The notes under the pieces are model-generated. The model made no database searches and was not told the origin of the DNA. It saw only the letters and a program-made list of their open reading frames with translations. A stretch of 64,000 nucleotides of DNA. Origin: Collimonas sp. OK242. GTDB lineage: Bacteria; Pseudomonadota; Gammaproteobacteria; Burkholderiales; Burkholderiaceae_D. Shown piece by piece: positions 1 through 64,000 of the stretch. The first letter of the stretch is position 1; every line of letters starts with the position of its first letter. The stretch lies in NCBI RefSeq assembly GCF_900107095.1, contig NZ_FNOR01000002.1, positions 186,001 to 250,000 of the forward strand. Reading direction: 5' to 3'. The position numbers and the translations under genes were made by a program.

Positions 1-710
1 GCCCAGAATGTATCACGGACACCTTGGGAAGGCTTGGAGCCAGGGCGGTTGTAACCGTAAAACGGGGTCGTCAAGTCTTTGAAGAATTGTGAGCGATCGG
101 CTAGAACCGAACTCCGAATGCCGTCGAATACGGACATCGGCAAACCGTTAGGATTATTGGCGGATTTAACCATTTGCGGAGGCACTGCACCTACCAGCAC
201 CGCCTTGGCGACGCGCTTGCTACCGTGACGTCCGATGTAACGCGCTACCTCGCCACCGCCGGTGGAATGACCAACCATAGTCGCACCTTTCAGATCCAGG
301 GCATCCATCAATGTTGCTAGGTCGTCGGCGTATGTGTCCATGTCATTGCCGGTCCAAGGTTGGCTCGACAGGCCGTGTCCGCGACGATCATGTGCAATTA
401 CGCGATAGCCGTTAGTAGCCAAGAACATCATTTGGTCTTCCCAAGCGTCGCCCTGTAGCGGCCAGCCATGGCTGAACACGACAACCGGGCCTGTTCCCCA
501 GTCCTTGTAATGAATCAGCGTGCCGTCTTTGGTTGTGACGGTGTTACCCGTGTGTTTGCCTACGCTGTCGCCAGACGTCGGTTTGGCGGAAGCTGCGGCG
601 GCATTCGAAGATGCCAGAACGGCGGTGGCTGCGCCGGCAGCAACGCCTGCTGCGGAGACCAGTAATTTGCGGCGTGAGCTGATTTCTTCACGTTCGATTT
701 TCTTGGACAT
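1..710 (-). CDS. Tat-exported alpha/beta hydrolase, chloroperoxidase-like (partial)
   Basis: The C-terminal end lies beyond the left edge; about 236 residues are visible. The N-terminus has a twin-arginine motif (SRRKLLVS) followed by an Ala-rich stretch, so export by Tat is likely. Downstream are HGWPL (oxyanion-hole region) and the nucleophile elbow GHSTGG, as in non-heme chloroperoxidase/esterase-type alpha/beta hydrolases. The catalytic Asp and His are outside the window. The start is the ATG at 710, preceded by an AAGAAAGG ribosome-binding site. The substrate cannot be told from the sequence. Confidence 0.85.
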
Positions 711-927
711 GATATTGGCCTTTCTTGGTGAATGGTAGGGGTATGTTAAATACCGTGGGCGCTTGAATAAGCAATGAGAAGTCTAGTCGCGCGACTAGTA
801 ACCTGCTACTACCAAAAGACCAGTAGCAGGCCACATCGAACATCGGCTTGTCGTGCAACGCGGTTGACCGGATTTGCCATGTGCAAAAGCATCCTGGATG
901 GGGTGGCGGGGGCATCTTCAATCCGAT

Positions 928-1245
928 CTACTTCTCTGTGGTTCCGCATGATAAAACGTCGTTCTTGAGTTTGGAGAAGAAGCTTTCAGCCACGGCATTG
1001 TCATGGCAATTGCCTTTGCGACTCATGCTTGGACCAGCCCGGTTCTGATCAAGTACGGCCCGATAGGCGGAAACTCCATAGACAGTGCCTTGGCCGATGT
1101 GGCAAATCCGGCCGGCGGCTGGTTTGCGCTGGGCAAAGGCCATCTTCAGAACAGCAATCTGCAGGATGTCTCTTTCCATTTTTCTATTGTTATCGGTCAT
1201 CCAATGATCAGTACAGCTATCCTTTCTGAATCGGTGCCTGCACAT
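928..1245 (-). pseudogene. IS3-family transposase (OrfB) C-terminal remnant
   Basis: The reading frame contains PSMSRKGNCHDNAVAESFF, the hallmark C-terminal block of IS3-family OrfB integrases around the last catalytic Glu. It is preceded by a degraded QRKPAAGRICHIGQG, where intact copies read roughly HHSDRGSQY. The frame stops soon after LKNDVLS, and neither the N-terminal catalytic half nor OrfA is present. It is a dead fragment ending only about 15 bp before the tetR promoter region. Confidence 0.8.
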
Positions 1246-1259
1246 TGATTAAAAATGAT

Positions 1260-1275
1260 ATATGATGATCGTCAT
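1260..1275. promoter_or_regulatory. TetR operator, copy 1 of ATATGATGATCRTCAT
   Basis: ATATGATGATCGTCAT, an imperfect palindrome (ATGATG-AT-CGTCAT) overlapping the possible start codons of the tetR gene. Closely related sequences occur at 1898, 6681 and 7173, always just upstream of a gene of this cluster. A role as the autoregulatory operator is inferred from position and symmetry. Confidence 0.7.
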
Positions 1276-1870
1276 GAATGCGAAATCTACCAAACACACT
1301 GTCGTAAGCCGCAAGGAAGCCACGCACGAGCGTATCGTGGAAGTGGCGGCTCGCGCCATCCGCCGCAGCGGCTACGGAGGTACTGGTGTCGCCGACATCA
1401 TGAAAGAAGCCGGCCTGACGCACGGCGGTTTCTATGCCCATTTTGAGTCGCGCGACGCTTTGCTGGCGGAAGCCGGGGACCGTGCCGGTGCTGAATCAGT
1501 TGCGTTAGCGGCACGCGTGGCGGCGGCCGCGCCGCCGGGGAAAGCGCTGCAGGCCATGATGGAGGCGTATTTGTCGCAGGAGCATATCGCGGCCATCGAG
1601 ACTGGCTGTCCGGTCTCTGCGCTGGGTTCGGAAATGCCGCGCCAGGCACCGGAAGTGCGACGCGCCGCGACCATTCACATCAAGGAAATGATCGATCTAT
1701 TCGCCCGCCAATTACCCGACTGGGGGCAGCCGCAGGCGCACGAGCAGGCAATGGCGCTGGTCTGCGCCCTGATTGGCACCACCATGGTTGCGCGTGCCGT
1801 TGACGACCCCAAGCTGTCCGCAGCGCTGTGCGCAGCTGCACTGAAGCAATTTATACCGGCTGCCGCTTGA
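1262..1870 (+). CDS. TetR/AcrR-family transcriptional regulator
   Basis: About 200 residues, typical TetR length. The N-terminal helix-turn-helix is clear: THERIVEVAARAIRRSGYGG, then GVADIMKEAGLTHGGFYAHF, ending in the usual F/Y-YxHF block. The C-terminal ligand domain resembles the group of TetR proteins that control SDR/oxidoreductase operons. The ATG at 1262 is in frame but sits inside the operator; the ATG at 1274 (MNAKST) is equally plausible. It precedes an SDR/ene-reductase operon carrying the same operator, so it probably represses itself and that operon, perhaps in response to an electrophile or quinone. A broken paralog lies at 6683-7134. Confidence 0.92.
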   Translation: MMIVMNAKSTKHTVVSRKEATHERIVEVAARAIRRSGYGGTGVADIMKEAGLTHGGFYAHFESRDALLAEAGDRAGAESVALAARVAAAAPPGKALQAMMEAYLSQEHIAAIETGCPVSALGSEMPRQAPEVRRAATIHIKEMIDLFARQLPDWGQPQAHEQAMALVCALIGTTMVARAVDDPKLSAALCAAALKQFIPAAA

Positions 1871-1897
1871 GTTTATCGGCAGTTTTTTTGCATTAAA

Positions 1898-1915
1898 ATA
1901 TGATGATCATCATAT
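1898..1915. promoter_or_regulatory. TetR operator, copy 2 (perfect 18-bp palindrome)
   Basis: ATATGATGATCATCATAT is a perfect palindrome 23 bp upstream of the SDR start at 1939. It is the most symmetrical member of the four-site family and probably the main control point for the SDR/ene-reductase/quinone-oxidoreductase operon. Confidence 0.75.
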
Positions 1916-1938
1916 ATATTTCACATTAAGGACTAATA

Positions 1939-2736
1939 ATGCCTACTTCTTCTCGAAAAATTGCAGTTGTGACTGGTGCATCATCTGGCATCGGCGCGGT
2001 CTATGCCGACCGCTTGGCTAAACGGGGCTATGACCTAGTGCTTATTGCGCGACGCTCGGAGCGCTTGCAATCGCTAGCGGCCAAGATCGCAAGGACGCAC
2101 GGCGTGAAGGTCGCACTAATGATCGCCGACCTTGAAACGGAGGCTGGTCAGGCTAGCATCGAGCAATTTCTCTCCAATAATTCGGCGGTCAGTGTCTTGG
2201 TGAACAATGCTGGCATCGCACGACTCGCCCCAATCTCAGACAGCCCCTTACAGGACTCTTTGACTCAGATCGTGCTGAACATCACAGCCCTGACGCGCTT
2301 GACACATGCAGTCCTGCCTGGGATGAAGTCGCGCAATGAGGGACTGATCATCAATGTTTCCTCTGTATTGGCGGTGAACTCCCTGCCAATCAGTTCCGTG
2401 TACAGCGGAAGCAAAGCGTTCGTTCTGGCGTTCAGCCGCGGGCTACAGCATGAACTTGCCGATACAGGCGTGAAAGTTCAGGTCGTACTCCCTGCCGCCA
2501 CGGCCACAGAGATCTGGGACAGGTCCGGCGTGCCCCTGGCGGCTCTCGCTCCGGAGTCCGTAATGTCGACGGATGACCTGGTGGACGCAGCCTTGTCTGC
2601 GTTCGATAAAGGCGAAAACATCACCTGGCCTTCGGTGGCTGACGCGGAGTTGATCGAACGCTTTGAATCGGCCCGTCTCGCACTCTTCGCTACGTCACAA
2701 ACCGGCAAGGTTGCACCGCGCCTTCTACCGGCCTGA
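1939..2736 (+). CDS. short-chain dehydrogenase/reductase
   Basis: 265 residues, classical SDR size. It has the NAD(P)-binding TGASSGIG near residue 14, NNAG, the catalytic Ser in INVSS, and the YSGSK catalytic Tyr/Lys pair. An arginine-rich segment (ARRSERL) after beta-2 suggests NADP preference (inference). It is preceded by AAGGA and by TetR operator copy 2. The ene-reductase follows after 39 bp and the quinone-oxidoreductase-like gene further on, so it likely works in the same detoxifying or carbonyl-reducing operon. The substrate is unknown. Confidence 0.9.
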   Translation: MPTSSRKIAVVTGASSGIGAVYADRLAKRGYDLVLIARRSERLQSLAAKIARTHGVKVALMIADLETEAGQASIEQFLSNNSAVSVLVNNAGIARLAPISDSPLQDSLTQIVLNITALTRLTHAVLPGMKSRNEGLIINVSSVLAVNSLPISSVYSGSKAFVLAFSRGLQHELADTGVKVQVVLPAATATEIWDRSGVPLAALAPESVMSTDDLVDAALSAFDKGENITWPSVADAELIERFESARLALFATSQTGKVAPRLLPA

Positions 2737-2775
2737 TTTTACGAATCAAAATATCTTTTTAAGGATTGCCGAAAA

Positions 2776-3852
2776 ATGCTATTTGAAACCTTCTCTCTAC
2801 GTGCCACCAATCTCAACAATCGGGCCGTGATGTCTCCGCTCACTCGCAGTCGTGCCGTCGAGCACAACACGCCGAACAGCCTGATGGCTACCTACTATTC
2901 GCAGCGTGCAAGTGCTGGCCTTATTATTACCGAGGGTACTTCTCCATCGCCGAACGGTTTGGGCTATGCGCGCATACCGGGCTTATTCAATGATGCCCAT
3001 GTACAGGGCTGGAAACTCGTAACGGATGCAGTCCACGGCAAGGGCGGCAAGATCGTCGTTCAGCTGATGCATACGGGGCGAGTGAGCCATCAGGCAAACC
3101 TGCCGGTCGGGGCCGAAGTACTGGGGCCATCATCCGACAGATGCCCCGGCGAGATGTGGACCGATAGCCATGGGAGCCAACCGCACACGCCGCCGCGCGA
3201 GATGACCGATGGCGACATTGCGGCTGCGATTCATGAGTTTGCAACCGCCGCGCGTCTGGCCATCGCCGCCGGTTTCGATGGAATCGAATTGCACGCTGCC
3301 AACGGCTATTTGCTCGAGCAATTCCTGAATGCCAATGTCAACCGCCGAACAGATGGCTACGGAGGTACACCCGAAGGGCGTAACCGGCTAGTGCTTGAGG
3401 TCGCCCGCGCCGCCGCAAAGGAGATCGGGGCTGAGCGAGTCGGTATCCGTTTATCGCCACATGGGGTTTTCAATGCCACCGGATCCTTCGCGGAAGTGGA
3501 TGAGCAGTATGTGGCGCTGGTGAGGGAGTTATCCGCCCTCGGCCTCATGTACATACATGTCCTGGATCACTCGGCGATCGGCGCTCCGCCTGTTCCAGCC
3601 AAGCTGAAGGCCGATCTGCGAGCGGCGTTTGACGGTCCCTTCGTTCTTGCCGGCGGTTTCGACAAAGACAGCGCGGAGCAAGCGCTGATTGAAGGCCACT
3701 CGGATTTGATAGCGATGGGCCGGGCCTTTTTGGCCAATCCTGACCTGGTTGAACGCATGCGCCAAAACGCGCCGTTGAACGCCCCCGATCCAAGCACGTT
3801 CTATACGCCTGGACCGCAGGGTTATACGGACTATTCGGCGCTGGCAGGTTAA
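2776..3852 (+). CDS. old yellow enzyme family ene-reductase
   Basis: 358 residues with the flavin TIM-barrel signature of the OYE/NemA family: SPLTRSRA near the N-terminus, QLMHTGRVSH, the substrate-binding pair in GIELHAANGYLLEQFL, and the NRRTDGYGG block. The C-terminal GGFDKDSAEQAL and AMGRAFLANPDL blocks bind the FMN phosphate. Such enzymes reduce activated C=C bonds or nitro groups with NAD(P)H. It sits in the TetR-controlled operon between an SDR and a small membrane protein, 4 bp before the next ATG. The HAAN pairing gives a His/Asn anion-binding site. Confidence 0.93.
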   Translation: MLFETFSLRATNLNNRAVMSPLTRSRAVEHNTPNSLMATYYSQRASAGLIITEGTSPSPNGLGYARIPGLFNDAHVQGWKLVTDAVHGKGGKIVVQLMHTGRVSHQANLPVGAEVLGPSSDRCPGEMWTDSHGSQPHTPPREMTDGDIAAAIHEFATAARLAIAAGFDGIELHAANGYLLEQFLNANVNRRTDGYGGTPEGRNRLVLEVARAAAKEIGAERVGIRLSPHGVFNATGSFAEVDEQYVALVRELSALGLMYIHVLDHSAIGAPPVPAKLKADLRAAFDGPFVLAGGFDKDSAEQALIEGHSDLIAMGRAFLANPDLVERMRQNAPLNAPDPSTFYTPGPQGYTDYSALAG

Positions 3853-3856
3853 GTTC

Positions 3857-4270
3857 ATGAAACGCAACTTCCGTGCTCTCGCGACCTTGTCCGCGCTTCT
3901 TTTCTTCGCATTGGCGCTAATCTGGATGTTGGCGCCTCAACTCCTGTTGTCAGATTGGGGAATTGAATTCACATCTTCAGCCGGATTGGTCAGCCGGCGT
4001 GCGGCAGCGCTGTATGCAGGAATCGCCGTCATGCTCTTCTCAGCCAGAAATGCCGAGTCGTCAACGGCTCGATCAGCGTTGATCAAAGGTGTTGTGGCTG
4101 CCTGTTTCATGCTCGCGACACTGGGGATCCTTGAATTGGTGACAGGGAATGCCTCCCCCAGAATCCTGATAGCCGTTTTCATCGAAGTCGCGCTCATGCT
4201 GGCGTTCTTGTTTGTAGGGTGTGGCCACCCCGCCCAGTCGGACAGCAACCATCGGCGTAGAAAAGCGTAA
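3857..4270 (+). CDS. small integral membrane protein, unknown function
   Basis: 137 residues with about four hydrophobic segments (residues 7-27, 45-62, 73-92, 98-118) and a basic, soluble C-terminal tail. It resembles the DUF4345-like small membrane proteins that often accompany TetR/SDR genes, but I do not recognise it with certainty. It starts 4 bp after the ene-reductase stop, so it is co-transcribed and perhaps translationally coupled. Confidence 0.65.
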   Translation: MKRNFRALATLSALLFFALALIWMLAPQLLLSDWGIEFTSSAGLVSRRAAALYAGIAVMLFSARNAESSTARSALIKGVVAACFMLATLGILELVTGNASPRILIAVFIEVALMLAFLFVGCGHPAQSDSNHRRRKA

Positions 4271-4367
4271 TCCAGCAACGACCGCCTGTGTTGAGAAGCT
4301 GGATAACGTCTCCGCCAGTACTCGAACAGGATGCATATTTAACGAAAACAAAGAAGGCAATAGAATA

Positions 4368-5375
4368 ATGAAGGCACTTATCTTAAAACGTTACGGCAAG
4401 GCCGATCACATCGCGTTTGCCGATATTCCTCGGCCTGAGATCAGACCGGATGAGATGCTGGTCCAGGTGCACGCCGCCGGCCTCAATCCGATTGATTACA
4501 AGATTCCGAAAGGAATGTTTAAGCCTATCCTCAAGTTTCAGCTGCCGGCTACGCTGGGGAGCGATCTGGCAGGTGTCGTGGTGGAAGTCGGCAGTCGCGT
4601 GACCCGCTTTAAGGTCGGCGATGCTGTGTTCGCCAGCATCTTCGATCTGGGCGGCGGCTCTCTTGCTGAGTTTGCCGCCGTGCCCGAGCATGCCGCTGCG
4701 CTTAAACCTGTCAATCTGGACTTTGTGCAAGCCGCCTCGATTCCGATGGTCGGACTTACATCGTGGCAAGCGTTCACTGAACGCGCACGGCTTAAGCCTG
4801 GGCAGAAGGTGTTTATCCCAGCAGGTGCGGGAGGCATAGGAACGTTCGCGATCCAGCTGGCAAATCACCTCGGTGCAAAGGTAGGGACCACCACCAGCAC
4901 GGGTAACGTGGATCTGGTGCGTAGCCTCGGCGCTGACGAGGTGATTGATTACAAGAAGCAGGAATTTGAGGAAGTGCTGCGGGGTTATGACGTCGTCCTG
5001 GGTACGATCAGCGGAGATGGGCTCGAAAAGACATTGCAGATTGCAAAGCCCGGAAGCAGTGTCGTCTCGCTCGTCGGCCCGCCGGATGCCGCCTTCGCAC
5101 GCGCACGCGGAATGAATTTTTTGATGATGTTCGTATTAGGCCTGTTGAGCCGTAAGATCATCCGGCTCGCAAAACAGCGTGACGCCTCATATTCGTTCCT
5201 GTTCGTGCGTCCAGATGGCCGTCAACTCGCTAAGATCGGCGAGCTGCTTGAGACATCGCGCATCCGTCCGGTGATTGATAAGGTAGTTCCGTTCGTTCAA
5301 GCGAAGGAGGGACTGGCTTATCTCGAAGGGGGGCGGGCCAAGGGGAAGGTCGTTGTGCAGATGGTGAGCACGTGA
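4368..5375 (+). CDS. zinc-free NAD(P)-dependent alcohol dehydrogenase / quinone oxidoreductase-like protein
   Basis: 335 residues from the ATG at 4368, which has AAGAAGGC upstream; the open frame extends further 5' but that part has no family similarity. It has the MDR fold: LVQVHAAGLNPIDYK, the GSDLAGVV loop and the Rossmann motif AGAGGIGTFAIQLA. The structural-zinc cysteine cluster is absent, as in QOR and zeta-crystallin. It is followed by a close homolog at 5535; both probably reduce quinones or enones. It is the distal part of the TetR-controlled operon. Confidence 0.9.
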   Translation: MKALILKRYGKADHIAFADIPRPEIRPDEMLVQVHAAGLNPIDYKIPKGMFKPILKFQLPATLGSDLAGVVVEVGSRVTRFKVGDAVFASIFDLGGGSLAEFAAVPEHAAALKPVNLDFVQAASIPMVGLTSWQAFTERARLKPGQKVFIPAGAGGIGTFAIQLANHLGAKVGTTTSTGNVDLVRSLGADEVIDYKKQEFEEVLRGYDVVLGTISGDGLEKTLQIAKPGSSVVSLVGPPDAAFARARGMNFLMMFVLGLLSRKIIRLAKQRDASYSFLFVRPDGRQLAKIGELLETSRIRPVIDKVVPFVQAKEGLAYLEGGRAKGKVVVQMVST

Positions 5376-5534
5376 TCGTACCTTCAAAAAAATGGCGCAG
5401 ATCCGGTTGTAGGGCTTGATCGATTTTAAGGAACAGATCGCGCCCCATCTTGGCGCGCGAGTATACTGAGCGGAGGACCCGGCGCCGCGATCGACAACAT
5501 CTGTATCCATGGAAATCGAACACTGGAGGGTGGA

Positions 5535-6539
5535 ATGAAGGCATTCATCATTGACCGTTATGAAAGCAGCAACGTGGTTCACGCAAGCGAGATGCCGGAG
5601 CCGGAACTGCGGGAAGACGATGTGTTGGTCCAAATCCATGCCGCCAGCGTCAATCCACTGGATCTGAAAATACGCAGCGGCGCGCTCAAATTGATACTGC
5701 CTTACCGTTTGCCGCTGATACTCGGAAATGATCTGGCGGGTGTCGTGGTCCGCGCCGGGGCGCGTGTGCGACGTTTCAAGCCTGGTGACGAAGTGTATAC
5801 GCGACCGGAGCAGGAGCGCATTGGCGCTTTCGCCGAATACATTGCAGTCAGCGAAAATGCGCTGGCGCTCAAGCCCAAGGCGCTTAATATGGAAGATGCC
5901 GCGTCCATCCCGCTGGTCGGCTTGACCGGATGGCAGGCGCTGGTTGAGAAGGCGAACCTGAAGAAGGGGCAGAAAGTGTTGATTCATGCTGGTTCCGGCG
6001 GCGTCGGCACCTTTGCCATTCAACTAGCAAAGCATCTGGGAGCGTACGTCGCCACCACAACCAGTGCCGCGAATTATGACTGGGTCAAGCGTTTGGGCGC
6101 CGATGTCGTCATCGACTACAAAAAAACAGATTTTGAGGCCGTGCTCCACGATTACGACGTCGTACTGGACACGCAGGGCGGCGCAACGCTCATGAAATCA
6201 GTCCGTGTGCTTAAGCCTGGCGGCAAGCTGATTTCGATTTCCGGTCCGCCGGATCCGGATTTCGCCAGAGCGATCGGTGCGGCATGGTTCGTCAGAATGG
6301 CCATGGGCATGCTCAGTTATCGGATTAGAAAACTAGCAAAACGTCATCAAGTCAGCTACGTCTTTTTGTTTATGCGTGCCGATGGCGAGCAATTGCGTCA
6401 CATCGCTGAGTTGATCGGGACTGGGGCCATCTGCACCGTGGTGGACAAGATTTTTCCTTTCGCATCCACTCCGGAAGCGCTTGATTACGTTGAGACGGGA
6501 CGTGCCAAAGGCAAGGTCGTGGTCAAGGTGAGCGCTTAG
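5535..6539 (+). CDS. second zinc-free quinone oxidoreductase-like dehydrogenase
   Basis: 334 residues, paralogous to the preceding gene along its whole length: MKAFIIDRY start, ASVNPLDLKIRSG, GNDLAGVV, HAGSGGVGTFAIQLA, and the FLFMRADGEQLRHI/RAKGKVVV C-terminus. The zinc ligands are missing. A GGAGGG ribosome-binding site lies just before the ATG. The 158-bp gap before it has no operator-like copy, so it may be read from the upstream promoter. The tandem pair suggests duplication with divergence in substrate range. Confidence 0.9.
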   Translation: MKAFIIDRYESSNVVHASEMPEPELREDDVLVQIHAASVNPLDLKIRSGALKLILPYRLPLILGNDLAGVVVRAGARVRRFKPGDEVYTRPEQERIGAFAEYIAVSENALALKPKALNMEDAASIPLVGLTGWQALVEKANLKKGQKVLIHAGSGGVGTFAIQLAKHLGAYVATTTSAANYDWVKRLGADVVIDYKKTDFEAVLHDYDVVLDTQGGATLMKSVRVLKPGGKLISISGPPDPDFARAIGAAWFVRMAMGMLSYRIRKLAKRHQVSYVFLFMRADGEQLRHIAELIGTGAICTVVDKIFPFASTPEALDYVETGRAKGKVVVKVSA

Positions 6540-6680
6540 TTGAAGACCTTGATCGAAAGGCTTCTGGATTACCGGGGGTTGAATGTCGCTTGGCGCTTTG
6601 TGAAGCACGATCTGACCAAAAAATCGCAACCAAGCGGATGCTTTAGCTCAAAATATTACTACACATTTTTTTGAAAAAAT

Positions 6681-6696
6681 ATATGATGAGCATCAT
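6681..6696. promoter_or_regulatory. TetR operator, copy 3
   Basis: ATATGATGAGCATCAT (ATGATG-AG-CATCAT) overlapping the start of the broken second tetR gene, in the same arrangement as copy 1 over the intact gene. Confidence 0.65.
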
Positions 6697-7134
6697 GCGA
6701 AATGCAAAATCCATCGCCAGAACGGCAGCCAAGAAAGCCGCACACGAGCGCATCGTGTCCGCCGCTGCGCGGGCGATCCGTCGCAGCGGCTACGACGGAA
6801 CCAGAGTCGCCGACATCATGAAAGAGGCCGGCCTGACCCATGGCAGCTTCTACGCCCACTTCGCCTCGCGCGAGGCCATGCTGGCGGAAGCAGCGGGGCG
6901 GGCCTGTGCGGAGTCGGCAGCCGTCGCGGCAGACGTACCACCCGGTACATCAAAGAAATGGACGATCTTGTTGCCCGCCAGTCACCAGATTGGGGGCAGC
7001 CCGGTATCCACGAACGCGCCCTCGTGACCGTCGCCACCATGGTCGGTACCTTGCTGTTGGCCCGCGTCACCGACGAGCCTGCACTATCCGACAGTCTGCG
7101 CGCGGCTACCTTGAAGCACCTGCCCATCGCCTGA
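6683..7134 (+). pseudogene. TetR regulator broken by internal deletion and frameshift
   Basis: The first 85 or so residues (MMSIMRNAKS to AGRACAESAAV) are a close paralog of the regulator at 1262 with an intact HTH (VADIMKEAGLTHGSFYAHF). After AVAAD the original frame ends at 7027. The proper C-terminus (IKEMDDLVARQSPDWGQP to LKHLPIA) continues in another frame from about 6930 to 7134. Aligned with the intact copy, roughly 60 codons of the ligand domain are missing at the junction. The product would have a DNA-binding domain only. Its operator and the one upstream of the next SDR are still present. Confidence 0.85.
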
Positions 7135-7172
7135 CGCCACTTAAACCTATTGATTTTTAACTCGCTCAACAA

Positions 7173-7188
7173 ATATGATGATCGTCAT
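7173..7188. promoter_or_regulatory. TetR operator, copy 4
   Basis: ATATGATGATCGTCAT, identical to copy 1, located 31 bp upstream of the SDR start at 7219. With the local tetR gene broken, this site is probably bound by the intact paralog encoded at 1262 (inference). Confidence 0.7.
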
Positions 7189-7218
7189 GCAAAAGTCAAA
7201 CACTAAAGGAAAAACAGT

Positions 7219-8031
7219 ATGAACCTCATGAATAAAGTGGCCCTCGTAACTGGGGCTTCGTCGGGCATAGGCGAAGCCACTGCGCAACGGCTGGCGAACG
7301 CTGGCTACAAGGTGTACGGCACCAGCCGACGCGGTGGCCAGGCGGGCCAGCGACCGTTCCAAATGCTGGCCCTGGATGTAACCAGCGACGAATCGGTCGA
7401 TGCCGCAGTCGGGCAGCTGATGCAGCTGGAAGGCCGCATCGACCTGCTGGTCAACAACGCTGGCTTCGGAGTCGCTCCAGCCGGCGCGGAAGAGAGTTCG
7501 ATTGCGCAGGCCCAGGCTATCTTCGACACCAACTTCTTCGGTATGGTACGGATGATCCGGTCCGTCGTAGCGCATATGCGTCGCCAGGGGAGTGGCCGCA
7601 TCATCAACATCGGCTCCGTGGTGGGGTTCCTACCCGCACCATATATGGCGCTGTACTCCGCTACCAAGCACGCCGTCGCCGGCTATTCGGAATCGCTAGA
7701 CCATGAGTTGCGCACGCTGGGCATTCGCGTCTCGGTGGTGGAGCCGCCCTATATCAACACGCCGTTCGAAGCGAATCTAATGCAACCCGATACACCGTTG
7801 GACATGTACCGCGAAATTCGCGCGGGCATGGAGCAGCGGCTCAAGGAAGGAATCGCGGGCGCAGACGGACCTGAGGTGGTGGCCGACATCGTGTTGAAGG
7901 CCGCCGAAGCGGTGCGTCCCAAGACCCACTACGCACCGGGCATGGCCAGCCGCTTGCGCCTGCTGCGCAGGTTTGCGCCGGCCAGCGTGCTGGACGCCGG
8001 AGTACGCAAAGACCTTCGGCTCGACGCATAG
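7219..8031 (+). CDS. short-chain dehydrogenase/reductase
   Basis: 270 residues with TGASSGIGEAT, NNAGFG, INIGSVVG and the YSATK catalytic motif. The C-terminal region after EPPYINTPFE resembles SDRs annotated as oxidoreductases of the 17-beta-HSD-like type. It is preceded by AAAGGAAAA and operator copy 4. The next SDR begins 58 bp downstream on the same strand, so the two are probably one transcript. Confidence 0.9.
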   Translation: MNLMNKVALVTGASSGIGEATAQRLANAGYKVYGTSRRGGQAGQRPFQMLALDVTSDESVDAAVGQLMQLEGRIDLLVNNAGFGVAPAGAEESSIAQAQAIFDTNFFGMVRMIRSVVAHMRRQGSGRIINIGSVVGFLPAPYMALYSATKHAVAGYSESLDHELRTLGIRVSVVEPPYINTPFEANLMQPDTPLDMYREIRAGMEQRLKEGIAGADGPEVVADIVLKAAEAVRPKTHYAPGMASRLRLLRRFAPASVLDAGVRKDLRLDA

Positions 8032-8089
8032 GCGGCTAGCCGTTTCGCACGCCGCTTTTGATAACGCTCTACACGATAAGGAGAACGAT

Positions 8090-8914
8090 TTGAATACATA
8101 CACAACCGTCAACATTGGCAAACGCGCGCTGGTGACCGGCGCATCCAGCGGCATTGGCGCGGCAATCGCGCGTGAGCTCGCGGCGCTTGGTGTTGATCTC
8201 GTGCTGACGGCGCGGCGCCGCGACGCACTTGATGCGGTCGCCGCGACCTGCAAGGGCGTGAAGGTCGAGATCGTTACCGCAGATCTCGGAAAGCCCGATG
8301 CCGCGCGCGCGCTCTGGGACGCCGCGATCGCCGGTGGCCCGATCGACATCCTGATCAATAACGCCGGATTCGGCTATTTCCGCCGGTTCGACGAGGTTGA
8401 CTGGGCACGCGACGCGGAGCTCGTCCAACTCAACATGACCTCGCTCGTCCAGCTCGCGCGGTGCTTCGTCGACGCGCGCAAGGCAGGCACCGAGCCTGCA
8501 CACATGGTGAACATCGCGTCGACCGGCGCGTACCAGTCAGTGCCGAACATGGCGCTGTACGCCGCGTCGAAGGCGTTCGTCCGCAACTTCAGCGAGGGCC
8601 TCCATGACGAGCACCGCGGCACGCCGCTATCGGTGACCTGCATCTGCCCTGGCGGCACCGAAACCGCGTTCCACGCCGCGTCCGGCGGGGGCGACTACTC
8701 GTGGATCGCGAACGCGTCGACGAAAAGCGCGGAGTTCGTGGCACACGCCGCGATCCTTGCGATGCTGCGCGGCAAGCGTACGGTTGTGCCCGGCCTGTTC
8801 AATAAACTGTCGTGCTTCGGTGTGCGCTTCTTGACGCGGCGGTTCGCGTCGCGGGTTGCGACTCAAGTGTTAGGTAAGCCCCGGTTAGCGCTGCCGGCGC
8901 GAAGAGCTACTTGA
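8090..8914 (+). CDS. short-chain dehydrogenase/reductase (TTG start)
   Basis: 274 residues from TTG at 8090, chosen because AAGGAG lies 8 bp upstream and the TGASSGIG motif then falls at residue 17. An upstream in-frame ATG would put the N-terminus inside the preceding gene. It has NNAGFGYF, the catalytic YAASK, and a CPGGTETAFH loop. G+C and codon bias (many GCG/CGC codons) are visibly higher than in its neighbours, hinting at a separate origin. Confidence 0.85.
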   Translation: MNTYTTVNIGKRALVTGASSGIGAAIARELAALGVDLVLTARRRDALDAVAATCKGVKVEIVTADLGKPDAARALWDAAIAGGPIDILINNAGFGYFRRFDEVDWARDAELVQLNMTSLVQLARCFVDARKAGTEPAHMVNIASTGAYQSVPNMALYAASKAFVRNFSEGLHDEHRGTPLSVTCICPGGTETAFHAASGGGDYSWIANASTKSAEFVAHAAILAMLRGKRTVVPGLFNKLSCFGVRFLTRRFASRVATQVLGKPRLALPARRAT

Positions 8915-8998
8915 GAGAAGCGGGCAACTATCACAGAGAACCGCGAAGCGGAGCCAGCTCGAAAACTCAAGGAAGATTAAATCGTCTTCGGTAATCTC

Positions 8999-9379
8999 TT
9001 AGTGTTCTTGCTTTTTGCTAGGCTGCAAATATTCCGTCAATCCTTGGAACCACATCACCTCAACAAAGTCGCCACTGATTGTGAGATCTTCTTTATGCAA
9101 CGCTGCCAGAAAGGCTTCTTTGCCATCCTTTGCGGAAAGTGTCGCAAAACCTCTGGCAGCATCTCTGAAGGACATGGTGAAATTTGGCGTCTTGGTAATT
9201 CCGGCGACAGAATTGACGGCGCCGTTCTCTATGGTGAAATAACGACCAACCCCTCCAATAGTTCTTATCTGGAATATCAGCCTCTTGCCTCGCACATACT
9301 TGGCGCACTCCGGGTTGTTTCTGATGGCCCTTTGCAATAACTTCGTTAGGACCCATAGTAAGAATTTAAACTTTAGCAT
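8999..9379 (-). CDS. SCP2 sterol-binding domain protein
   Basis: 126 residues; the region from about residue 30 (GKRLIFQIRTIGGVGRYFTIENG) to KEDLTISGDF matches the SCP2/lipid-binding fold: a central sheet with a hydrophobic pocket and the DLTISGD stretch near the C-terminus. It probably carries a hydrophobic ligand. It is convergent with the SDR and upstream of nothing on its strand, 67 bp after the hydrolase gene at 9446. Confidence 0.75.
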   Translation of the reverse strand: MLKFKFLLWVLTKLLQRAIRNNPECAKYVRGKRLIFQIRTIGGVGRYFTIENGAVNSVAGITKTPNFTMSFRDAARGFATLSAKDGKEAFLAALHKEDLTISGDFVEVMWFQGLTEYLQPSKKQEH

Positions 9380-9445
9380 GATTGTTTTTCCCTAATCCAA
9401 GTGCTATTAAAATGACTTGAGAAGGTGTTGAACATTTCTCGGTAG

Positions 9446-10291
9446 TTACTCTTCGAGAAACTGAATGGCGTGCTTCAAGAAGCGGTCAGGGTACTGGAAT
9501 TGCGCCGCATGGCCAGCATCGGGATAAATGAATAACTGCGCATTCGGAATGTTCTGGGCCATGTACCAGGAATTAATTGTCGGAACCATCACGTCGTTCA
9601 CGCCGTTAAGGATGAACGTCGGCTGTTTGATTTCGCGCAAGTGAGAAAAAGGCTCTTTGGGGTCGAGTTTCGGCAGGTAATACATGTTCGCCTCAATTTG
9701 AGCCTGTATTACTTTCGGGGAACTGGGAGGGTCTTGGTCTGCACGCTGATGACGGCGGGTCCAGAAGTCGCGCCCGGCCTTTTGCGCGGCCTCAGACCTA
9801 CCGAAGAACAGGAACAAGAAATCCTCCACGGTCGGGACGGGGCGCGGAGCCGTCTCCAATACACCGGGCTCTGAATCCGGATTTCCGCCACGGGGACCAG
9901 TGCCGAGCAGCATGAGCTTGCGGACCAGGTCAGGATGACGTCGCGTCAAGTCTTGAGCCTGAAAGCCACCCAGGGAAAAACCTAAAACATCAACCTTGCG
10001 AAGACCGAGTGCTCGTATGACCGCTGCTGCATCGTCGGCCATATGCTCCATTCGAGTGCGCGGCTTGCCGGAAGAAGATGCAATACCGCGACCGTTATAA
10101 AGGATCACTTCGCGTCCCGCAGCCAGGCCGTCCGTCATGAGGGGATCCCAGTGATCCATGCCTCCGCGAAAATGTTGCAGAAAGAAAAGTGGCGGTTGAT
10201 CTGTGGTGCTGTTGCCCCAACGACGATAGGCATATTTGTCGCCATCGACTTCCACGAAGCGAGTTGGCGCAGTGAAGTGTGTATCGGTCAT
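9446..10291 (-). CDS. alpha/beta hydrolase
   Basis: 281 residues from the ATG at 10291 (AGAGGA upstream). It has LQHFRGGMDHWDP (oxyanion region), the nucleophile elbow GFSLGG, the acid in NGVNDVMVP and the His in DAGHAAQF. It is close in sequence to the signal-peptide-bearing hydrolase encoded just upstream (10372-11424), sharing NGRGI/NRGI, GFSxGG and IYPDAGH blocks; the pair look like cytoplasmic and exported paralogs. The substrate is unknown (ester, lactone or epoxide type). Confidence 0.88.
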   Translation of the reverse strand: MTDTHFTAPTRFVEVDGDKYAYRRWGNSTTDQPPLFFLQHFRGGMDHWDPLMTDGLAAGREVILYNGRGIASSSGKPRTRMEHMADDAAAVIRALGLRKVDVLGFSLGGFQAQDLTRRHPDLVRKLMLLGTGPRGGNPDSEPGVLETAPRPVPTVEDFLFLFFGRSEAAQKAGRDFWTRRHQRADQDPPSSPKVIQAQIEANMYYLPKLDPKEPFSHLREIKQPTFILNGVNDVMVPTINSWYMAQNIPNAQLFIYPDAGHAAQFQYPDRFLKHAIQFLEE

Positions 10292-10371
10292 GATGTAATC
10301 CTCTTGTTGACGATTGCTTTCGCGGATTAGTTGACTACTGGTGCATTTATGCAATAACGCTCTTCAGAGTC

Positions 10372-11424
10372 CTATTTAGCAAGGAAATCGAGAGCCTTCG
10401 GCACAAAGTCGGCATAACACTGAAACACTCCGCCATGGCCAGCATCGGGATAGATAATCAGAGTGCTATTCGGAAGGCGCCGAGCCAAGTCATACGTGTT
10501 CTTTGTTGGGACCATTCGATCGTTGTCTCCATTGGCGACGAGCACGGGAATTTTGATCACTGATAGGTCTGCAGGTTCTTTTTTCCCCCAGGCCTTCAGC
10601 GCCTTTAACTGCGCGAAATACGCGGAAAATGTGATTTCTTTGTCACGATTCTCCGAACGTTCCTTCAGGCGCGTTAGGAATGCCTTGCCGGCCGAGATCC
10701 CGTTAGGTGTGCGAGTGAAGAACAGATATTGCTTCGGATCCTGAAACGTAATGAGGCCGTGGAAAAGTTCGAAATTCGAGATCCGGGAAACATCGCTGAT
10801 GCCCTCGCCACCGGCCGGACCGGTTCCAGCTAGAATCAGCTTGCCGACAATCTGCGGTTCTTTCAGCACAATTTCCTGGGCGATCATTCCGCCCATCGAG
10901 AAGCCGAAAATATCGACTTGCTTGAAGCCCATCGCTTTGATAAAAGTAGTGGCATCGTCCGCCATTTGTTCTATCGATTTTGACGGAGTGCCGGTGGAGG
11001 CCCCAATGCCTCGGTTGTCGAAAGCAATCACATGACGCTTCGCCGCAATACCATCCAGGACCCGAGGATCCCAGTTGTCCAGGACGGCAGCCAAGTGGCC
11101 AAGAAGCACCACCGGTGTCCCACCATTTTGCTTCCCAAGTTCCCGGTAAGCGAATTCAATTCCATCTGCTGCGATGGTTTGCGTTGGCACGTTTTTCCAG
11201 TTGACCTCCGACGCTTGGTCGACCGCCGGTTGGTTGATGTTCGCGCTAGCTGATGTTTCATTGCTCGTGCTCGTCGTCGGAGAATTGCCGTCAGACGAGA
11301 CATTGCATTGAGCCGTTGCCGATGGGTTACTGTCGGACGAGCCTTCGCTTGCACGCGTTGCCGGCGAAATGAACTGTGCGGCTAGGGCGAACAGCAGGGC
11401 GTTGGTTTTCAGTAAATGACGCAT
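10372..11424 (-). CDS. exported alpha/beta hydrolase
   Basis: 350 residues from the ATG at 11424, chosen because GGAGG lies just upstream and a signal peptide (MRHLLKTNALLFALAAQF) follows at once. A Ser/Thr/Asn-rich linker (residues about 28-65) separates the signal from the hydrolase domain. Catalytic elements are GFSMGG, the acid in NGDNDRMVP and the His in DAGHGG. It is a paralog of the adjacent cytoplasmic hydrolase. Both lie downstream of the ene-reductase at 11556 on the same strand. Confidence 0.88.
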   Translation of the reverse strand: MRHLLKTNALLFALAAQFISPATRASEGSSDSNPSATAQCNVSSDGNSPTTSTSNETSASANINQPAVDQASEVNWKNVPTQTIAADGIEFAYRELGKQNGGTPVVLLGHLAAVLDNWDPRVLDGIAAKRHVIAFDNRGIGASTGTPSKSIEQMADDATTFIKAMGFKQVDIFGFSMGGMIAQEIVLKEPQIVGKLILAGTGPAGGEGISDVSRISNFELFHGLITFQDPKQYLFFTRTPNGISAGKAFLTRLKERSENRDKEITFSAYFAQLKALKAWGKKEPADLSVIKIPVLVANGDNDRMVPTKNTYDLARRLPNSTLIIYPDAGHGGVFQCYADFVPKALDFLAK

Positions 11425-11555
11425 TGTAAGAACCTCCAAGGTTGGTATTTCTAAATGAATGCGACTGCTTCCCTAGTCGCCTAAAATATTAAATATAAAA
11501 TTCTGCGCCTATTGCGCGAAGCACTAATCTGTCATGCGCATTTCCACAGGTCCGT

Positions 11556-12809
11556 TTATGTTCGAGCTCGCAGGCGTCGGGTTCGATAGGCGCCCCAACC
11601 ATTCATCGCAAGTGATTTCAGAAAGGCCCATAAACCGCTTTCGTTGGGGCGGGGCTCGGCGCCATTGGCGATGCGTTTTAGCTGCAGGGTGTACCAGAGG
11701 ACTTCCATCAGGCCCAGTCGATCAATCTGCTTTATCCCCGTCTTGATCGGACGTACACGCTGCTTGCTGTCCCGCCCTTGCAACAACGCCATAGGGGCGT
11801 CAGGATCGATGACCATCAACCGCGCCATGCCGACGACGTCGACCGCCCCGGAGCGCAGTGCGGCGTTCATGCCGCTTGCGCTGCGGAAGCCTCCGGTGAC
11901 CATTAGCGGCACCTTCACTGTGGCACGCACCTTCTCAGCAAATTCGATGAAGTAGGCTTCGCGCGCGAGGGTGGACGCCTTTTGTGGCTGGGCAACCCCT
12001 GTTTCGTAAGTCCCTCCCGATATTTCGATAAGGTCGATGCCGGCGTCGACTAGCGCCTGGACTGTCGCTAGCGACTCCTCTTCGGTAAATCCCCCTCGCT
12101 GGAAATCCGCCGAATTGAGCTTGATGGCGACCGGAAAGTCCGGGCTGACCTGCCGCCGAATCTCGGCGTAGACAGCCAGCACGAAGCGGCGCCGCTTTTC
12201 GGCGCTGCCACCCCATTCGTCATTGCGTTGATTGTGGTGTGGGGACAGGAATTGATTGATCAGATAACCATGCGCAGCGTGGATTTGCACGCCGCTGAAG
12301 CCGGCTTTCTTGCAGATGGCAGCACTGCGTCCGAAGCGTTGGATGATGTCGTTGATTTCAGCAGAAGTGGCCTCGCGCGGGGTCTCAAACAGCGCTGCCA
12401 GATCCTGGCTGAATGGCACTGCCGATGGCGCCAGATTGCTGACATTCAGACCTTTGGCCGACTGCTTGCCGGGATGGTTGAGCTGAACCCATATCGCGGC
12501 GCCCTGATCGGTCGCCGCGCGCGCCCATTGGCGCAGCAAAGGCAGATCGGCTTCATTCTCGATGACGACGTTGCCGGGCTCGCCGAGCGCCCGGCGGTCG
12601 ATCATCACGTTCCCGGTGATGAGCAATCCAATGCCAGAAGAGGCCCAGCGCCGGTATAGCCGGATGAGATTCGGCGTCGGGTTGTTGGCATAAGTGGCCA
12701 GAGTCTCGCTCGTTGCCGCCTTCGCCAAACGGTTGCGGAGGACGTAGCCATTCTGCAGGAGCAGAGGCTGGGTCAACAAGTCGGTATCAGTAGAGGAAAA
12801 ATCTGCCAT
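11556..12809 (-). CDS. NADH:flavin oxidoreductase, old yellow enzyme family
   Basis: 417 residues, longer than the 2776 ene-reductase and of the bacterial 2,4-dienoyl/NADH:flavin type: KAATSETLA near the N-terminus, WVQLNHPGKQS, the HAAHGYLINQFLSPHHNQR active-site and loop block, and GGFRSASGMNAAL for FMN phosphate. It has no C-terminal Fe-S or Rossmann extension, so it is a single-domain ene-reductase. A GAGG ribosome-binding site precedes the ATG. The 22-bp repeat at 12949 lies in its promoter and is shared with the tetR gene behind it. Confidence 0.92.
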   Translation of the reverse strand: MADFSSTDTDLLTQPLLLQNGYVLRNRLAKAATSETLATYANNPTPNLIRLYRRWASSGIGLLITGNVMIDRRALGEPGNVVIENEADLPLLRQWARAATDQGAAIWVQLNHPGKQSAKGLNVSNLAPSAVPFSQDLAALFETPREATSAEINDIIQRFGRSAAICKKAGFSGVQIHAAHGYLINQFLSPHHNQRNDEWGGSAEKRRRFVLAVYAEIRRQVSPDFPVAIKLNSADFQRGGFTEEESLATVQALVDAGIDLIEISGGTYETGVAQPQKASTLAREAYFIEFAEKVRATVKVPLMVTGGFRSASGMNAALRSGAVDVVGMARLMVIDPDAPMALLQGRDSKQRVRPIKTGIKQIDRLGLMEVLWYTLQLKRIANGAEPRPNESGLWAFLKSLAMNGWGAYRTRRLRART

Positions 12810-12948
12810 GTTGGAACCTCATATGTTTCGGGGTGGCGCATTGCCAATCTGCTGCGCAAATATTCTGCCGCTCACAGTCAAAGCCAGTACTGTTGCAAGT
12901 AAAAGTTTGGTTTTCGCGTTCATTCTTCAATTGATAAAACGTCGAATT

Positions 12949-12970
12949 AAAGTATGATCGTAATTTAATG
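12949..12970. promoter_or_regulatory. shared 22-bp operator, copy 1 (ene-reductase promoter)
   Basis: AAAGTATGATCGTAATTTAA followed by TG; the same 22-mer with two changes occurs at 13746-13767 upstream of the tetR gene. It lies about 140 bp before the ene-reductase start. It is inferred to be the binding site of the TetR protein encoded at 13128. Confidence 0.65.
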
Positions 12971-13127
12971 AAGCCAAAAAATAAGGCGCCCAAATATTCA
13001 CAACTCTGGATCGGACACCAATAGGGTCCAGAGCGATTTCGCTATTTGCGAGTTTTATATACAAACTTCGCTAGCAACTGCTGTCGATCGCCAGCGCTAA
13101 TTTATTCAATAACATCAAAACTATTTA

Positions 13128-13706
13128 TTATTGCTGCCTTCGAACGATTGCGATTCCTGCCTCAATTCCCCCCTCAAGAATTTGGTCTGACATTGCTTTA
13201 TCACTCACAGCGCGGGCGAGCTGCAAGGTTCCGACCATCATGCCGAAAAGTGCAGCTGCATCTTTGCGCTGCGTAATAGGGTCACGTCCAGGCAAATTAT
13301 TGGCGATAAAATCGAGAAAATCGCCAATTTTGCGCGTGAACAAGTCGCGGGTCTCCTTGGGGTGACGGGCTATTTCGGCAACTAACGCAGCCGTTGGGCA
13401 ACCTTCATCAGCGGCGTCGCGCGCCCCAGGGCTGAGATAGTCGCGAATCCCATGCTCCAACCCCAAACCTTCTGCTGACGCCGCAATCATCGCTTCAAGC
13501 CTGCGGTTTAACGTGTCGACGACAACCTCCTGGAGCAAATTTTCCTTCGACTTGAAGTGGACGTAAAAGGCGCCATTGGTAAGGTCAGCCTCCTGCATAA
13601 TTCCGGCCAAGCCAACCGCCGCAATTCCCTCGCCACGGAAACGTCGCGAGGCGACTTCGAGAATGCGCGAGCGCGTCAATTCTTTTTGTCCTTTTACGTA
13701 ACGCAT
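13128..13706 (-). CDS. TetR/AcrR-family transcriptional regulator
   Basis: 192 residues; HTH region KELTRSRILEVASRRF followed by AGIMQEADLTNGAFYVHFK. The C-terminal domain has the DEGCPTAALVAEIARHP block seen in TetR proteins of the type guarding ene-reductase and efflux genes (the Cys may sense electrophiles, by inference). It lies directly upstream of the ene-reductase on the same strand, and both promoters carry the same 22-bp element, supporting autoregulation plus control of that gene. Confidence 0.92.
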   Translation of the reverse strand: MRYVKGQKELTRSRILEVASRRFRGEGIAAVGLAGIMQEADLTNGAFYVHFKSKENLLQEVVVDTLNRRLEAMIAASAEGLGLEHGIRDYLSPGARDAADEGCPTAALVAEIARHPKETRDLFTRKIGDFLDFIANNLPGRDPITQRKDAAALFGMMVGTLQLARAVSDKAMSDQILEGGIEAGIAIVRRQQ

Positions 13707-13745
13707 GGAAGTTGTTCTTTCTCATTGAATTATCATCGTACGTTA

Positions 13746-13767
13746 AAAGTATACTCGTAATTTAATG
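13746..13767. promoter_or_regulatory. shared 22-bp operator, copy 2 (tetR promoter)
   Basis: AAAGTATACTCGTAATTTAA followed by TG, 20 of 22 positions identical to the copy at 12949, starting 40 bp upstream of the tetR start at 13706. Confidence 0.65.
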
Positions 13768-13950
13768 GTAGTCAAGCTTTTTTGTGTGTCATAAATAAGG
13801 AGAGGGCATCTCATAAAACGGAAAAGTCGTACGTTAGTTGTGTACCGGTGAAGTAGGCGATGTTCGTTTGAAGTCTGTACCTATTTGCGCAGCCATATAG
13901 GTTTCCTCCATTGTTGGCTCGTTTGTGCGACGACAACCCGGACTGATAAT

Positions 13951-14358
13951 TCAAAGTTCTTCGGGAAATTTGTTGCCGAACATGGGAAGGCCGCTCTTTG
14001 ATTCCTCATGCGAAGCCTCGTCTTGAATGACGTCCCAATGCTCGACCAGAATGCCGTCGACGATGCGTAGAATGTCTGCCGCGATCCAGTTCTTCGGCCG
14101 GCCATGACCAGAAAATCGCCCGTGCACTATCACAAAATCGCCATCGGCCATTATCACGCCCGGTTCGTACTTCAACGTAGCTGGAGCGCTTTTGATGAGA
14201 TTGAACAGGCCGTCGCGGCCGGGTTCAATATGAGCGCTATGCTGGATGTAATTGGGCGACCAATAGCGCTCACATGTCACGTAATCACGCTTGTTAAACA
14301 AGGTGTCGAATGCCTCAAGGACAAGTGCTTTATTTTTCGTTTCAATCGTTTCATTCAT
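13951..14358 (-). CDS. SnoaL-like / NTF2-fold polyketide cyclase family protein
   Basis: 135 residues from the ATG at 14358, which has GGAG 9 bp upstream; longer in-frame starts give a non-conserved extension. The sequence ALVLEAFDTLFNKRDYVTCE, YWSPNYIQHSAHIEPG and VEHWDVIQDE match the SnoaL-like family of secreted or cytoplasmic NTF2-fold proteins often found near SDR genes. The role is unknown; it could be an isomerase or a ligand-binding protein. It follows the SDR at 14550 on the same strand. Confidence 0.8.
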   Translation of the reverse strand: MNETIETKNKALVLEAFDTLFNKRDYVTCERYWSPNYIQHSAHIEPGRDGLFNLIKSAPATLKYEPGVIMADGDFVIVHGRFSGHGRPKNWIAADILRIVDGILVEHWDVIQDEASHEESKSGLPMFGNKFPEEL

Positions 14359-14549
14359 TTTGTTCTCCAAAATCACGGTTATGCTCTCAGCCGTAAAGAT
14401 ACCTGCACTGCTTATCAAAAAAAATCTTCGCAGACCACGCTGCAGTTTGATCTCAAGCCACATTGGGACGGCGACGATGTGCACAGAGGACTCAACTCGA
14501 AAGGAGATCGCCACAACGCATCATCGTCGCTCGCCACAGCGATCTCCGA

Positions 14550-15302
14550 TCAATGTGGCGGTTGCTCCATCGTGTCGTTGAACTGAATTACAAGCGCAGC
14601 CTCGCCCGGTCCCGGGTTATTGCGCAGCGTCTTTGCGCCTTCCACCAATACCTCCTCCGTGTCTGTTCCAAGGACCTTGATGGTTTCGTCGATGAACTGC
14701 GCCAGAGGCATCGCCCGAGGTTCGTCATTACTATTCAGCAGGTCCGTTTGCACCCAGGGCGGAGCTAACTCCAGCACCTTCACCGAACTGTCTTTCAACT
14801 TGTAGCGCAGCGATTGGGTATACGAGTGTATGGCCGCCTTGGTGGAGGAATACACCGCCGTCATCGCCAGTGGCACAAACCCCAGTACCGACGATACATT
14901 GATGACAGTAGCCGCGTCCTGTTTCTTCAAGTGCTCGATCAGCGCCGACGTCATCCGGATCGGCCCCATCAGATTGGTGGTGATGGTCGACACCAGGAGA
15001 CCTTCATCTATTGTGCTCGCGGCATCGTCGATCTGCATGATGCCGGCATTGTTGATCAGCACATTGAGCTTTGGGTGCTCTGCAATCAGTTTTGTTGCGA
15101 CCGCTGCGATGCTGGCAGGATCCTCGACATTGAGTTCCACCGACTGCATGCCGGGATTCGCCTTGGTTACCTCACCCAGATGGCCCTTGCGCCGGCCGGA
15201 GATGATTACCTGGTTTCCCAGTTTGTGCAAAGCCTCTGCCAAGCCACGCCCAATTCCTGAACCACCACCGGTAATAAAGATAGTATTTCCACTCAGTTTC
15301 AT
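14550..15302 (-). CDS. short-chain dehydrogenase/reductase (DltE-like)
   Basis: 250 residues from the ATG at 15302 with AGAGGA upstream, giving MKLSGNTIFITGGGSGIG at the N-terminus as in DltE-type SDRs. It has NNAGIM, INVSSVLGF, YSSTKAA and the PPWVQTDL segment after the catalytic site. It is probably NADP dependent with an unknown carbonyl substrate. It lies 170 bp downstream of the MFS gene on the same strand. Confidence 0.88.
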   Translation of the reverse strand: MKLSGNTIFITGGGSGIGRGLAEALHKLGNQVIISGRRKGHLGEVTKANPGMQSVELNVEDPASIAAVATKLIAEHPKLNVLINNAGIMQIDDAASTIDEGLLVSTITTNLMGPIRMTSALIEHLKKQDAATVINVSSVLGFVPLAMTAVYSSTKAAIHSYTQSLRYKLKDSSVKVLELAPPWVQTDLLNSNDEPRAMPLAQFIDETIKVLGTDTEEVLVEGAKTLRNNPGPGEAALVIQFNDTMEQPPH

Positions 15303-15472
15303 TTTCTGTTCCTCTTGTTTGGTTTGTTTAAGTACAATTTGCAGCAGGGCGTGCTCTGGCCCGTTCGTCAAACAACCGGGGCGTTCCCAGTCGATCTTCC
15401 TACCGTCTCACGAATTCGTCATGTCGTTCCCCCTGTGATCTGTTGGAGTCATCAGTTGTGTTTAAGCGCCAC

Positions 15473-16684
15473 TCAGGCCAACTCGACATTGAGTACATTC
15501 CGGCGGGTCGTACCCAATGTCAGTAATAAAGAAGAAGCGACGAATGTCGCCGCAACCAGGCCCAGGTTCGACACGCGGCTGTAAGCCAGGGTGAGGGAGC
15601 CAACCCCGGCGCCAAGTGAAAAGCCGAGATACATGAACGAGGCATTCAGCGAAAGGGCAATCGGTGCGACCTTGATCCCTGCTATGGCCATCAAGCGAGC
15701 TTGTTGGGCGGGATAAAAGGCCCACGCAGCTATTCCCCAAACGGCTACGGCAACGAACACAGGTGCAATCGCCATGGTTTGCGGAAGAAGATGAGCTGTT
15801 GCTGAGAGCATCAAAAAGGAAGCAGCCATAAAGAAGAGTGCAGGCAGAATGACGGAACGGAAGCCGAACTTGTCATTTGCCGTCCCGCCAAGCGCCACGC
15901 CTATCGCAGCAGCCACGCCCCACATAAACAACACGTAGCCAACGTGCTCGCCTTGAATGGCGGTCACCGTTTGAACAAACAGAGCGAGGTAGGTATAGAC
16001 AGTGTATCCACCCATCGCCCAGAGCGTCGTGCCCAACAACGCCAGCAATACCGCCGGTTGCCGTGCGACGTTAATTCGCTCGCGCAGGCTGGCGACGGGT
16101 AGTCCAGCTCCAATGTTCCCTGGCAAGCCCAGACTAAGCCCTACGGTTGCGACAGCGGCGACCATGGCAAGGCCAACAAAAGTCATGCGCCATCCGAATT
16201 TGTTGGCGATGTAGGTTCCCAATGGAACGCCGAGAGCAATGGCAACCGTAAGTCCGCCATTGACGATAGCCAAAGCGCTTCCTCGTCGCTGCGGAGTAAC
16301 CAGCGCTCCCGCGAGAGCATTCGCACTTGGAACGTACAAACCTGCCGCAAACGCAAGTAGAATGCGAGCGCCCATCAACGACCAATAACCGGTTGCGCTC
16401 CAGGCTAAGAGGTTAGTCAGCGTGAACGCGCACATGGAAAAGATAAGCAGCCTGCGGCGATTGATGCCGCCCGAAAGCGCCGTTAAGACCGGCGAACTAA
16501 TTGCATATGCAAAAGCAAAGGCTGCCACAAGCTGTCCTGCGACCGAGACACTTACAGACAAGTCTGTGGCGATCGAAGGCAGTATCCCTGCAATCATGAA
16601 CCCCTCGGCTCCGACAGCGAAAGTACCCAACGCCAGCAAGTAGAGTGGGGCATTCGTCGATATGGCGGAATTTTTAGCAGTCAT
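15473..16684 (-). CDS. MFS transporter, drug/arabinose-efflux type
   Basis: 403 residues, about 12 hydrophobic segments, with the DHA1-family loop region GGINRRRLL between TM2 and TM3 and the motif GVPLGTYIANKFGWR in TM5 (antiporter motif C-like). It belongs to the YdhP/AraJ-like exporters of the inner membrane. The AGGAG ribosome-binding site and the ATGACCGGTCAT palindrome lie just upstream, and the palindrome is repeated before the tetR gene at 16754, so this is a TetR-repressed efflux pump. Confidence 0.92.
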   Translation of the reverse strand: MTAKNSAISTNAPLYLLALGTFAVGAEGFMIAGILPSIATDLSVSVSVAGQLVAAFAFAYAISSPVLTALSGGINRRRLLIFSMCAFTLTNLLAWSATGYWSLMGARILLAFAAGLYVPSANALAGALVTPQRRGSALAIVNGGLTVAIALGVPLGTYIANKFGWRMTFVGLAMVAAVATVGLSLGLPGNIGAGLPVASLRERINVARQPAVLLALLGTTLWAMGGYTVYTYLALFVQTVTAIQGEHVGYVLFMWGVAAAIGVALGGTANDKFGFRSVILPALFFMAASFLMLSATAHLLPQTMAIAPVFVAVAVWGIAAWAFYPAQQARLMAIAGIKVAPIALSLNASFMYLGFSLGAGVGSLTLAYSRVSNLGLVAATFVASSLLLTLGTTRRNVLNVELA

Positions 16685-16700
16685 GTAAATCTCCTATAAT

Positions 16701-16712
16701 ATGACCGGTCAT
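16701..16712. promoter_or_regulatory. TetR operator ATGACCGGTCAT (MFS promoter)
   Basis: Perfect 12-bp palindrome ATGACCGGTCAT within the longer shared string TATAATATGACCRGTCATCT, 17 bp upstream of the MFS start. A near-identical copy lies at 17341. Confidence 0.75.
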
Positions 16713-16753
16713 CTTAAAAATGCCAGAAAAAAAAGCCTGTTTGCGACGGGGGG

Positions 16754-17329
16754 TCAGACCAGAATTTTATGAAACGTCACATCCATGAACGCATCAAATG
16801 CATCGCGACTCCGTTCAACTCTCGCCCTCAAGGTCGCTCCCTCCCACGCATTGAGCAAAAATCCCGCGAGTGTCTGCGCGCTCAGTTCACTCCCTATCGA
16901 GTGATCGGCTTGGCCGGCAGCAATGGTCGCCCCAATAGTGTTGGTCCAAGCTTCATACACTCGCGCTAACTCGCTTCTGATGATCGGACTTTGATCCGGC
17001 AGTTCAGCGCTAAAATTTCCGAGTAAGCAACCTTGTTCAAAGTCGCGGCTAACGATCATTTCATTGAGTCCAACAAAATACTGTCTCAACCGTTCCACTG
17101 GTGCGATTGACTGATCGCTCAATACATCTCGCAAGTTGCCGCGTGTTCCATAATAGGCCACGATCTCCGCTCCGAGCGCTTCCTTGCTCTCGAAGTGGTT
17201 GTAAAACGACCCCTTCGGTACACCGGCTGAAACAGTAATGTCTTGCACGCTGCAACCATTGAAACCCTTCTCAGGGAGGAGTTTTAATGCTGCTTCGAAT
17301 ATATGGTCGTGTACGTTTGGCTTTGGCAT
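16754..17329 (-). CDS. TetR/AcrR-family regulator of the MFS pump
   Basis: 191 residues. HTH block DITVSAGVPKGSFYNHFESKE, the canonical TetR recognition helix, and a C-terminal domain with DFEQGCLLGNFSAELPDQ, typical of the AcuR/TetR_C_6-like group. It is upstream of the MFS gene on the same strand and shares the ATGACCRGTCAT operator with it, so autoregulation plus repression of the pump is likely. Confidence 0.92.
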   Translation of the reverse strand: MPKPNVHDHIFEAALKLLPEKGFNGCSVQDITVSAGVPKGSFYNHFESKEALGAEIVAYYGTRGNLRDVLSDQSIAPVERLRQYFVGLNEMIVSRDFEQGCLLGNFSAELPDQSPIIRSELARVYEAWTNTIGATIAAGQADHSIGSELSAQTLAGFLLNAWEGATLRARVERSRDAFDAFMDVTFHKILV

Positions 17330-17340
17330 GAAAATATAAT

Positions 17341-17352
17341 ATGACCAGTCAT
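17341..17352. promoter_or_regulatory. TetR operator ATGACCAGTCAT (tetR promoter)
   Basis: ATGACCAGTCAT, preceded by TATAAT as in the MFS copy, 11 bp upstream of the tetR start at 17329. One mismatch from the perfect palindrome. Confidence 0.72.
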
Positions 17353-17527
17353 CTCATTTGTCAAGCAAGACTCGTCAGATTTTTTATGATCGGGAAGCAG
17401 CAATGTATAGTCGATTCCGAGAGTCACTACAAAATGAAACAACTTGGCGTGCAGGAAGAGGATAGATGCGATTCTTTGATTGCCAATTGTTTAATATGTT
17501 CAATAAGCACACGGGGATCTTTCAATT

Positions 17528-18484
17528 ATGCGACGGATAGGTTTTGTCCTCATACCGGGATTTCAGCTGATGTATATGGCCGCGCTCTCGGTCTTTGAAT
17601 TTGCCAATATATCCGCAGGAAAGGAGCTCTATGAGATCGAGGTCCTTTCGGAAACGGGCGGGCTAATCCCCAGCTCTCATGGCATGATGGTCCAGACTGA
17701 ACCCTTCGGGGAACCTACCTTTGACACGGTTATATTTGGCGGTGGAATGGCGACGTTTACCGCGACGCCTGGGCTGGTAGATTTTGCGGTGAAGGCCAGG
17801 GAATCTTCGCGCCGTGTGGCTTCGATATGCACCGGGGTATTTATTCTTGCGCAGGCCGGGATTCTGGACGGACGCCGCGCGACAACCCACTGGTTAGCAA
17901 CCAGTGAACTCAAAGAAGGCTATCCCAAAATAAAGCTAGAGCCAGACCGGATTTTTACTATCGATGGCCCGGTCTGGACATCAGCCGGTATGAGTGCTGG
18001 GATCGACTTGGCGCTGGAAATGGTCGAAAAGGATTTCGGCCGGGATCTGGCGCGCTCCGTCGCGAAAAAGCTCGTGCTCTCCCATCGGCGTGCCGGCGGC
18101 CAGTTGCAACACTCCGAACTGCTGGATATGGATGCGAGGTCTGATCGCGTTCAAAGTTCGCTTGACTTTGCACGGCGCAATCTTAAGAAGACTTTAACCG
18201 TTGATGATCTGGCTGAAGCTGCGAATCTGAGCCGGCGCCAGTTTAGCAGGGTCTTCCACTCTGAAACGGGGCAGTCGCCGGCCAAGGCGATTGAACATCT
18301 GCGGGTTGAGGCGGCCCGCCTGATGTTGGAGCAAAGCAGGCACTCAATAGAAGTCATCGCTGCAGAGAATGGATTTGTGGACAGTGAGAGAATGCGGCGC
18401 GCCTTTTTGCGTATTTGCGGGCAGCCACCACAGGTTGTTCGACGCAACGCGCGCATGGCAACAGAAGAACAGAGCGATGCGTAG
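17528..18484 (+). CDS. GlxA-type AraC transcriptional activator
   Basis: 318 residues: an N-terminal DJ-1/PfpI-like amidase domain (about 1-190, with FGGGMATFT and the nucleophile-elbow Cys in ASICTGVFILA) followed by two AraC helix-turn-helix units (LTVDDLAEAANLSRRQFSRVF and IEVIAAENGFVDSERMRRAF). The order is that of the FtrA/GlxA subfamily. It precedes a molybdenum hydroxylase pair on the same strand, separated by a terminator at 18661, and may activate it. The target and inducer are unknown. Confidence 0.93.
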   Translation: MRRIGFVLIPGFQLMYMAALSVFEFANISAGKELYEIEVLSETGGLIPSSHGMMVQTEPFGEPTFDTVIFGGGMATFTATPGLVDFAVKARESSRRVASICTGVFILAQAGILDGRRATTHWLATSELKEGYPKIKLEPDRIFTIDGPVWTSAGMSAGIDLALEMVEKDFGRDLARSVAKKLVLSHRRAGGQLQHSELLDMDARSDRVQSSLDFARRNLKKTLTVDDLAEAANLSRRQFSRVFHSETGQSPAKAIEHLRVEAARLMLEQSRHSIEVIAAENGFVDSERMRRAFLRICGQPPQVVRRNARMATEEQSDA

Positions 18485-18660
18485 GCTGCTCACTGCACCG
18501 CGGCAAGAGCTCAAGCTGGTGGGAGGTAGTGTCCACCCCTATGCCATCGGCGTTTGTCCGGAAGGTGAGAGAGACATCGCCGCAGCCTACCGACAGTTTG
18601 CAGTTGATGAAAATGCCACCGTCTGGGGAGATCGGTCGTCAAATGGACGGCCAAGGGCGG

Positions 18661-18692
18661 CACCTATGTTGGCCTAAAACATAGGTGTTTTT
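18661..18692 (+). terminator. rho-independent terminator after the AraC gene
   Basis: Perfect 10-bp stem CACCTATGTT / AACATAGGTG with a 7-nt loop followed by TTTTT. It would end the transcript from 17528 before the hydroxylase genes, implying a separate promoter for them between 18693 and 18808. The 176 bp between the AraC stop and the hairpin show no gene I recognise. Confidence 0.8.
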
Positions 18693-18808
18693 GTCCCGCT
18701 GACGGGCTCCTCCACTCATACAATTGTTTGCAAAACAAAATTCGGATGCCGGCCAGGTGCTTCCGGCCGAATACCGCGCAATGTGCTGCATCTGCTAAGG
18801 AGCCTGCA

Positions 18809-19282
18809 ATGCTGAAGGTTAACGGTGAGAGCAAGTCCGTCGAGGTGGACGGGGACACGCCGGTCCTCTGGGTCTTGCGTGATGTGCTAGGGATGACAGG
18901 CACCAAATTCGGTTGCGGCCTTGGCATGTGCGGGGCCTGCACGGTGCACATTGACGGCCTTGCGGTGCGCTCATGCATAACCACCGTTGACTCGGTCGCA
19001 GGCAAGAACATAAACACCATTGAGTCGCTTTCGGGAAATCGCATCGGTAGCGCTCTGCAAAAGGCTTGGCTTGAGCACGAGGTGCCGCAATGCGGCTATT
19101 GCCAATCCGGCCAGCTAATGTCCGCTGCGGCCTTGCTGGCCAAGAACAAGCAACCCAGCGATGCCGATATCGACGCGGCCATGGACGGCAATATCTGTCG
19201 ATGCGGAACGTACCTGCGCATCCGGACGGCGATCAAGGATGCAGCCCGCTCGCTGTCTCAATCTGGGGAGAAGCAAGCATGA
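18809..19282 (+). CDS. iorA: (2Fe-2S)-binding small subunit of a molybdenum hydroxylase
   Basis: 157 residues from the ATG at 18809 (AAGGAG upstream). An N-terminal plant-type ferredoxin domain with [16 protein letters not shown] plus the following Cys, and a C-terminal [2Fe-2S]-binding domain with QCGYCQSGQ and GNICRCGTY. This is the electron-transfer subunit of isoquinoline 1-oxidoreductase / aldehyde oxidase-like enzymes that lack an FAD subunit. The stop overlaps the ATG of the large subunit (ATGA), so translation is coupled. Confidence 0.92.
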
Positions 19283-21453
19283 TACTCGATCGCCTACTTA
19301 GCGATGCAGGTCCGGTCGTCTCGCGCCGAGAGTTCCTGAGAGTAGGAGCGACGCTGGGTGGCGGGTTGATGATCGGCATTGGCTACACTACGTCGGCGGA
19401 CGCCATTGCGTCCGCCGAGCTGGCGGCGTTTTCACCCAACGCCTTCGTCAGTATCGAGCCCGACGGCCAGGTGACGGTGACTGTCGCCTATGTGGAAATG
19501 GGGCAGGGGACGTACACCAGCATTCCGATGCTGATCGCCGAGGAGCTTGAAATCGATCTGCCGTCCGTGCGGGTCGAACACGCGCCTGCCAGCGACAAGC
19601 TGTATGCCAACCCGATGTTCGGCTTCCAGTCCACCGGCAATTCCAACGCCATTCGTGGTGCCTATGAGCCCATGCGCCGTGCTGGTGCTGTGGCCCGCAC
19701 GTTACTTATTCAAGCTGCAGCGAAACGATGGAGTGTTGCCCCAGAATCCTGCTATGCCGCGCGCGGAGAGGTGATTCATAGCGATAGCAAGCGAAGGTTG
19801 AGTTACGGTGCCTTGGTCGCCGATGCAGCCAAGCTGCCGCCGCCTAAAAATATAACGCTGAAGCCCAAGGATGAATTCAAACTCATCGGAACGCCGGCAA
19901 GACGCCTTGACCTTCCCATGAAGGTCAACGGCTCTGCGAAATATGGCATTGATGTCGTAGTGCCTGGAATGAAGGTGGCAACGCTCGCCCAATCCCCGGT
20001 CACCGGTGGAAAACTGCGTAATGCGAATGACGCTAAAGCGCTCGCGGTACGAGGCGTGCGACAAATTGTGCGCCTTGAAGACTGTGTGGCAGTTGTGGCA
20101 GACCACATGGGTGCCGCTCGCAAAGGACTCGCTGCATTGGCTATTGAGTGGGACGACGGGCCGAACGGAAAGGTTGATACGACCCAGATTGTGAAATCCA
20201 TGCGGGAGGCATCCATGGGCCGCGCCGCGGTGGCACGCAGCGAAGGCGATTTCAGCGCCGCTCTGGCGGGCGCGACCATCCGCCTCGAAGCTACATACGA
20301 ACTTCCTTTCCTTATCCATGCCTGCATGGAGCCACTGAACTGCACGGTTCACGTCCGGTCCGATAGCTGCGAAGTCTGGCTGGGAAGCCAGGTACTCACG
20401 CGTGCGCAGGCCGCGGCGGCGGCAGTAACGGGACTGCCGCTGGAAAAGGTGATTGTGCATAATCACCTCCTGGGTGGAGGTTTTGGACGTCGGCTCGAGT
20501 TTGACAGCGTTACGCGCGCAGTCCAGATTGCCCGGCACGTAGACGGTCCTGTTAAGGTCATATGGACGCGTGAAGAGGATGTCCAGCACGACATGTATCG
20601 CCCCTACTTTTTTGATCGCGTTAGCGCGGGACTTGACGTACAGGGGAGGCCGGTCGCTTGGCATCACCGCATCACTGGTTCGTCCATCATCAAGCGTTTT
20701 GCGCCGCCATATTACAAGGACGACTGGGATCCAGAGACAGTCGACGGCGCAGTGCAACCACCGTACGCGCTGCCCAATATTCTGGTTGACTACGTCAATC
20801 ACGAGCCGCCCATACCCACTGCATTCTGGCGTGGTGTTGGGCCGACGCATAACATATTCGTCGTCGAAAGCTGCATCGATGAATTGGCGGCGGCGGCCAA
20901 GCAAGACCCGGTGGCATTCCGGGCGGCCTTGTTGGACCACAATCCCCGTGCAAAAGCAGTCCTGCTCTTGGCGGCGCAAAAGGCGGGCTGGGGCAGGAAG
21001 CTCCCCTCAGCCCATGGCCGTGGCATTTCGCTGCAGTACGCATTCGGCACCTACATGGCCCTGGTTGCGGAAGTGCAGATTGCAAAAGATCGGACTGTCG
21101 CCGTCAAGCGAGTTGTTTGCGCTGTGGACCCCGGCATTGTCGTAAATCCTAATACAGTTGAAGCGCAGGTGCAGAGCGCGGTGATCTTCGGGATTAGCGG
21201 CGTGCTCTTCGGCCAGGCGACGCTTAAGGATGGCCGAATTGAACAATCGAATTTCCATGATGTACGGGTGATTAGGATGAGCGAGGCACCTGTGATCGAG
21301 GCGCACATCGTCTCAAGCTCGGAGAATCCCGGAGGCATAGGAGAGGCCGGGACATCTGCGCTGGCGCCGGCTGTCACCAATGCGATCTTTGCGGCTACGG
21401 GCCAACGAATCCGAAAATTGCCGGTGAGTGCCAATGACTTGTCAAAGCCTTAG
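19279..21453 (+). CDS. iorB: molybdopterin-binding large subunit, isoquinoline 1-oxidoreductase-like
   Basis: 724 residues from the ATG at 19279; longer starts read into the small subunit. It has a twin-arginine signal ([10 protein letters not shown]), so the heterodimer is probably exported by Tat. Characteristic blocks are [53 protein letters not shown] and the C-terminal [19 protein letters not shown] with the catalytic Glu. It hydroxylates or oxidises N-heterocycles or aldehydes; the exact substrate cannot be inferred. Electrons likely go via the iorA subunit to a cytochrome. Confidence 0.92.
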
Positions 21454-21568
21454 CGCAGCATGCCATGCCGGTCCAGCATACTCACGCCGAGCTTCATACG
21501 TTGATTGGAATAATGGCCCGAGACAAGGCCGCGCGAGCGCTCGCTCCATCAATCCGAGCTTATGTAGA

Positions 21569-21868
21569 TCATATTGTATTGGCAAAGGATTCTGAGGCAC
21601 CCCAATATGAATGCCAGAAATACACGCCATCGCGTCGGCTCTCGGAGAAATGGATTCTGGCCTGATGCTGGGTCCAGCAACTCATAAAGTGCCTCAATCG
21701 TACTGGCTCGATGTAGCGAAGTTTTTTGACATGGGTGGAGTCAGCTAGCTGCTCTGCAGCCATCGTCGCCCAAACGGCGGCCCAGTAGCGCGCGATGCCG
21801 TGCCGATCCACCAAGACCGGGCCACGTAGGCTTTGAGGCACTGAGGTGCCGGACAGTTGTATAAGCAT
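21569..21868 (-). pseudogene. N-terminal remnant of a tyrosine-type site-specific integrase
   Basis: VLVDRHGIARYWAAVWATM, then STHVKKLRYIE, resembles the N-terminal SAM-like domain of large phage-type integrases of genomic islands. After RYIE the family sequence (ALYELLDPASG) continues in a neighbouring frame, so there is a frameshift near 21705. The catalytic R-H-R-Y part is missing. It sits at the left of the chromate island. Confidence 0.6.
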
Positions 21869-22467
21869 CTCTGCATTATGTGAATTTGGGCAACACTGAA
21901 AAATACCATTTATGCTTGGCGTGTTGCTTTAAAAAGCTAGGAAATGCAACACCAAAATTACTACATCATGTTCGCATAATTTGTATTATGTCAAATGCGA
22001 TCCGCAGGAAACGACGTCTATCGACGGTATTTACATGGCTTGAGCGCTCAAACGAAAAACCACATGGGCTAAACAGGCGCCATTACACAACCTTCCGTCC
22101 TTTTCTGCTTTGGCTTCCATCTCAGCAATTCGCTTATTGCTGGCCTCCACAAATGCCACCACGTCGTCAATTGAATCTGACGCACGCTCTGAAGTGCCGG
22201 CCAGGCTAACAAACGACTAAAAAACTCGCATCACCGCAGGACCTTAACTTAGAGCGTTCCTCCATACGCGTGAGAACTGGATCAACGCAACGGAAATCGT
22301 CCCCGTTACTGCTTAAAAAAACACGGGGCTTACGGGGCCTGAAACGGCAATTCTCGAAAAGCGCCTCGATTTGCCATGGCGTCGTAAAGCGCATGGTGTT
22401 CTGCCGTTCAAGTAATTCCACTCATGTCCTTGATCTTTTCAACTCACTTTTCATTAAAAGTAAACTT
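21869..22467. other. 600-bp gene-poor junction before the chromate operon
   Basis: No gene is convincing here. On the minus strand a short coding-like tail (VAFVEASNKRIAEMEAKAEK to LSAQAM, stop near 22034) has no proper start and looks like a plasmid- or phage-type remnant. At 21951-21961 ACCAAAATTAC is one mismatch from the ACCAAAAGTAC core repeated at 26704 and 29001. Confidence 0.45.
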
Positions 22468-22501
22468 GTAGATAATTCTACTATTGTGTAGGATTATCTA
22501 C
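22468..22501. promoter_or_regulatory. inverted-repeat operator of the chr operon
   Basis: GTAGATAATTCTAC, a 6-nt spacer (TATTGT), then GTAGGATTATCTAC: the arms are complementary at 13 of 14 positions. It abuts the chrB start codon at 22502. ChrB is known to act as a chromate-responsive regulator, so this is the obvious candidate operator. Confidence 0.75.
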
Positions 22502-23452
22502 ATGAATACATATATCTCACTCATTACCAGCCTACCAACTGAGAACGCAACGGCTCGCATGCGTGCCTGGCGCGCACTCAAGGCAAGCGGCGCCGCCGTG
22601 CTGCGCGATGGCGTTTATCTGATGCCGGAGCGCGATACCTGCCGCAATACGTTGGAAATGGTCGCCGCTGACGTGCTGTCAGGTGGCGGCACCGCCTTTG
22701 TGCTGCGCGTTGAGGAACCCGATGACGCTAATTTCGTTGGCTTGTTCGACCGTAGCGAGGATTACGCGGCATTGCTGGCGGATGCCGTCAAGGTACGGGA
22801 AACACTCACGACCGACACGGTACTGGACACGCTTAAGCAGATTCGTAAGCTGCGCAAGACTTTTGCCAGCCTTGCCGATATCGACTTCTTTCCTGGTGAA
22901 GCGCATCGGCAAACCGATGCGACCCTGCAAGAACTAGAGCTCAGCGCAGCCCGCGTGCTAGCCCCGGACGAACCTCATCCAGTTAATGGAACGATCTCCC
23001 TTCTGGCCTTGAGCCAATATCAGGGACGTACTTGGGCAACTCGCCGCCGCCCTTGGGTGGATCGATTGGCCTGCGCCTGGCTAATCCGCCGCTTCATTGA
23101 CCCGCAAGCCCGGCTGCTATGGCTGGCGTCCCCTGGCGACTGCCCCGCCGACGCCCTGGGTTTCGACTTCGACGGCGCGACCTTCAGTCACATTGGTAGC
23201 CGTGTCAGTTTCGAGGTGTTGTTGGCGAGCTTCGGCCTTGAGCAAGCAGCACTCAAGCGTCTTGGCGCATTGGTGCATTACCTCGATGTCGGCGGCGTAC
23301 AACCACCTGAGTCCGTGGGAATTGAAAGTGTCCTGGCCGGGCTGCGTGAAGCCATCACCGATGACGATCAACTTCTGGCGACCGCCAGCAGCGTGTTTGA
23401 TGGCCTGCTGAGTTCCTTCCAACAAGAAACCGTGCCGCACCAGGAATCGTAA
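22502..23452 (+). CDS. chrB: chromate resistance regulator ChrB
   Basis: 316 residues from the ATG at 22502, which gives the family N-terminus MNTYISLITSLPTENATARMR. The first half is the ChrB N-terminal domain (WRALKASGAAVLRDGVYLMP); the C-terminal half is the ChrB-C domain with RPWVDRLACAWLIRRFIDP, HIGSRVSFEVLLASFGL and HYLDVGG. It is the chromate-sensing regulator of the operon that starts here. The stop is 2 bp before the chrA ATG. Confidence 0.95.
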   Translation: MNTYISLITSLPTENATARMRAWRALKASGAAVLRDGVYLMPERDTCRNTLEMVAADVLSGGGTAFVLRVEEPDDANFVGLFDRSEDYAALLADAVKVRETLTTDTVLDTLKQIRKLRKTFASLADIDFFPGEAHRQTDATLQELELSAARVLAPDEPHPVNGTISLLALSQYQGRTWATRRRPWVDRLACAWLIRRFIDPQARLLWLASPGDCPADALGFDFDGATFSHIGSRVSFEVLLASFGLEQAALKRLGALVHYLDVGGVQPPESVGIESVLAGLREAITDDDQLLATASSVFDGLLSSFQQETVPHQES

Positions 23453-23454
23453 TC

Positions 23455-24618
23455 ATGGACGAAACAAGCAAACCAACATACACCTTGTGGCAACTCATGC
23501 TGTACTTTCTGCGCCTGGGCACGTTTGGCTTTGGCGGACCGGTTGCACTGGTTGGCTATATGCATCGCGACCTGGTGGAGCGGCGTGGCTGGATCAGCGA
23601 ATCCGACTACAAGGAAGGACTGGCGCTGGCGCAGATCGCCCCTGGCCCGCTGGCCGCACAGTTGGGAATCTATCTGGGATTCGTGCACTTTCGGATTCGC
23701 GGAGCGACCGTAGCAGGGCTTGCCTTCGTGCTGCCCTCATTCCTGATGGTGGTCGCCTTGGGGTGGGCCTACGTCGGGTTCGGCGGACTGGCCTGGATGC
23801 AATCCGTGTTCTACGGCGTGGGTGCTGCGGTGATCGGCATCATGGCCATCAGCGCGCATAAGCTGGCCAGCAAGAACATCGGTCGCGACAAACTGCTGTG
23901 GGGCATCTTCGTATTGTTGGCAACCGTGACTATCGTCACGCAGTCGGAGATTGCATTGCTGTTCATTGGCGCCGGCATCCTGGTCTGGCTGATCCGCTGC
24001 AAGCCCAAATTCGGCACGTCGAACCTGGCAGTGCTGCTACCTGCGCAATTACCGAATATTGCCCTGGCTTCTGCAACCGATGCCAATACGCTGATCCAGA
24101 TCGCGCTGTTTTTTACCAAGGCGGGAGCCTTCGTGTTCGGCTCGGGCCTGGCCATCGTGCCTTTCCTCTATGGCGGCATCGTCACCGAACATCACTGGCT
24201 CAACGACAAACAGTTTGTCGATGCCGTGGCCGTTGCCATGATTACCCCCGGCCCGGTAGTTATTACTACAGGTTTCATCGGCTACCTGATCAGCGGTTTG
24301 CCTGGCGCCATCCTGGCAGCCGTGGCGACCTTCATTCCATGCTATCTGGTCACTGTGATCGCAGCTCCTTACTTCAAGAAGTACGGCAAGCTGCCGGCGC
24401 TGATCGCCTTCGTTGATGGCATCACGGCGGCGGCCATCGGCGCCATTGCTGGTTCGGTAGTGGTGATCGCGCAGAGGTCTATCACCGACATCCCGACAGC
24501 GCTGCTGGCGCTTGTGACCGCAGTGCTGCTGTGGAAATTCAAGAAACTGCCTGAACCCATTATCGTGATCGGCGCTGCGCTGATCGGGATAGTGATTTAC
24601 CCCTTGATGCATCGCTGA
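23455..24618 (+). CDS. chrA: chromate efflux transporter ChrA
   Basis: 387 residues, two homologous halves of the CHR superfamily (long-chain type): FLRLGTFGFGGPVALVGYMHRDLVER and APGPLAAQLGIYLGF in the first, FFTKAGAFVFGSGLAIVPFLYGG and TPGPVVITTGFIGYL in the second. About 10-12 membrane segments. It expels chromate from the cytoplasm using the proton-motive force. Confidence 0.95.
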   Translation: MDETSKPTYTLWQLMLYFLRLGTFGFGGPVALVGYMHRDLVERRGWISESDYKEGLALAQIAPGPLAAQLGIYLGFVHFRIRGATVAGLAFVLPSFLMVVALGWAYVGFGGLAWMQSVFYGVGAAVIGIMAISAHKLASKNIGRDKLLWGIFVLLATVTIVTQSEIALLFIGAGILVWLIRCKPKFGTSNLAVLLPAQLPNIALASATDANTLIQIALFFTKAGAFVFGSGLAIVPFLYGGIVTEHHWLNDKQFVDAVAVAMITPGPVVITTGFIGYLISGLPGAILAAVATFIPCYLVTVIAAPYFKKYGKLPALIAFVDGITAAAIGAIAGSVVVIAQRSITDIPTALLALVTAVLLWKFKKLPEPIIVIGAALIGIVIYPLMHR

Positions 24619-24645
24619 ACCAGTTCACTACCAGGAGTCAACTCA

Positions 24646-25392
24646 ATGACCGAGCATCCCGATCTTCAACGTCGATCCTTGCTGTGCACCGCCGCCGTGA
24701 CCGTGGCCGTGCTTGGTACGACCACGGCTGCCACCACCCAACCTCTTTTGGAGAAAGCCATCATGCCCACATTGCATGCCTTCGAGAGCCAGACAACGCT
24801 AAAGCCACTCGCTTTTGACCCCGCCAAATTGAGCGGCTTATCGGAACGCCTGATCCGCTCGCATTGGGAAAACAACTATGGCGGCTCGGTCAAGGCATTA
24901 GAGGTGGTAAAGAAACATCTAGCCGAAGCACTGGCTAACAAAGACACGCCGCCCTACATCTACAACGCCCTGAAGCGCGAGCATCTGCTACGGACTGGTT
25001 CGGTGGTGTTCCACGAGGATTACTTCGACAATCTGGGCGGTAACGGCCAAGCCGGCGCAACAGAACGTAAAGTGATTGCCGATGCTTTCGGCAGCTTCGA
25101 TACCTGGGAAACCGAATTTCGTCGCATTGGCGCTGGCCTGGGCGGCGGTTCCGGCTGGGTGATGCTCGGCTTCAACACGCACACCCATCAACTAGAAAAC
25201 TACTGGCTCGCGGACCACGCTCACGGACCAGCGGCAACCCTACCGCTGCTGGTCATGGACATGTACGAACACTCCTACCAGATGGACTACGGTGCGGCGG
25301 CGGCCAAGTACATCGACGCCTTCTTCAAGAATATCCAATGGGAGGTGGTTGCCCGTCGCATCGAGACCGCCCGGCAGGTGAGTCGAACATGA
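24646..25392 (+). CDS. chrC: Tat-signal Fe/Mn superoxide dismutase (ChrC-like)
   Basis: 248 residues; N-terminal [16 protein letters not shown] twin-arginine-like signal, then an Fe/Mn-SOD domain with His ligands in SHWENNYGG and [11 protein letters not shown], and Asp/His in [13 protein letters not shown]. ChrC SODs are known partners of chrBA and are thought to limit superoxide formed during chromate reduction. The last four bases overlap the next gene's start (ATGA). The RR context is weak (RRSLL without the Phe), so export is likely but not certain. Confidence 0.9.
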
Positions 25393-26015
25393 ACCGCATC
25401 GTCGTTGCCGTGCTTACCGCGACCGCTGCTTACGCCGCCGGCGGTCAGGAATCGCAAGCGCAAACGGCAGCATCTGCGCCAGCGGGCTGGCAGTGCGGAT
25501 CAACAGGTGGCGGTACGCCGAAGTGGGCATCGGAAGCCGCGCCATCCGGCAGGCGGGTATTGAAGCAGTCCGGCAACGCCCCCTTCCCTTGGTGCGTGAA
25601 GCCAGACATCATGCTTGCCGACGGCTTTGTGGAAGTGAAATTCATGCCGCTTGCTGGACGAGAAGACCAAGCTGGCGGCATAGTGTGGCGCTGGCAAGAC
25701 GGCGACAATTACTACGTGGCGCGCGCCAACGCACTCGAAAACAACGCTTCCCTCTACTACACCTCTAGCGGCGTCCGTCACACTATCCAATACGTGGATG
25801 CGCCCGTTGCACCACATATGTGGCATCACCTGCGTGTTGATTTCAAGGGCGCGCACATCACGGTATTACTAGACGGCAAGCGCTATATCGAGACTGACGA
25901 CAGCCACATTACCGCTGCTGGTCGAGTCGGAGTATGGACAAAGGCCGATAGCGTGACAGAGTTTGACGACTTTAAATCCGGGACGTTCGATGACCGAGCA
26001 AAGGTAACGAAATGA
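25389..26015 (+). CDS. secreted jelly-roll (glycosidase-16/DUF1080-like) protein of the chr operon
   Basis: 208 residues; signal peptide [19 protein letters not shown], then a beta-rich domain with [40 protein letters not shown] and [16 protein letters not shown]. This is the pattern of DUF1080/3-keto-disaccharide hydrolase and concanavalin-like lectin folds. No catalytic pair is evident. It overlaps the SOD stop by 4 bp, so it belongs to the chr operon. Its role in chromate resistance is unknown. Confidence 0.75.
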
Positions 26016-26092
26016 TCTTCCGCATGAATGACCGGGATATTTTCAATGTAAACCCTGGCTCATGCCTCTTAACGTCATGAAAGGAGAAAGCC

Positions 26093-26545
26093 ATGCAATG
26101 GATTACTCGCGAGCGCCCAAAGATCGACCGCGTCGCCTGCCCTTGGCTGGTAGTCCGCTTTATCGATGCGCAAGCCGAATTTCTATACGTTCCGCCCGGT
26201 GACGTGCTGCGCGTTGCCGGCGAGACCGGCGCGATTCCCTACGACATACCTGGCGTTGAACTGAGCCACGACGGCGAGTTGTGCAGCTTCGACGCCTTCC
26301 TCAAGAAATACCACCTCAATGATCCGGCATTGCAGCAGCTTGCTCTCATCGTGCGCGGAGCTGATACATCACGCCTTGACTTGACGCCGCAATCAGCTGG
26401 GCTATACGCGTTGTCGCTGGGGCTGTCGCAGAATTTCAGCGATGACCACGAGATGCTCAAGCATGGCATGGTGATGTACGACGCACTCTATGCATGGTGC
26501 AAGCATTGTCAAAGTGAAACACACAAATGGCCGCCGAAAATGTGA
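26093..26545 (+). CDS. short ChrB-domain protein
   Basis: 150 residues corresponding to the C-terminal ChrB domain only (RPKIDRVACPWLVVRFIDAQAEF, ELSHDGELCSFDAFLKKY), lacking the N-terminal regulatory half of the chrB gene at 22502. Such stand-alone forms often accompany chromate operons. It is preceded by AAAGGAGAAAG and is 77 bp from the previous gene, probably the last gene of the operon. Confidence 0.85.
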   Translation: MQWITRERPKIDRVACPWLVVRFIDAQAEFLYVPPGDVLRVAGETGAIPYDIPGVELSHDGELCSFDAFLKKYHLNDPALQQLALIVRGADTSRLDLTPQSAGLYALSLGLSQNFSDDHEMLKHGMVMYDALYAWCKHCQSETHKWPPKM

Positions 26546-26562
26546 CCCATGCTGGGGTTAAC

Positions 26563-26722
26563 GTACTTTTGGTGCGGATTAATACGGAGCGCAACCAAAA
26601 ATCGTTGAGCAACAACGAGCTACAAATCACCGCAACTTGAAATTCTGTGTGAACTGCAAATGATTGATTCGCCGATTAATTTCTTAGCTAACCACACCAA
26701 ATTGCACCAAAAGTACGATAAG
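26563..26722. repeat. island-end repeat A with inverted GTACTTTTGGTGC motifs
   Basis: GTACTTTTGGTGC at 26563-26575 and its exact inverse GCACCAAAAGTAC at 26704-26716. The stretch 26591-26722 also matches 28896-29020 as an imperfect direct repeat (shared blocks ATCACCGC, CTTGAAATTCTGTG, GAACTG, GATTGATT, TGCACCAAAAGTACGATAA). This looks like a recombination or mobile-element end, but I cannot name the element. Confidence 0.55.
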
Positions 26723-26809
26723 TTCCGTTAGCAGCGGCAACATTTGAATTTAGCGTTGCCAGTGTCATACTGGGCACAAACGAACGGAAACGATAACGGA
26801 ACACGAGCG

Positions 26810-27361
26810 ATGATGCCTATTGAGAACACCGAAGATCGCTATGGGGCGGTCGCGATTCTGCTCCACTGGTCGATGGCCTTGCTTATCATTGGACTTGCGG
26901 CATTGGGTCTTTACATGGTCGCACTGCCCGATGTCGGTTTCAATACGAAAAAGATCACGCTGATTCTCTATCATAAGGAGTTCGGCTTGCTGGTAATCGC
27001 TTTACTCGCAGTGCGCTTGGCTTGGCGTGTAACACATATACTGCCGCAACTGGTTGCGCAACTGCCTGATTGGCAAAAAATCGCCGCCCGATTTGTTCAT
27101 CTTTCCTTTTACGCACTGATGTTCGCCTTACCGATGACTGGTTGGCTGATGTCTTCCGCCGCTGGCATCCCGGTATCGTTCCTGGGTCTATTCACGCTGC
27201 CTGACCTCCTTCCTCATGACGACTACCTGTTTCAGCGACTCATCGATATCCACAAATGGTTCGCTTACGTGCTTATCCTTTTCATATTCGTCCATGTGGG
27301 CGCAGCACTGAGGCATCATTTCGTATTCAAGGACGATACCTTACGCAAAATGCTACCCTAA
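26810..27361 (+). CDS. cytochrome b561 family protein
   Basis: About 183 residues from the ATG at 26810 (26813 also possible; the longer open frame upstream lacks a family match). Four membrane segments with His residues in ILLHWSMALLI, LYHKEFGLLVIA, RFVHLSFYALMF and DIHKWFAYVLILFIFVHVGAALRHHF, the di-heme b561 pattern (superoxide:quinone or quinol oxidoreductase in the inner membrane). Its stop overlaps the stop of the convergent lipoprotein gene by 4 bp. Confidence 0.85.
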   Translation: MMPIENTEDRYGAVAILLHWSMALLIIGLAALGLYMVALPDVGFNTKKITLILYHKEFGLLVIALLAVRLAWRVTHILPQLVAQLPDWQKIAARFVHLSFYALMFALPMTGWLMSSAAGIPVSFLGLFTLPDLLPHDDYLFQRLIDIHKWFAYVLILFIFVHVGAALRHHFVFKDDTLRKMLP

Positions 27362-27966
27362 CGCGCTTTCTCGACCACGAATGTAGCGAGTTCCCGCAAT
27401 ACTTTTGCCGCAGCCTCGTTGGCCGCCACGACTCCTGCATAAGGGTTCTTTTCTCGCATCGCTTCGCGCACCGACACGTCCTTGGTCGCAATAACCTGAT
27501 TCGTTGCCTCGCGACTCAAATAGAAGCGCATCGTGAACTGCAGCATCGCTGGGTCCGAAGTGAAGTCCTGCTTAAGCTCCAGGATTTCGGTGCGCAGCGC
27601 GAAAGTATGCCGACCGAAATAGGGAGGCGACAGAACCTCCCTGAAATAGTGCGTGTTCGAAATTGTCGCGACGATTAGGGGCAGAATCATCTGTGATGGT
27701 GTTTCCGCCCATTCATTCCGGCTGAAATACGCGATTTGATAAGCCAGGGTCGTATAGGCCATTTGCGTGGTGCCATAGATCGGATCGGTCTCTGGGACCA
27801 AGACCAACAGAGTCTCGGAGTGAGTCTGTTGCTTAGGCAGATCGAGCGGGATGCGGTTCAGCACATACTTCTTGGTGGAAATGTCAACCGGCGAAAACAT
27901 GGTACAACCCGAAAATAGGACGACGCATAGTGCGACCAAAGCCGCCTTGGCCATATCGACCTTCAT
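27358..27966 (-). CDS. ABC-type transport auxiliary lipoprotein (PqiC/MlaD-associated)
   Basis: 202 residues; lipobox LVALCVVLFSGC near residue 20, then the ABC-trans-aux domain (KKYVLNRIPL, LAYQIAYFSRNEWAETPSQ, MREKNPYAGVVAANEAAAKVLREL). Such lipoproteins accompany MCE-domain lipid transporters between inner and outer membranes. Its ATG overlaps the stop of the MCE gene (ATGA). Confidence 0.82.
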   Translation of the reverse strand: MKVDMAKAALVALCVVLFSGCTMFSPVDISTKKYVLNRIPLDLPKQQTHSETLLVLVPETDPIYGTTQMAYTTLAYQIAYFSRNEWAETPSQMILPLIVATISNTHYFREVLSPPYFGRHTFALRTEILELKQDFTSDPAMLQFTMRFYLSREATNQVIATKDVSVREAMREKNPYAGVVAANEAAAKVLRELATFVVEKAR

Positions 27967-28790
27967 TTCTCTTCCCCGGGCCCAAGCCGTGGCGGCGTGG
28001 CGCCGCGAATCAAGATCGACGGGTCTCGATTGATCTTGGTCGCTACGCCAGTAAAGGAACTGGACAGGCCATCGAGGTTGGATAGTGTCTTGTGAGCTTC
28101 CGGCAAGATCTGCGTCTGGAGCGCTCTCACCGTCTCATGGCTCGAATCCAGCAGTGGCTCAAGACGATGACTCGCGCGCTCGGTATTAGCGACGATCGAG
28201 TTCAGCTTCTTGGTATTTGCCGCCAGTACCGTGGTCACTTGCTGCAGGCTGTCGACGGATTGTTTCAGCGATGCTACGGTCTTCTTGTCAAGTATCGATT
28301 GCAGCATTTCTGTGACTACTTGTACATTTTCGTTCACCTGATTCAGCGTCGTATCGAGCGTCATTGATTTCGACGGCGCGGTCGGTATTGTCGGATAAGA
28401 TTCGCCTGGCCGTGTGACCAGTGGCCGCGCATCGGTGCCGACGTCTTCGATAGCAATGTAGACGTAGCCGGTAAACCCTCGCGTTGCGAGTCCACGGGAG
28501 GTAATTGTCGCGACACTGGCCGAAGTGATAGGAGCAGTCTTATCGATACTCAACAAAATGCGCACTGATTGCGGATGGACCAACTTGACGCTTTTCACCT
28601 TTCCTACATCGACCCCGTGGAATTCGACGGGAGCATCGGCAATGAGGCCGGAGACGGACTCCTGGGTAGAGATCTGATAGTTCACATAGCCGCTTACGGA
28701 AATAAAATACCAGATTGCCGCAGCGACAATCGAGACCAGCAAGAACGCCACGAACGCGAGTCTCGCTTTCATGTTGATATCGTTTTTCAT
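27963..28790 (-). CDS. MCE/MlaD-domain lipid-transport protein
   Basis: 275 residues: one N-terminal membrane helix (LAFVAFLLVSIVAAAIWYF), the MCE domain (SGLIADAPVEFHGVDVGKVKSV, ATRGFTGYVYIAIED), then a long helical coiled-coil-like region rich in Gln/Val/Leu. It is the periplasmic ring component of an Mla/Yrb-type phospholipid transporter. The ATPase and permease partners are missing or truncated immediately upstream (see 28787-28890). Confidence 0.85.
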   Translation of the reverse strand: MKNDINMKARLAFVAFLLVSIVAAAIWYFISVSGYVNYQISTQESVSGLIADAPVEFHGVDVGKVKSVKLVHPQSVRILLSIDKTAPITSASVATITSRGLATRGFTGYVYIAIEDVGTDARPLVTRPGESYPTIPTAPSKSMTLDTTLNQVNENVQVVTEMLQSILDKKTVASLKQSVDSLQQVTTVLAANTKKLNSIVANTERASHRLEPLLDSSHETVRALQTQILPEAHKTLSNLDGLSSSFTGVATKINRDPSILIRGATPPRLGPGEEK

Positions 28791-28890
28791 CGCGCAACGC
28801 CTCCATGACCACCCCGAACTTCGCCGGCCAAGCGGGGGCTTGGGCCGGTGCCAGCCTGATCCGTCATCCCTGCAATTGCCACGCGATATT
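28787..28890 (-). pseudogene. C-terminal remnant of the upstream transporter gene
   Basis: A reading frame ending DQAGTGPSPRLAGEVRGGHG followed by GVAR and a TGA overlapping the MCE-gene ATG (ATGA), the usual coupling in mla operons. Only about 30 codons remain before homology to the repeat at 28896 begins. I infer the tail of the ATPase or permease gene, cut by the element junction. Confidence 0.5.
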
Positions 28891-28895
28891 GGTAC

Positions 28896-29020
28896 ATAGC
28901 GTGTCCAAAACCGTTGCGCGACAATGCGTTACACATCACCGCCGCTTGAAATTCTGTGCGAACTGTAAGCGATTGATTTCTTATCTAACTGTATCATTCT
29001 GCACCAAAAGTACGATAACC
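28896..29020. repeat. imperfect direct repeat B (partner of 26591-26722)
   Basis: Same block order as repeat A: CCAAAA..CGTTG, ACA..ATCACCGC, CTTGAAATTCTGTG, GAACTG, GATTGATT, then TGCACCAAAAGTACGATAA (29000-29018). It has a 10-nt gap relative to A. The two copies bracket the b561/lipoprotein/MCE segment. Confidence 0.55.
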
Positions 29021-29164
29021 TCGCTCGGCGGAGACGTACCCGGTGAGGTGCTGTCTACGCGAACGCCGCGCATGACCGATTAATGAAATGCCGGGCGCGC
29101 CGCAGCGAACCTCACACAACAAAACGGCTGCACATCGGGGCGCCGTCGCGCGAGCCCATTCCGT

Positions 29165-31426
29165 TCACTGATTTCCTTCTTGCTTCTCTTTGTCTTTCTC
29201 AGGCGGTCGGTGCAACTCGGGCGGCTTGCCCTGTTCGTGCGGAGAAGGTGCCGGCACTCCCTGCGGAGGTGGACCTTGCCGTACTTCCGGATGCGGCTGC
29301 TGGGGTGGCGGGGGCGCGGGTCGCGCACGTTCCTCTATGCGCGGCGGCGGTACGGGATGTTGCGGCTGAGGTAGACCCATTTCCTCTCTGGGACGCGGCA
29401 CAGGCGGCAGTATGTTCTGCTGCGGTTGTGGCGCAATCGGTGGTCCTGGACGAACGCGCTCTTCCGCTTGGGGCGGGCGCGGTGCTTCGATTGGTCGCCC
29501 GGGTTGCGGCGGGACCAGGGTTGCGCCCGGCTTCACGCGCTCCTCGGCTTGCGGCACGCGTGGCACTTCGGGGGTCTTCATTGCCGGAGGCCGGCCCGGC
29601 GTCACAACCGGACGAGCGCGTTCTTCCGTTTGCAGGCCACGAGGCTCGGGTGGATGCGGGACTGCGCCCGGCGCGCCAGGACGGACTTGTTCGTCTGGGT
29701 GCAGCGGCGGAGGCAACACGTTGCTTGGCGTCCCTGCCGGGCCCTTGGGCGCAACAGCTTCAGGCGGTCGAGATGGCGCGCCGGCTGGAGGCTGATCTGG
29801 TGATTGTCCGGCTTGAGGCATGGCACGACCTTCCGGCGGACGTCCCGCGTTGGATTGCACGGCAGGCTGCGGATTACCCCCGTGTGGTGGCTGGATCATC
29901 CGCACTGGCGCTTGCGCGCCAGCGCTCGACGGCGCTATGCCAACCGGCGCTGCGGCGGGCTCAAGCGGCCTGACCTGAAATGGCTTGTCCGGTTGCTTCG
30001 CAATTTCCGCTTGACGCACCGCGAAGGAAGCCGGGCGTGGCGCGGGCGCATTGATTGCGACGACCGGACGACTGATCACCGTTGCCGGTGGCCGCACGGC
30101 GGCCGGCCCCGCGCTCAGACTTTGCCGGGCCGGTGCGATCGGCGCACCGCCATGGATGACCGGAGCACGCGCCAGTTCTTGCACGGCCGCCGTTTTCAGC
30201 ATCGACGGCGCAACCAATCCGGATTGCGTGAACACCGCGCCGGAAACCACTGTCATGGCGGAAGGAACATTGCGGTTCGCATAATTGACGTTGGTGACGT
30301 TCGTTACATTGGTGATATTCGTGATGTTAGTGACGTTGGTGACGTTCGCCACATTGACTTGGCGCACGTAAGTTGGCGACACCGAGTACCACGGCACGTA
30401 TGCTTCGCGGTAACCCAACGGGAACCAGCCCACTACCGGTCCGCTGGCGATTGAAATCGAGGCGCTGAAGCCAGAGCCGCCGACGAACGCTACCAGCGCG
30501 GGAGCATAGACTGGACGGGCTTGTATGTCTCCCGGGCACCAGCCCCAACGACCCTGTATGTAAGCCCAACGTCCGTAGTGGAACGGCGCGAAGCCCCACG
30601 GTGCGCTATCGACCCAGGTCCAGCCCCAAGGCTCGACCCACATCCAGCGTCCGTCGCGATAAGGCGCCCAGTCGACGGCGACGCGCGCAGGAAACCATAC
30701 CGCGCCGTAAGTCGAAACCGTGGCCCAGGAGCCGTAGGTGTCGAGGTCTTCATAGCCGGTCATATCGTCCGGAACATAGTCCAACGAACGAACGCGATCC
30801 TGGCGTTGATCACGCGCCAGCCAAAAACGATCGAAGCTGTCCAAGGGCGGCAGCCGTGTCAGATTGTAGTCGGGGGAGTCGCTGAAGAGCGTGGCCTGCT
30901 GGTCGTCGTAGAGCAGGAAGTTCGCATCCGGCCCGCTCACTTCGACTTCTCCGAAACGCACACTGACTGCGGTTTGCCGTCCATTGGGATCGACGTCGAT
31001 GCGGTAGTTGCCTGGTCGCTGCACAAGCACGGCGGCATTGGGCGTATCAATTTCGAACAAGTCATCGCGCGCGGCGTGCCGCACTCGAACATTGAGTGTG
31101 CCCTGGACTATGCGCAACTGCGTCGTGCGGCCGTCCAGATTCAACACATCGACGTTGGTGTTCGTTCCCAAACGTATGGCCGTGGACCCGATATGGACTT
31201 CGGCCCGTCCACCTTGGTCCGACCATAGACGATCGCCAATGGTAACCGGTCGGTTAATCGCCGCCAGCGACCATTCAGTATCGAGCCCAGCCGGCGCGAA
31301 CGAAACCGGACCGGATATATAAGACAATCGCCCGACGCGTCCGGGCGGATCGGCTAGTGCCGACGGGCCGAACAGCACACCCGCAATGAATAGCAGACAT
31401 GTGAGTGCAAATAGTTTTGCTTTCAT
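29165..31426 (-). CDS. secreted FecR/DUF6600-domain protein with proline-rich C-terminus
   Basis: 753 residues from the ATG at 31426 (AAAGGAG upstream). Order: signal peptide (MKAKLFALTCLLFIAGVLFG), FecR-like beta domain (about 30-170), Trp/Tyr/Gly-rich DUF6600 region (about 235-345, GSWATVSTYGAVWFP, WGWTWVDSAPWGFAPFHYGRW), a short VTN/ITN repeat (about 365-390), then about 330 residues of Pro/Ala/Gln-rich low complexity ending in a charged tail. It is most likely an envelope-associated protein of unknown function. Confidence 0.8.
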   Translation of the reverse strand: MKAKLFALTCLLFIAGVLFGPSALADPPGRVGRLSYISGPVSFAPAGLDTEWSLAAINRPVTIGDRLWSDQGGRAEVHIGSTAIRLGTNTNVDVLNLDGRTTQLRIVQGTLNVRVRHAARDDLFEIDTPNAAVLVQRPGNYRIDVDPNGRQTAVSVRFGEVEVSGPDANFLLYDDQQATLFSDSPDYNLTRLPPLDSFDRFWLARDQRQDRVRSLDYVPDDMTGYEDLDTYGSWATVSTYGAVWFPARVAVDWAPYRDGRWMWVEPWGWTWVDSAPWGFAPFHYGRWAYIQGRWGWCPGDIQARPVYAPALVAFVGGSGFSASISIASGPVVGWFPLGYREAYVPWYSVSPTYVRQVNVANVTNVTNITNITNVTNVTNVNYANRNVPSAMTVVSGAVFTQSGLVAPSMLKTAAVQELARAPVIHGGAPIAPARQSLSAGPAAVRPPATVISRPVVAINAPAPRPASFAVRQAEIAKQPDKPFQVRPLEPAAAPVGIAPSSAGAQAPVRMIQPPHGGNPQPAVQSNAGRPPEGRAMPQAGQSPDQPPAGAPSRPPEAVAPKGPAGTPSNVLPPPLHPDEQVRPGAPGAVPHPPEPRGLQTEERARPVVTPGRPPAMKTPEVPRVPQAEERVKPGATLVPPQPGRPIEAPRPPQAEERVRPGPPIAPQPQQNILPPVPRPREEMGLPQPQHPVPPPRIEERARPAPPPPQQPHPEVRQGPPPQGVPAPSPHEQGKPPELHRPPEKDKEKQEGNQ

Positions 31427-31460
31427 GGCCGGCTCCTTTCGAAGGATCCGATGTGCAGAG

Positions 31461-31663
31461 TTATTGCAGCTGCGGCGCCGCATAAACTGGCTGCGAGTTG
31501 GCAATCAGCGATCCACTCGCCACGGCACCGAGAATTCCGGCCGCAAGAGCGACTCCAGTGCCGCGATCGCGATTGCGATGATCGTCTGCGAGGGCTGCAG
31601 TCGAGACCGACGCAGCAAGCACGCCAACGATAAACACTGCAGAAACTATTTTTTTCTAGCCAT
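31461..31663 (-). CDS. small secreted protein, frame broken at an A7 tract
   Basis: A signal-peptide-like protein (KIVSAVFIVGVLAASVSTAA, then LADDHRNRDRGTGVALAAGI and SQPVYAAPQLQ, stop at 31461). The natural ATG at 31663 (ATG GCT AGA) is followed by seven A residues that put it out of frame; eight would join them. Either a GTG at 31637 is used, the homopolymer slips, or the gene is disabled. Similar small glycine/alanine-rich exported proteins commonly neighbour DUF6600 genes. Confidence 0.5.
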
Positions 31664-31816
31664 GATGAGGTCCATTTAATGCGCTAATAGCCTCGTGCCA
31701 CAAATTAAATATAGGCCATTTCCAGTTTTCTCGACCTAATTGCATTAACTCGTTACAAATCTTACCATTTATCTGGTTTTTAAACGGGGGGCGATTTGAC
31801 GGTAATCCTCCCACCA

Positions 31817-32230
31817 AATTATCGCCATCCTCAAGCAAGCCGAAGGCGGTTCGCCTGCCCCTGAACTTTGCCGTGAACACGGTATCAGCAATGCCACGTT
31901 TTACAAATGGCGTTCAAAGTTCGGCGGCATGGATGCGTCGCTGATGGCCCGCATGAAAGAACTGGAAGACGAAAACCGGCGTCTGAAGAAGATGTATGCC
32001 GAAGAACGGCTCAAGGCCGAGATCGTTGCCGGGGCCCTCACAAGAAAATGGTAGCGCCATCTCAACTGCGAGAGATGGCGCAGTGGGCTGTAGCCCAGCG
32101 TTCAGCCACCATTGGATTGGCATGCCAGGCATTCGGCATCAGTCAAACCTGCTATCGCTATCGCGCCAAGCTCGATGCGGAAAATGACGCCGTTGCCGAC
32201 ACGCCTTCTGCGAGTCGCTGCATGCGTAGA
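31817..32230 (+). pseudogene. IS3-family (IS407-like) orfA/orfB remnant
   Basis: Frame 31817-32054 encodes IIAILKQAEGGSPAPELCRE, GISNATFYKWRSKFGGMDAS and MKELEDENRRLKKMYAEERL: the OrfA HTH plus leucine zipper without its first residues. An overlapping second frame gives the OrfB N-terminus (LREMAQWAVAQRSATIGLAC, ISQTCYRYRAK), which fails after about 60 codons. Neither IS end is visible. Confidence 0.8.
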
Positions 32231-32278
32231 CTTCTGTCCTTACTCATCACATTCTCCGTCTCATTCAGGCAACAATTT

Positions 32279-32596
32279 TCAAGTCAGGAAAAACCATCCC
32301 GCGAGCCCCAAGCCTGCTACTACGACGGAAATGATCAACGTCAACGTTAACTTGCCAGCCTCGATCTTGTCGGCGGTCCCGCTGTTGGCGAATATCAATC
32401 CCAGGACGACGAAAAGGAGTACGTCGGCCAGTCCGTGCGTAATCCAATGATGTCCGGTGAGGTGAGCCATGAAGGTATTGAGGGGAGCGTAGGCGTCCTT
32501 GAACCAGGCCAGGCTGGTGTTGAAGAGCACCGTGATGGCCGCCGCCAACGCCAGTGCGGATGACATGCCATCTAGTTTGCTTGTGGTCGTGTTCAT
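32279..32596 (-). CDS. small membrane protein, unknown
   Basis: 105 residues with three hydrophobic segments (about 12-32, 53-70, 80-104) and the sequence HLTGHHWITHGLADVLLF in the middle, whose His residues could bind a metal or heme. It follows the 32596-33078 gene with a shared base, so the two are co-transcribed from the promoter with the FNR box. Not recognised by family. Confidence 0.6.
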   Translation of the reverse strand: MNTTTSKLDGMSSALALAAAITVLFNTSLAWFKDAYAPLNTFMAHLTGHHWITHGLADVLLFVVLGLIFANSGTADKIEAGKLTLTLIISVVVAGLGLAGWFFLT

Positions 32597-33078
32597 TATT
32601 CGACTCCTTTGACACCAGTGTGGACGGCAGCCACCTTGACGCCGTAATTGATCAATGCGCCGGCGCCTTCAATCGAGAACGCCGACAAGGCAATCAGCGC
32701 AGTCACCACGAGCACCATTTTGCGCGCCGCTGTGTTCAAATACAGTTGGTCGCGCACCGCAAACGGCAAATAGAAGGCCAGGATCAGAGGGATGAAGAAC
32801 AGGTGTTCCTTGGTTTCCATGAAGAAGTTGTGAGCCATCGGGAAAGGTCCTTTGAGGATCATGGCCTTTTCCGGCGCGTAGAAATTCACATACCAATAGC
32901 CGCCGAAGATCCACGCTAGGCCAATGAATATGGCCGCAGCGAGCGCGAATCCGCGAATGCGCGCCGCGTTGGCCTCGGACGCATTCAGTGTTTCTACGAA
33001 CACCCATATTGCGGCCAGCATGCCCAAGATGCCGAAAGTCGGATGGATAAATAAGATCAAATCACTGAACGGAATCAT
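32596..33078 (-). CDS. integral membrane protein, unknown (possible heme protein)
   Basis: 160 residues, four hydrophobic segments; His residues in LFIHPTFGILGMLA, MAHNFFMETKEHLFFIP and AVHTGVK. The spacing of His in the membrane segments recalls small b-type cytochromes, but no family is recognisable. It lies downstream of an FNR-type box at 33236, suggesting induction at low oxygen. Confidence 0.6.
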   Translation of the reverse strand: MIPFSDLILFIHPTFGILGMLAAIWVFVETLNASEANAARIRGFALAAAIFIGLAWIFGGYWYVNFYAPEKAMILKGPFPMAHNFFMETKEHLFFIPLILAFYLPFAVRDQLYLNTAARKMVLVVTALIALSAFSIEGAGALINYGVKVAAVHTGVKGVE

Positions 33079-33235
33079 GTCGCCCTCCTATTAATAAGTC
33101 CATTGAATAAGTCCATTGATAGGCAAGATACGCGGGGAATCGATTGGTCAGGGCCACGCTCTGTGCCCCCCCCTTATTGCACTCGCTTACCTACCGACTT
33201 CGCAAATGACTCTGCCTTCTATGAGGAATGACAAC

Positions 33236-33249
33236 TTGATCCAAATCAA
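33236..33249. promoter_or_regulatory. FNR/Anr box TTGATCCAAATCAA
   Basis: Perfect TTGAT-N4-ATCAA, 158 bp upstream of the minus-strand membrane-protein pair at 33078 and about 360 bp upstream of the plus-strand binding protein. Established FNR consensus; the regulated direction is inferred. Confidence 0.65.
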
Positions 33250-33608
33250 TTTTTAGTAAGGTACTGTAAATGCCAAGTGCGTGTTGCCGCCGCGCCGCCG
33301 GAGCGAAGCTGAGGAAGGGACGTCGGCTGGGCTGCTTGTTGGGCTGCACTACTCTGCGGTAGTCGGGTCAATTACCGAGACGACTTCGGAGACCCTGTTT
33401 GCAGGGAACGCCACGATGGAATTCGTGCGATTTCGCAACATGACTCAACTTTTTGATCTGGCGCAAAATATTCGCCTTCCCTGGGCGCATAATTTTTATG
33501 TTTCCAATAATAGTTGGGTGGGCGCGCTGGAAATTGGCGCTCATCCTTTACGTTTTTCAGTGTGTTGTTGATAGTTATTTGTCCTTTTCATACTTCCAAG
33601 GGAGTCCC

Positions 33609-34502
33609 GTGAAAACCTCATATCTCGTAGCAGCGACAGTCCTCGCCGCAGGCTTGTCCGCCATCGCTTCTCATTCCAACTCGCAGACACTCAAAAAAAT
33701 TGCCGATAGCAACAAAATCACCGTGTCTTACCGCGAGGCATCGGTACCTTTCAGCTACTTGATTAGTCCCACCAAGGCCGTTGGTTTCTCGGTCGAGCTA
33801 ACCGATGCCATCGTTGATGATGTGCGCAGGAAGCTCAAGAAGCCGAACTTGGAAGTGGCTTACATTCCTGTGTCCTCGCAAACCCGTATTCCGTTGCTGG
33901 TCAACGGCACATACGATCTGGAGTGCGGATCCACCACCAACAACGCTGCGCGTGGCAAGGACGTGGCTTTTGCAATTAGCCATTTCTACACCGGCACGCG
34001 CCTATTGACCAAGAAGACCTCCGGCATAAAGAACTACGCCGATCTCGCAAAGAAGACTGTCGCCAGCACCGTCGGCAGCACGAACGAGAAGGTACTCCGC
34101 AAATACAGTGCCGACAACAATCTAGACGTACAGGTCGTCTTGGGCAAAGACTATGACGACTCCTTGGCGCTGGTTGAAAATGATCGCGCCGTGGCGTTTG
34201 CCATGGACGATATCCTGCTGTTTGGCCTCATGGCGAACTCCAAAAATCCCGACTCGCTCGAAGTCGTGGGTGATGCGCTGCAAGTCGAACCCTATGGCTG
34301 CATGCTTCGCAAAGATGATCCTGAATTCAAGAAATTGGTCGATGGCACCATAACCCGCCTCATGAAGTCGGGCGAATTCGCAAGGCTTTACGCCAAGTGG
34401 TTTCAATCACCGATTCCTCCAAAAGGAATGAATCTGAACATGCCGATGAGCGAACAGCTCAAAGCCAATCTCAAGGCGCGCAGTGACAAACCAGCGCTGT
34501 AA
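33609..34502 (+). CDS. amino-acid ABC transporter periplasmic binding protein (GltI-like)
   Basis: 297 residues from GTG at 33609 with AGGGAG upstream, giving a signal peptide (MKTSYLVAATVLAAGLSAIA). Family-3 solute-binding protein features: YREASVPFSYL, GFSVELTDAIVDDV, TYDLECGSTTNNAARG, and YGCMLRKDDPEFKKLVD. Permease and ATPase genes are absent, so it works with a transporter elsewhere or is an orphan. Ligand probably glutamate/aspartate (inference from GltI similarity). Confidence 0.88.
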   Translation: MKTSYLVAATVLAAGLSAIASHSNSQTLKKIADSNKITVSYREASVPFSYLISPTKAVGFSVELTDAIVDDVRRKLKKPNLEVAYIPVSSQTRIPLLVNGTYDLECGSTTNNAARGKDVAFAISHFYTGTRLLTKKTSGIKNYADLAKKTVASTVGSTNEKVLRKYSADNNLDVQVVLGKDYDDSLALVENDRAVAFAMDDILLFGLMANSKNPDSLEVVGDALQVEPYGCMLRKDDPEFKKLVDGTITRLMKSGEFARLYAKWFQSPIPPKGMNLNMPMSEQLKANLKARSDKPAL

Positions 34503-34575
34503 AGCTTGACGAATACCTGAGCAAACGACATGCTCGGTCATTGCGAGCAATTGCCGATTCCAAATCGCATGCTCA

Positions 34576-34611
34576 AACAAAAAAACCTTGCTTCGGCATC
34601 GAGGCAAGGTT
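34576..34611 (-). terminator. hairpin with minus-strand T-tract
   Basis: AACCTTGC / GCAAGGTT stem around a 12-nt loop; read on the minus strand it is followed by TTTTTTTG. It also lies 75 bp after the binding-protein stop on the plus strand. Confidence 0.6.
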
Positions 34612-34898
34612 AACCACTGAATAGCAGCAAGCTACGCCGGCACCGTCCCTCCCTCCCCCACACAATCACGCGCTTGGTTGGATTCCTGTGTGTTCCTGGC
34701 GCCGGTATACGTGCGCGCGCTTGATTTTATTCCCTGCCATGGGGAGCAGGCAGAAAAATATGACGAGAATAACTTCCGACGGCCGGCAGTTATACAAGTG
34801 ACGACACGCACCAGTGTTTCCAGAACCGGAAACATGGATAGGCCCCACAGCGCAAAAGAGGTGCTGCGGCGCAGTGCCGCCCCCGGTTGGCACCAGAT

Positions 34899-35143
34899 AA
34901 CACACTGGTGCGGTACTGATCTATCGCTATCAAAAGCACCCCATTGACCTGTACATCTTTCCCGATGCCGGCGGTACACCTACTCCCGCCGCACGGGCCT
35001 CGGACGGCTATGCGATGGCCTACTGGCAGCGCAACGGTATGACTTACTGGGCCATCACCGATGCCCAATCCACCCACCTGCAAGCGTTCGAACAAGCGGC
35101 GCAGGCCGAAGAAGATCATGAGGAAAACCCGTTGCGGGAATAA
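34899..35143 (+). pseudogene. anti-sigma factor C-terminal remnant
   Basis: The frame VLIYRYQKHPIDLYIFPDAG, then GYAMAYWQRNGMTYWAITDA, ending EENPLRE, is the C-terminal domain of ECF anti-sigma factors. The N-terminal half is missing: upstream are a stop and a segment flanked by 11-bp inverted repeats CGCACCAGTGT (34807) / ACACTGGTGCG (34902). No sigma factor gene is adjacent. Confidence 0.7.
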
Positions 35144-35274
35144 GGCGGCCAGGTTTCTGGTGAATAAATCGAGATTGACGGGAATATTTCCCTCCGGTTC
35201 CGGGTTATAGCGTTTACAGAAATGGATTACATCGACCGGCCGCCAACAAACTTGCAAATCGAAAGGATTTCGAC

Positions 35275-35664
35275 GTGAAACAAGATCACTTATTCCTTGG
35301 CCTGGGCTTGGCCGTGCTGATGGGCTTCAGCGGTGCCGCAGCCGCTGCCGGCGATGCGATACGCGGCCAGGAGCTCTACCAAACCATGTGCATGTCCTGT
35401 CACTCGATTGACTACAACGGCGTTGGGCCGGCACATAAGGGGCTGTTTGGCAGGAAGGCTGGCAGTCACGCTGATTATCTCTATTCACCAGCTGTGAAGT
35501 CATCCGACATTGTATGGACCGAGAAAACGCTGGATAAATGGCTGTCAAATCCCGAGAAACTGATTCCGGGGCAAAAAATGGGTTTCATGGTGCCTGCCGC
35601 AAAAGATCGGGCCGACTTGATTGCCTATTTGAAGAAGGAGGCGGGACGAGAAGAGAAGCCCTAA
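35275..35664 (+). CDS. class I cytochrome c
   Basis: 129 residues: signal peptide (LFLGLGLAVLMGFSGAAAAA), heme motif CMSCH near residue 39-43, and the axial Met in KMGFMVPAAKDRADLIAYLK. Small mitochondrial-type soluble c cytochrome of the periplasm. It leads a run of redox genes (metallophosphoesterase, cupredoxin, CDGSH protein, membrane protein) on the same strand. Confidence 0.92.
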   Translation: MKQDHLFLGLGLAVLMGFSGAAAAAGDAIRGQELYQTMCMSCHSIDYNGVGPAHKGLFGRKAGSHADYLYSPAVKSSDIVWTEKTLDKWLSNPEKLIPGQKMGFMVPAAKDRADLIAYLKKEAGREEKP

Positions 35665-35743
35665 GCACTCGACCGACCTGTTAAACGCTTGTTCCGTAAC
35701 AATCTGCCCTGCAGCTATTCCAACCATTTAAAGGAGAAAGATC

Positions 35744-36649
35744 ATGATTGATCGCAGAAATTTTATGAAACTGACCGCTATCGGCGGCGGTGCGGTATTT
35801 ATTTCCGGGCTATATGGCCGGACGCAAGCTGCAACGACCGACAAAACGGCGGCGGCGTCCGCTTACGAGGATTTCTATTTCGTTCAGTTGTCTGATATTC
35901 ATTGGGGGTATAGCGGCGCGGCCAATCCGGATGCACTCAACACATTCAAGAAGACGGTTGCAACTGTCAATGCACTTGAAGTGCAACCGGACTTTATTAT
36001 CTTTACCGGGGATCTGACCCACACGACGGATGATCCGAAGGAACGTCGGAAGCGTATGGCCGAGTTCAAGGAGATTGCTGCCGGATTAAAAGTAAAAACG
36101 GTGCGTTTTATCCCGGGAGAGCATGACGCTTCGCTCGATAACGGAGCTGCATTCAAGGAAAACTTTGGCCCGACGAATTACGTGTTTGATCATAAGGGAG
36201 TGCATTTCATCGCTTTGGATAATGTGTCCGATCCCGGCGCAAGTATTGGCGATGTGCAACTGGATTGGCTCAAAAACGATCTTGCCAAACAAGCAAAAGA
36301 TGCGCGGATTATTGTCTTCACACATCGTCCCCTGTTCGATCTGGTACCCAAATGGGATTGGGCCACCCGCGATGGCGACAAAGCGATTGCCTTATTGACG
36401 CCATACAGCAATGTAACGGTGTTCTATGGCCATATTCACCAGGAAAATCACCACATGACGGGACAGATCGCGCACCACGCAGCCAAGTCGCTCATTTTTC
36501 CATTGCCGGCACCTGGCTCGCAAGATAAACGCACGCCGTTACCGTGGGATGCCGCTGCGCCGAATAAAGGGCTCGGTTTCCGAGAGGTGGAAGCTGAACG
36601 CAAAGACAGTGATTACAAGATCACTGAATTTCCCGTGACAAGGACATAA
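35744..36649 (+). CDS. Tat-exported metallophosphoesterase
   Basis: 301 residues. Start MIDRRNFMKLTAIGGGAVF is a textbook Tat signal (RRNFMK). Calcineurin-type metal motifs follow: DIHWGYSG, GDLTHT, GEHDAS (usually GNHD), THRPLF and GHIHQENHH. Two divalent metals would be bound in the periplasm; substrate unknown. AAAGGAGAAAG precedes the ATG. The cupredoxin begins 3 bp after its stop. Confidence 0.9.
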   Translation: MIDRRNFMKLTAIGGGAVFISGLYGRTQAATTDKTAAASAYEDFYFVQLSDIHWGYSGAANPDALNTFKKTVATVNALEVQPDFIIFTGDLTHTTDDPKERRKRMAEFKEIAAGLKVKTVRFIPGEHDASLDNGAAFKENFGPTNYVFDHKGVHFIALDNVSDPGASIGDVQLDWLKNDLAKQAKDARIIVFTHRPLFDLVPKWDWATRDGDKAIALLTPYSNVTVFYGHIHQENHHMTGQIAHHAAKSLIFPLPAPGSQDKRTPLPWDAAAPNKGLGFREVEAERKDSDYKITEFPVTRT

Positions 36650-36652
36650 GCC

Positions 36653-37036
36653 ATGGATCATGCAAGAAGGCAGATATGTTTACGTGCCGTCTACGGCATC
36701 GGGGCGCTTCTATCAGGGGCGGCCATCAACGCCCGGGGGCAGACAAAGAATGTTGCAAAAGAAAGGGTAATAAAAATTCAAGCCAAAAAATTCGTCTATA
36801 CGCCGAACCAGATTGTCCTGAAAATGGGCGAGCCAGTAGTGTTGGAGTTTACCTCCGTGGATTTCGTGCATGGATTTAGGATACCGGACATGAATATCCG
36901 CGCCGACCTGCCGCCAGGCAAGGTTACTCAAGTCAGGCTGACACCTGACAAGGCCGGTGATTACGATTTTTTATGTGACAATTTCTGTGGCAGCGGCCAC
37001 GAGGAAATGAATGGAAAAATAACCGTAACAGGCTGA
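36653..37036 (+). CDS. cupredoxin with CuA-type copper site
   Basis: 127 residues; an N-terminal hydrophobic export segment (about 12-27), then a COX2-like cupredoxin domain with DFVHGFRIPD and CDNFCGSGHEEM, i.e. Cys-x3-Cys-x3-His-x2-Met plus the upstream His: the ligand set of the dinuclear CuA centre of cytochrome oxidase subunit II. It is a stand-alone soluble CuA protein, probably passing electrons with the cytochrome c encoded upstream. Confidence 0.88.
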   Translation: MDHARRQICLRAVYGIGALLSGAAINARGQTKNVAKERVIKIQAKKFVYTPNQIVLKMGEPVVLEFTSVDFVHGFRIPDMNIRADLPPGKVTQVRLTPDKAGDYDFLCDNFCGSGHEEMNGKITVTG

Positions 37037-37143
37037 TGCATTTTCTGTAATTACAAGGAAATCAACGCGGGACGAAATAATCAAGGTGCGTTGGACAGAG
37101 CGGCGCGGATATCCAACCTAACCGACCCAATCGGAGGCCTCAG

Positions 37144-37842
37144 ATGAACCAGCAGAAACCCGAAGGCGCGAAAGTTCAAATTTCGAAGAACGGCCCGTAT
37201 ATCGTGTCGGGCGACGTAGCTCTAAGTAAGGAGATCATCGGCGCGAACGAAGATGGCGAGTCGGTAAAGTGGGAGCAGAAACAGAAATATCCATCTCATG
37301 GGCAATACGCGTTGTGTCGCTGCGGCTGCAGCGCGAACAAGCCATTTTGCGACGGCTCGCATACGAAAGCTGGATTTGACGGCACCGAAACCGCGAGCCG
37401 CCAGCCGTATCTCGATCAGGCCAAAGTAATACAAGGTCCGACGATGTCATTGACGGACGTCGAGAGCTTGTGCGCGTTCGCGCGCTTTTGCGATCCACAT
37501 GGAGGGGTGTGGAATCTCGTCAGCGCAACGGACAACCCTTCAGCGAGTAAGCAGTTCCTAGGCCAGGTCTGCGACTGCCCTTCGGGGCGGCTGGTGGCTT
37601 GGGACAAGCAGACCGGCAAACCGATCGAGCCGGTGTATGAGCCATCCATATGCCTGATCGAAGACCCCGCCAAGGGGTGCTCCGGGCCGCTTTGGTTGCG
37701 CGGCGGAGTCCAGCTGATCGGGGGCGATGGTTTCGAATACGAAGTACGCAATCGCGTGACCTTGTGCCGCTGCGGTGCGTCGCAGAACAAGCCTTTCTGC
37801 GACGGCACGCATGCGTCGATCGGGTTCAGCGACAAGAACTGA
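37144..37842 (+). CDS. double CDGSH iron-sulfur protein
   Basis: 232 residues with two [2Fe-2S] CDGSH domains: CRCGCSANKPFCDGSH (about 58-73) and CRCGASQNKPFCDGTH (about 210-225), separated by a Cys-rich middle segment (SLCAFARFCDPHGG, VCDCPSGRLVAWD) resembling the DUF1271/Fer4-19 group. No signal peptide. The ribosome-binding site is CGGAGG. It is the likely cytoplasmic electron carrier of this cluster. Confidence 0.9.
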   Translation: MNQQKPEGAKVQISKNGPYIVSGDVALSKEIIGANEDGESVKWEQKQKYPSHGQYALCRCGCSANKPFCDGSHTKAGFDGTETASRQPYLDQAKVIQGPTMSLTDVESLCAFARFCDPHGGVWNLVSATDNPSASKQFLGQVCDCPSGRLVAWDKQTGKPIEPVYEPSICLIEDPAKGCSGPLWLRGGVQLIGGDGFEYEVRNRVTLCRCGASQNKPFCDGTHASIGFSDKN

Positions 37843-37889
37843 GTCGATAAATTGACCGCGGCGCTCGGCGTTGAGATGAGGTGCAGATC

Positions 37890-38477
37890 ATGTTTAACAG
37901 ATCAATGAGCGATAATACCTATCCCACCAGGCGGACCGTTCTCAGTCGAGCGCTCCTTGTGCTTCCTCTGGCGCTCGTCGCATTCGTCGCAATCACCGTC
38001 GGTTTTGTGGCGAGCAAGACCGTCAGGCAGCCCTACGAAACTCCTTTTTTTCACCTATTCTTCAGCGACACCCTGCATATGAAGGCATGGCTGATAACGG
38101 CTGCGTTGCTGCTGGCATTGGGCCAGTTGCTGACAGCGTCGCGTATTTATGAAGTGCTACGCTTCCCGCCGAAGGGCCGCTTCTACCATGTGGTGCATCG
38201 CTGGTCCGGACGCACAGCCATCCTGCTGACATTGCCAGTGGCCTACCACTGCATCTTCCTGCTCGGCTTCGGGACATACGATGCCCGCGCCTACATTCAC
38301 TCATTGCTGGGGTCATTTCTCTACGGGACCGTTCTCGCTAAGGTTCTCATTGTCCGCTCAAACGGCTTTCGAGGCTGGGCGCTGCCACTCGCGGGAAGTG
38401 CGCTGTTCTCCATTCTCCTGGGGTTGTGGCTTACATCTGCATTCTGGTACTTCAGTACCTTTGGCGCTGGCATATAG
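37890..38477 (+). CDS. DUF6529-like cytochrome b-type membrane protein
   Basis: 195 residues from the ATG at 37890 with GAGG upstream; five hydrophobic segments. His residues cluster in FFHLFFSDTLHM, FYHVVHRWSGR, AYHCIFLLGF and YIHSLLGSFLYG, consistent with b-heme ligation in a ferric-reductase/cytochrome-b-like bundle. It ends the cluster; its C-terminal codons overlap the IS110 remnant on the other strand. Confidence 0.75.
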   Translation: MFNRSMSDNTYPTRRTVLSRALLVLPLALVAFVAITVGFVASKTVRQPYETPFFHLFFSDTLHMKAWLITAALLLALGQLLTASRIYEVLRFPPKGRFYHVVHRWSGRTAILLTLPVAYHCIFLLGFGTYDARAYIHSLLGSFLYGTVLAKVLIVRSNGFRGWALPLAGSALFSILLGLWLTSAFWYFSTFGAGI

Positions 38478-38589
38478 ACATAGCATGTCTGTTCGTTTGC
38501 TTGCGTGATTTGGCCGCCTCGGTCTTTAGCAAAGCCGATAACTGGAACACCCGTTTGGCCAAATCAATTCCGAGAATGTCGATACTCAT
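38452..38589 (-). pseudogene. IS110-family transposase N-terminal remnant
   Basis: MSIDILGIDLAKRVFQL is the RuvC-like N-terminus of IS110 transposases (first catalytic Asp in GIDLAK). The sequence then degenerates (SALLKTEAAKSRKQ) and stops after 45 codons, overlapping the end of the membrane-protein gene. An AGGTTTG ribosome-binding-like sequence still precedes the ATG. Confidence 0.75.
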
Positions 38590-38890
38590 GACAAACCTCC
38601 ACACGTAAATTGGATGAAACGCTAGTCTGATCTTATTAGTGGCGTCGGGCCCATCTCAGTAAATCACCACCCTACTCGGAAATCAAGCGCCTGTGCTGCA
38701 GCGCGACGGGCAAGCACGCTTCATTGCAGAAGGATTTGGCCTGTTCCAGAACAACTTCAGAGTGCTATCTCACGCCGATTTGGCGTCTTGCCGATTGGCG
38801 CCAAGTTAGGATATAGTTCTCCGCGGCAATAATATGTTTCTTGCTATATTTTTTTTGCAAAGGATTTTTTCGATAAACGAAAGGAAAAAA
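38590..38890 (+). other. gene-free stretch with a decayed coding tail
   Basis: About 300 bp. The plus frame ending at 38809 reads DGQARFIAEGFGLFQNNFRV, protein-like but without a start and not recognised; it is probably the end of a deleted gene. The rest shows nothing beyond an AT-rich promoter-like region before 38891. Confidence 0.35.
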
Positions 38891-39958
38891 ATGAAATCGC
38901 AATCAAGCCAGCGCGGTGTTTTGAGAATCGGCTCACTTATATTGGCCGCAATGACGTGCTCCTGGCTTCCCGTAAGCGCTCAGGCGCAAGCCAGTTCGGA
39001 GACGTCTGCGAAGAACGGGATAGAGATTCACGGTAAAGGGCAGTTTGCGCCTTCGAAATTTGGCAAAATCTATTATGAAACCGAGGGTTCCGGTTCGCCG
39101 GTCTTTCTGGTCGCCGGCGGACCCGGTTCAAGCCATACCTCGTTTCACCCTTGGTTTTCGCGGCTAGCCGCTGAACATACCGTCGTGTATCTGGATAACA
39201 TCGGCAGGGGGCGGTCGGATAGACTGGAGCCGCAACGCTCTTCGGAATACACCGTAGAACGCGACGCGGAAGACATCGAAGCTCTGCGCATCGCGCTTGG
39301 GTATGAACGAATCTCGGTGATCGGTCATTCATACGGCGGCATGCCCGCGCTCGCCTACGCATTAAAATATCCGCAGCATGTCGCCCGGCTGGTCTTATCC
39401 GACACCTTGCTTAATGCACAGAGCTGGCAACAGAATATCGACAGCGTAAATTTCACTGCGCGCAATCAGTTTCCCGAGATATGGGAGCAACTGATGCAGC
39501 TCCGGACACGCGGGGTTAAATCGAGCGCCGATGAATATGAAGATCTGTACGGAAAGACGGAACTCGACATCTACTGGCGCGATCCGGACATGGAACGTAA
39601 GCTTTATCAATCCGGCGACACGGCGGACGCCTCGAATTCCAACGTTTACCTTAGTTTTATAGGCGACGATCCGGAGTGGCAGGTGGGCGGTACCATGAAA
39701 CGCTATGATCCGCGCTCACGCATGCAATTCCTCACGGTCCCGACTCTGGTCTGCGTCGGCCGTTACGATCGTGTCGGCACGCCCAAGATAGCCGGTGAAA
39801 TCAAAGCAGCCTTGCCTGCCGCCAGCAGCAGGCTGGTTGTCTTCGAGCGCAGCGGTCACCGGCCCTGGGTGGAAGAAACGGATGAGTATTTCAGTTTGCT
39901 GAAGGATTTTTTCCCAATTGAGGACGGCAGCAAGGTGTCGAAGTTAAGCGTGCAATAG
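38891..39958 (+). CDS. exported alpha/beta hydrolase, proline iminopeptidase-like
   Basis: 355 residues from the ATG at 38891 (GAAAGGAAAA upstream). Signal peptide (GSLILAAMTCSWLPVSAQAQ), then VAGGPGSSHTSF (oxyanion region typical of prolyl iminopeptidases), DNIGRGRSDR, the elbow GHSYGG, the acid in GRYDRVGTP and the His in SGHRPWVEE. S33-peptidase-like secreted hydrolase; the natural substrate is unknown. Confidence 0.88.
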   Translation: MKSQSSQRGVLRIGSLILAAMTCSWLPVSAQAQASSETSAKNGIEIHGKGQFAPSKFGKIYYETEGSGSPVFLVAGGPGSSHTSFHPWFSRLAAEHTVVYLDNIGRGRSDRLEPQRSSEYTVERDAEDIEALRIALGYERISVIGHSYGGMPALAYALKYPQHVARLVLSDTLLNAQSWQQNIDSVNFTARNQFPEIWEQLMQLRTRGVKSSADEYEDLYGKTELDIYWRDPDMERKLYQSGDTADASNSNVYLSFIGDDPEWQVGGTMKRYDPRSRMQFLTVPTLVCVGRYDRVGTPKIAGEIKAALPAASSRLVVFERSGHRPWVEETDEYFSLLKDFFPIEDGSKVSKLSVQ

Positions 39959-40062
39959 TCAATGACAATGCATGCAGCCACGAACCGTACGCGAGGCAGC
40001 GCTTTATCTCAGCCTACTAGCCGCAGCCATCTTTCACAGTCACTCATCTTTCTGGAGTCTTG

Positions 40063-40998
40063 ATGAACATTCCGCAGGTCACACACCGCCGTGTTGATGT
40101 CGATGGCGTCCAGGTCTTCTACCGGGAAACAGGGCCAAAGGACGCTCCCACCTTACTCCTGCTTCACGGCTTTCCGTCCGCATCGCATCAATACCGCCGA
40201 TTGATGGATGCATTGGGCGATCGCTATCACCTGATCGCGCCGGACTACCCTGGCTTCGGTCACAGCGACGCCCCGCTACCTTCCACGCTGGGCGGGCCAT
40301 TCACCTATACCTTTGAACGGCTGGCGGACGTGATGGAGGGTTTCTGTCGTGCGCTCGGGCTGGGTCGCTTCGTGGCTTACCTGTTTGATTTCGGTGCACC
40401 GGTGGGCTTTCGGCTGGCCGCAAGGCATCCGGAATGGATCGAGGGTCTGGTGATCCAGAACGGCAACGCCTACACGACAGGCTTGAGTCCGATGGCGCAG
40501 GCAATGACCGCATTGCGACCTGGTGTGAAAGGTGCTGAGGACAGCGTGTTGAATATCCTGACGCTTGAGGTGACGCGAAGCCAGTATCTCACTGGTGCCG
40601 CGAATCCGGAGCACATCGCACCCGAAGGCTGGACACTCGACCAGCATTTTCTCGACCTGCCCGGACGAGCGCAGATCCAGATCGATCTCGCCCTGAATTA
40701 CCACTCCAACGTCGCGCTGTATCCGCAATGGCAAGCATGGCTGCGTGCACACCGGCCACCGGCACTGATCCTATGGGGTCGCCACGATCCGTTCTTCCTG
40801 GAGGCCGGTGCACGGGCCTATCTTGACGACGTACCGGGCGCCGAACTACACCTACTGGATACCGGACACTTCGCGCTGGAAGAATGTCTTCCGGTGATAG
40901 CGCCGCTGATAGCAGATTTTGTTGAGCGCATCCATGCACGAGGACATGCTAGTCAGCAGGGTACATCGCATCCGGCCCTCGCCACAGCCATGCCTTGA
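40063..40998 (+). CDS. alpha/beta hydrolase with Asp nucleophile (epoxide hydrolase/dehalogenase type)
   Basis: 311 residues; HGFPSASHQYRRLM (oxyanion loop), then YLFDFGAPVG, where the nucleophile position is Asp rather than Ser, as in haloalkane dehalogenases and epoxide hydrolases. The acid is in LWGRHDPFF and the His in DTGHFALEE. TCTGGAG precedes the ATG. The sequence cannot distinguish the two activities; the longer cap (VKGAEDSVLNILTLEVTRSQ) should decide. Confidence 0.85.
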   Translation: MNIPQVTHRRVDVDGVQVFYRETGPKDAPTLLLLHGFPSASHQYRRLMDALGDRYHLIAPDYPGFGHSDAPLPSTLGGPFTYTFERLADVMEGFCRALGLGRFVAYLFDFGAPVGFRLAARHPEWIEGLVIQNGNAYTTGLSPMAQAMTALRPGVKGAEDSVLNILTLEVTRSQYLTGAANPEHIAPEGWTLDQHFLDLPGRAQIQIDLALNYHSNVALYPQWQAWLRAHRPPALILWGRHDPFFLEAGARAYLDDVPGAELHLLDTGHFALEECLPVIAPLIADFVERIHARGHASQQGTSHPALATAMP

Positions 40999-41028
40999 AT
41001 GGCGGCCGGCAGTGGCGTTTAGTCAACC

Positions 41029-41799
41029 TCAAGGGACGGTTCGGTTAAGCAAAAGACCGCGCATCAACTGGGCAGCATTCGTCGCATCTTGAGTTAATTG
41101 GTCCGTGACAATATATTCGACAGCGCCACTGTCGACAGTGATCCGAAATAGTCGGACTTTGTGATTCTCGGGAAGCCTCTTGAGCGTGACCACCTTGCCG
41201 CGTACCAACGCATCGCTATCGAATGCAATGTCGTTCGCCGTCCGATAGTTTTCATCCGGGCCGCCAGCATGCACCAATCGACTATCTTTTATGCGACACC
41301 AATACGTCTTTCCCAAACGCTCAACGAGCAGCATCAAATCACGCGTCGCGCACCAACTATTCATCAGCACGACCGAACAAGGAAGCCGCTGTCGATGCAC
41401 GACATTGACTAGCATATCCCCGACAGCCTGTTGCGCAGTCTTGCGCCCTTTTCCTGACACTATTACCCGCCGGTCTACCGGCAAGTAGGTTCCGGTTATC
41501 GGATTCACATAAAGGCAATCGATCACGTTGACATGTTGCCTCACGCCCGGCGTGCCGTCGTCAGAGGTGTGCGTCGCAGGCGCCCTCATGGAATGCGCTC
41601 TACTGATATCGAACACCAATAACGCACAGGGGTGCTCACTCAAACTTTCCCTAACCGTTCCTGGTGCTTGCCGCCCTGTTATCAAATATCCTGTGGCAGG
41701 CTCGGTCTTGCCATGCTCACGATTGTTCGTACTTCCCGCTATCTCTGGCAGCCTATGCTGGCTGTGTTGCTCCCGCACTGCACTCTCAATTCTTCCCAT
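41029..41799 (-). CDS. IS4/IS701-like transposase-derived protein, catalytic Asp substituted
   Basis: 256 residues. RNase-H-like DDE transposase core: LLVFDISRAHS (first Asp retained but DDT changed to DIS), INPITGTYLPVDRRVI, then VVLMNSWCAT, where active relatives have an Asp (ADSWYA); here it is Asn. Further YWCRIKDSRLV, ENHKVRLFRI and YIVTDQLTQDA. Homologous along its length to the gene at 53884, which is also substituted. No terminal repeats are evident. Either decayed or domesticated. A phased AT-rich octamer array lies about 100 bp upstream. Confidence 0.75.
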   Translation of the reverse strand: MGRIESAVREQHSQHRLPEIAGSTNNREHGKTEPATGYLITGRQAPGTVRESLSEHPCALLVFDISRAHSMRAPATHTSDDGTPGVRQHVNVIDCLYVNPITGTYLPVDRRVIVSGKGRKTAQQAVGDMLVNVVHRQRLPCSVVLMNSWCATRDLMLLVERLGKTYWCRIKDSRLVHAGGPDENYRTANDIAFDSDALVRGKVVTLKRLPENHKVRLFRITVDSGAVEYIVTDQLTQDATNAAQLMRGLLLNRTVP

Positions 41800-41901
41800 C
41801 AGACTTTATCTTTCGTATCGGCCTTAACTGTAAAACTGCGATTTCCCGGCAATTTTTTTCAAATTCATATTTGTATTATATTTGTATGCGATGGTTAAAT
41901 A

Positions 41902-41931
41902 ATGATTATAGTATTATCATACAATGATAAT
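41902..41931. promoter_or_regulatory. phased octamer site S1 (3 units, 11-bp period)
   Basis: ATGATTAT-AGT-ATTATCAT-ACA-ATGATAAT, octamers starting at 41902, 41913 and 41924. Located in the divergent promoter region between the transposase-like gene (41799) and the spermidine-synthase-like gene (41960). Confidence 0.65.
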
Positions 41932-41959
41932 TAACGCTTTATAGCTAAAAGTACATTTC

Positions 41960-42940
41960 ATGCCCCACCGTTTGTTCTCAGCCGCAGAAAAGAGCTGTTT
42001 GGAGCGTCTTCATTTCGAGCAAAACACCTCGCTTCCTCTAGCCGAACGCATGCGCCCCATGCGTGACTACATCGAATCCTTGCTCCCCGCACAAAAATCG
42101 CCAACCAAGACTGCTTACATCGCCATGCTTTTAGACCGCTTTGATCAGCTGCTATCGCTTTCCAATAATGGAAAGCCGTTCATTTATCAGAAAAAAAACG
42201 CGGCATCTTTGCATTTTGATATTTGGTCGGTGCAAAGCGAGATGGACTCGAATTCTCCGGATGAGCTTGTGCTGGGGTACACGAAAACCATGATGGGATT
42301 CCTGCTTTTCAATACCGATCCGAAAAAAATTGCCATGATCGGCTTGGGCGGCGGCTCCCTTCCCAAATATTGCTATCGCTATCTGCCGGAAGCATCCATT
42401 GTCGTGGTGGAGAAGGATCCGGAAGTCATCGCCGTAAGGGAGCATTTCTGCATCCCGAAAGACGATGCGCGGTTTCAGGTGCTCTGTGCGGATGGGGCAG
42501 ATTTCGTCAACGACGCCGCCAACCTGTTTGATGTCCTGATCGTGGATGGTTTCGAAAGAACGGGGCAACCTGCGCAATTGTGCAGTCAATTCTTCTATGA
42601 CGACTGCCATCATGCATTGGCGCCAGACGGCATCATGGCAGTCAATCTATTGCACGCCGAATCGAAGAACAACATCATCCTCGATCGCATCCGCCATAGT
42701 TTTAACGATGCTGTCATTGCCATCGATGCGCAGGACTCGACGAACACGATTGTTTTCGCATGCAAGGGAGCGATGTTAGACCTGCCGGATCAGGTCGTGG
42801 CGGGACGGCTCCGCGGCCTTGTCTGTCAGCACACCGTCGATTTGCATCCGACCGCCCGGAGTATTCTGCTGCAACGCCGATTGAACAGGATTGCATGCTT
42901 GACCAGCGCCAATTCACGCACCAAGCCTAGGGCCTGTTAA
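41960..42940 (+). CDS. spermidine-synthase-like SAM-binding protein (C-terminus altered by MITE)
   Basis: 326 residues. The PABS/methyltransferase core has MIGLGGGSLPKYCYRYLPEA, VVVEKDPEVIAV and FDVLIVDGFERTG. In true spermidine synthases the last block is DSTDPxGP; here the first Asp stays and the second is Glu, so polyamine synthesis is doubtful. The last four codons (RAC plus stop) lie inside the MITE at 42927; without it the frame would end PSDKQ at 43124. A paralog follows at 44056. Confidence 0.85.
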   Translation: MPHRLFSAAEKSCLERLHFEQNTSLPLAERMRPMRDYIESLLPAQKSPTKTAYIAMLLDRFDQLLSLSNNGKPFIYQKKNAASLHFDIWSVQSEMDSNSPDELVLGYTKTMMGFLLFNTDPKKIAMIGLGGGSLPKYCYRYLPEASIVVVEKDPEVIAVREHFCIPKDDARFQVLCADGADFVNDAANLFDVLIVDGFERTGQPAQLCSQFFYDDCHHALAPDGIMAVNLLHAESKNNIILDRIRHSFNDAVIAIDAQDSTNTIVFACKGAMLDLPDQVVAGRLRGLVCQHTVDLHPTARSILLQRRLNRIACLTSANSRTKPRAC

Positions 42941-43113
42941 CATTCAATTTGGGAGTGCGAACGCGCGGCAGGCGTTGCGTGCCTAGGCGCAGCGACGCGA
43001 CCTGGCCGCGTTGCATGGCTTGCTGGGGCACCAGCCCCAGCTACGCCACGCGCCTTGCCAGCGCACGTTTTGGTTTGAACGCATCTCCCAAATTGAATGT
43101 TAACAGGCCCTAG
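42927..43113. mobile_element. MITE with 29-bp perfect inverted ends and CTAG duplication
   Basis: CTAGGGCCTGTTAACATTCA continuing to GGGAG (42927-42955) is the exact reverse complement of 43085-43113. Taking CTAG as a 4-bp target duplication, the element proper is 179 bp (42931-43109), G+C-rich inside and non-coding. CTAG fits the YTAR target of the IS5 subgroup, so an IS5-type transposase probably mobilised it. Excision restores the upstream gene's natural stop. Confidence 0.88.
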
Positions 43114-43125
43114 TGATAAGCAGTG

Positions 43126-43482
43126 ATGAAACGCAGCAAAGACAATGCAGGAATTGCCAAAACAAATCGCTCAGTTCGGCAATCCGGTTTTTCCTGGGAT
43201 GGCGAGATACTTGTTTTGAATATTCTCGGCAAACCGAGCGCAAAACAAGATGCCATTGGCAAGTTCAAAGGACATCAGCTCAAAGTCAGCGTCACGGCGG
43301 TGCCTCGCGCCGGCAAGGCAACCGACCATATGGTGCGTTTCCTTGCTGGAGAGTTCGGCGTGGCGACATCGGATATCGAAGTCGTGTTTGGCCGCATGAA
43401 TGTCAATAAGCAATTGCGCATCAAAGCCCCTAAGCGGCTGCCTGCCGTCATTGCCCAGCAGGAACTGGAAACCTTGGTTTGA
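43126..43482 (+). CDS. DUF167 (YggU) family protein
   Basis: 118 residues from the ATG at 43126. Core ILGKPSAKQDAIGKFKGHQL, VTAVPRAGKATDHMVRFLAG, VFGRMNVNKQLRIKAP matches the DUF167/YggU fold. Function unknown. Before the MITE, the preceding gene's TGA would have overlapped this ATG (TGATG), indicating a former coupled operon. Confidence 0.85.
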   Translation: MKRSKDNAGIAKTNRSVRQSGFSWDGEILVLNILGKPSAKQDAIGKFKGHQLKVSVTAVPRAGKATDHMVRFLAGEFGVATSDIEVVFGRMNVNKQLRIKAPKRLPAVIAQQELETLV

Positions 43483-44055
43483 CGCGGCTCAACTACACAT
43501 CTTCGCGCCTATTTTCGATGAAATATTCTTGGCTAGTCCTCAACATCTGCCGCGCATAATCGTTGATCGACAGTCGTCTAATTTGCCAGATGCCAGCAGC
43601 ATGCAATTCGGGGCGCTGTTCCAGGCGCTTCGCCCAATTTTCGTCACAAATTTCATTTTTTTTCATTCTTGGCGATCAAATTTTTTCAGAAAATACGTTT
43701 TTAAGACCAAGCCTTCAACCTTGTCCGCATTGCACTCGATTTCCTCTTCATCGCGCTTGATACAACTTACCCGCACCGCCTCCTGTTGGAAATCAGCACA
43801 TCGTTGCCATCGAAGCTTGCAGGCCATATCGCCGCAACTATTATAACAGTATGATAATATGAGTCGCATACAAAGATTGTGCGATGTCGCTTAAATAGGC
43901 TGTTTGGCAGAACGAATTCACCCCATTGATTGTCATAATTAGCCGGACATAAGGCCGAGAGAAGCCATGCATTTACGTCGATTGTCGGCGTACAACCGAG
44001 TTGTTGCTTCCGCTCAGCGCTCTAAGAATGCGCTGACATTTATCAGATCTCCCAT
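43483..44055. other. 570-bp intergenic region with octamer site
   Basis: AT-rich; a minus-strand frame of 68 codons (43663-43869) overlaps the octamer site and shows no family features, so I do not call it a gene. Site S2 (43840-43858) is the main signal. A plausible ribosome-binding region lies just before 44056. Confidence 0.4.
43840..43858. promoter_or_regulatory. phased octamer site S2 (2 units)
   Basis: ATTATAAC-AGT-ATGATAAT, octamers starting at 43840 and 43851, upstream of the second spermidine-synthase-like gene (44056). Same 11-bp period as S1 and S3-S5. Confidence 0.6.
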
Positions 44056-44928
44056 ATGAAAAATTCGCGTAGTGATGACAACATGACCCTTCTCGGCCGT
44101 TTCGAAGAGGTGCTGTATAAAAGCAAGGGAAAACCTTTCGTTTTCGACCATGAAGATATGCGCACTCTGCATTTCGATGGAAGATTCATTCAAAGCGCGA
44201 TGAGCATTTCAGCCCCGGACCAACTGATGCTCAGTTACACGCGGGCAATGATGGCGTTCTTGCTGTTTCATCCACAGCCCCGGCACGTCGTGATGATTGG
44301 ATTGGGTGGCGGCTCCCTTGCCAAATACTGCTATCGCAAATTGCCGACAACCCGCATAACCGTGCTTGAACTGGAGAGCGATGTCATCGCGTTGCGAGAA
44401 AAATTCGCCATTCCTGACGACGACGAGCGCTTTCAAGTCATCCATGCGGATGCTGCCGACTATCTGACTGCAATGGAAGAAAGAGCGGACGTCATCTTGC
44501 ACGACGGTTATGCTGCCGACGGTCTGGCGCCGTCGCTCAGCACCGAGGATTTTTATCAACTATGCCACGCCGCATTGGATCGAGATGGCGTTCTGGTATC
44601 GAATTTGTGGGGAGATGCTGCCGATCTGGTTCCCATGATGAAGCGGCTCTATGCCGTCTTTGATTGGCGCTTATGGTGGTGTAGTGCGAGTGGCAGTTTC
44701 AATCGCATTGTCTTTTCGGTCAAAAGCCTGGATGACGCCATGTTCCGTTCTGTACTTGCAAAGCGCGCGACACAACACGACCTGCGCCACAAGCTCGCAT
44801 TTTGTGACCTGGTTGATCGATTACAGACTGCCTGCGGTAAAAGCAGGTCTGATTTTGAGTTGATTGCGGGGGCAGACATGCTCGGCGCCTTCATGCAAGC
44901 TGATTATTCAGGCATCGAGGAGGAGTAG
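44056..44928 (+). CDS. second spermidine-synthase-like SAM-binding protein
   Basis: 290 residues; paralog of the 41960 gene: KPFVFDHEDMRTLHFDGRFI, MIGLGGGSLAKYCYRKLP, VLELESDVIALREKF and DVILHDGYAADGLAP. The second Asp of the canonical DSTDP motif is Ala here, and the first is kept. Both paralogs share LSYT/LGYTxxMMxFLLF before the SAM motif. It is probably a methyltransferase or a polyamine-like transferase; convergent with the Ehr operon, whose last gene ends 10 bp away. Confidence 0.85.
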   Translation: MKNSRSDDNMTLLGRFEEVLYKSKGKPFVFDHEDMRTLHFDGRFIQSAMSISAPDQLMLSYTRAMMAFLLFHPQPRHVVMIGLGGGSLAKYCYRKLPTTRITVLELESDVIALREKFAIPDDDERFQVIHADAADYLTAMEERADVILHDGYAADGLAPSLSTEDFYQLCHAALDRDGVLVSNLWGDAADLVPMMKRLYAVFDWRLWWCSASGSFNRIVFSVKSLDDAMFRSVLAKRATQHDLRHKLAFCDLVDRLQTACGKSRSDFELIAGADMLGAFMQADYSGIEEE

Positions 44929-44938
44929 CTCACATTCG

Positions 44939-45451
44939 TCATGCTCGCGTCGATACCGCCGTCAATATGCCCCGAAGAATGTCGACCGGCGCCGGCGGGC
45001 AGCCGGCGACAGTCACGTCGACCGGAATGACATTGGCGACGCGACCGCATGTGGCGTAATTCTCACCAAAAATTCCACCGCTACAAGCGCATTCTCCAAT
45101 GGCGACAACCAGTTTTGGATGGGGCGTGGCGTCATAGGTTTGCAACAGTGCTGCTTCCATATTTTTTGTCACCGGGCCGGTGACTAACAACATATCTGCA
45201 TGACGCGGACTGGCGACAAATTTAATACCCAGCCCCTCGATGTTGTAATAGGGGTTGCTCAGCGCGTGAATTTCCAGTTCACAGCCATTGCATGAGCCGG
45301 CATCGACTGCGCGAATGCATAGCGCGCGGCCAAGAGTACGGAGAATGTCCGTATGAAGTTGTTCACGCTGTGTTCGCCATGCATCGTTGGCGCCGGGCGC
45401 TGCTTCTGCCGGAATGCCGGCGCGCGCGATTTGCTTGAGAAGTAGCCACAT
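44939..45451 (-). CDS. hyfI: HyfI/NuoB-like small subunit with N2-type Fe-S cluster
   Basis: 170 residues. The four ligands of a [4Fe-4S] N2-type cluster are all present: Cys54 and Cys57 (GSCNGCELE), Cys121 (GECACSGG) and Cys151 (GCPPAP). Family: NuoB/HycG/HyfI. It is the last gene of the six-gene operon and its ATG overlaps the stop of the large subunit by one base (TGATG). Confidence 0.93.
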   Translation of the reverse strand: MWLLLKQIARAGIPAEAAPGANDAWRTQREQLHTDILRTLGRALCIRAVDAGSCNGCELEIHALSNPYYNIEGLGIKFVASPRHADMLLVTGPVTKNMEAALLQTYDATPHPKLVVAIGECACSGGIFGENYATCGRVANVIPVDVTVAGCPPAPVDILRGILTAVSTRA

Positions 45452-47010
45452 CAGAGGTCATGTCCTGAATAGCTGAGGTTGAAGGATTTGTTAATGAGCG
45501 GAAAATCCGGAACGATATTGCCCATGATGGCATGTTCCAGCACGGGCCAGTTCTGCCAGGAGGGATCATGGCAGTGGCAGCGGAGAATGTTTCCTTGGGC
45601 ATCATGCTCCAGCGCTACAAAAACAGCGCCGCGCCATCCCTCCACCCAGCCTGCGCCTACCCCATCGGTTACGGGCTCGGGCAAAGCGGCTGTGACAGCG
45701 CCATATGGTAATTGGCGCAGCATTTCCCGTAGCAGCCGCAGCGACTCGATGATTTCTTCGAACCGCACATATACGCGTGCAGCAACATCGCCATCGCGAT
45801 GTGTTGCCATGCGAAGATTCAACGCCGTGTAGGGTGCGATGGCATGATCGGAGGACCGCAGGTCCCATGCCTGGCCGCTGGCCCGTCCAGCCAGTCCGCA
45901 CAAACCAAGTTCCGCTGCCAGTTTTGGCAACACGCGTCCAGAGGAAATAAAACGATCCTGCAAGCCGGCATGCTCCTCGTAGATAAGCCGAAGCGCCTGG
46001 ACTTTCGTCTCAATGTATTCGCATTGGGCCATGATCAAGTTGACGCCATCCGCATCAAGATCCATCGCGGTCCCTCCGGGAATAATGCGATCCATCATGA
46101 AACGGTGTCCAAACAGCTGGGCGTTCAAGCGGACCCACTCCTCTTTCAACATCGTAAACTGCGCTTGGCCCAGCACAAAACCGGCATCGTTTCCGATCGC
46201 CCCCAAATCGCCCAGGTGATTGGCAATCCGCTCGCGCTCCAGCAGCAGCGCACGCAGCCATTGGGCGCGCGGTGGAATCTGGCATGCCGTGGCAGCCTCG
46301 GCCGCCATGCAATATGCCCATGCAAAGGCCACCGTGGAATCACCGGAGATCCGGCCGGCAAGCTGATAGCCATTGGCGAGCTGGCGCTGCGTAAAAAGTT
46401 TATCTACGCCTTTATGCGTATAGCCAAGGCGTTGTTCCAGGCGCAATACCTTTTCGCCGACGACCGAGAACCGAAAATGGCCGGGCTCGATAATGCCTGC
46501 ATGAATCGGGCCTACGGCGATTTCATGGACGCCGTCACCGGCTACCGTCACAAACGCATAATTTTCCAGAGGCGAGTTGAATTGTTCCTGGCCAGAGAAC
46601 GGTTGGCGCAGCGGAAAATAATCCTTAGGCCAGCGCCCATGCTGAATCCAGGGGCGAAGATCATCTGCCCCGTTTGCGCGCAAGCCCAACAGGTCGAACG
46701 CGGCGCGCTGCATCCGCAGCGCGCCAGGAAACACGCCGGAAAGGTCGGGATATCCGTCCTGTTCGCTCACCACTAACCGAAGCCAAAGCACGCCCTCTGC
46801 GACGCAATACGCAGCCGACATGATCCATTGATCGGCCAGCGGTCGTTTGTCCGTACCCCAAAGCGAAAGCAGCCGCCCTCCTTCTGCACGAATGATGCTT
46901 GCAATATGCAGCCAATCCTGCGCGCCGACATCCGCAGTGCACACGGGCGCCATTCCCGGCAGCGCGGTAAAGGGGACCGCATATCGTGCGACAAGCGCTT
47001 CAATGTCCAT
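45451..47010 (-). CDS. hyfG: HyfG/HycE-like large subunit lacking all NiFe-binding cysteines
   Basis: 519 residues: N-terminal NuoC-like domain (about 1-130), then a NuoD/HycE-like domain (GVDKLFTQRQLANGYQLAGR, HRFMMDRIIPGG, RSSDHAIAPYTAL). In hydrogenases the first ligand motif is RVCGIC; here residues 219-225 read GRISGDS. The C-terminal DPCxxC is replaced by NLSYSGHDL. No NiFe site can form, as in energy-converting hydrogenase-related (Ehr) complexes. It probably couples an unknown redox or conformational process to ion pumping. Confidence 0.92.
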   Translation of the reverse strand: MDIEALVARYAVPFTALPGMAPVCTADVGAQDWLHIASIIRAEGGRLLSLWGTDKRPLADQWIMSAAYCVAEGVLWLRLVVSEQDGYPDLSGVFPGALRMQRAAFDLLGLRANGADDLRPWIQHGRWPKDYFPLRQPFSGQEQFNSPLENYAFVTVAGDGVHEIAVGPIHAGIIEPGHFRFSVVGEKVLRLEQRLGYTHKGVDKLFTQRQLANGYQLAGRISGDSTVAFAWAYCMAAEAATACQIPPRAQWLRALLLERERIANHLGDLGAIGNDAGFVLGQAQFTMLKEEWVRLNAQLFGHRFMMDRIIPGGTAMDLDADGVNLIMAQCEYIETKVQALRLIYEEHAGLQDRFISSGRVLPKLAAELGLCGLAGRASGQAWDLRSSDHAIAPYTALNLRMATHRDGDVAARVYVRFEEIIESLRLLREMLRQLPYGAVTAALPEPVTDGVGAGWVEGWRGAVFVALEHDAQGNILRCHCHDPSWQNWPVLEHAIMGNIVPDFPLINKSFNLSYSGHDL

Positions 47011-48468
47011 TCATCGCTCCACAATCATATCGACTGCCTGTCGAAACCAGCCGTTCAGGTAGGGCGGGATATACAAGCCAAGCATGAGCGCCAGGCCAAG
47101 ATGAATAAAGACAGGTAACAGCGCCGGCGAGTGCGGCAACGGTTTCGCGGTCGTTTCGCCAAAGACCATTTCCTTCACACGAGAAAAAATCGCGGCAAAC
47201 GCGACGCCCAAGGCCAATAGGAGTATCGGCGTCGCCCATGGCAATTCGCGCATGGCGGTGGTCACGATCAGGAATTCGCTGGCGAACACCCCAAACGGCG
47301 GCATGCCGAGGATCGCGAGCGCTCCCAATAGCATGCCCCAGCCGACGGTCGGACTGACTTTTACCAAGCCGCGGATATTATCCATGACCTGGGTGCCGGC
47401 TTTCTGTGTTGCATGGCCGACGGTAAAGAAAATGGCCGATTTCACCAGTGAATGTACCGTCATGTGCAGCAATCCGGCGTAGGTCGCGATGGGGCCGCCG
47501 ATACCAAATGCAAAAGTCATGAGCCCGATATGCTCGATCGACGAGTAAGAAAACATGCGCTTGACATCCTTTTGCCGCGACAAGGAAAACGTCGCGACCA
47601 GCACCGAAAGCAAGCCGAAGCCGACCAGCAACTTGCCAGGCATGCCGTTGTGCAAGGCGCCGTCCGCCAGCACTTTGAAGCGCAGCACCGCATAGAGTGC
47701 GACATTGAGCAAAAGGCCCGACAGCACCGCCGAGATCGGTGTCGGCCCTTCAGCATGGGCGTCGGGCAGCCAGCTATGCAACGGCACCAACCCCATCTTG
47801 GTGCCGTAGCCCACCAGCAGGAATACGAATGCGAGCGACATGATGGCTGGTTCGAGCTGCGTCTTCACGCTATTCAAATTAGTCCACAACAAGGCGTCGG
47901 TGTCGCCGCCTAGTTGACGATCGGCAGCCAGGTACAGAAGTATCGTGCCGAACAGCGCCAGTGCGATGCCGACCCCGCACAAAATGAAATATTTCCAGGC
48001 GGCCTCCAGGCTCGCCGCGGTGCGATACACGCTCACCAGCAGAACGGTCGCCAGGGTCGCGCCTTCCATCGCCACCCACAAGATGCCCATGTTATTGGTC
48101 ATCAGCGCAAGCAGCATGGTGAACATGAACAGCTGGTACATGCTGTGGTACAAGCGCATGCGATTTGGCGTCATCTTGCCGTGATCGCGTTCGATGCGCA
48201 TGTATGGTCGCGAAAACAAAGATGTCGTCAAACCGACGAAGGCCGTCAAGGTGACGAGGAAGACGTTGAGCGGATCGATAAAAAACAATTTCCCAAACGC
48301 GAACGCGGGGCCGCTGGCGATGATGTTTGCCGTCAGCACGACTGCCGCGGCAAAGGTCGTCAGGCTGAATCCGACATTGATTTCCGGCGCCGCATCGCGC
48401 TGACCGGCCAGGCCTAGCGTGACGCCGCCAAGCAAGGGGGTGAGCAGGACGATCAGCAATGGATACAT
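47011..48468 (-). CDS. hyfF: HyfF-like proton-translocating membrane subunit
   Basis: 485 residues, about 14 membrane helices, NuoL/M/N antiporter family: SVYRTAASLEAAWKYFILCG, HSWLPDAHAEGPTPISAVLSG and RMFSYSSIEHIGLMTFAFG with the conserved Lys and His of the ion channel. One base separates it from the large subunit gene. It conducts H+ or Na+ in the inner-membrane arm of the complex. Confidence 0.92.
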   Translation of the reverse strand: MYPLLIVLLTPLLGGVTLGLAGQRDAAPEINVGFSLTTFAAAVVLTANIIASGPAFAFGKLFFIDPLNVFLVTLTAFVGLTTSLFSRPYMRIERDHGKMTPNRMRLYHSMYQLFMFTMLLALMTNNMGILWVAMEGATLATVLLVSVYRTAASLEAAWKYFILCGVGIALALFGTILLYLAADRQLGGDTDALLWTNLNSVKTQLEPAIMSLAFVFLLVGYGTKMGLVPLHSWLPDAHAEGPTPISAVLSGLLLNVALYAVLRFKVLADGALHNGMPGKLLVGFGLLSVLVATFSLSRQKDVKRMFSYSSIEHIGLMTFAFGIGGPIATYAGLLHMTVHSLVKSAIFFTVGHATQKAGTQVMDNIRGLVKVSPTVGWGMLLGALAILGMPPFGVFASEFLIVTTAMRELPWATPILLLALGVAFAAIFSRVKEMVFGETTAKPLPHSPALLPVFIHLGLALMLGLYIPPYLNGWFRQAVDMIVER

Positions 48469-48469
48469 G

Positions 48470-49129
48470 TCAGTCTTCTTTCAAACTTTCCAGATTATGG
48501 ATGTCGAGATTGTCGAATTGCTCGCGGATCTGGAACATGAATACTCCGAGTATCAAAATGCCGACCAGAATGTCGAGTGCAATGCCGAGTTCGACGATCA
48601 TCGGCATGCCGTTGGTTGCTGCTGTCGCGGCGAAAAACAGACTATTCTCCATGGCGAGAAAGCCAATCACCTGCGGTACCGCCTTGGAGCGGGTGATCAT
48701 CATCATCAGGGACAGAAGGATGCAGGCCAGCGCAATGCCGAGGGTGCCGCGCGCGACGGAGGAAGATAACCTGGCGATGGGCAATGCGAGATTGAACGCG
48801 ATAATCACCAGCACAATCCCAATCAGCATCGTGGTGGGAATATTGATCAGCGGTTCGACGTCCCATTTGACGTCCAGACGCAGTATCAGCCGATGCAGTA
48901 TCCACGGGATGAATATCACTTTCAGCAGCAAGGTCAATGCGGCGGAAAAGTAGAGGTCGTTATCATGCGTGATGAATGCCACCACCAGAGCGGACGTGAC
49001 CAGGGTCGCCCCATGCAAGGTATAGAGGCGAATCAAGGACAGAATCCTGCGCTGGCTGAGCATGGCGAAATTGAGCATCAGCAGCGTGGCGGCCAGCATG
49101 TTGATGAGTTGTACGGCGAAATGCGTCAT
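48470..49129 (-). CDS. hyfE: HyfE-like NuoK-related membrane subunit
   Basis: 219 residues, six or so helices; the C-terminal part (MVELGIALDILVGILILGVF) carries the acidic residue of the NuoK-like domain, and the N-terminal extension is typical of HyfE. It lies 1 bp from both neighbours. Confidence 0.9.
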   Translation of the reverse strand: MTHFAVQLINMLAATLLMLNFAMLSQRRILSLIRLYTLHGATLVTSALVVAFITHDNDLYFSAALTLLLKVIFIPWILHRLILRLDVKWDVEPLINIPTTMLIGIVLVIIAFNLALPIARLSSSVARGTLGIALACILLSLMMMITRSKAVPQVIGFLAMENSLFFAATAATNGMPMIVELGIALDILVGILILGVFMFQIREQFDNLDIHNLESLKED

Positions 49130-49130
49130 C

Positions 49131-50081
49131 TTAGGCTCCCAGCAGGAAATGCACGAGCATGCCGATGACCGCCAGCAAAAACGCTGTCGTCAGGAATTCC
49201 GGCACCCGGAAAATACGCATCTTGGCGCTGCTCATTTCGATCAGCGCCAGCAAGGCGCCGCCAATGGCAAGCTTCACCGCCAGGATCGGCAGCGACAGGA
49301 GCAACGCGAATGTGTGGTTGGCGTCGGCGATTCCCCAAGGGAAAAAGATGGCGATGCCGATGCATGAATAGGCAAACAATTTGAGGCTGGCAGCCCACTC
49401 CATGAGTGCGAGATGCCGGCCCGAGTATTCGAGCAGCAAGGCCTCATGAATCATGGTCAGTTCCAGGTGCGTCGCCGGATTGTCGACCGGTATGCGGGCG
49501 TTTTCTGCCAGCGAGATCATCGTAAACGCCACACCGGCGAAGGCCATGCTGGGGTAAATCGCCAGCTCCCGATGCACCAGAGTGTCGACGATGCTCGTCA
49601 ACAGGGTCGACTGCGTAATCAGGGATGCCGAAAACAACACCATCAGCAGTGCCGGTTCCGCCAGGAAACCCACCAGCATCTCGCGCCGAGCTCCCATGGT
49701 GCCGAAAGCGGTACCGATATCCATGGCCGCCAGCGAGATGAAAACGCGTGCCAAGGCGAGCAATCCAACCAATGCAATAGCGTCGGCGGCGGGAGACAGA
49801 GGCAAGTTGGTCGATAGCGTCGGGATGATGCCACAGGCCAGTGTCATGCAGCCGAACACGATGTAGGGGGCGAGACGAAACAATGCGGTGGCGTGTTCAG
49901 CCAGCACCGACTCTTTATGGAACAGTTTATGCAGCATGCGATACTGCTGCAGGAGAGGAGGAGCGGATTTATTTTGCAGCCATGCCCGACACTGGTTAAC
50001 CCATCCCGTCAATAGCGGCGCTGCGGCCAGCGCCAACAGAATTTCCAGGCATTGCGAGACAAAACCGACGGCGGTGATCAT
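49131..50081 (-). CDS. hyfC: HyfC/NuoH-like membrane subunit
   Basis: 316 residues from the ATG at 50081; the open frame extends 47 codons further but inside the upstream gene and without family character. NuoH/HycD features: MLHKLFHKESVLA, TAFGTMGARREMLVGFLAEPALL, RIPVDNPATHLELTMIHEAL, SLKLFAYSC. This subunit links the redox arm to the membrane arm. ATGA overlap with the gene before it. Confidence 0.92.
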   Translation of the reverse strand: MITAVGFVSQCLEILLALAAAPLLTGWVNQCRAWLQNKSAPPLLQQYRMLHKLFHKESVLAEHATALFRLAPYIVFGCMTLACGIIPTLSTNLPLSPAADAIALVGLLALARVFISLAAMDIGTAFGTMGARREMLVGFLAEPALLMVLFSASLITQSTLLTSIVDTLVHRELAIYPSMAFAGVAFTMISLAENARIPVDNPATHLELTMIHEALLLEYSGRHLALMEWAASLKLFAYSCIGIAIFFPWGIADANHTFALLLSLPILAVKLAIGGALLALIEMSSAKMRIFRVPEFLTTAFLLAVIGMLVHFLLGA

Positions 50082-52087
50082 AGCGTCACCACCAGCAGCA
50101 ACAGCAGTAACGTCAGGAAGCTGTAGACCAGGTACACCGCGATGCGGCCGTGCTGCAGCATGCCGACGACGCGCGCAATGCGTTCGGCGCCGGCGGCGAT
50201 CGGACGATATAGCCACGGCCAAAATGGATCTTCAATCGTTACCCTGTAGTGCGGCGCTTTATCAAATGCTGTCGGCAATTCGCGCGTCATTCTAAAAAAC
50301 GGGCCAAAAATCTCGCGAATCGGCTGACCAAAACCTTCCGCGGTATCTTGCATGCGCGCGCTTTGAAAAGGGTATCCGCAGCCCCAGGGCGCAGCGCGCC
50401 TGAAGCGGCCATGATAGAAGCGCCGTACCAGCAAATAGGCTAGCAGGCAGCACACAATCAGCATCATCATAAACACTGCGGGCGTGTAACTCGCGCGCTG
50501 CGGGGCGACCGGCGCCAGCAGCAACCAGCCGTTCTTGGCGACGGTGGTGGCGATGCCTTCGCCGACCAGGAGGTGCGTGACCTGGCTAAGCACTGTCACC
50601 ATTTGAACCGGGAACAAACCAACAAACAGGCAGACCGCGACCAGCCATCCAAAACTGAGACATTCCCAGCGGTCGGCGTCGTGCGCCTGGTTCAGTTTTT
50701 GCTCGCGAGGTTGACCGAGAAAAATAATCCCGAAGAACTTGACCATCACGTAACCGGCCAAGGCGCCCACCAAGGCAATCACCGCAGCAACGATAGGAAT
50801 AAGCATGTTCAGAAATGAATTGGGCAATCCCGGGGTAAACAAGAAACTTTGCAACAGCAGCCATTCGGAGACAAAGCCGCCCAGCGGCGGCAGGCCGGCA
50901 GCGGCCAGCGCCCCGATCAGTACCGCCCATCCGGTCCAGGGCATGAAGCGCATGAGCCCCCCTAATCGTCCGAGATTGCGCTCGCCGGTCGCATGCAGCA
51001 CGGTGCCGGTGCCGAGGAAAAGCAGGCATTTGAACGCGGCGTGGCTGGCTACATGATAGAGCGCTGCCGTCAGCGACAGTGCAGCCAGGCTGGTCATGCC
51101 ATAGGCGCGAAATAGCAGCGCCAAGCCGATGCCGGCAAAGATCAGCCCGACATTTTCAATCGACGAATAGGCAAGCAGGCGCTTCATATCGGTTTGGACC
51201 GCGGAGAGCACGACGCCGAACAAGGCAGTGGCCAGGCCGACCGCCAACGCCACCCCGCCCCACCACCACACTTGAATATGCAGCAGATCGAACGTGACCC
51301 GCAGCACGCCGTAAATCCCGGTCTTCAACACAAAGGCACTCATCAGCGCAGAGATCGGCGATGGCGCTGCCGGGTGCGCTTCCGGCAGCCAGACATGCAA
51401 TGGCAATATCCCTGCCTTGGCCCCGAATCCGAATAGCGCAAGAAAGAAAGCAATCGATGCCCAAAATAGTTCCACATGCTGAAGGCGCATGTTGGCAAAG
51501 GTGTAGTCGCCGGTATTGGCTTGCAGCAGGCCGAAGCACAGCAACAGTGCGAGCGCGCCGATATGCGATATCAGCAAGTATAGAAAGCCCGCGTAGCGTA
51601 CTTCGGGCAGGCGATGATTGGCGATCACCAGTAGCGTGGCCGACAAGGTCATCGTTTCCCATGCGACCATGAACACGTACGCGTCGTCAGCAATCAACAA
51701 CAACGCCATGCTGGCAAGGCAGGTATGATATTCAAGGCATAAGAGCCCTGGCGGCGTCCCCTCGCCGTGCCGGAAATAGCCGGCAGAAAAAAGAGAAACG
51801 CCCGTACTAACCATGCCGAGAACGACGAGAAAATAGGAAGATAAACTGTCGAGCCGCAGATGAAACGGCAAACCGGGTAGGCCCAACGAGAGGATGGCGA
51901 TTTGTGGCGAGCCAAAACAGCTGAGCAAACCAACGATGCCCAGCATCACCCCGAGCACAGCGCCAAGCGGAAACAGCAGATGGGCCACAATCGCAGTGCG
52001 TTTCATGACGAATAGGCCACAGGCGCCAATCACAAGCCACCCGGCTACGATCAGTAGTATGTAGTCTATCGCAAGCAAGTCTGCCAC
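50078..52087 (-). CDS. hyfB: HyfB-like antiporter-type membrane subunit (GTG start)
   Basis: 669 residues from GTG at 52087 (GAGGAG upstream). NuoL-like with about 16 helices: GILPLHVWLPEAHPAAPSPISALMS, RLLAYSSIENVGLIFAGIG, ASHAAFKCLLFLGTG. It is the first gene of the operon hyfB-C-E-F-G-I; hyfD, the ferredoxin-like hyfA/hyfH, hyfR and formate dehydrogenase are absent. Divergent from the RHH gene at 52314, with octamer site S3 between them. Confidence 0.92.
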   Translation of the reverse strand: MADLLAIDYILLIVAGWLVIGACGLFVMKRTAIVAHLLFPLGAVLGVMLGIVGLLSCFGSPQIAILSLGLPGLPFHLRLDSLSSYFLVVLGMVSTGVSLFSAGYFRHGEGTPPGLLCLEYHTCLASMALLLIADDAYVFMVAWETMTLSATLLVIANHRLPEVRYAGFLYLLISHIGALALLLCFGLLQANTGDYTFANMRLQHVELFWASIAFFLALFGFGAKAGILPLHVWLPEAHPAAPSPISALMSAFVLKTGIYGVLRVTFDLLHIQVWWWGGVALAVGLATALFGVVLSAVQTDMKRLLAYSSIENVGLIFAGIGLALLFRAYGMTSLAALSLTAALYHVASHAAFKCLLFLGTGTVLHATGERNLGRLGGLMRFMPWTGWAVLIGALAAAGLPPLGGFVSEWLLLQSFLFTPGLPNSFLNMLIPIVAAVIALVGALAGYVMVKFFGIIFLGQPREQKLNQAHDADRWECLSFGWLVAVCLFVGLFPVQMVTVLSQVTHLLVGEGIATTVAKNGWLLLAPVAPQRASYTPAVFMMMLIVCCLLAYLLVRRFYHGRFRRAAPWGCGYPFQSARMQDTAEGFGQPIREIFGPFFRMTRELPTAFDKAPHYRVTIEDPFWPWLYRPIAAGAERIARVVGMLQHGRIAVYLVYSFLTLLLLLLVVTL

Positions 52088-52262
52088 TGCTGCTCCTCAC
52101 CTCTGTTCGTCACTTCCGATGCGCAACGCAGCGATGAACGTATAATATTTGGCTTGGTATTGACCAGTGCATCCAGCACAATGACGCAGATTGATGCGCC
52201 CGGTGACTGAACGGCGCCACACTCGACTGAATACAACAGAAACGCGAAATGTTAATGCATCC

Positions 52263-52290
52263 AATTATAATCACATTATAATGTAATCAC
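52263..52290. promoter_or_regulatory. phased octamer site S3 in the hyf/RHH divergent promoter
   Basis: ATTATAAT-CAC-ATTATAAT (52264, 52275), followed by GTAATCAC. Positioned between hyfB (start 52087) and the RHH gene (start 52314), so one site could control both directions. Confidence 0.65.
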
Positions 52291-52313
52291 TGCAACTATC
52301 ATAGAGTATAACC

Positions 52314-52514
52314 ATGGAAAACAAAACAGCTCGACTCACCGTGCTCGTGGATCCCATTAAGAAAAAAGCCTTTGAGGAACTGTGCGCAGGACAAGATCTA
52401 ACGCCGTCTCAAGTCGTGCGCCAGCTCATGCGCGAATACATGACGCGCTATGGCGTTGACTACAGCACGAAGAGCCGTATTGCCGACAAAGAGGCCAGTC
52501 TGCCAGCAGCATGA
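52314..52514 (+). CDS. ribbon-helix-helix (CopG/Arc) regulator, copy 1
   Basis: 66 residues. TARLTVLVDPIKKKAFEELC forms the beta-ribbon and first helix, LTPSQVVRQLMREYM the second helix of an RHH fold. About 80 percent identical over the first 54 residues to the product at 55558. It is the best candidate for binding the 11-bp-phased octamers, as RHH dimers bind short AT-rich repeats side by side. Confidence 0.88.
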   Translation: MENKTARLTVLVDPIKKKAFEELCAGQDLTPSQVVRQLMREYMTRYGVDYSTKSRIADKEASLPAA

Positions 52515-52570
52515 GCCAGATGTTGGCCGCGTGACCGTCGTCGCCAGGACAGTTGGCGATCAAATGGCGG

Positions 52571-53338
52571 CTAGGCGCGTTTTCTGATCCTGTGCAAACG
52601 CATGAATACGTCATCCAGAATCGGAACGGCAGCAAGGATCAACAGCAAAAATGCGAGCGGCACCGTCGACATGAATCCGATGTGCTTGAAACTCATCCCG
52701 CCGGCAACGCCGCCCACAAAAAACATCGACAGCAATAGCAATAGCAGCTTTAGCCGCTTTCGATTTGCCAACACCATCGGCTTGCTCGGCCGCTCTCTCT
52801 CCATGTTCCAGTAAAACAGTTTGCCCAATTCAATGCCGATGTCGGTCACCAATCCGGTCACATGGGTGGTGCGTATTTCGGCCTTGGAAATCTTGGTGAT
52901 GATGGCATTTTGCAGCCCCATGATGAAGCACAGCAGCATCACGGTGACGGGAATGAATAATCCCATGTGCAAGGACAAATTGGCGCCGAGCAGCCCGAAA
53001 CACAGCAGCAGAAACGCTTCCAATAGCAGGGATGATGCATATTCGCTATGCAGTCGCTTGCGACGTGCCCAGTTGATCAGGATTGCCGAACAGGCGGCCC
53101 CGGCAAGGAACGACAGCACGGCCCCCAAGCCGGCAAGTGCCAGAGACACATTGCCCAAAGCCAGGTCGTCCGACATGGCGGCAATGATGCCGGACATGTG
53201 CGACGTATATTGGCGTACCGCCAAAAATCCCCCCGCATTCGTGGCGCCCGCCACAAAGGCCAGCGTCAATCCGAGATGTTCATTGGCTTCAACGCTGCGT
53301 TTTCTACCGGTTAAACGGCGCAAGAAATAGATGGCCAT
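52571..53338 (-). CDS. DUF1275 (YoaK) family membrane protein
   Basis: 255 residues, six hydrophobic segments: LTLAFVAGATNAGGFLAVRQYTSHMSG is the family signature at the N-terminus, with LQNAIITKISKAEIRTTHVTGLVTDIGIELG in the middle. Function unknown. It converges on the RHH gene and may be preceded by a 44-codon frame at 53348. Confidence 0.88.
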   Translation of the reverse strand: MAIYFLRRLTGRKRSVEANEHLGLTLAFVAGATNAGGFLAVRQYTSHMSGIIAAMSDDLALGNVSLALAGLGAVLSFLAGAACSAILINWARRKRLHSEYASSLLLEAFLLLCFGLLGANLSLHMGLFIPVTVMLLCFIMGLQNAIITKISKAEIRTTHVTGLVTDIGIELGKLFYWNMERERPSKPMVLANRKRLKLLLLLLSMFFVGGVAGGMSFKHIGFMSTVPLAFLLLILAAVPILDDVFMRLHRIRKRA

Positions 53339-53347
53339 AATTGATCG

Positions 53348-53482
53348 CTATTCCTCCGCCTGCGCTGTCAACGGATCGAAAAAAATCCGCCACAGGCATG
53401 CCCGGGCAATGGTGCGGGCACCTTCAGCATTCAGAGCGATCACCGTGACCGGGATGCACTTGATAACGCGGCTCATGCGCAT
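53348..53482 (-). CDS. possible 44-residue protein upstream of DUF1275
   Basis: MRMSRVIKCIPVTVIALNAE, then ARACLWRIFFDPLTAQ, stop 10 bp before the DUF1275 start. No ribosome-binding site is strong and no family is recognised; it could be a leader or chance. Confidence 0.25.
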   Translation of the reverse strand: MRMSRVIKCIPVTVIALNAEGARTIARACLWRIFFDPLTAQAEE

Positions 53483-53720
53483 TAATCCTAGTAGGGACAA
53501 CATCAATGTCAGTACGAATGGGCGGCCGCGATGCTGGTGGCAGATGGGCTGACCGACGCGTTAATTAACGTGGACTACATCTGCATGCCCACCGTCAATC
53601 CAGGTCGGAACATTCGCTTAATATGTGCATTATATTATCATCCACTGTTGATTGCGTGTTATTTCCTCGGCTTGACGTCTTAATTTTTCATGCTTTTAAT
53701 GCGCAATTACAACAACATTT

Positions 53721-53739
53721 ATTATCATTACATTGTAAT
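53721..53739. promoter_or_regulatory. phased octamer site S4
   Basis: ATTATCAT-TAC-ATTGTAAT (53721, 53732), 145 bp upstream of the second transposase-like gene. A weaker pair, ATGTGCAT-TAT-ATTATCAT, sits at 53623-53641, same 11-bp period. Confidence 0.55.
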
Positions 53740-53883
53740 CATACTTACATTTAAGAGTGATAAAATGCGGTATGCATATGGGATCTGACGCTCCCCTTCA
53801 ACCCGCACACATGGCAAAAGGGTAAATGGCCGGCGCTCGGCCTGGCATTTTCTGAATGCGTCAAAGCGGACAAGCGTGTCGGG

Positions 53884-54663
53884 ATGGCCGGCACTGGTAT
53901 CAGACGGGAGCGGAAATTGGAAAAAATACGGAACCTGGCTACTTTTCTACGCGCGTGGGAAACACCCCGCCTGGCTTGGAAAGCACCCGAACCTAAATTG
54001 GCATCCCATGCGAACGGCTTGATCGTCTTTGATCTCACGGTTACCCAAAAAAAATATACTTTCGGCGCCGCCATGGCGCACGGCGACGGCAACATAAATT
54101 CCCCATCCAACGCGAGCGAAATAATCAATTGCATCTACATCAACCCGATTAGCCAGGTATGTTGGGTGCTGGATCATCGAGTACTTGCCTCGGATAAAGA
54201 TGGCAAGACCACACTTGATCATGTGCGGGACATGCTAAACAAGGCAATACGCAATAAGGCAACACCGTTTTCAACCGTGCTGATGAAGCGGTGGTACGCA
54301 ACGGAAGCGCTCATGCTGCTCATAGACCGTTACGGTAAAGCGTACTGGTGCCCGATCAGAAATAATCGCCTGGCCGACGACGGCGACGGAGCGGATAAAT
54401 ACAAATCCGTGAAGAGCGTTGTCTTTGGCGCTGACGCTTTGCGGCACGGTAAAGTGGTCAAACTCAAAAGCTTTCCGGGCGACCATCCGGTGAAATTGTT
54501 TCGGATCGTCGGCGCCGACGGAGAGTTGGATCATGTGGCCACCAATCAGCTGAACGAGGACGCAGTGGAAGCAGCGCAACTGATGGGCGGTGTGTATTGG
54601 AAAACCGAGAAATCGCCAACGCTGCACCGGCCCGCCAAGCGCAGGTCGGAACGCTGGTGGTAG
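53884..54663 (+). CDS. second IS4/IS701-like transposase-derived protein, catalytic Asp substituted
   Basis: 259 residues, homologous to the 41029 product: LIVFDLTVTQKKYTF, INPISQVCWVLDHRVLASDK, then TVLMKRWYAT, where active relatives have ADSWYA; the second catalytic Asp is Lys. C-terminal GDHPVKLFRIVGADGELDHV and ATNQLNEDAVEAAQLMGG. The frame is intact, the catalysis cannot be. It points away from the 41029 copy, so the two bracket the Ehr/spermidine-synthase block. Confidence 0.75.
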   Translation: MAGTGIRRERKLEKIRNLATFLRAWETPRLAWKAPEPKLASHANGLIVFDLTVTQKKYTFGAAMAHGDGNINSPSNASEIINCIYINPISQVCWVLDHRVLASDKDGKTTLDHVRDMLNKAIRNKATPFSTVLMKRWYATEALMLLIDRYGKAYWCPIRNNRLADDGDGADKYKSVKSVVFGADALRHGKVVKLKSFPGDHPVKLFRIVGADGELDHVATNQLNEDAVEAAQLMGGVYWKTEKSPTLHRPAKRRSERWW

Positions 54664-54708
54664 TGGAACGCGCCCTATTCTTGTGGACATCCATCCCGTT
54701 GAGTTGAA

Positions 54709-55083
54709 TTACTCTTTGGGGTAAGGCACCGGCAGGTAGATTAATCCGGGCGCCAGGCAACATGCACGCCGGTCCTCCTGGATTTCCCCTTTAGGCGGGA
54801 AAATGTGATCGAACTGGTAGTCAACCCCGTGTATGGCGGCATAACGGTAAATCTGCGTCCCCATATAACTGCCTATCACTTCGGTCATGGCATCCGCATG
54901 TTCAAAGCGGAACGATGAAGATAGGGGCGCATCCGATTCGGTTTCGTTGATATCCATTGCCTCCAGACCCAGGTTTCCGGTCTGGCCGCTGCCAAGATAC
55001 GTTGCCCAGAATATCACCACCAATCCGAGCGCAACGAACACCGCATACACCACTACCTCTCGGAATTCCATGACGAACCTCAT
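54709..55083 (-). CDS. single-pass membrane protein, unknown
   Basis: 124 residues; one helix at about 9-28 (VVVYAVFVALGLVVIFWATY), then a soluble acidic domain with FRFEHADAMTEVIGSYMGTQ and CCLAPGLIYLPVPYP. Not recognised. It converges on the transposase-derived gene. Confidence 0.55.
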   Translation of the reverse strand: MRFVMEFREVVVYAVFVALGLVVIFWATYLGSGQTGNLGLEAMDINETESDAPLSSSFRFEHADAMTEVIGSYMGTQIYRYAAIHGVDYQFDHIFPPKGEIQEDRRACCLAPGLIYLPVPYPKE

Positions 55084-55510
55084 AAAATGGACGACCTATT
55101 CCAGGCGGCGGATGGATGATCCAAGATCGCTGGCAGATCCATGGCCTGGCGCGAAAGTAGTGGCAAAACAACCGCCAAACAGTTCGAACGCCACGAACAA
55201 GCCTTAGATCACAAACTCTGAGAATCCCATGATGTACCGCGCACACCGCCTTCTATTTATCAATATAGTGGATTTGTGACACGTTCTTGCAATTATTTCA
55301 CCATGTATTTGCAATGCCCTCCGGGCCTGCCAGCGCCGATTTTGGAAGGGCAAACCGGCACTCAGGCTTGCACTGCGAAGTGCCGGATACGCTCAAATCA
55401 GGTAGGCAGTTTACGCATAGACGATGGCGCCAGGACATCTGCCACTTTGGCTGAAAAGCCAGGCTGCAAGCCATGCAGCAAAACGTTGGACGACAATCTC
55501 AAAATATCAA

Positions 55511-55529
55511 ATTATAATTAGATGATAAT
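55511..55529. promoter_or_regulatory. phased octamer site S5
   Basis: ATTATAAT-TAG-ATGATAAT (55511, 55522), 29 bp before the second RHH gene: likely autoregulation. Confidence 0.65.
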
Positions 55530-55557
55530 ATTTCCCACTTCAACACAAGGTGGAACC

Positions 55558-55761
55558 ATGGAAGTTAAAACAGCTCGTTTAACCGTGCTGATCGATCCCG
55601 TGAAGAAGAAGGCGTTTGAAGACCTGTGCGCTGCGCAAGACCTGACGCCATCCCAAGTCGTTCGCCAACTTATTCGCGACTACCTTGAGCGGCATGGCGT
55701 GAACTACAGTACGAAGAGCCAACTTCTCGGCGCCAATCTCAAGGCGCAGGACAAAGACTAG
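55558..55761 (+). CDS. ribbon-helix-helix (CopG/Arc) regulator, copy 2
   Basis: 67 residues from the ATG at 55558 (GGTGGAACC upstream). TARLTVLIDPVKKKAFEDLC and LTPSQVVRQLIRDYL, differing from copy 1 mainly in conservative changes; C-termini diverge after STKS. Both genes have an octamer pair about 25-50 bp before their starts. The DNA-contacting ribbon TARLTVL is identical in both, so they probably read the same site. Confidence 0.88.
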   Translation: MEVKTARLTVLIDPVKKKAFEDLCAAQDLTPSQVVRQLIRDYLERHGVNYSTKSQLLGANLKAQDKD

Positions 55762-55803
55762 GGCTGCGCTCGCGTAAATTCACTCCCAGGGGGCAATGGG
55801 AAC

Positions 55804-56439
55804 ATGGGTGGCTATTTCAACAGAATGATCGGCAAAAATATGCGCCGCCATATCGCGCGTTTGCCCGGGCTCGTCAGTCTGGCTTTATTCATGCTGCTAA
55901 GTGCCTGTGTCGCATACTGGGTCATGGAGCTGGTCAGGCCGCCGCCACGTGCGCTTGCGCCACCGCCGCAAGCAGAGGCGCCACAGATCGATATTTCCCA
56001 GGCGGCAGGATTGTTTGGCGGTCATGGAAGCGTGGCGGCCAGCAATTACCGGCTGATGGGCGTGGTGGTGGCGCAAAATGCCGTGGAAAGCGTGGTTATC
56101 CTGAGCGCTGAGGGCCAGCCCGCGCAAGTGGTCCGGGTTGGCAAAGAAGTGGGGCCGGGGACTAGCATCAAGGAAGTGCATAAGACCTATGTGCTGTTGT
56201 CGGAAGGCGGCATTCTCAAGCGGTTAATCCTGCCCGAGCATGCCGAGACCAAACTGGAAATGGCGCCGGCGCTTCTGCCTGCGATTCCACCTAGGGAGCA
56301 GACGGCCCTGCCTGTGGCGTCGGCAATCCCCCCCGTGGCGCCTGCGGCTGGGGAGCAGCCAGCCATACCTGTAGCGCCGGCAACCCCGGCTGCGGCGCCT
56401 GCGACACGGCCCGGCAGGCCGCATCATGCCGGCCGCTAG
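55804..56439 (+). CDS. GspC/type II secretion protein N-like
   Basis: 211 residues; one membrane helix (about 20-45), then the GspC homology region ISQAAGLFGGHGSVAASNYRLMGVVVAQ and SVVILSAEGQPAQVVRVGKEVGPG, ending in an Ala/Pro-rich tail without PDZ. No other gsp gene is nearby, so it is an orphan. Confidence 0.78.
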   Translation: MGGYFNRMIGKNMRRHIARLPGLVSLALFMLLSACVAYWVMELVRPPPRALAPPPQAEAPQIDISQAAGLFGGHGSVAASNYRLMGVVVAQNAVESVVILSAEGQPAQVVRVGKEVGPGTSIKEVHKTYVLLSEGGILKRLILPEHAETKLEMAPALLPAIPPREQTALPVASAIPPVAPAAGEQPAIPVAPATPAAAPATRPGRPHHAGR

Positions 56440-56473
56440 TCGTTTTTTTGTTGTAGCGGATCGCCAAAGCCAA

Positions 56474-56501
56474 GGTGCCTTGCGGACTGCCGCAAGGCAC
56501 C
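56474..56501. terminator. 12-bp stem hairpin between convergent genes
   Basis: GGTGCCTTGCGG-ACTG-CCGCAAGGCACC, perfect 12-bp stem, 34 bp after the GspC-like stop and 21 bp after the glycosidase stop on the other strand. No T-tract, so a bidirectional or rho-aided terminator is likely. Confidence 0.7.
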
Positions 56502-56522
56502 AAAGAGTCAAGCGCCCTGTTA

Positions 56523-57446
56523 TCAGCTGCCCGACAACACGTTATTCAATGTCGACCACAGCGGTTGCGTGTACGGCACCAAGTCTTCTTTGCCATACCA
56601 CCAGAAATAGCCGCCGATATAATTCTTTACCGGTGGCTTCAAGGTGTAGTAACGCGTCAGGTAGGCAGCCTTGTTGGTAGTAGTAGTGCCGGTTTCGCCA
56701 AACCCGACTTTTGAGTTTGGAAACATGGCCGACAGCTTCGTAAACACTGCATTCCAATCCGGAACCAAGCCGTTGCAGTCCTCTTCGTAATAGCTGACCA
56801 GCACGTAGTCCAGCCCGGTTTTCATGCGCGCCGGAATATTCGCGTTCGCCCAGGTGAACATCTCGTTCGCTGGATTGGACCAGCAGTCCTGATTGTAGTA
56901 CAACGTCAGAGCGGCAACCTTGCCCTGCCCTTTGACCATATCGTAAGCACCGGTCATCTTGGCGACCACGTCGGCGTTATTGCCCAGCCATTCGCCATTG
57001 ATTTCGTTGCCGATTTCCCAGATGTTCACCACGTCGCCAAGGGCTGCCGTGTACTCGCTGGTGCGGCTCAGGTATTGCTGAACGGTGTATTGATCCATCG
57101 CCGACGAGTCAAGGATCTCACCCATCACATAACTGACTTTGTTGATCGCCACGGTCGCGCTACGGTAGCCGGATGCAGGCTGCCATTCGTCGAACACAAT
57201 GCGGGCGGTCGGCTTCTTCGCCAGTTTGGACAGAGCGGTGGTCGTGTCAGTCAATCCCGATATGTCGTCAATGGTCACGCCGTACATTTGCGGATAGGTG
57301 TAATTGACTGCGGTGGTAGTGGTGGTGGTAGTCGTTGTAGTCGGCGCTGGCGCCTGCTTCCAAGATCCCCATGCATTTGCTTCGCCTTGCATAGCCATAC
57401 CGAGCATGGCTCCTAAAATGACAATGACAGATTTCAATTTATACAT
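56523..57446 (-). CDS. secreted glycoside hydrolase (clan-A-like TIM barrel)
   Basis: 307 residues; signal peptide (SVIVILGAMLGMAMQGEANA), a (Thr)10 linker at about 36-45, then a barrel with NIWEIGNEINGEW (acid/base Glu after Asn) and KVGFGETGTTTTNKA (nucleophile Glu). GNE/GETG spacing fits a retaining clan-A glycosidase. The substrate is not evident. Confidence 0.82.
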   Translation of the reverse strand: MYKLKSVIVILGAMLGMAMQGEANAWGSWKQAPAPTTTTTTTTTTAVNYTYPQMYGVTIDDISGLTDTTTALSKLAKKPTARIVFDEWQPASGYRSATVAINKVSYVMGEILDSSAMDQYTVQQYLSRTSEYTAALGDVVNIWEIGNEINGEWLGNNADVVAKMTGAYDMVKGQGKVAALTLYYNQDCWSNPANEMFTWANANIPARMKTGLDYVLVSYYEEDCNGLVPDWNAVFTKLSAMFPNSKVGFGETGTTTTNKAAYLTRYYTLKPPVKNYIGGYFWWYGKEDLVPYTQPLWSTLNNVLSGS

Positions 57447-57901
57447 TACAATTCCATAAGATTAAGAAAGAATTTATTATTTGCAACCTTTGATCGCCGC
57501 GTCCAATGCGAGCCCCTTCCCACCGCGGGCATCATCGGATACGCCGAATTCGGGTCAGCGTGAACCATCGCTGCTTGATTCATGTCCGAACGGGCAGCAT
57601 CATTCGACCAAGAAACGGCTGGTTTCTTGGCGAACAAGAAAAAACCTGAAAAAAGTCTTGCGCGGCTGCGGGCGATAAATCGGAATTTATTGCGAGGCCT
57701 GAATCGACCCTGAAGCTGGTCGACCAGATAGCATATATTCCCTGCCCGATGCGCGAACACGTACAGCTCCGGCGCGCATGCGAACCCAGGCGCGACCCAA
57801 AAGTACTCTGATCCGTGAAAACAGGAGCGCGCTAGCGCCACCGAACAACGCAGACTATGGGCGGCACGGGCATCAAGGCTACTGAGCGTAAATGTCGGGA
57901 A
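57447..57901. other. non-coding stretch
   Basis: About 450 bp upstream of the glycosidase; promoter presumably near 57450-57500. A minus-strand open frame here (57446-57841) lacks a ribosome-binding site and any family feature, so I do not call it. Confidence 0.4.
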
Positions 57902-58204
57902 TTATTTTATTCGTGACCTCCTTTCTTCTGTTGTGATATTTGGCTTGATCGATGGCCCTGCTGCCATCAATTCCTTCGCTGGAATTGCATCGTTTACCAA
58001 TGCGGAATAGCCCGCCGATTCCCCGAAGTCCTCATGGAATGGCAGGCTGGCGCAGCTGAGATGGTCTGCGCGGAAATCTTTGGCTTGAGAGTGCGGAAAT
58101 GTGGCCAGCTTAGAAGCGCCGGAAGAAAATCCAGCTTTTCGACGCCACTCGTCCACTGCCGTGGCCGGAATTTTCGCAGTGAAGCGAGCATCCCGCCGCG
58201 TCAT
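57902..58204 (-). CDS. hypothetical 100-residue protein
   Basis: MTRRDARFTAKIPATAVDEW onward; hydrophilic, no recognisable domain. The start overlaps the stop of the preceding small frame (ATGA), the only support for a real gene. An AAGTCCT-like composition with no clear ribosome-binding site. Confidence 0.3.
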   Translation of the reverse strand: MTRRDARFTAKIPATAVDEWRRKAGFSSGASKLATFPHSQAKDFRADHLSCASLPFHEDFGESAGYSALVNDAIPAKELMAAGPSIKPNITTEERRSRIK

Positions 58205-58410
58205 GCCGCAAACTGCCTTGCTGTTGCACGCGTAAGCGAGTGCAAGGAAGCTGCCTCAACCGCCGGCCACTCAGCGTCCTTGCCTGTTTTCGTTGATCGA
58301 ACAACAGTGACGCTTGCCGGTTGACAAGAGCTTGCATTTCCCACAATCCTCTTGACAGCTTGCGAGAATCGGCCCTGGGAACAATAGAGGACTCCATATT
58401 GTTTTTCCAT
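58201..58410 (-). CDS. hypothetical 69-residue protein
   Basis: MEKQYGVLYCSQGRFSQAVK onward, no known motif. Coupled by ATGA overlap to the next frame. Either a small two-gene operon or chance open frames; codon use is unlike the neighbours. Confidence 0.25.
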   Translation of the reverse strand: MEKQYGVLYCSQGRFSQAVKRIVGNASSCQPASVTVVRSTKTGKDAEWPAVEAASLHSLTRATARQFAA

Positions 58411-58714
58411 CGGCGAAGTATACCTAACAATGCTGCGTCAGGAATTTATTCTAGCTATCGCTCAGAATGGATTGATCAATGTTTGAGCACGAATCTTGTC
58501 AAAATTTGCCAGTGGATGCCAGAAGATCCGAACGGTTACGTGACGTTTTTGTCAAAATTCGACAGAGAATTTGAATGCAGAATATCGGGGTTCATGCAGG
58601 TTTGCGGGGTGTTGAGCCCTGGATTGTTCCTCACATAAAGGGCTTGGCAATCGCCATAGAGTCCACCGAGCATCTTCCGCCATACCTACTGAAATCCCCG
58701 ATCTTGTTTTAGCG

Positions 58715-59215
58715 TTACACTGTAGTCGCGATGTCAGCCAAAACATTAGCTGCCTGAGCCAACTCTTCGGCGCTGCCATGCACGATCAGCAGGTATTTGT
58801 CCGCCTTCAAGGCTGTCTCGTATTCGATCACCTGATCCTCCGCTACGCCGCTATCGGTTAACGCTGCGCCCAAGGCTGAAGCGCCGCCCACAAACAGCGC
58901 ACCTTCAAATGCGCCAACCAGCGCCGATACCAAAGGCCCGGCCGTCGCCATCAGACCTAATCCCGGCAAAAAGAAAAAGACGGTCGGGGCCAGCAACAAG
59001 CCCCACGCACCGCCAAACAAAGCCCCCACCCCACCCCAGGACCTGATTCTTTCGCCTACGGTGCGAAACCCGACCGGATGCTCCTCACTGTGATAGCCCT
59101 TGCCGAGCAACGACAATTTCCTGACATCGAAGCCGGCCTGGCCCAGCGCCCGGATCGCCTGCTCGGCGGCCTCGTGCGTGCCGAATATATAGGCTGGCGA
59201 ATGTTCTTTTTTCAT
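58715..59215 (-). CDS. general-stress-like membrane protein (DUF1269/17M-type)
   Basis: 166 residues from the ATG at 59215 (AAGGA upstream; longer starts are unsupported). An N-terminal FGTHEAAEQAIRALGQAGFD domain as in general stress protein 17M, two glycine-rich membrane segments (about 65-115), and a C-terminal KADKYLLIVHGSAEE domain. It is probably an envelope stress protein; co-directional with the universal stress protein 19 bp upstream. Confidence 0.78.
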   Translation of the reverse strand: MKKEHSPAYIFGTHEAAEQAIRALGQAGFDVRKLSLLGKGYHSEEHPVGFRTVGERIRSWGGVGALFGGAWGLLLAPTVFFFLPGLGLMATAGPLVSALVGAFEGALFVGGASALGAALTDSGVAEDQVIEYETALKADKYLLIVHGSAEELAQAANVLADIATTV

Positions 59216-59234
59216 GATCGGTCCTTGGAGAATG

Positions 59235-59696
59235 TCAGACGGAAGAATGTTCTGTAGATTTGACCAGCAGCACCGGCATAGGCGAAGTGCGAGCCACCAG
59301 TTCTGCATCGCTGCCCATCATCAAGCGCTCCAGACCACGGCGGCCATGTGTTCCCATCACGATTACATCGGCGCCCCAAGCCGTTGCGCGTTCAACGATT
59401 ATCGTGGCTACGCGTCCACCGATGCTTTCCCGCAGCTCAGTGTCAACCGCAACTTTGGCCGCTTCCAGGGTAGTTCGCCCACGGGCGAGCAAATCTTCAG
59501 CTGCTGTCAGCGCAAGGGGGCGAATCTGGCTGATATAGACTTCGGCCTGCTCGAAACCGCTGCTGTACGCAGCCATATCAAGCACATGCAGCAGGCGCAC
59601 ATGCGCGGAACAGATTGCAGCAAGTTTTGCGGCTTCAGCTACCGCGCAGTCTGAAGTCGGGCTGCCGTCGACTGGAACTAAGATATTGGTGTACAT
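59235..59696 (-). CDS. universal stress protein (UspA family)
   Basis: 153 residues from the ATG at 59696. MYTNILVPVDGSPTSDCAV at the N-terminus and VMGTHGRRGLERLMMGSDAELVAR at the C-terminus: the ATP-binding G-x2-G-x9-G-S/T motif of USPs. Two FNR boxes lie 120 and 204 bp upstream, matching the known Anr control of such genes. Confidence 0.92.
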   Translation of the reverse strand: MYTNILVPVDGSPTSDCAVAEAAKLAAICSAHVRLLHVLDMAAYSSGFEQAEVYISQIRPLALTAAEDLLARGRTTLEAAKVAVDTELRESIGGRVATIIVERATAWGADVIVMGTHGRRGLERLMMGSDAELVARTSPMPVLLVKSTEHSSV

Positions 59697-59815
59697 AATC
59701 GATGTCCTGAATGTCAATTGAGTAAAACAAGCAAGCTTGGAAAATATGCCATCGCACTTTCTGACAAGCTCCGAGGAAAGCACATCGAATGGTATAGAAG
59801 CGGGCAGCGAGCCAT

Positions 59816-59829
59816 TTGACCTGTATCAA
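59816..59829. promoter_or_regulatory. FNR/Anr box TTGACCTGTATCAA
   Basis: One mismatch from TTGAT-N4-ATCAA, 120 bp upstream of the universal stress protein start. Confidence 0.6.
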
Positions 59830-59899
59830 AATCAGGCCGATCTGCTTGCTCCATGGGAATCGCCGTATCCACGCCAGATAGGATCTACGCAATGAATAC

Positions 59900-59913
59900 T
59901 TGATCTGAATCAA
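59900..59913. promoter_or_regulatory. FNR/Anr box TTGATCTGAATCAA
   Basis: Perfect TTGAT-N4-ATCAA, 63 bp upstream of the efflux outer-membrane gene and 204 bp upstream of the stress gene; a divergent control region with the box at 59816. Confidence 0.7.
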
Positions 59914-59975
59914 GTTGTTTTACCGCGAGATTGTTACTCTAGGCCTTTCCTTCCCGCGCGCCGCAGACGGCAGAT

Positions 59976-61472
59976 ATGACGAAACGCCACGACTCAAGCC
60001 GGCAACGACGGCGCTACGCTGCAATCCGCTATTTGTCGATATTGCCTGCGTCGCTAGCACTTGGATTGGCCGCCTGCACTTCTTTGGCGCCGGTTTATGC
60101 GCCCCCTCCCTTTCCCGTGTCGTCGTCTTATCCAGACTTCGCGCAGGCCTCCTCGGACAATGGCGGGAATACTGCCGACTCGATCGGCTGGCGCGAATAT
60201 TTTACCGACCCGGCGATGAAAACGCTGATTGCGCAGGGCCTGGAGAATAACCGTGACATGCGTATGGCAATCTTGCGAGTGGCGGAGGCGCGCGCAGCTT
60301 ATGGCATCCAGCGCGCCGCGCAATTCCCGGCGGTTGGCGCCGGCATCGCCGGCGGCCGCTCGCGTGTTCCTGGCGATCTCAACCTGACTGGCCAAGCGTT
60401 AAGCGCCGGCAATTACCAGGCCGGCCTTGATTTGAATAGCTGGGAGCTGGATTTCTGGGGACTCGTGCAAAACCTGAAGAATGCCGCATTGGAGAATTTT
60501 CTTGCCACCGACGACGCGCGACGCGCACTTGCCATATTGCTGGTAGAGCACATAGCGGACAGCTACTTGACGCTGCGCGAGCTGGACGAACGCGTCTCCC
60601 TGGCCCGGCAGACCATCGCCAGCAGGAACAAATCATTTCATATTTTCAAGCGGCGCTTTGAGGTCGGCGCCATCTCGCAACTGGACCTGGCTCAGGTGGA
60701 AACCTTGCTGACCCAGGCGCAGTCGCTGGGCGCCCAACTGGAACAAGCACGTGCGACACAAATGCATCTGCTGACCCAGCTGGTTGGCGCTCCGCTTGAC
60801 TTGCTATCGCAGGACCAGCCATTCGACGATGCGTCTGTCATGCGCGACCCGCGCGTGGGTTTGCCCTCGGACTTGCTGGCGGCGCGACCCGATATTGCCG
60901 TAGCCGAGCATCAATTGCGCGCAGCCCATGCCAATATAGGAGCGGCGCGTGCGGCCTTCTTCCCGCGCATTGCGCTCACCGGCACCCTGGGTTCCGCCAG
61001 CGCCGAGCTAAACGGCCTGTTCCAGGCCGGCAGCCAGGCATGGAGTTTCATGCCAAGTATTTCAGTGCCGATATTTGACGGCGGGCGCAACCGTGCCGGG
61101 CTGGATTTGGCGCAGGTGCGCCGTGAGCTTGCAGTGGTGAATTATGAAAAGACAGTGGAAACGGCGTTTCGCGAAGTTTCCGATGCCTTATCGGCCCGTC
61201 ATTGGCTAAGCGAGCAAGTCCGCATTCAGCAAGCGACGCTGGCCGCGCAAATGGAACGTTCGCGGCTCGCCAAATTACGTTATGACAATGGCGCATCGCC
61301 CTATCTCGAAGTCCTTGATGCCCAGCGCGACCTGCTGGTAGCCGAACAACAACTGGTTCAGACGCGCCGTGCTCTGCTTTCCAGCAAAGTCCATCTGTAT
61401 AGCGCTCTTGGCGGCGGCGCGTCTGCCAGCAATCATCCTGATCTCACTTCCTCTACACCCGGACCGACATGA
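59976..61472 (+). CDS. NodT-family outer-membrane efflux lipoprotein
   Basis: 498 residues; lipobox LGLAACTS near residue 34, then two TolC-like repeats: NYQAGLDLNSWELDFWGLVQN and FMPSISVPIFDGGRNRAGLDLA. OprM/NodT channel of a tripartite pump. The stop overlaps the next ATG (ATGA). Confidence 0.93.
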   Translation: MTKRHDSSRQRRRYAAIRYLSILPASLALGLAACTSLAPVYAPPPFPVSSSYPDFAQASSDNGGNTADSIGWREYFTDPAMKTLIAQGLENNRDMRMAILRVAEARAAYGIQRAAQFPAVGAGIAGGRSRVPGDLNLTGQALSAGNYQAGLDLNSWELDFWGLVQNLKNAALENFLATDDARRALAILLVEHIADSYLTLRELDERVSLARQTIASRNKSFHIFKRRFEVGAISQLDLAQVETLLTQAQSLGAQLEQARATQMHLLTQLVGAPLDLLSQDQPFDDASVMRDPRVGLPSDLLAARPDIAVAEHQLRAAHANIGAARAAFFPRIALTGTLGSASAELNGLFQAGSQAWSFMPSISVPIFDGGRNRAGLDLAQVRRELAVVNYEKTVETAFREVSDALSARHWLSEQVRIQQATLAAQMERSRLAKLRYDNGASPYLEVLDAQRDLLVAEQQLVQTRRALLSSKVHLYSALGGGASASNHPDLTSSTPGPT

Positions 61473-62542
61473 TTTTTCGTTTTAAGAACAAATTTATCCC
61501 GGCCGCTCTAGTGGCGCTTGCCATGGCGCTCGGATATCTTGGATGGCGCGTGATGGCGCCTGTCGGTCCCGACGCTGGATTCGCCAATGGCAACGGCCGC
61601 ATCGAGGCGACCGAGATCGACGTCGCTACCAAGCTCGCGGGCCGGGTCGACGAAATTTTCGTCAATGAAGGCGATTTCGTCAAGGCGGGACAAGCGTTGG
61701 CCAGCATGCAAATCCGTTCTTTGGAGGCGCAACGAGAGGAGGCAGTCGCCAGACAGCAACAGGCGCTCAATACGGTCGCCGCCGCGCAGGCAGAAGTGGC
61801 GGTGCGCGAAAGCAATACGGTCGCCGCGCAGGCGCTGGTGGTGCAGCGGGCAAGCGAACTCGATGCCGCGCAACGACGCTTGATCCGTTCGCAGACCTTG
61901 TCTGTCGAAGGCGCGTCTTCACAGCAGGAACTGGACGACGATCGGGCCCGTGTGCGCAGCATCCAGGCGGCGCTGAATGCCGCGAATGCGCAAGTCGCTG
62001 CCGCCCGAGCCGCAATTGAGGCGGCCAAGGCCCAGGTGACCGGCGCTCGCTCGGCGGCCAGCGCCGGCAGCGCAACCACGGCCCGCATCGAAGTCGATAT
62101 TGCCGACAGCCAGCTTACGGCGCCGCGCGACGGCCGCGTTCAATATCGGGTGGCTGAACCGGGCGAAGTGCTGGCCAGCGGCGGCAAGGTGCTCAACCTG
62201 GTCGACCTGAGCGACGTCTACATGACTTTCTTTCTGCCCGAAACCGCCGTCGGCAAACTGGCGCTGGGAGGCGAGGTACGGCTGGTGCTCGATGCCGCTC
62301 CGGAATATGTCATTCCGGCGACCATATCTTTCGTTGCCAGCACCGCACAGTTCACGCCAAAGACAGTGGAAACCAGCAGCGAACGGCAAAAACTGATGTT
62401 TCGCGTGAAAGCGAAAATCGACCGCGGCCTGCTGCTGAAGCACCTAAGCCTAGTGAAAACCGGAATACCCGGCGTGGCCTGGGTTAAGCTCGACCGGCAA
62501 GCCGCCTGGCCGGCACAATTGGCGCTCAAGGTTCCGCAGTGA
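61469..62542 (+). CDS. HlyD-family periplasmic adaptor
   Basis: 357 residues: one N-terminal helix, lipoyl-type half ([21 protein letters not shown]), a long Ala/Gln-rich hairpin (about 75-190), then the beta-barrel domain ([20 protein letters not shown]). It is YhiI/EmrA-like. It ends in a GTGA overlap with the ATPase gene. Confidence 0.92.
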
Positions 62543-64000
62543 ATGCGGCAGACATTGACCTGGAGCCGGTCGTCCGCCTGAGCGGAGTCAGCCTGCGTTA
62601 TGGCAAGAACGCGGCATTGGACAACATCACCGTCTCCTTGCCATCTCAGCGCATGGTGGGCTTGATCGGTCCTGACGGCGTCGGCAAGTCCAGCCTGATG
62701 TCATTGGCCGCCGGCGCACGTTCAGTACAGCAGGGGAGCGTCGAAACCTTGCATGGCGACATGGCGGACAGGCGCCATCGCGAACTGGTATGTCCGCGTA
62801 TTGCCTACATGCCGCAAGGTTTGGGGAAAAATCTCTATCCGACTCTATCGGTAGAAGAAAATCTGCAGTTTTTCGGGCGCTTGTTCGGCCACAGCGGCAA
62901 GGAACGCCGGCGCCGCATTGACGAACTTAGCGCCAGCACCGGGCTGGCTATGTTTCTTGACCGCCCGGTAGGAAAACTGTCTGGCGGCATGAAGCAGAAA
63001 CTCGGGCTATGCTGCGCGCTCATCCATGATCCCGATCTGTTGATTCTCGATGAACCTACCACCGGCGTCGACCCTTTGGCCCGCTCTCAATTCTGGCAGC
63101 TGATTGCCCGCATACGCGAGACTCGCCCAGGCATGAGCATCGTCGTCGCCACGGCCTATATGGAAGAAGCCCAGGGCTTCGACTGGTTGATTGCGATGGA
63201 CGCCGGGCAGATATTGGCCGCCGGCACGCCGGATCAGCTGCTGGCCCAGACTGCCACCCACTCCCTGGAAGCAGCTTTCATCGCACTTCTACCAGAACAA
63301 AAGCGGCGCGGCCATCAAGCTGTCGACGTTCCGCCGCTATGTCAGTCCGAGGACGCCGAGATTGCCATCGAAGCAAAAGACCTGAGCATGCGCTTTGGTG
63401 ATTTTCTTGCGGTGGACCATGTCAATTTCCGCATCCGGCGCGGGGAAATCTTTGGCTTTCTCGGCTCCAATGGCTGCGGCAAGTCGACCACGATGAAAAT
63501 GCTGACCGGGCTGCTGCCGGCCAGCGAAGGGAAGGCATGGCTGTTCGGCCGCGAGCTCGACCCCAGAGATATCGATACGCGGCGCCGCGTGGGCTACATG
63601 TCGCAGGCGTTTTCACTCTACAGCGAACTGACCGTGCGCCAGAATCTCGTGCTGCATGCGCGTCTGTACGATGTGCCGGCATTGGATATCGTGCCGCGGG
63701 TGACTGAGCTGGCACAGCGCTTCAGTCTGGTGAACAATCTTGACGCCCTGCCAGACAGTCTGCCGCTCGGCATCCGGCAACGCCTGTCGCTGGCGGTAGC
63801 GATGGTGCATAAGCCTGAACTTCTGATCCTCGACGAACCGACCTCCGGCGTCGATCCTGTCGCGCGCGACGATTTCTGGCGTCTCATGATAGAACTCGCG
63901 CGGCATGACCAGGTGACGATTTTCATCTCCACTCACTTCATGAACGAGGCGGAACGATGCGACCGGATTTCACTGATGCATGCCGGCCGGGTGCTGGTGA
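62539..64000 (+). CDS. RbbA/YhiH-type ABC transporter with two ATPase domains (partial)
   Basis: GTG start at 62539 gives [17 protein letters not shown]; 487 residues visible, open at the right edge. First [40 protein letters not shown]. Second [30 protein letters not shown] (degenerate signature), [13 protein letters not shown]. In the RbbA/YhiH family a fused permease domain follows, presumably beyond the window. It forms, with the two upstream genes, an export system. Confidence 0.9.

Follow-up and report, generated by a model that had tools for sequence, protein, structure and literature searches.

The window analysed here, 64,000 nucleotides of Collimonas sp. OK242 DNA, harbours between 41 and 56 kb a block in which two small RHH genes lie among two spermidine-synthase-like genes (SpdS1 and SpdS2), an operon for a Hyf-like membrane complex, a DUF1275 gene and transposase-derived genes (Table 1). 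The RHH assignment of both small proteins, made earlier from the sequence, holds: RHH1 and RHH2 match the RHH_9 profile (PF19839) with 80.0 and 80.9 bits, respectively, against a Pfam gathering score of 23.4. The HyfG-like large subunit finds its best families among those of the NuoD type. Large subunits of group 4 [NiFe] hydrogenases usually carry nickel-binding cysteine motifs, and since none were seen by eye in this subunit, the complex may well not be a hydrogenase. The transposase-derived genes give IS701-type matches with scores below the family cut-off. Spread of the sites described below on an IS is disfavoured, because the surroundings of the two IS701 remnants and the sites share only matches of 10–11 bp.

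Table 1. Phased octamers and genes of the 41–56 kb block, in window coordinates.
Feature	Position	Strand	Context or basis
Three phased octamers: 41902 ATGATTAT, 41913 ATTATCAT, 41924 ATGATAAT	41902..41931		5′ of SpdS1; sequence read
Spermidine-synthase-like gene 1 (SpdS1)	41960..42940	+	Spermine_synth domain; below cut-off of NCBIfam polyamine aminopropyltransferase equivalogs
Octamer pair: 43840 ATTATAAC, 43851 ATGATAAT	43840..43858		197 bp 5′ of SpdS2; 1 mismatch to degenerate 19-mer
Spermidine-synthase-like gene 2 (SpdS2)	44056..44928	+	Spermine_synth domain; below cut-off of NCBIfam polyamine aminopropyltransferase equivalogs
Hyf-like membrane complex operon, B, C, E, F, G, I type subunits	44939..52087	-	Family matches
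Octamer pair: 52264 ATTATAAT, 52275 ATTATAAT	52264..52282		Divergent RHH1/hyfB intergenic region; 0 mismatches to degenerate 19-mer
RHH1, 66-aa RHH_9 (PF19839) protein, proposed regulator	52314..52514	+	Profile match
DUF1275 protein gene, possible target	52571..53338	-	Profile match
Weaker array, up to three octamers: 53623 ATGTGCAT, 53634 ATTATCAT, 53645 CTGTTGAT	53623..53652		Between DUF1275 and IS remnant
Octamer pair: 53721 ATTATCAT, 53732 ATTGTAAT	53721..53739		Between DUF1275 and IS remnant; 1 mismatch to degenerate 19-mer
Octamer pair: 55511 ATTATAAT, 55522 ATGATAAT	55511..55529		5′ of RHH2; sequence read
RHH2, 67-aa RHH_9 (PF19839) paralogue, proposed regulator	55558..55761	+	Profile match

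As read in the window, the octamer that recurs with an 11-bp period is degenerate and self-complementary: ATKATMAT. The first-pass annotation had reported five such phased sites and a weaker pair at 53623/53634; reading the sequence confirmed every position and added a third octamer, at 53645, to the weaker pair, whose form, ATGTGCAT-nnn-ATTATCAT, is that of several Pseudomonas SulP sites. The 41902 array has 0 mismatches to ATTATCATnnnATGATAAT at 41913 and 1 mismatch to the degenerate 19-mer, ATKATMATnnnATKATMAT, at 41902. In the 55511 pair, octamer 1 contains TATAAT, with ACGACA 17 bp ahead of it. That such sites stand before nearly every transcription unit was slightly overstated, as there is no separate site for gspC (55804), for the gene of YggU (43123) or for the ORF spanning 54709–55083. 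A site does precede hyfB, but it lies 176 bp away and is common to the divergent RHH1 gene; the same head-to-head RHH/hyfB arrangement recurs in two related loci (L058 and L060), with 2-mismatch sites. Those described as preceding transposase-derived genes are located as reported, but the genes, being IS701-type remnants, are probably bystanders.

Association of the site with RHH_9 genes

Within the 4.98-Mb genome, ATTATCATnnnATGATAAT occurs at five places when up to 2 mismatches are allowed, all five inside the block. The scan for clustering near RHH genes proposed in the first-pass annotation, run with the degenerate 19-mer at ≤1 mismatch, yielded eight places, six of them in this RHH-bearing block. 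Of the remaining two, one is a perfect site retained on another contig (C16), where it lies 5′ of a second spermidine-synthase-like operon copy and where no RHH gene was found; the other is probably unrelated. Elsewhere in the window, ATTATCATnnnATGATAAT has two 3-mismatch matches: at 1892, inside a different palindrome between a TetR-type and a short-chain-dehydrogenase gene, and at 13729, just ahead of a leftward TetR-type gene (gene types by eye). By their surroundings, both look like operators of other regulators.

Among 60 genomes, our own included, 12 carry the RHH gene, and nine of these have the site at ≤1 mismatch; the other three (G024, G044 and G045) have 2-mismatch sites only. In the eight relatives with both gene and site, all 17 sites fall within ~2.2 kb of an RHH gene. 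The 48 relatives with no detected RHH_9 gene have 17 places in total at ≤1 mismatch (~0.35 per genome), one of them perfect. These RHH-less relatives were preferred as chance background to the reversed pattern (no place in the Collimonas genome, 4 across the 60), which understates chance because reversal makes the word TA-richer and hence rarer. When ten genomes were chosen for carrying RHH_9, 27 of 32 whole-genome pattern sites lay beside RHH_9 genes; like G024, G044 and G045, two more RHH_9-bearing genomes (G066 and G067) had no site at 1 mismatch. The pair is therefore not equally frequent in other DNA, as would have spoken against a regulon, but clusters at RHH_9 genes, far in excess of chance in the own genome, and does so in relatives too.

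The position of the site can be followed in the best 80 of at least 562 confirmed related loci, which come mainly from Pseudomonas and Burkholderiales, with Pseudomonas heavily represented. These 80 are non-independent, comprising 73 distinct upstream stretches, many from one genus (L127 and L130 are identical over the stretch compared). A site with ≤2 mismatches lies within 150 bp 5′ of the RHH gene in 63 of the best 80. At ≤1 mismatch, the 11-bp period is found there in 41/80, and fifteen other gaps give 0 loci each at 1 mismatch, except for 2 at the 22-bp double period; at 2 mismatches, no other spacing exceeds 16/80. Distances between octamers 5′ of the RHH gene in the same best 80 peak accordingly, with 59 at 11 bp followed by 4 at 22 bp, against 0.04 at 11 bp in shuffles. 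Somewhere in the locus, at least one site (≤2 mismatches) is present in 76 of the best 80, with locus-wide controls of 3 to 5 at gaps 1, 2, 4, 5 and 7 and of 32 at gap 6. No site stands ahead of the RHH gene in 17/80, of which 13 have one elsewhere, leaving 4/80 with none at all.

Where the site is present ahead of the RHH gene in these best 80 loci, its placement is nearly fixed: it starts 51 to 39 bp ahead of the start codon in 60 of 63, and at exactly -46 in 30. Moreover, 42 of the 63 have a TTGACA-like hexamer (5 of 6) at a distance of exactly 17 bp ahead of the -10-like portion of octamer 1; in these promoters, octamer 1 coincides with a likely -10 box. Cupriavidus RHH promoters have a different appearance. 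In the window, SpdS1 and SpdS2 show no -35/-10 pair at the threshold used and the pair of RHH1 scored only 9 of 12, so that promoter blocking is only a possibility at those genes. Among viral contigs, one relative was seen, on a short stretch.

Candidate targets and proposed control

The genes adjoining the sites vary between loci. Among the best 80 of at least 562 loci, a site lies upstream of malic enzyme in 22/24, isocitrate dehydrogenase in 11/11, a glycine-transporter family in 10/11 and SulP in 36/56 cases, with 0 at control gaps 1, 2, 4 and 5 for each of the four. SulP, malic enzyme and isocitrate dehydrogenase form the wider candidate set of other genera. Rates are low for HyfB (1/3), DUF1275 (3/19), YkgJ (4/10) and SpdS (9/26), and the spermidine-synthase-like operon has the site upstream in 7/7 close orthologous loci. 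The assignment of 208 of 216 sites in the best 80 is a description, the control gaps being the test, and several references (malic enzyme, isocitrate dehydrogenase, glycine-transporter family, 76-aa protein, PEPCK, NhaP, NAPRT and GNAT) were chosen after the sites had been seen. Sites are lacking at the Hyf loci of relatives, which says little because the stretches covered extend over only ~2 to 3.5 kb at a single subunit. Control of hyfB and DUF1275 by RHH_9 is less certain. In the window itself, tblastn gave no match to SulP, malic enzyme or the small protein at E 0.001, and no convincing small ORF was seen by eye in the leaders of DUF1275 and SpdS2.

What is strong is the observed pairing of gene and site across several genera, with an exact 11-bp period and a near-fixed place 5′ of the RHH gene. 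Because this pairing recurs in many related bacteria, RHH_9 and the phased sites very probably constitute a real local control system. The RHH regulon inferred at first pass is likewise supported by the clustering at RHH_9 genes, the 11-bp phase in 63 of the best 80 loci and the site of the SpdS operon in its 7/7 orthologous loci. Judged from sequence, the phased octamers are in all likelihood operators of the block's two RHH_9 proteins, with an autorepressed regulator, a small and mostly local regulon and adjacent dimers on one DNA face. One RHH dimer would occupy each near-palindromic octamer through its two-stranded ribbon (the side of T5, R7 and T9), and the 11-bp period would bring neighbouring dimers onto the same DNA face, allowing contact and cooperative binding. 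With octamer 1 on the likely -10 box and octamer 2 near the transcription start, bound protein would block RNA polymerase and, at its own promoter, repress the RHH gene. The same protein may hold down nearby operons and the single spermidine-synthase-like operon copy that is unlinked, and release may come from a ligand or through the conserved Cys24.

The predicted RHH monomer has helices at residues 14–26 and 31–45 but shows no strand, the element that joins two helices in the ribbon-helix-helix fold and builds the two-stranded ribbon of the dimer. R7, T9 and C24 never vary among the best 80 of at least 562 loci and also in a ten-protein comparison, although conservation at residues 9–18 and 27–34 is partly by construction, because two conserved peptides from these stretches were used to retrieve the loci.

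Alternative explanations

The octamers could be mere AT-rich promoter elements with an incidental 11-bp repeat, as the frequent TATAAT or TACAAT in octamer 1 of the RHH sites, with its -35-like hexamer (42 of the 63), would suggest. Yet a -10 box leaves the second and third octamers at exactly 11 and 22 bp unexplained, pairs of ATTATCAT / ATGATAAT words exist that contain no TATAAT, and the pair is rare in relatives without the RHH gene, making this account very unlikely. Fur boxes, whose consensus also uses GATAAT and ATTATC, share similar hexamer words. The Fur 7-1-7 box is an inverted repeat that corresponds to an octamer gap of 1, but this gap occurs 5′ of the RHH gene in 0/80 of the best loci at 1 mismatch and 1/80 at 2; the orientation of the octamers is variable and the sites go with RHH_9 genes, so that Fur is the least probable of the readings weighed here.

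Another regulator, co-travelling with these gene clusters, might own the sites, given that binding by RHH_9 is argued from sequence and that the constancy of the RHH gene among the best 80 of at least 562 loci is by construction, because they were fetched by that gene. Against such a regulator, whole-genome pattern searches blind to RHH also land beside RHH_9 (17/17 in eight relatives and 27/32 in the ten RHH_9-chosen genomes), the neighbouring genes change between loci and the RHH promoter holds its site at a near-fixed distance; its chances are a shade lower than those of the promoter-only account. Slimmer still is the prospect that the RHH protein is the autoregulating antitoxin of a toxin–antitoxin pair, with the remaining sites arising as by-products. 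RHH domains and autoregulation are common among antitoxins, according to the excerpted text of PMC4803016, but only 15 of 82 RHH genes (those of the best 80 of at least 562 loci, plus RHH1 and RHH2) are directly followed on their own strand by a frame of 60–130 aa, with differing lengths, and in 48 of the 79 best loci having a next ORF this is an opposite-strand SulP gene.

Significance and relation to known RHH systems

If RHH_9 proteins do act at the phased octamers, the family acquires its operator, the layout of an autoregulated promoter and, in Pseudomonas and Burkholderiales, a set of targets, and a single 66-residue protein would tie genes of central carbon metabolism and SulP transporters to hydrogenase-like and spermidine-synthase-like operons that are poorly understood. 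A far more tentative and, on balance, unlikely extension is that RHH_9, as a regulator conserved in proteobacteria, governs the C4-dicarboxylate/decarboxylation node (malic enzyme, isocitrate dehydrogenase, PEP carboxykinase and a SulP transporter resembling DauA), acting without a ligand domain, perhaps via Cys24, and has been rewired in Oxalobacteraceae to the hydrogenase-like membrane complex and spermidine-synthase-like enzymes. The literature searched yielded no description of an RHH_9 operator and regulon, nor, going by titles and the beginnings of abstracts, any work on the function of RHH_9/PF19839. For the CopG1 regulator of Bradyrhizobium, the excerpted text of PMC11201211 deals with secretion and with the gene for a C4-dicarboxylate transporter, and includes neither an operator nor RHH_9.

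The tandem-operator mechanism proposed for RHH_9 belongs to a known class. In repressors of the Arc, MetJ and CopG type, a small RHH dimer likewise sits on short near-palindromic repeats of fixed spacing over a promoter, whereas here the family (RHH_9), the word and the 11-bp period are different. A fold search with the RHH monomer model gave no match at E 0.001 or better, the best weak ones being PutA, DinJ and Arc-type RHH proteins. Its top match, the PutA RHH domain (2ay0; TM 0.76, normalised to target, at an E of only 0.13), is part of a large enzyme and has a different operator. By sequence, the PDB holds no solved RHH_9 relative, with ORF56, 56B and ParG matching weakly at E 0.3 to 0.9; TALE-repeat rows in that search were rejected as repeat-driven chance matches. 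AmrZ of Pseudomonas is likewise an RHH regulator, whose dimers, in the excerpted text of PMC3325190, insert their ribbon into the major groove at two half-sites; these are GGC half-sites with an A/T-rich linker, an operator that differs from the RHH_9 sites. The omega regulator of epsilon-zeta loci is also an RHH protein on short repeats, the heptads NATCACN (PMC4803016, in excerpt), whereas RHH_9 sites are octamers every 11 bp and omega belongs to a toxin–antitoxin locus.

Phasing of the octamer in related loci

Reading of the window sequence recovered every octamer that the first-pass annotation had placed before the transcription units of the 41–56 kb block, and, together with searches of the genome and its relatives, established the phased array as real. 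The octamers share the unit ATKATMAT (where K stands for G or T and M for A or C), a degenerate word that is its own reverse complement and, with 3-bp gaps between units, gives an 11-bp period. The pair at 53623, previously called weaker, is here taken as a real site because its form, ATGTGCAT-nnn-ATTATCAT, is that of the sites preceding SulP genes in several Pseudomonas loci.

Features of the window and of related loci (window coordinates unless a locus is named)
Feature	Position	Observation
Octamer array	41902	three ATKATMAT units
Octamer array	53623	possibly three units, weaker
Other phased sites	43840, 52264, 53721, 55511	
SpdS1, SpdS2 (spermidine-synthase-like)	41960..42940 (+), 44056..44928 (+)	
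RHH1, RHH2	52314..52514 (+), 55558..55761 (+)	proposed regulators
IS701-type transposase remnants	41029-41799, 53884-54663	close to either end of the block
MITE-like 187-bp element	42927-43113	between SpdS1 and YggU gene
Hyf-like large subunit	45451-47010	nickel-binding cysteines seemingly missing (by eye)
76-aa protein without NCBIfam match	L084:18016-18243 (-)	relatives in 40/80 RHH_9 loci
Decayed-looking RHH_9 frame	L071:19170-19500, L084:15310-15640	between site and isocitrate dehydrogenase gene (by eye)

A contig scan confirmed at least 562 relatives, and the 80 loci kept for study contain 73 distinct proteins and as many distinct upstream stretches. When the 150 bp preceding the RHH gene are scanned, the 3-bp gap occurs in 41/80 loci at one mismatch and in 63/80 at two; at one mismatch, the other fifteen gaps (0 to 15) were found in no locus, except for gap 14, which corresponds to a 22-bp period (two loci). 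At two mismatches, the most frequent other gaps are 0 and 6 (16/80 each), probably owing to the octamer's likeness to itself when shifted by 3. Across all 1.43 Mb of these loci, gap 3 yields 37, 64 and 115 sites at zero, one and two mismatches; at one mismatch or fewer, gap 14 yields 20 and every remaining gap at most 3. At two mismatches gap 8 yields 34 sites and gap 10 yields 8; gaps 1, 2, 4, 5 and 7 have totals of 3 to 5. Among octamer distances of 5–45 bp in distinct upstream regions, 59 fall at 11 bp (0.04 in shuffled regions), 4 at 22 bp and at most 3 elsewhere.

At two mismatches, 76 of the 80 loci hold at least one site somewhere (gap 6: 32 loci; gaps 1, 2, 4, 5 and 7: 3 to 5), L107, L110, L121 and L123 being those with none in the locus. 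The RHH gene lacks a preceding site in 17/80 loci, 13 of which have one elsewhere.

Genomic distribution of the site

ATTATCATnnnATGATAAT occurs, at up to two mismatches, at five places in the 4.98 Mb genome, all inside the block. The degenerate pair ATKATMATnnnATKATMAT has eight places at up to one mismatch: six in the block, a perfect site at C16:26917 on another contig, and one at window position 1892, flanked by a TetR-type gene and a dehydrogenase gene and lying inside a different palindrome. At up to two mismatches there are 18 places, versus 3 for the reversed pattern.

An RHH_9 gene (E 0.001) is present in 12 of 60 genomes, our own included. Nine of these 12 have the site at up to one mismatch (25 sites, 15 perfect), as do 14 of the 48 genomes lacking the gene (17 sites, 1 perfect); the reversed pattern occurs at four places in the same 60. 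For the eight other genomes that have both the RHH gene and a site, every one of the 17 sites falls no more than about 2.2 kb from the RHH gene. Ten further genomes were picked for carrying RHH_9; eight have sites (32 in total) and two, G066 and G067, yielded none. Comparison of site and gene tables placed 27/32 no more than 10 kb from an RHH_9 gene, or 23/28 when two sites recurring on three contigs of G068 are counted once. The remaining five comprise one in G063 and four in G065, an Acinetobacter whose locus L132 has 38% G+C.

Promoter layout and candidate target genes

The candidate RHH regulon proposed by the first-pass annotation is judged largely right. Relative to the RHH start codon, the site begins at −46 in 30/63 loci and between −51 and −39 in 60/63. 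In 42/63, a spacer of exactly 17 bp separates an upstream TTGACA-like hexamer (5 of 6) from the final six bases of octamer 1, mostly TATAAT, TACAAT or TAGAAT; a 5-of-6 match at one or other of three spacers has a uniform chance of 0.014, though many of the loci come from related Pseudomonas. Octamer 1 therefore probably overlaps the −10 box, with octamer 2 probably near the transcription start, a position expected of a repressor. Promoter scores in the window, for which several offsets were tried, are suggestive only: RHH2 (ACGACA, 17 bp, TATAAT) and the shared site read on the hyfB strand (ATGATA, 16 bp, TATAAT) fit about equally at 10 of 12, RHH1 and the leftward strand at 53634 weakly at 9 of 12, and the SpdS1, SpdS2 and 53721 sites have no −35/−10 pair as high as 9 of 12.

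Gene classes of the 80 loci and their upstream sites (−30 to 400 bp)
Gene class	Site upstream
RHH	66/84
SulP	36/56
76-aa protein without NCBIfam match	34/49
Malic enzyme	22/24
Isocitrate dehydrogenase	11/11
Glycine-transporter family	10/11
SpdS	9/26
GNAT	6/6
YkgJ	4/10
DUF1275	3/19
HyfB	1/3
PEPCK	1/1
NAPRT	1/1
NhaP	1/2

At control gaps, the same classes gave 3 for RHH, 2 for SpdS and 0 for all others. In Pseudomonas and Marinobacter, these gene identities suggest a C4-dicarboxylate or decarboxylation theme; the one SulP protein tested (from L050) matched the DauA C4-dicarboxylate transporter model best, with a score under the cut-off. The 76-aa protein, with a site 51–136 bp upstream in 34 cases, may belong to the core of the system. 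The decayed-looking frame, clearer in L071 than in L084, suggests that these isocitrate dehydrogenase genes may formerly have been accompanied by an RHH gene of their own. Two Marinobacter contigs (G064 C9 and C25; L138 and L166) carry parallel loci with similar RHH, PEPCK, malic enzyme, SulP and SpdS genes; the second set has its own sites, at nearly the same positions but with different letters.

In six relatives (G002, G014, G008, G009, G006 and G030; L050-L055), the RHH gene lies beside spermidine-synthase-like genes, and in all six one site cluster precedes the RHH gene and a second the SpdS group. Five have both SpdS1 and SpdS2 and a YkgJ-like CxxCxxCC gene heading the group; G030 has SpdS1 alone, with the YkgJ-like gene nearby in opposite orientation. 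Four of the six also have a SulP gene. Outside this set, in G024 and G034, a SulP gene adjoins RHH, with a site between them or close by. Close SpdS1 loci (L168-L174) have the site in 7/7, more distant SpdS-like loci (L175-L197) a two-mismatch match in 1/23. On C16, whose flanking genes resemble those of L050 by eye, the perfect site precedes YkgJ-SpdS1-SpdS2, and the 16-kb stretch gave no RHH or SulP match, which suggests either that RHH1 or RHH2 acts there in trans or that a loss occurred recently.

RHH and hyfB stand head to head around a site in the window, L058 and L060 (two mismatches in the latter two), and L063 has a two-mismatch site 138 bp upstream of hyfB. Judged from this arrangement, control of hyfB is plausible and, the site being mostly common to RHH, not distinguished here from RHH autoregulation. 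The large subunit's seemingly missing cysteines suggest that the complex, related to hydrogenases, probably lacks their activity.

Among the mobile elements, the IS701-type remnants are 38% alike across 212 residues, both scoring under the family cut-off; the 187-bp element has perfect 29-bp terminal inverted repeats, and segments of it recur widely across the genome, giving 61 matching pieces.

The RHH_9 protein and known systems

RHH1 and RHH2 both belong to PF19839. Of the first 50 residues, 23 are the same in all 80 loci, including K4, A6, R7, T9, C24 and Y50; in ten proteins from nearer genomes R7, T9 and C24 are invariant, while K4 and Y50 vary. By analogy with the RHH ribbons of other proteins, T5, R7 and T9 are predicted to lie on the DNA-facing side. 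The AlphaFold model (mean pLDDT 80.3) has helices at 14-26 and 31-45 and lacks the ribbon strand, which may reflect the folding of a single chain. The fold search puts two PutA chains, two DinJ chains and 1myl, an Arc-type chain, in its first five places, with E from 0.13 to 1.1; a chain titled Arc comes tenth. Searches of the open-licence PMC literature, judged from their listings, yielded no description of an RHH_9 operator and target set; the proposed mechanism itself is of a known kind.
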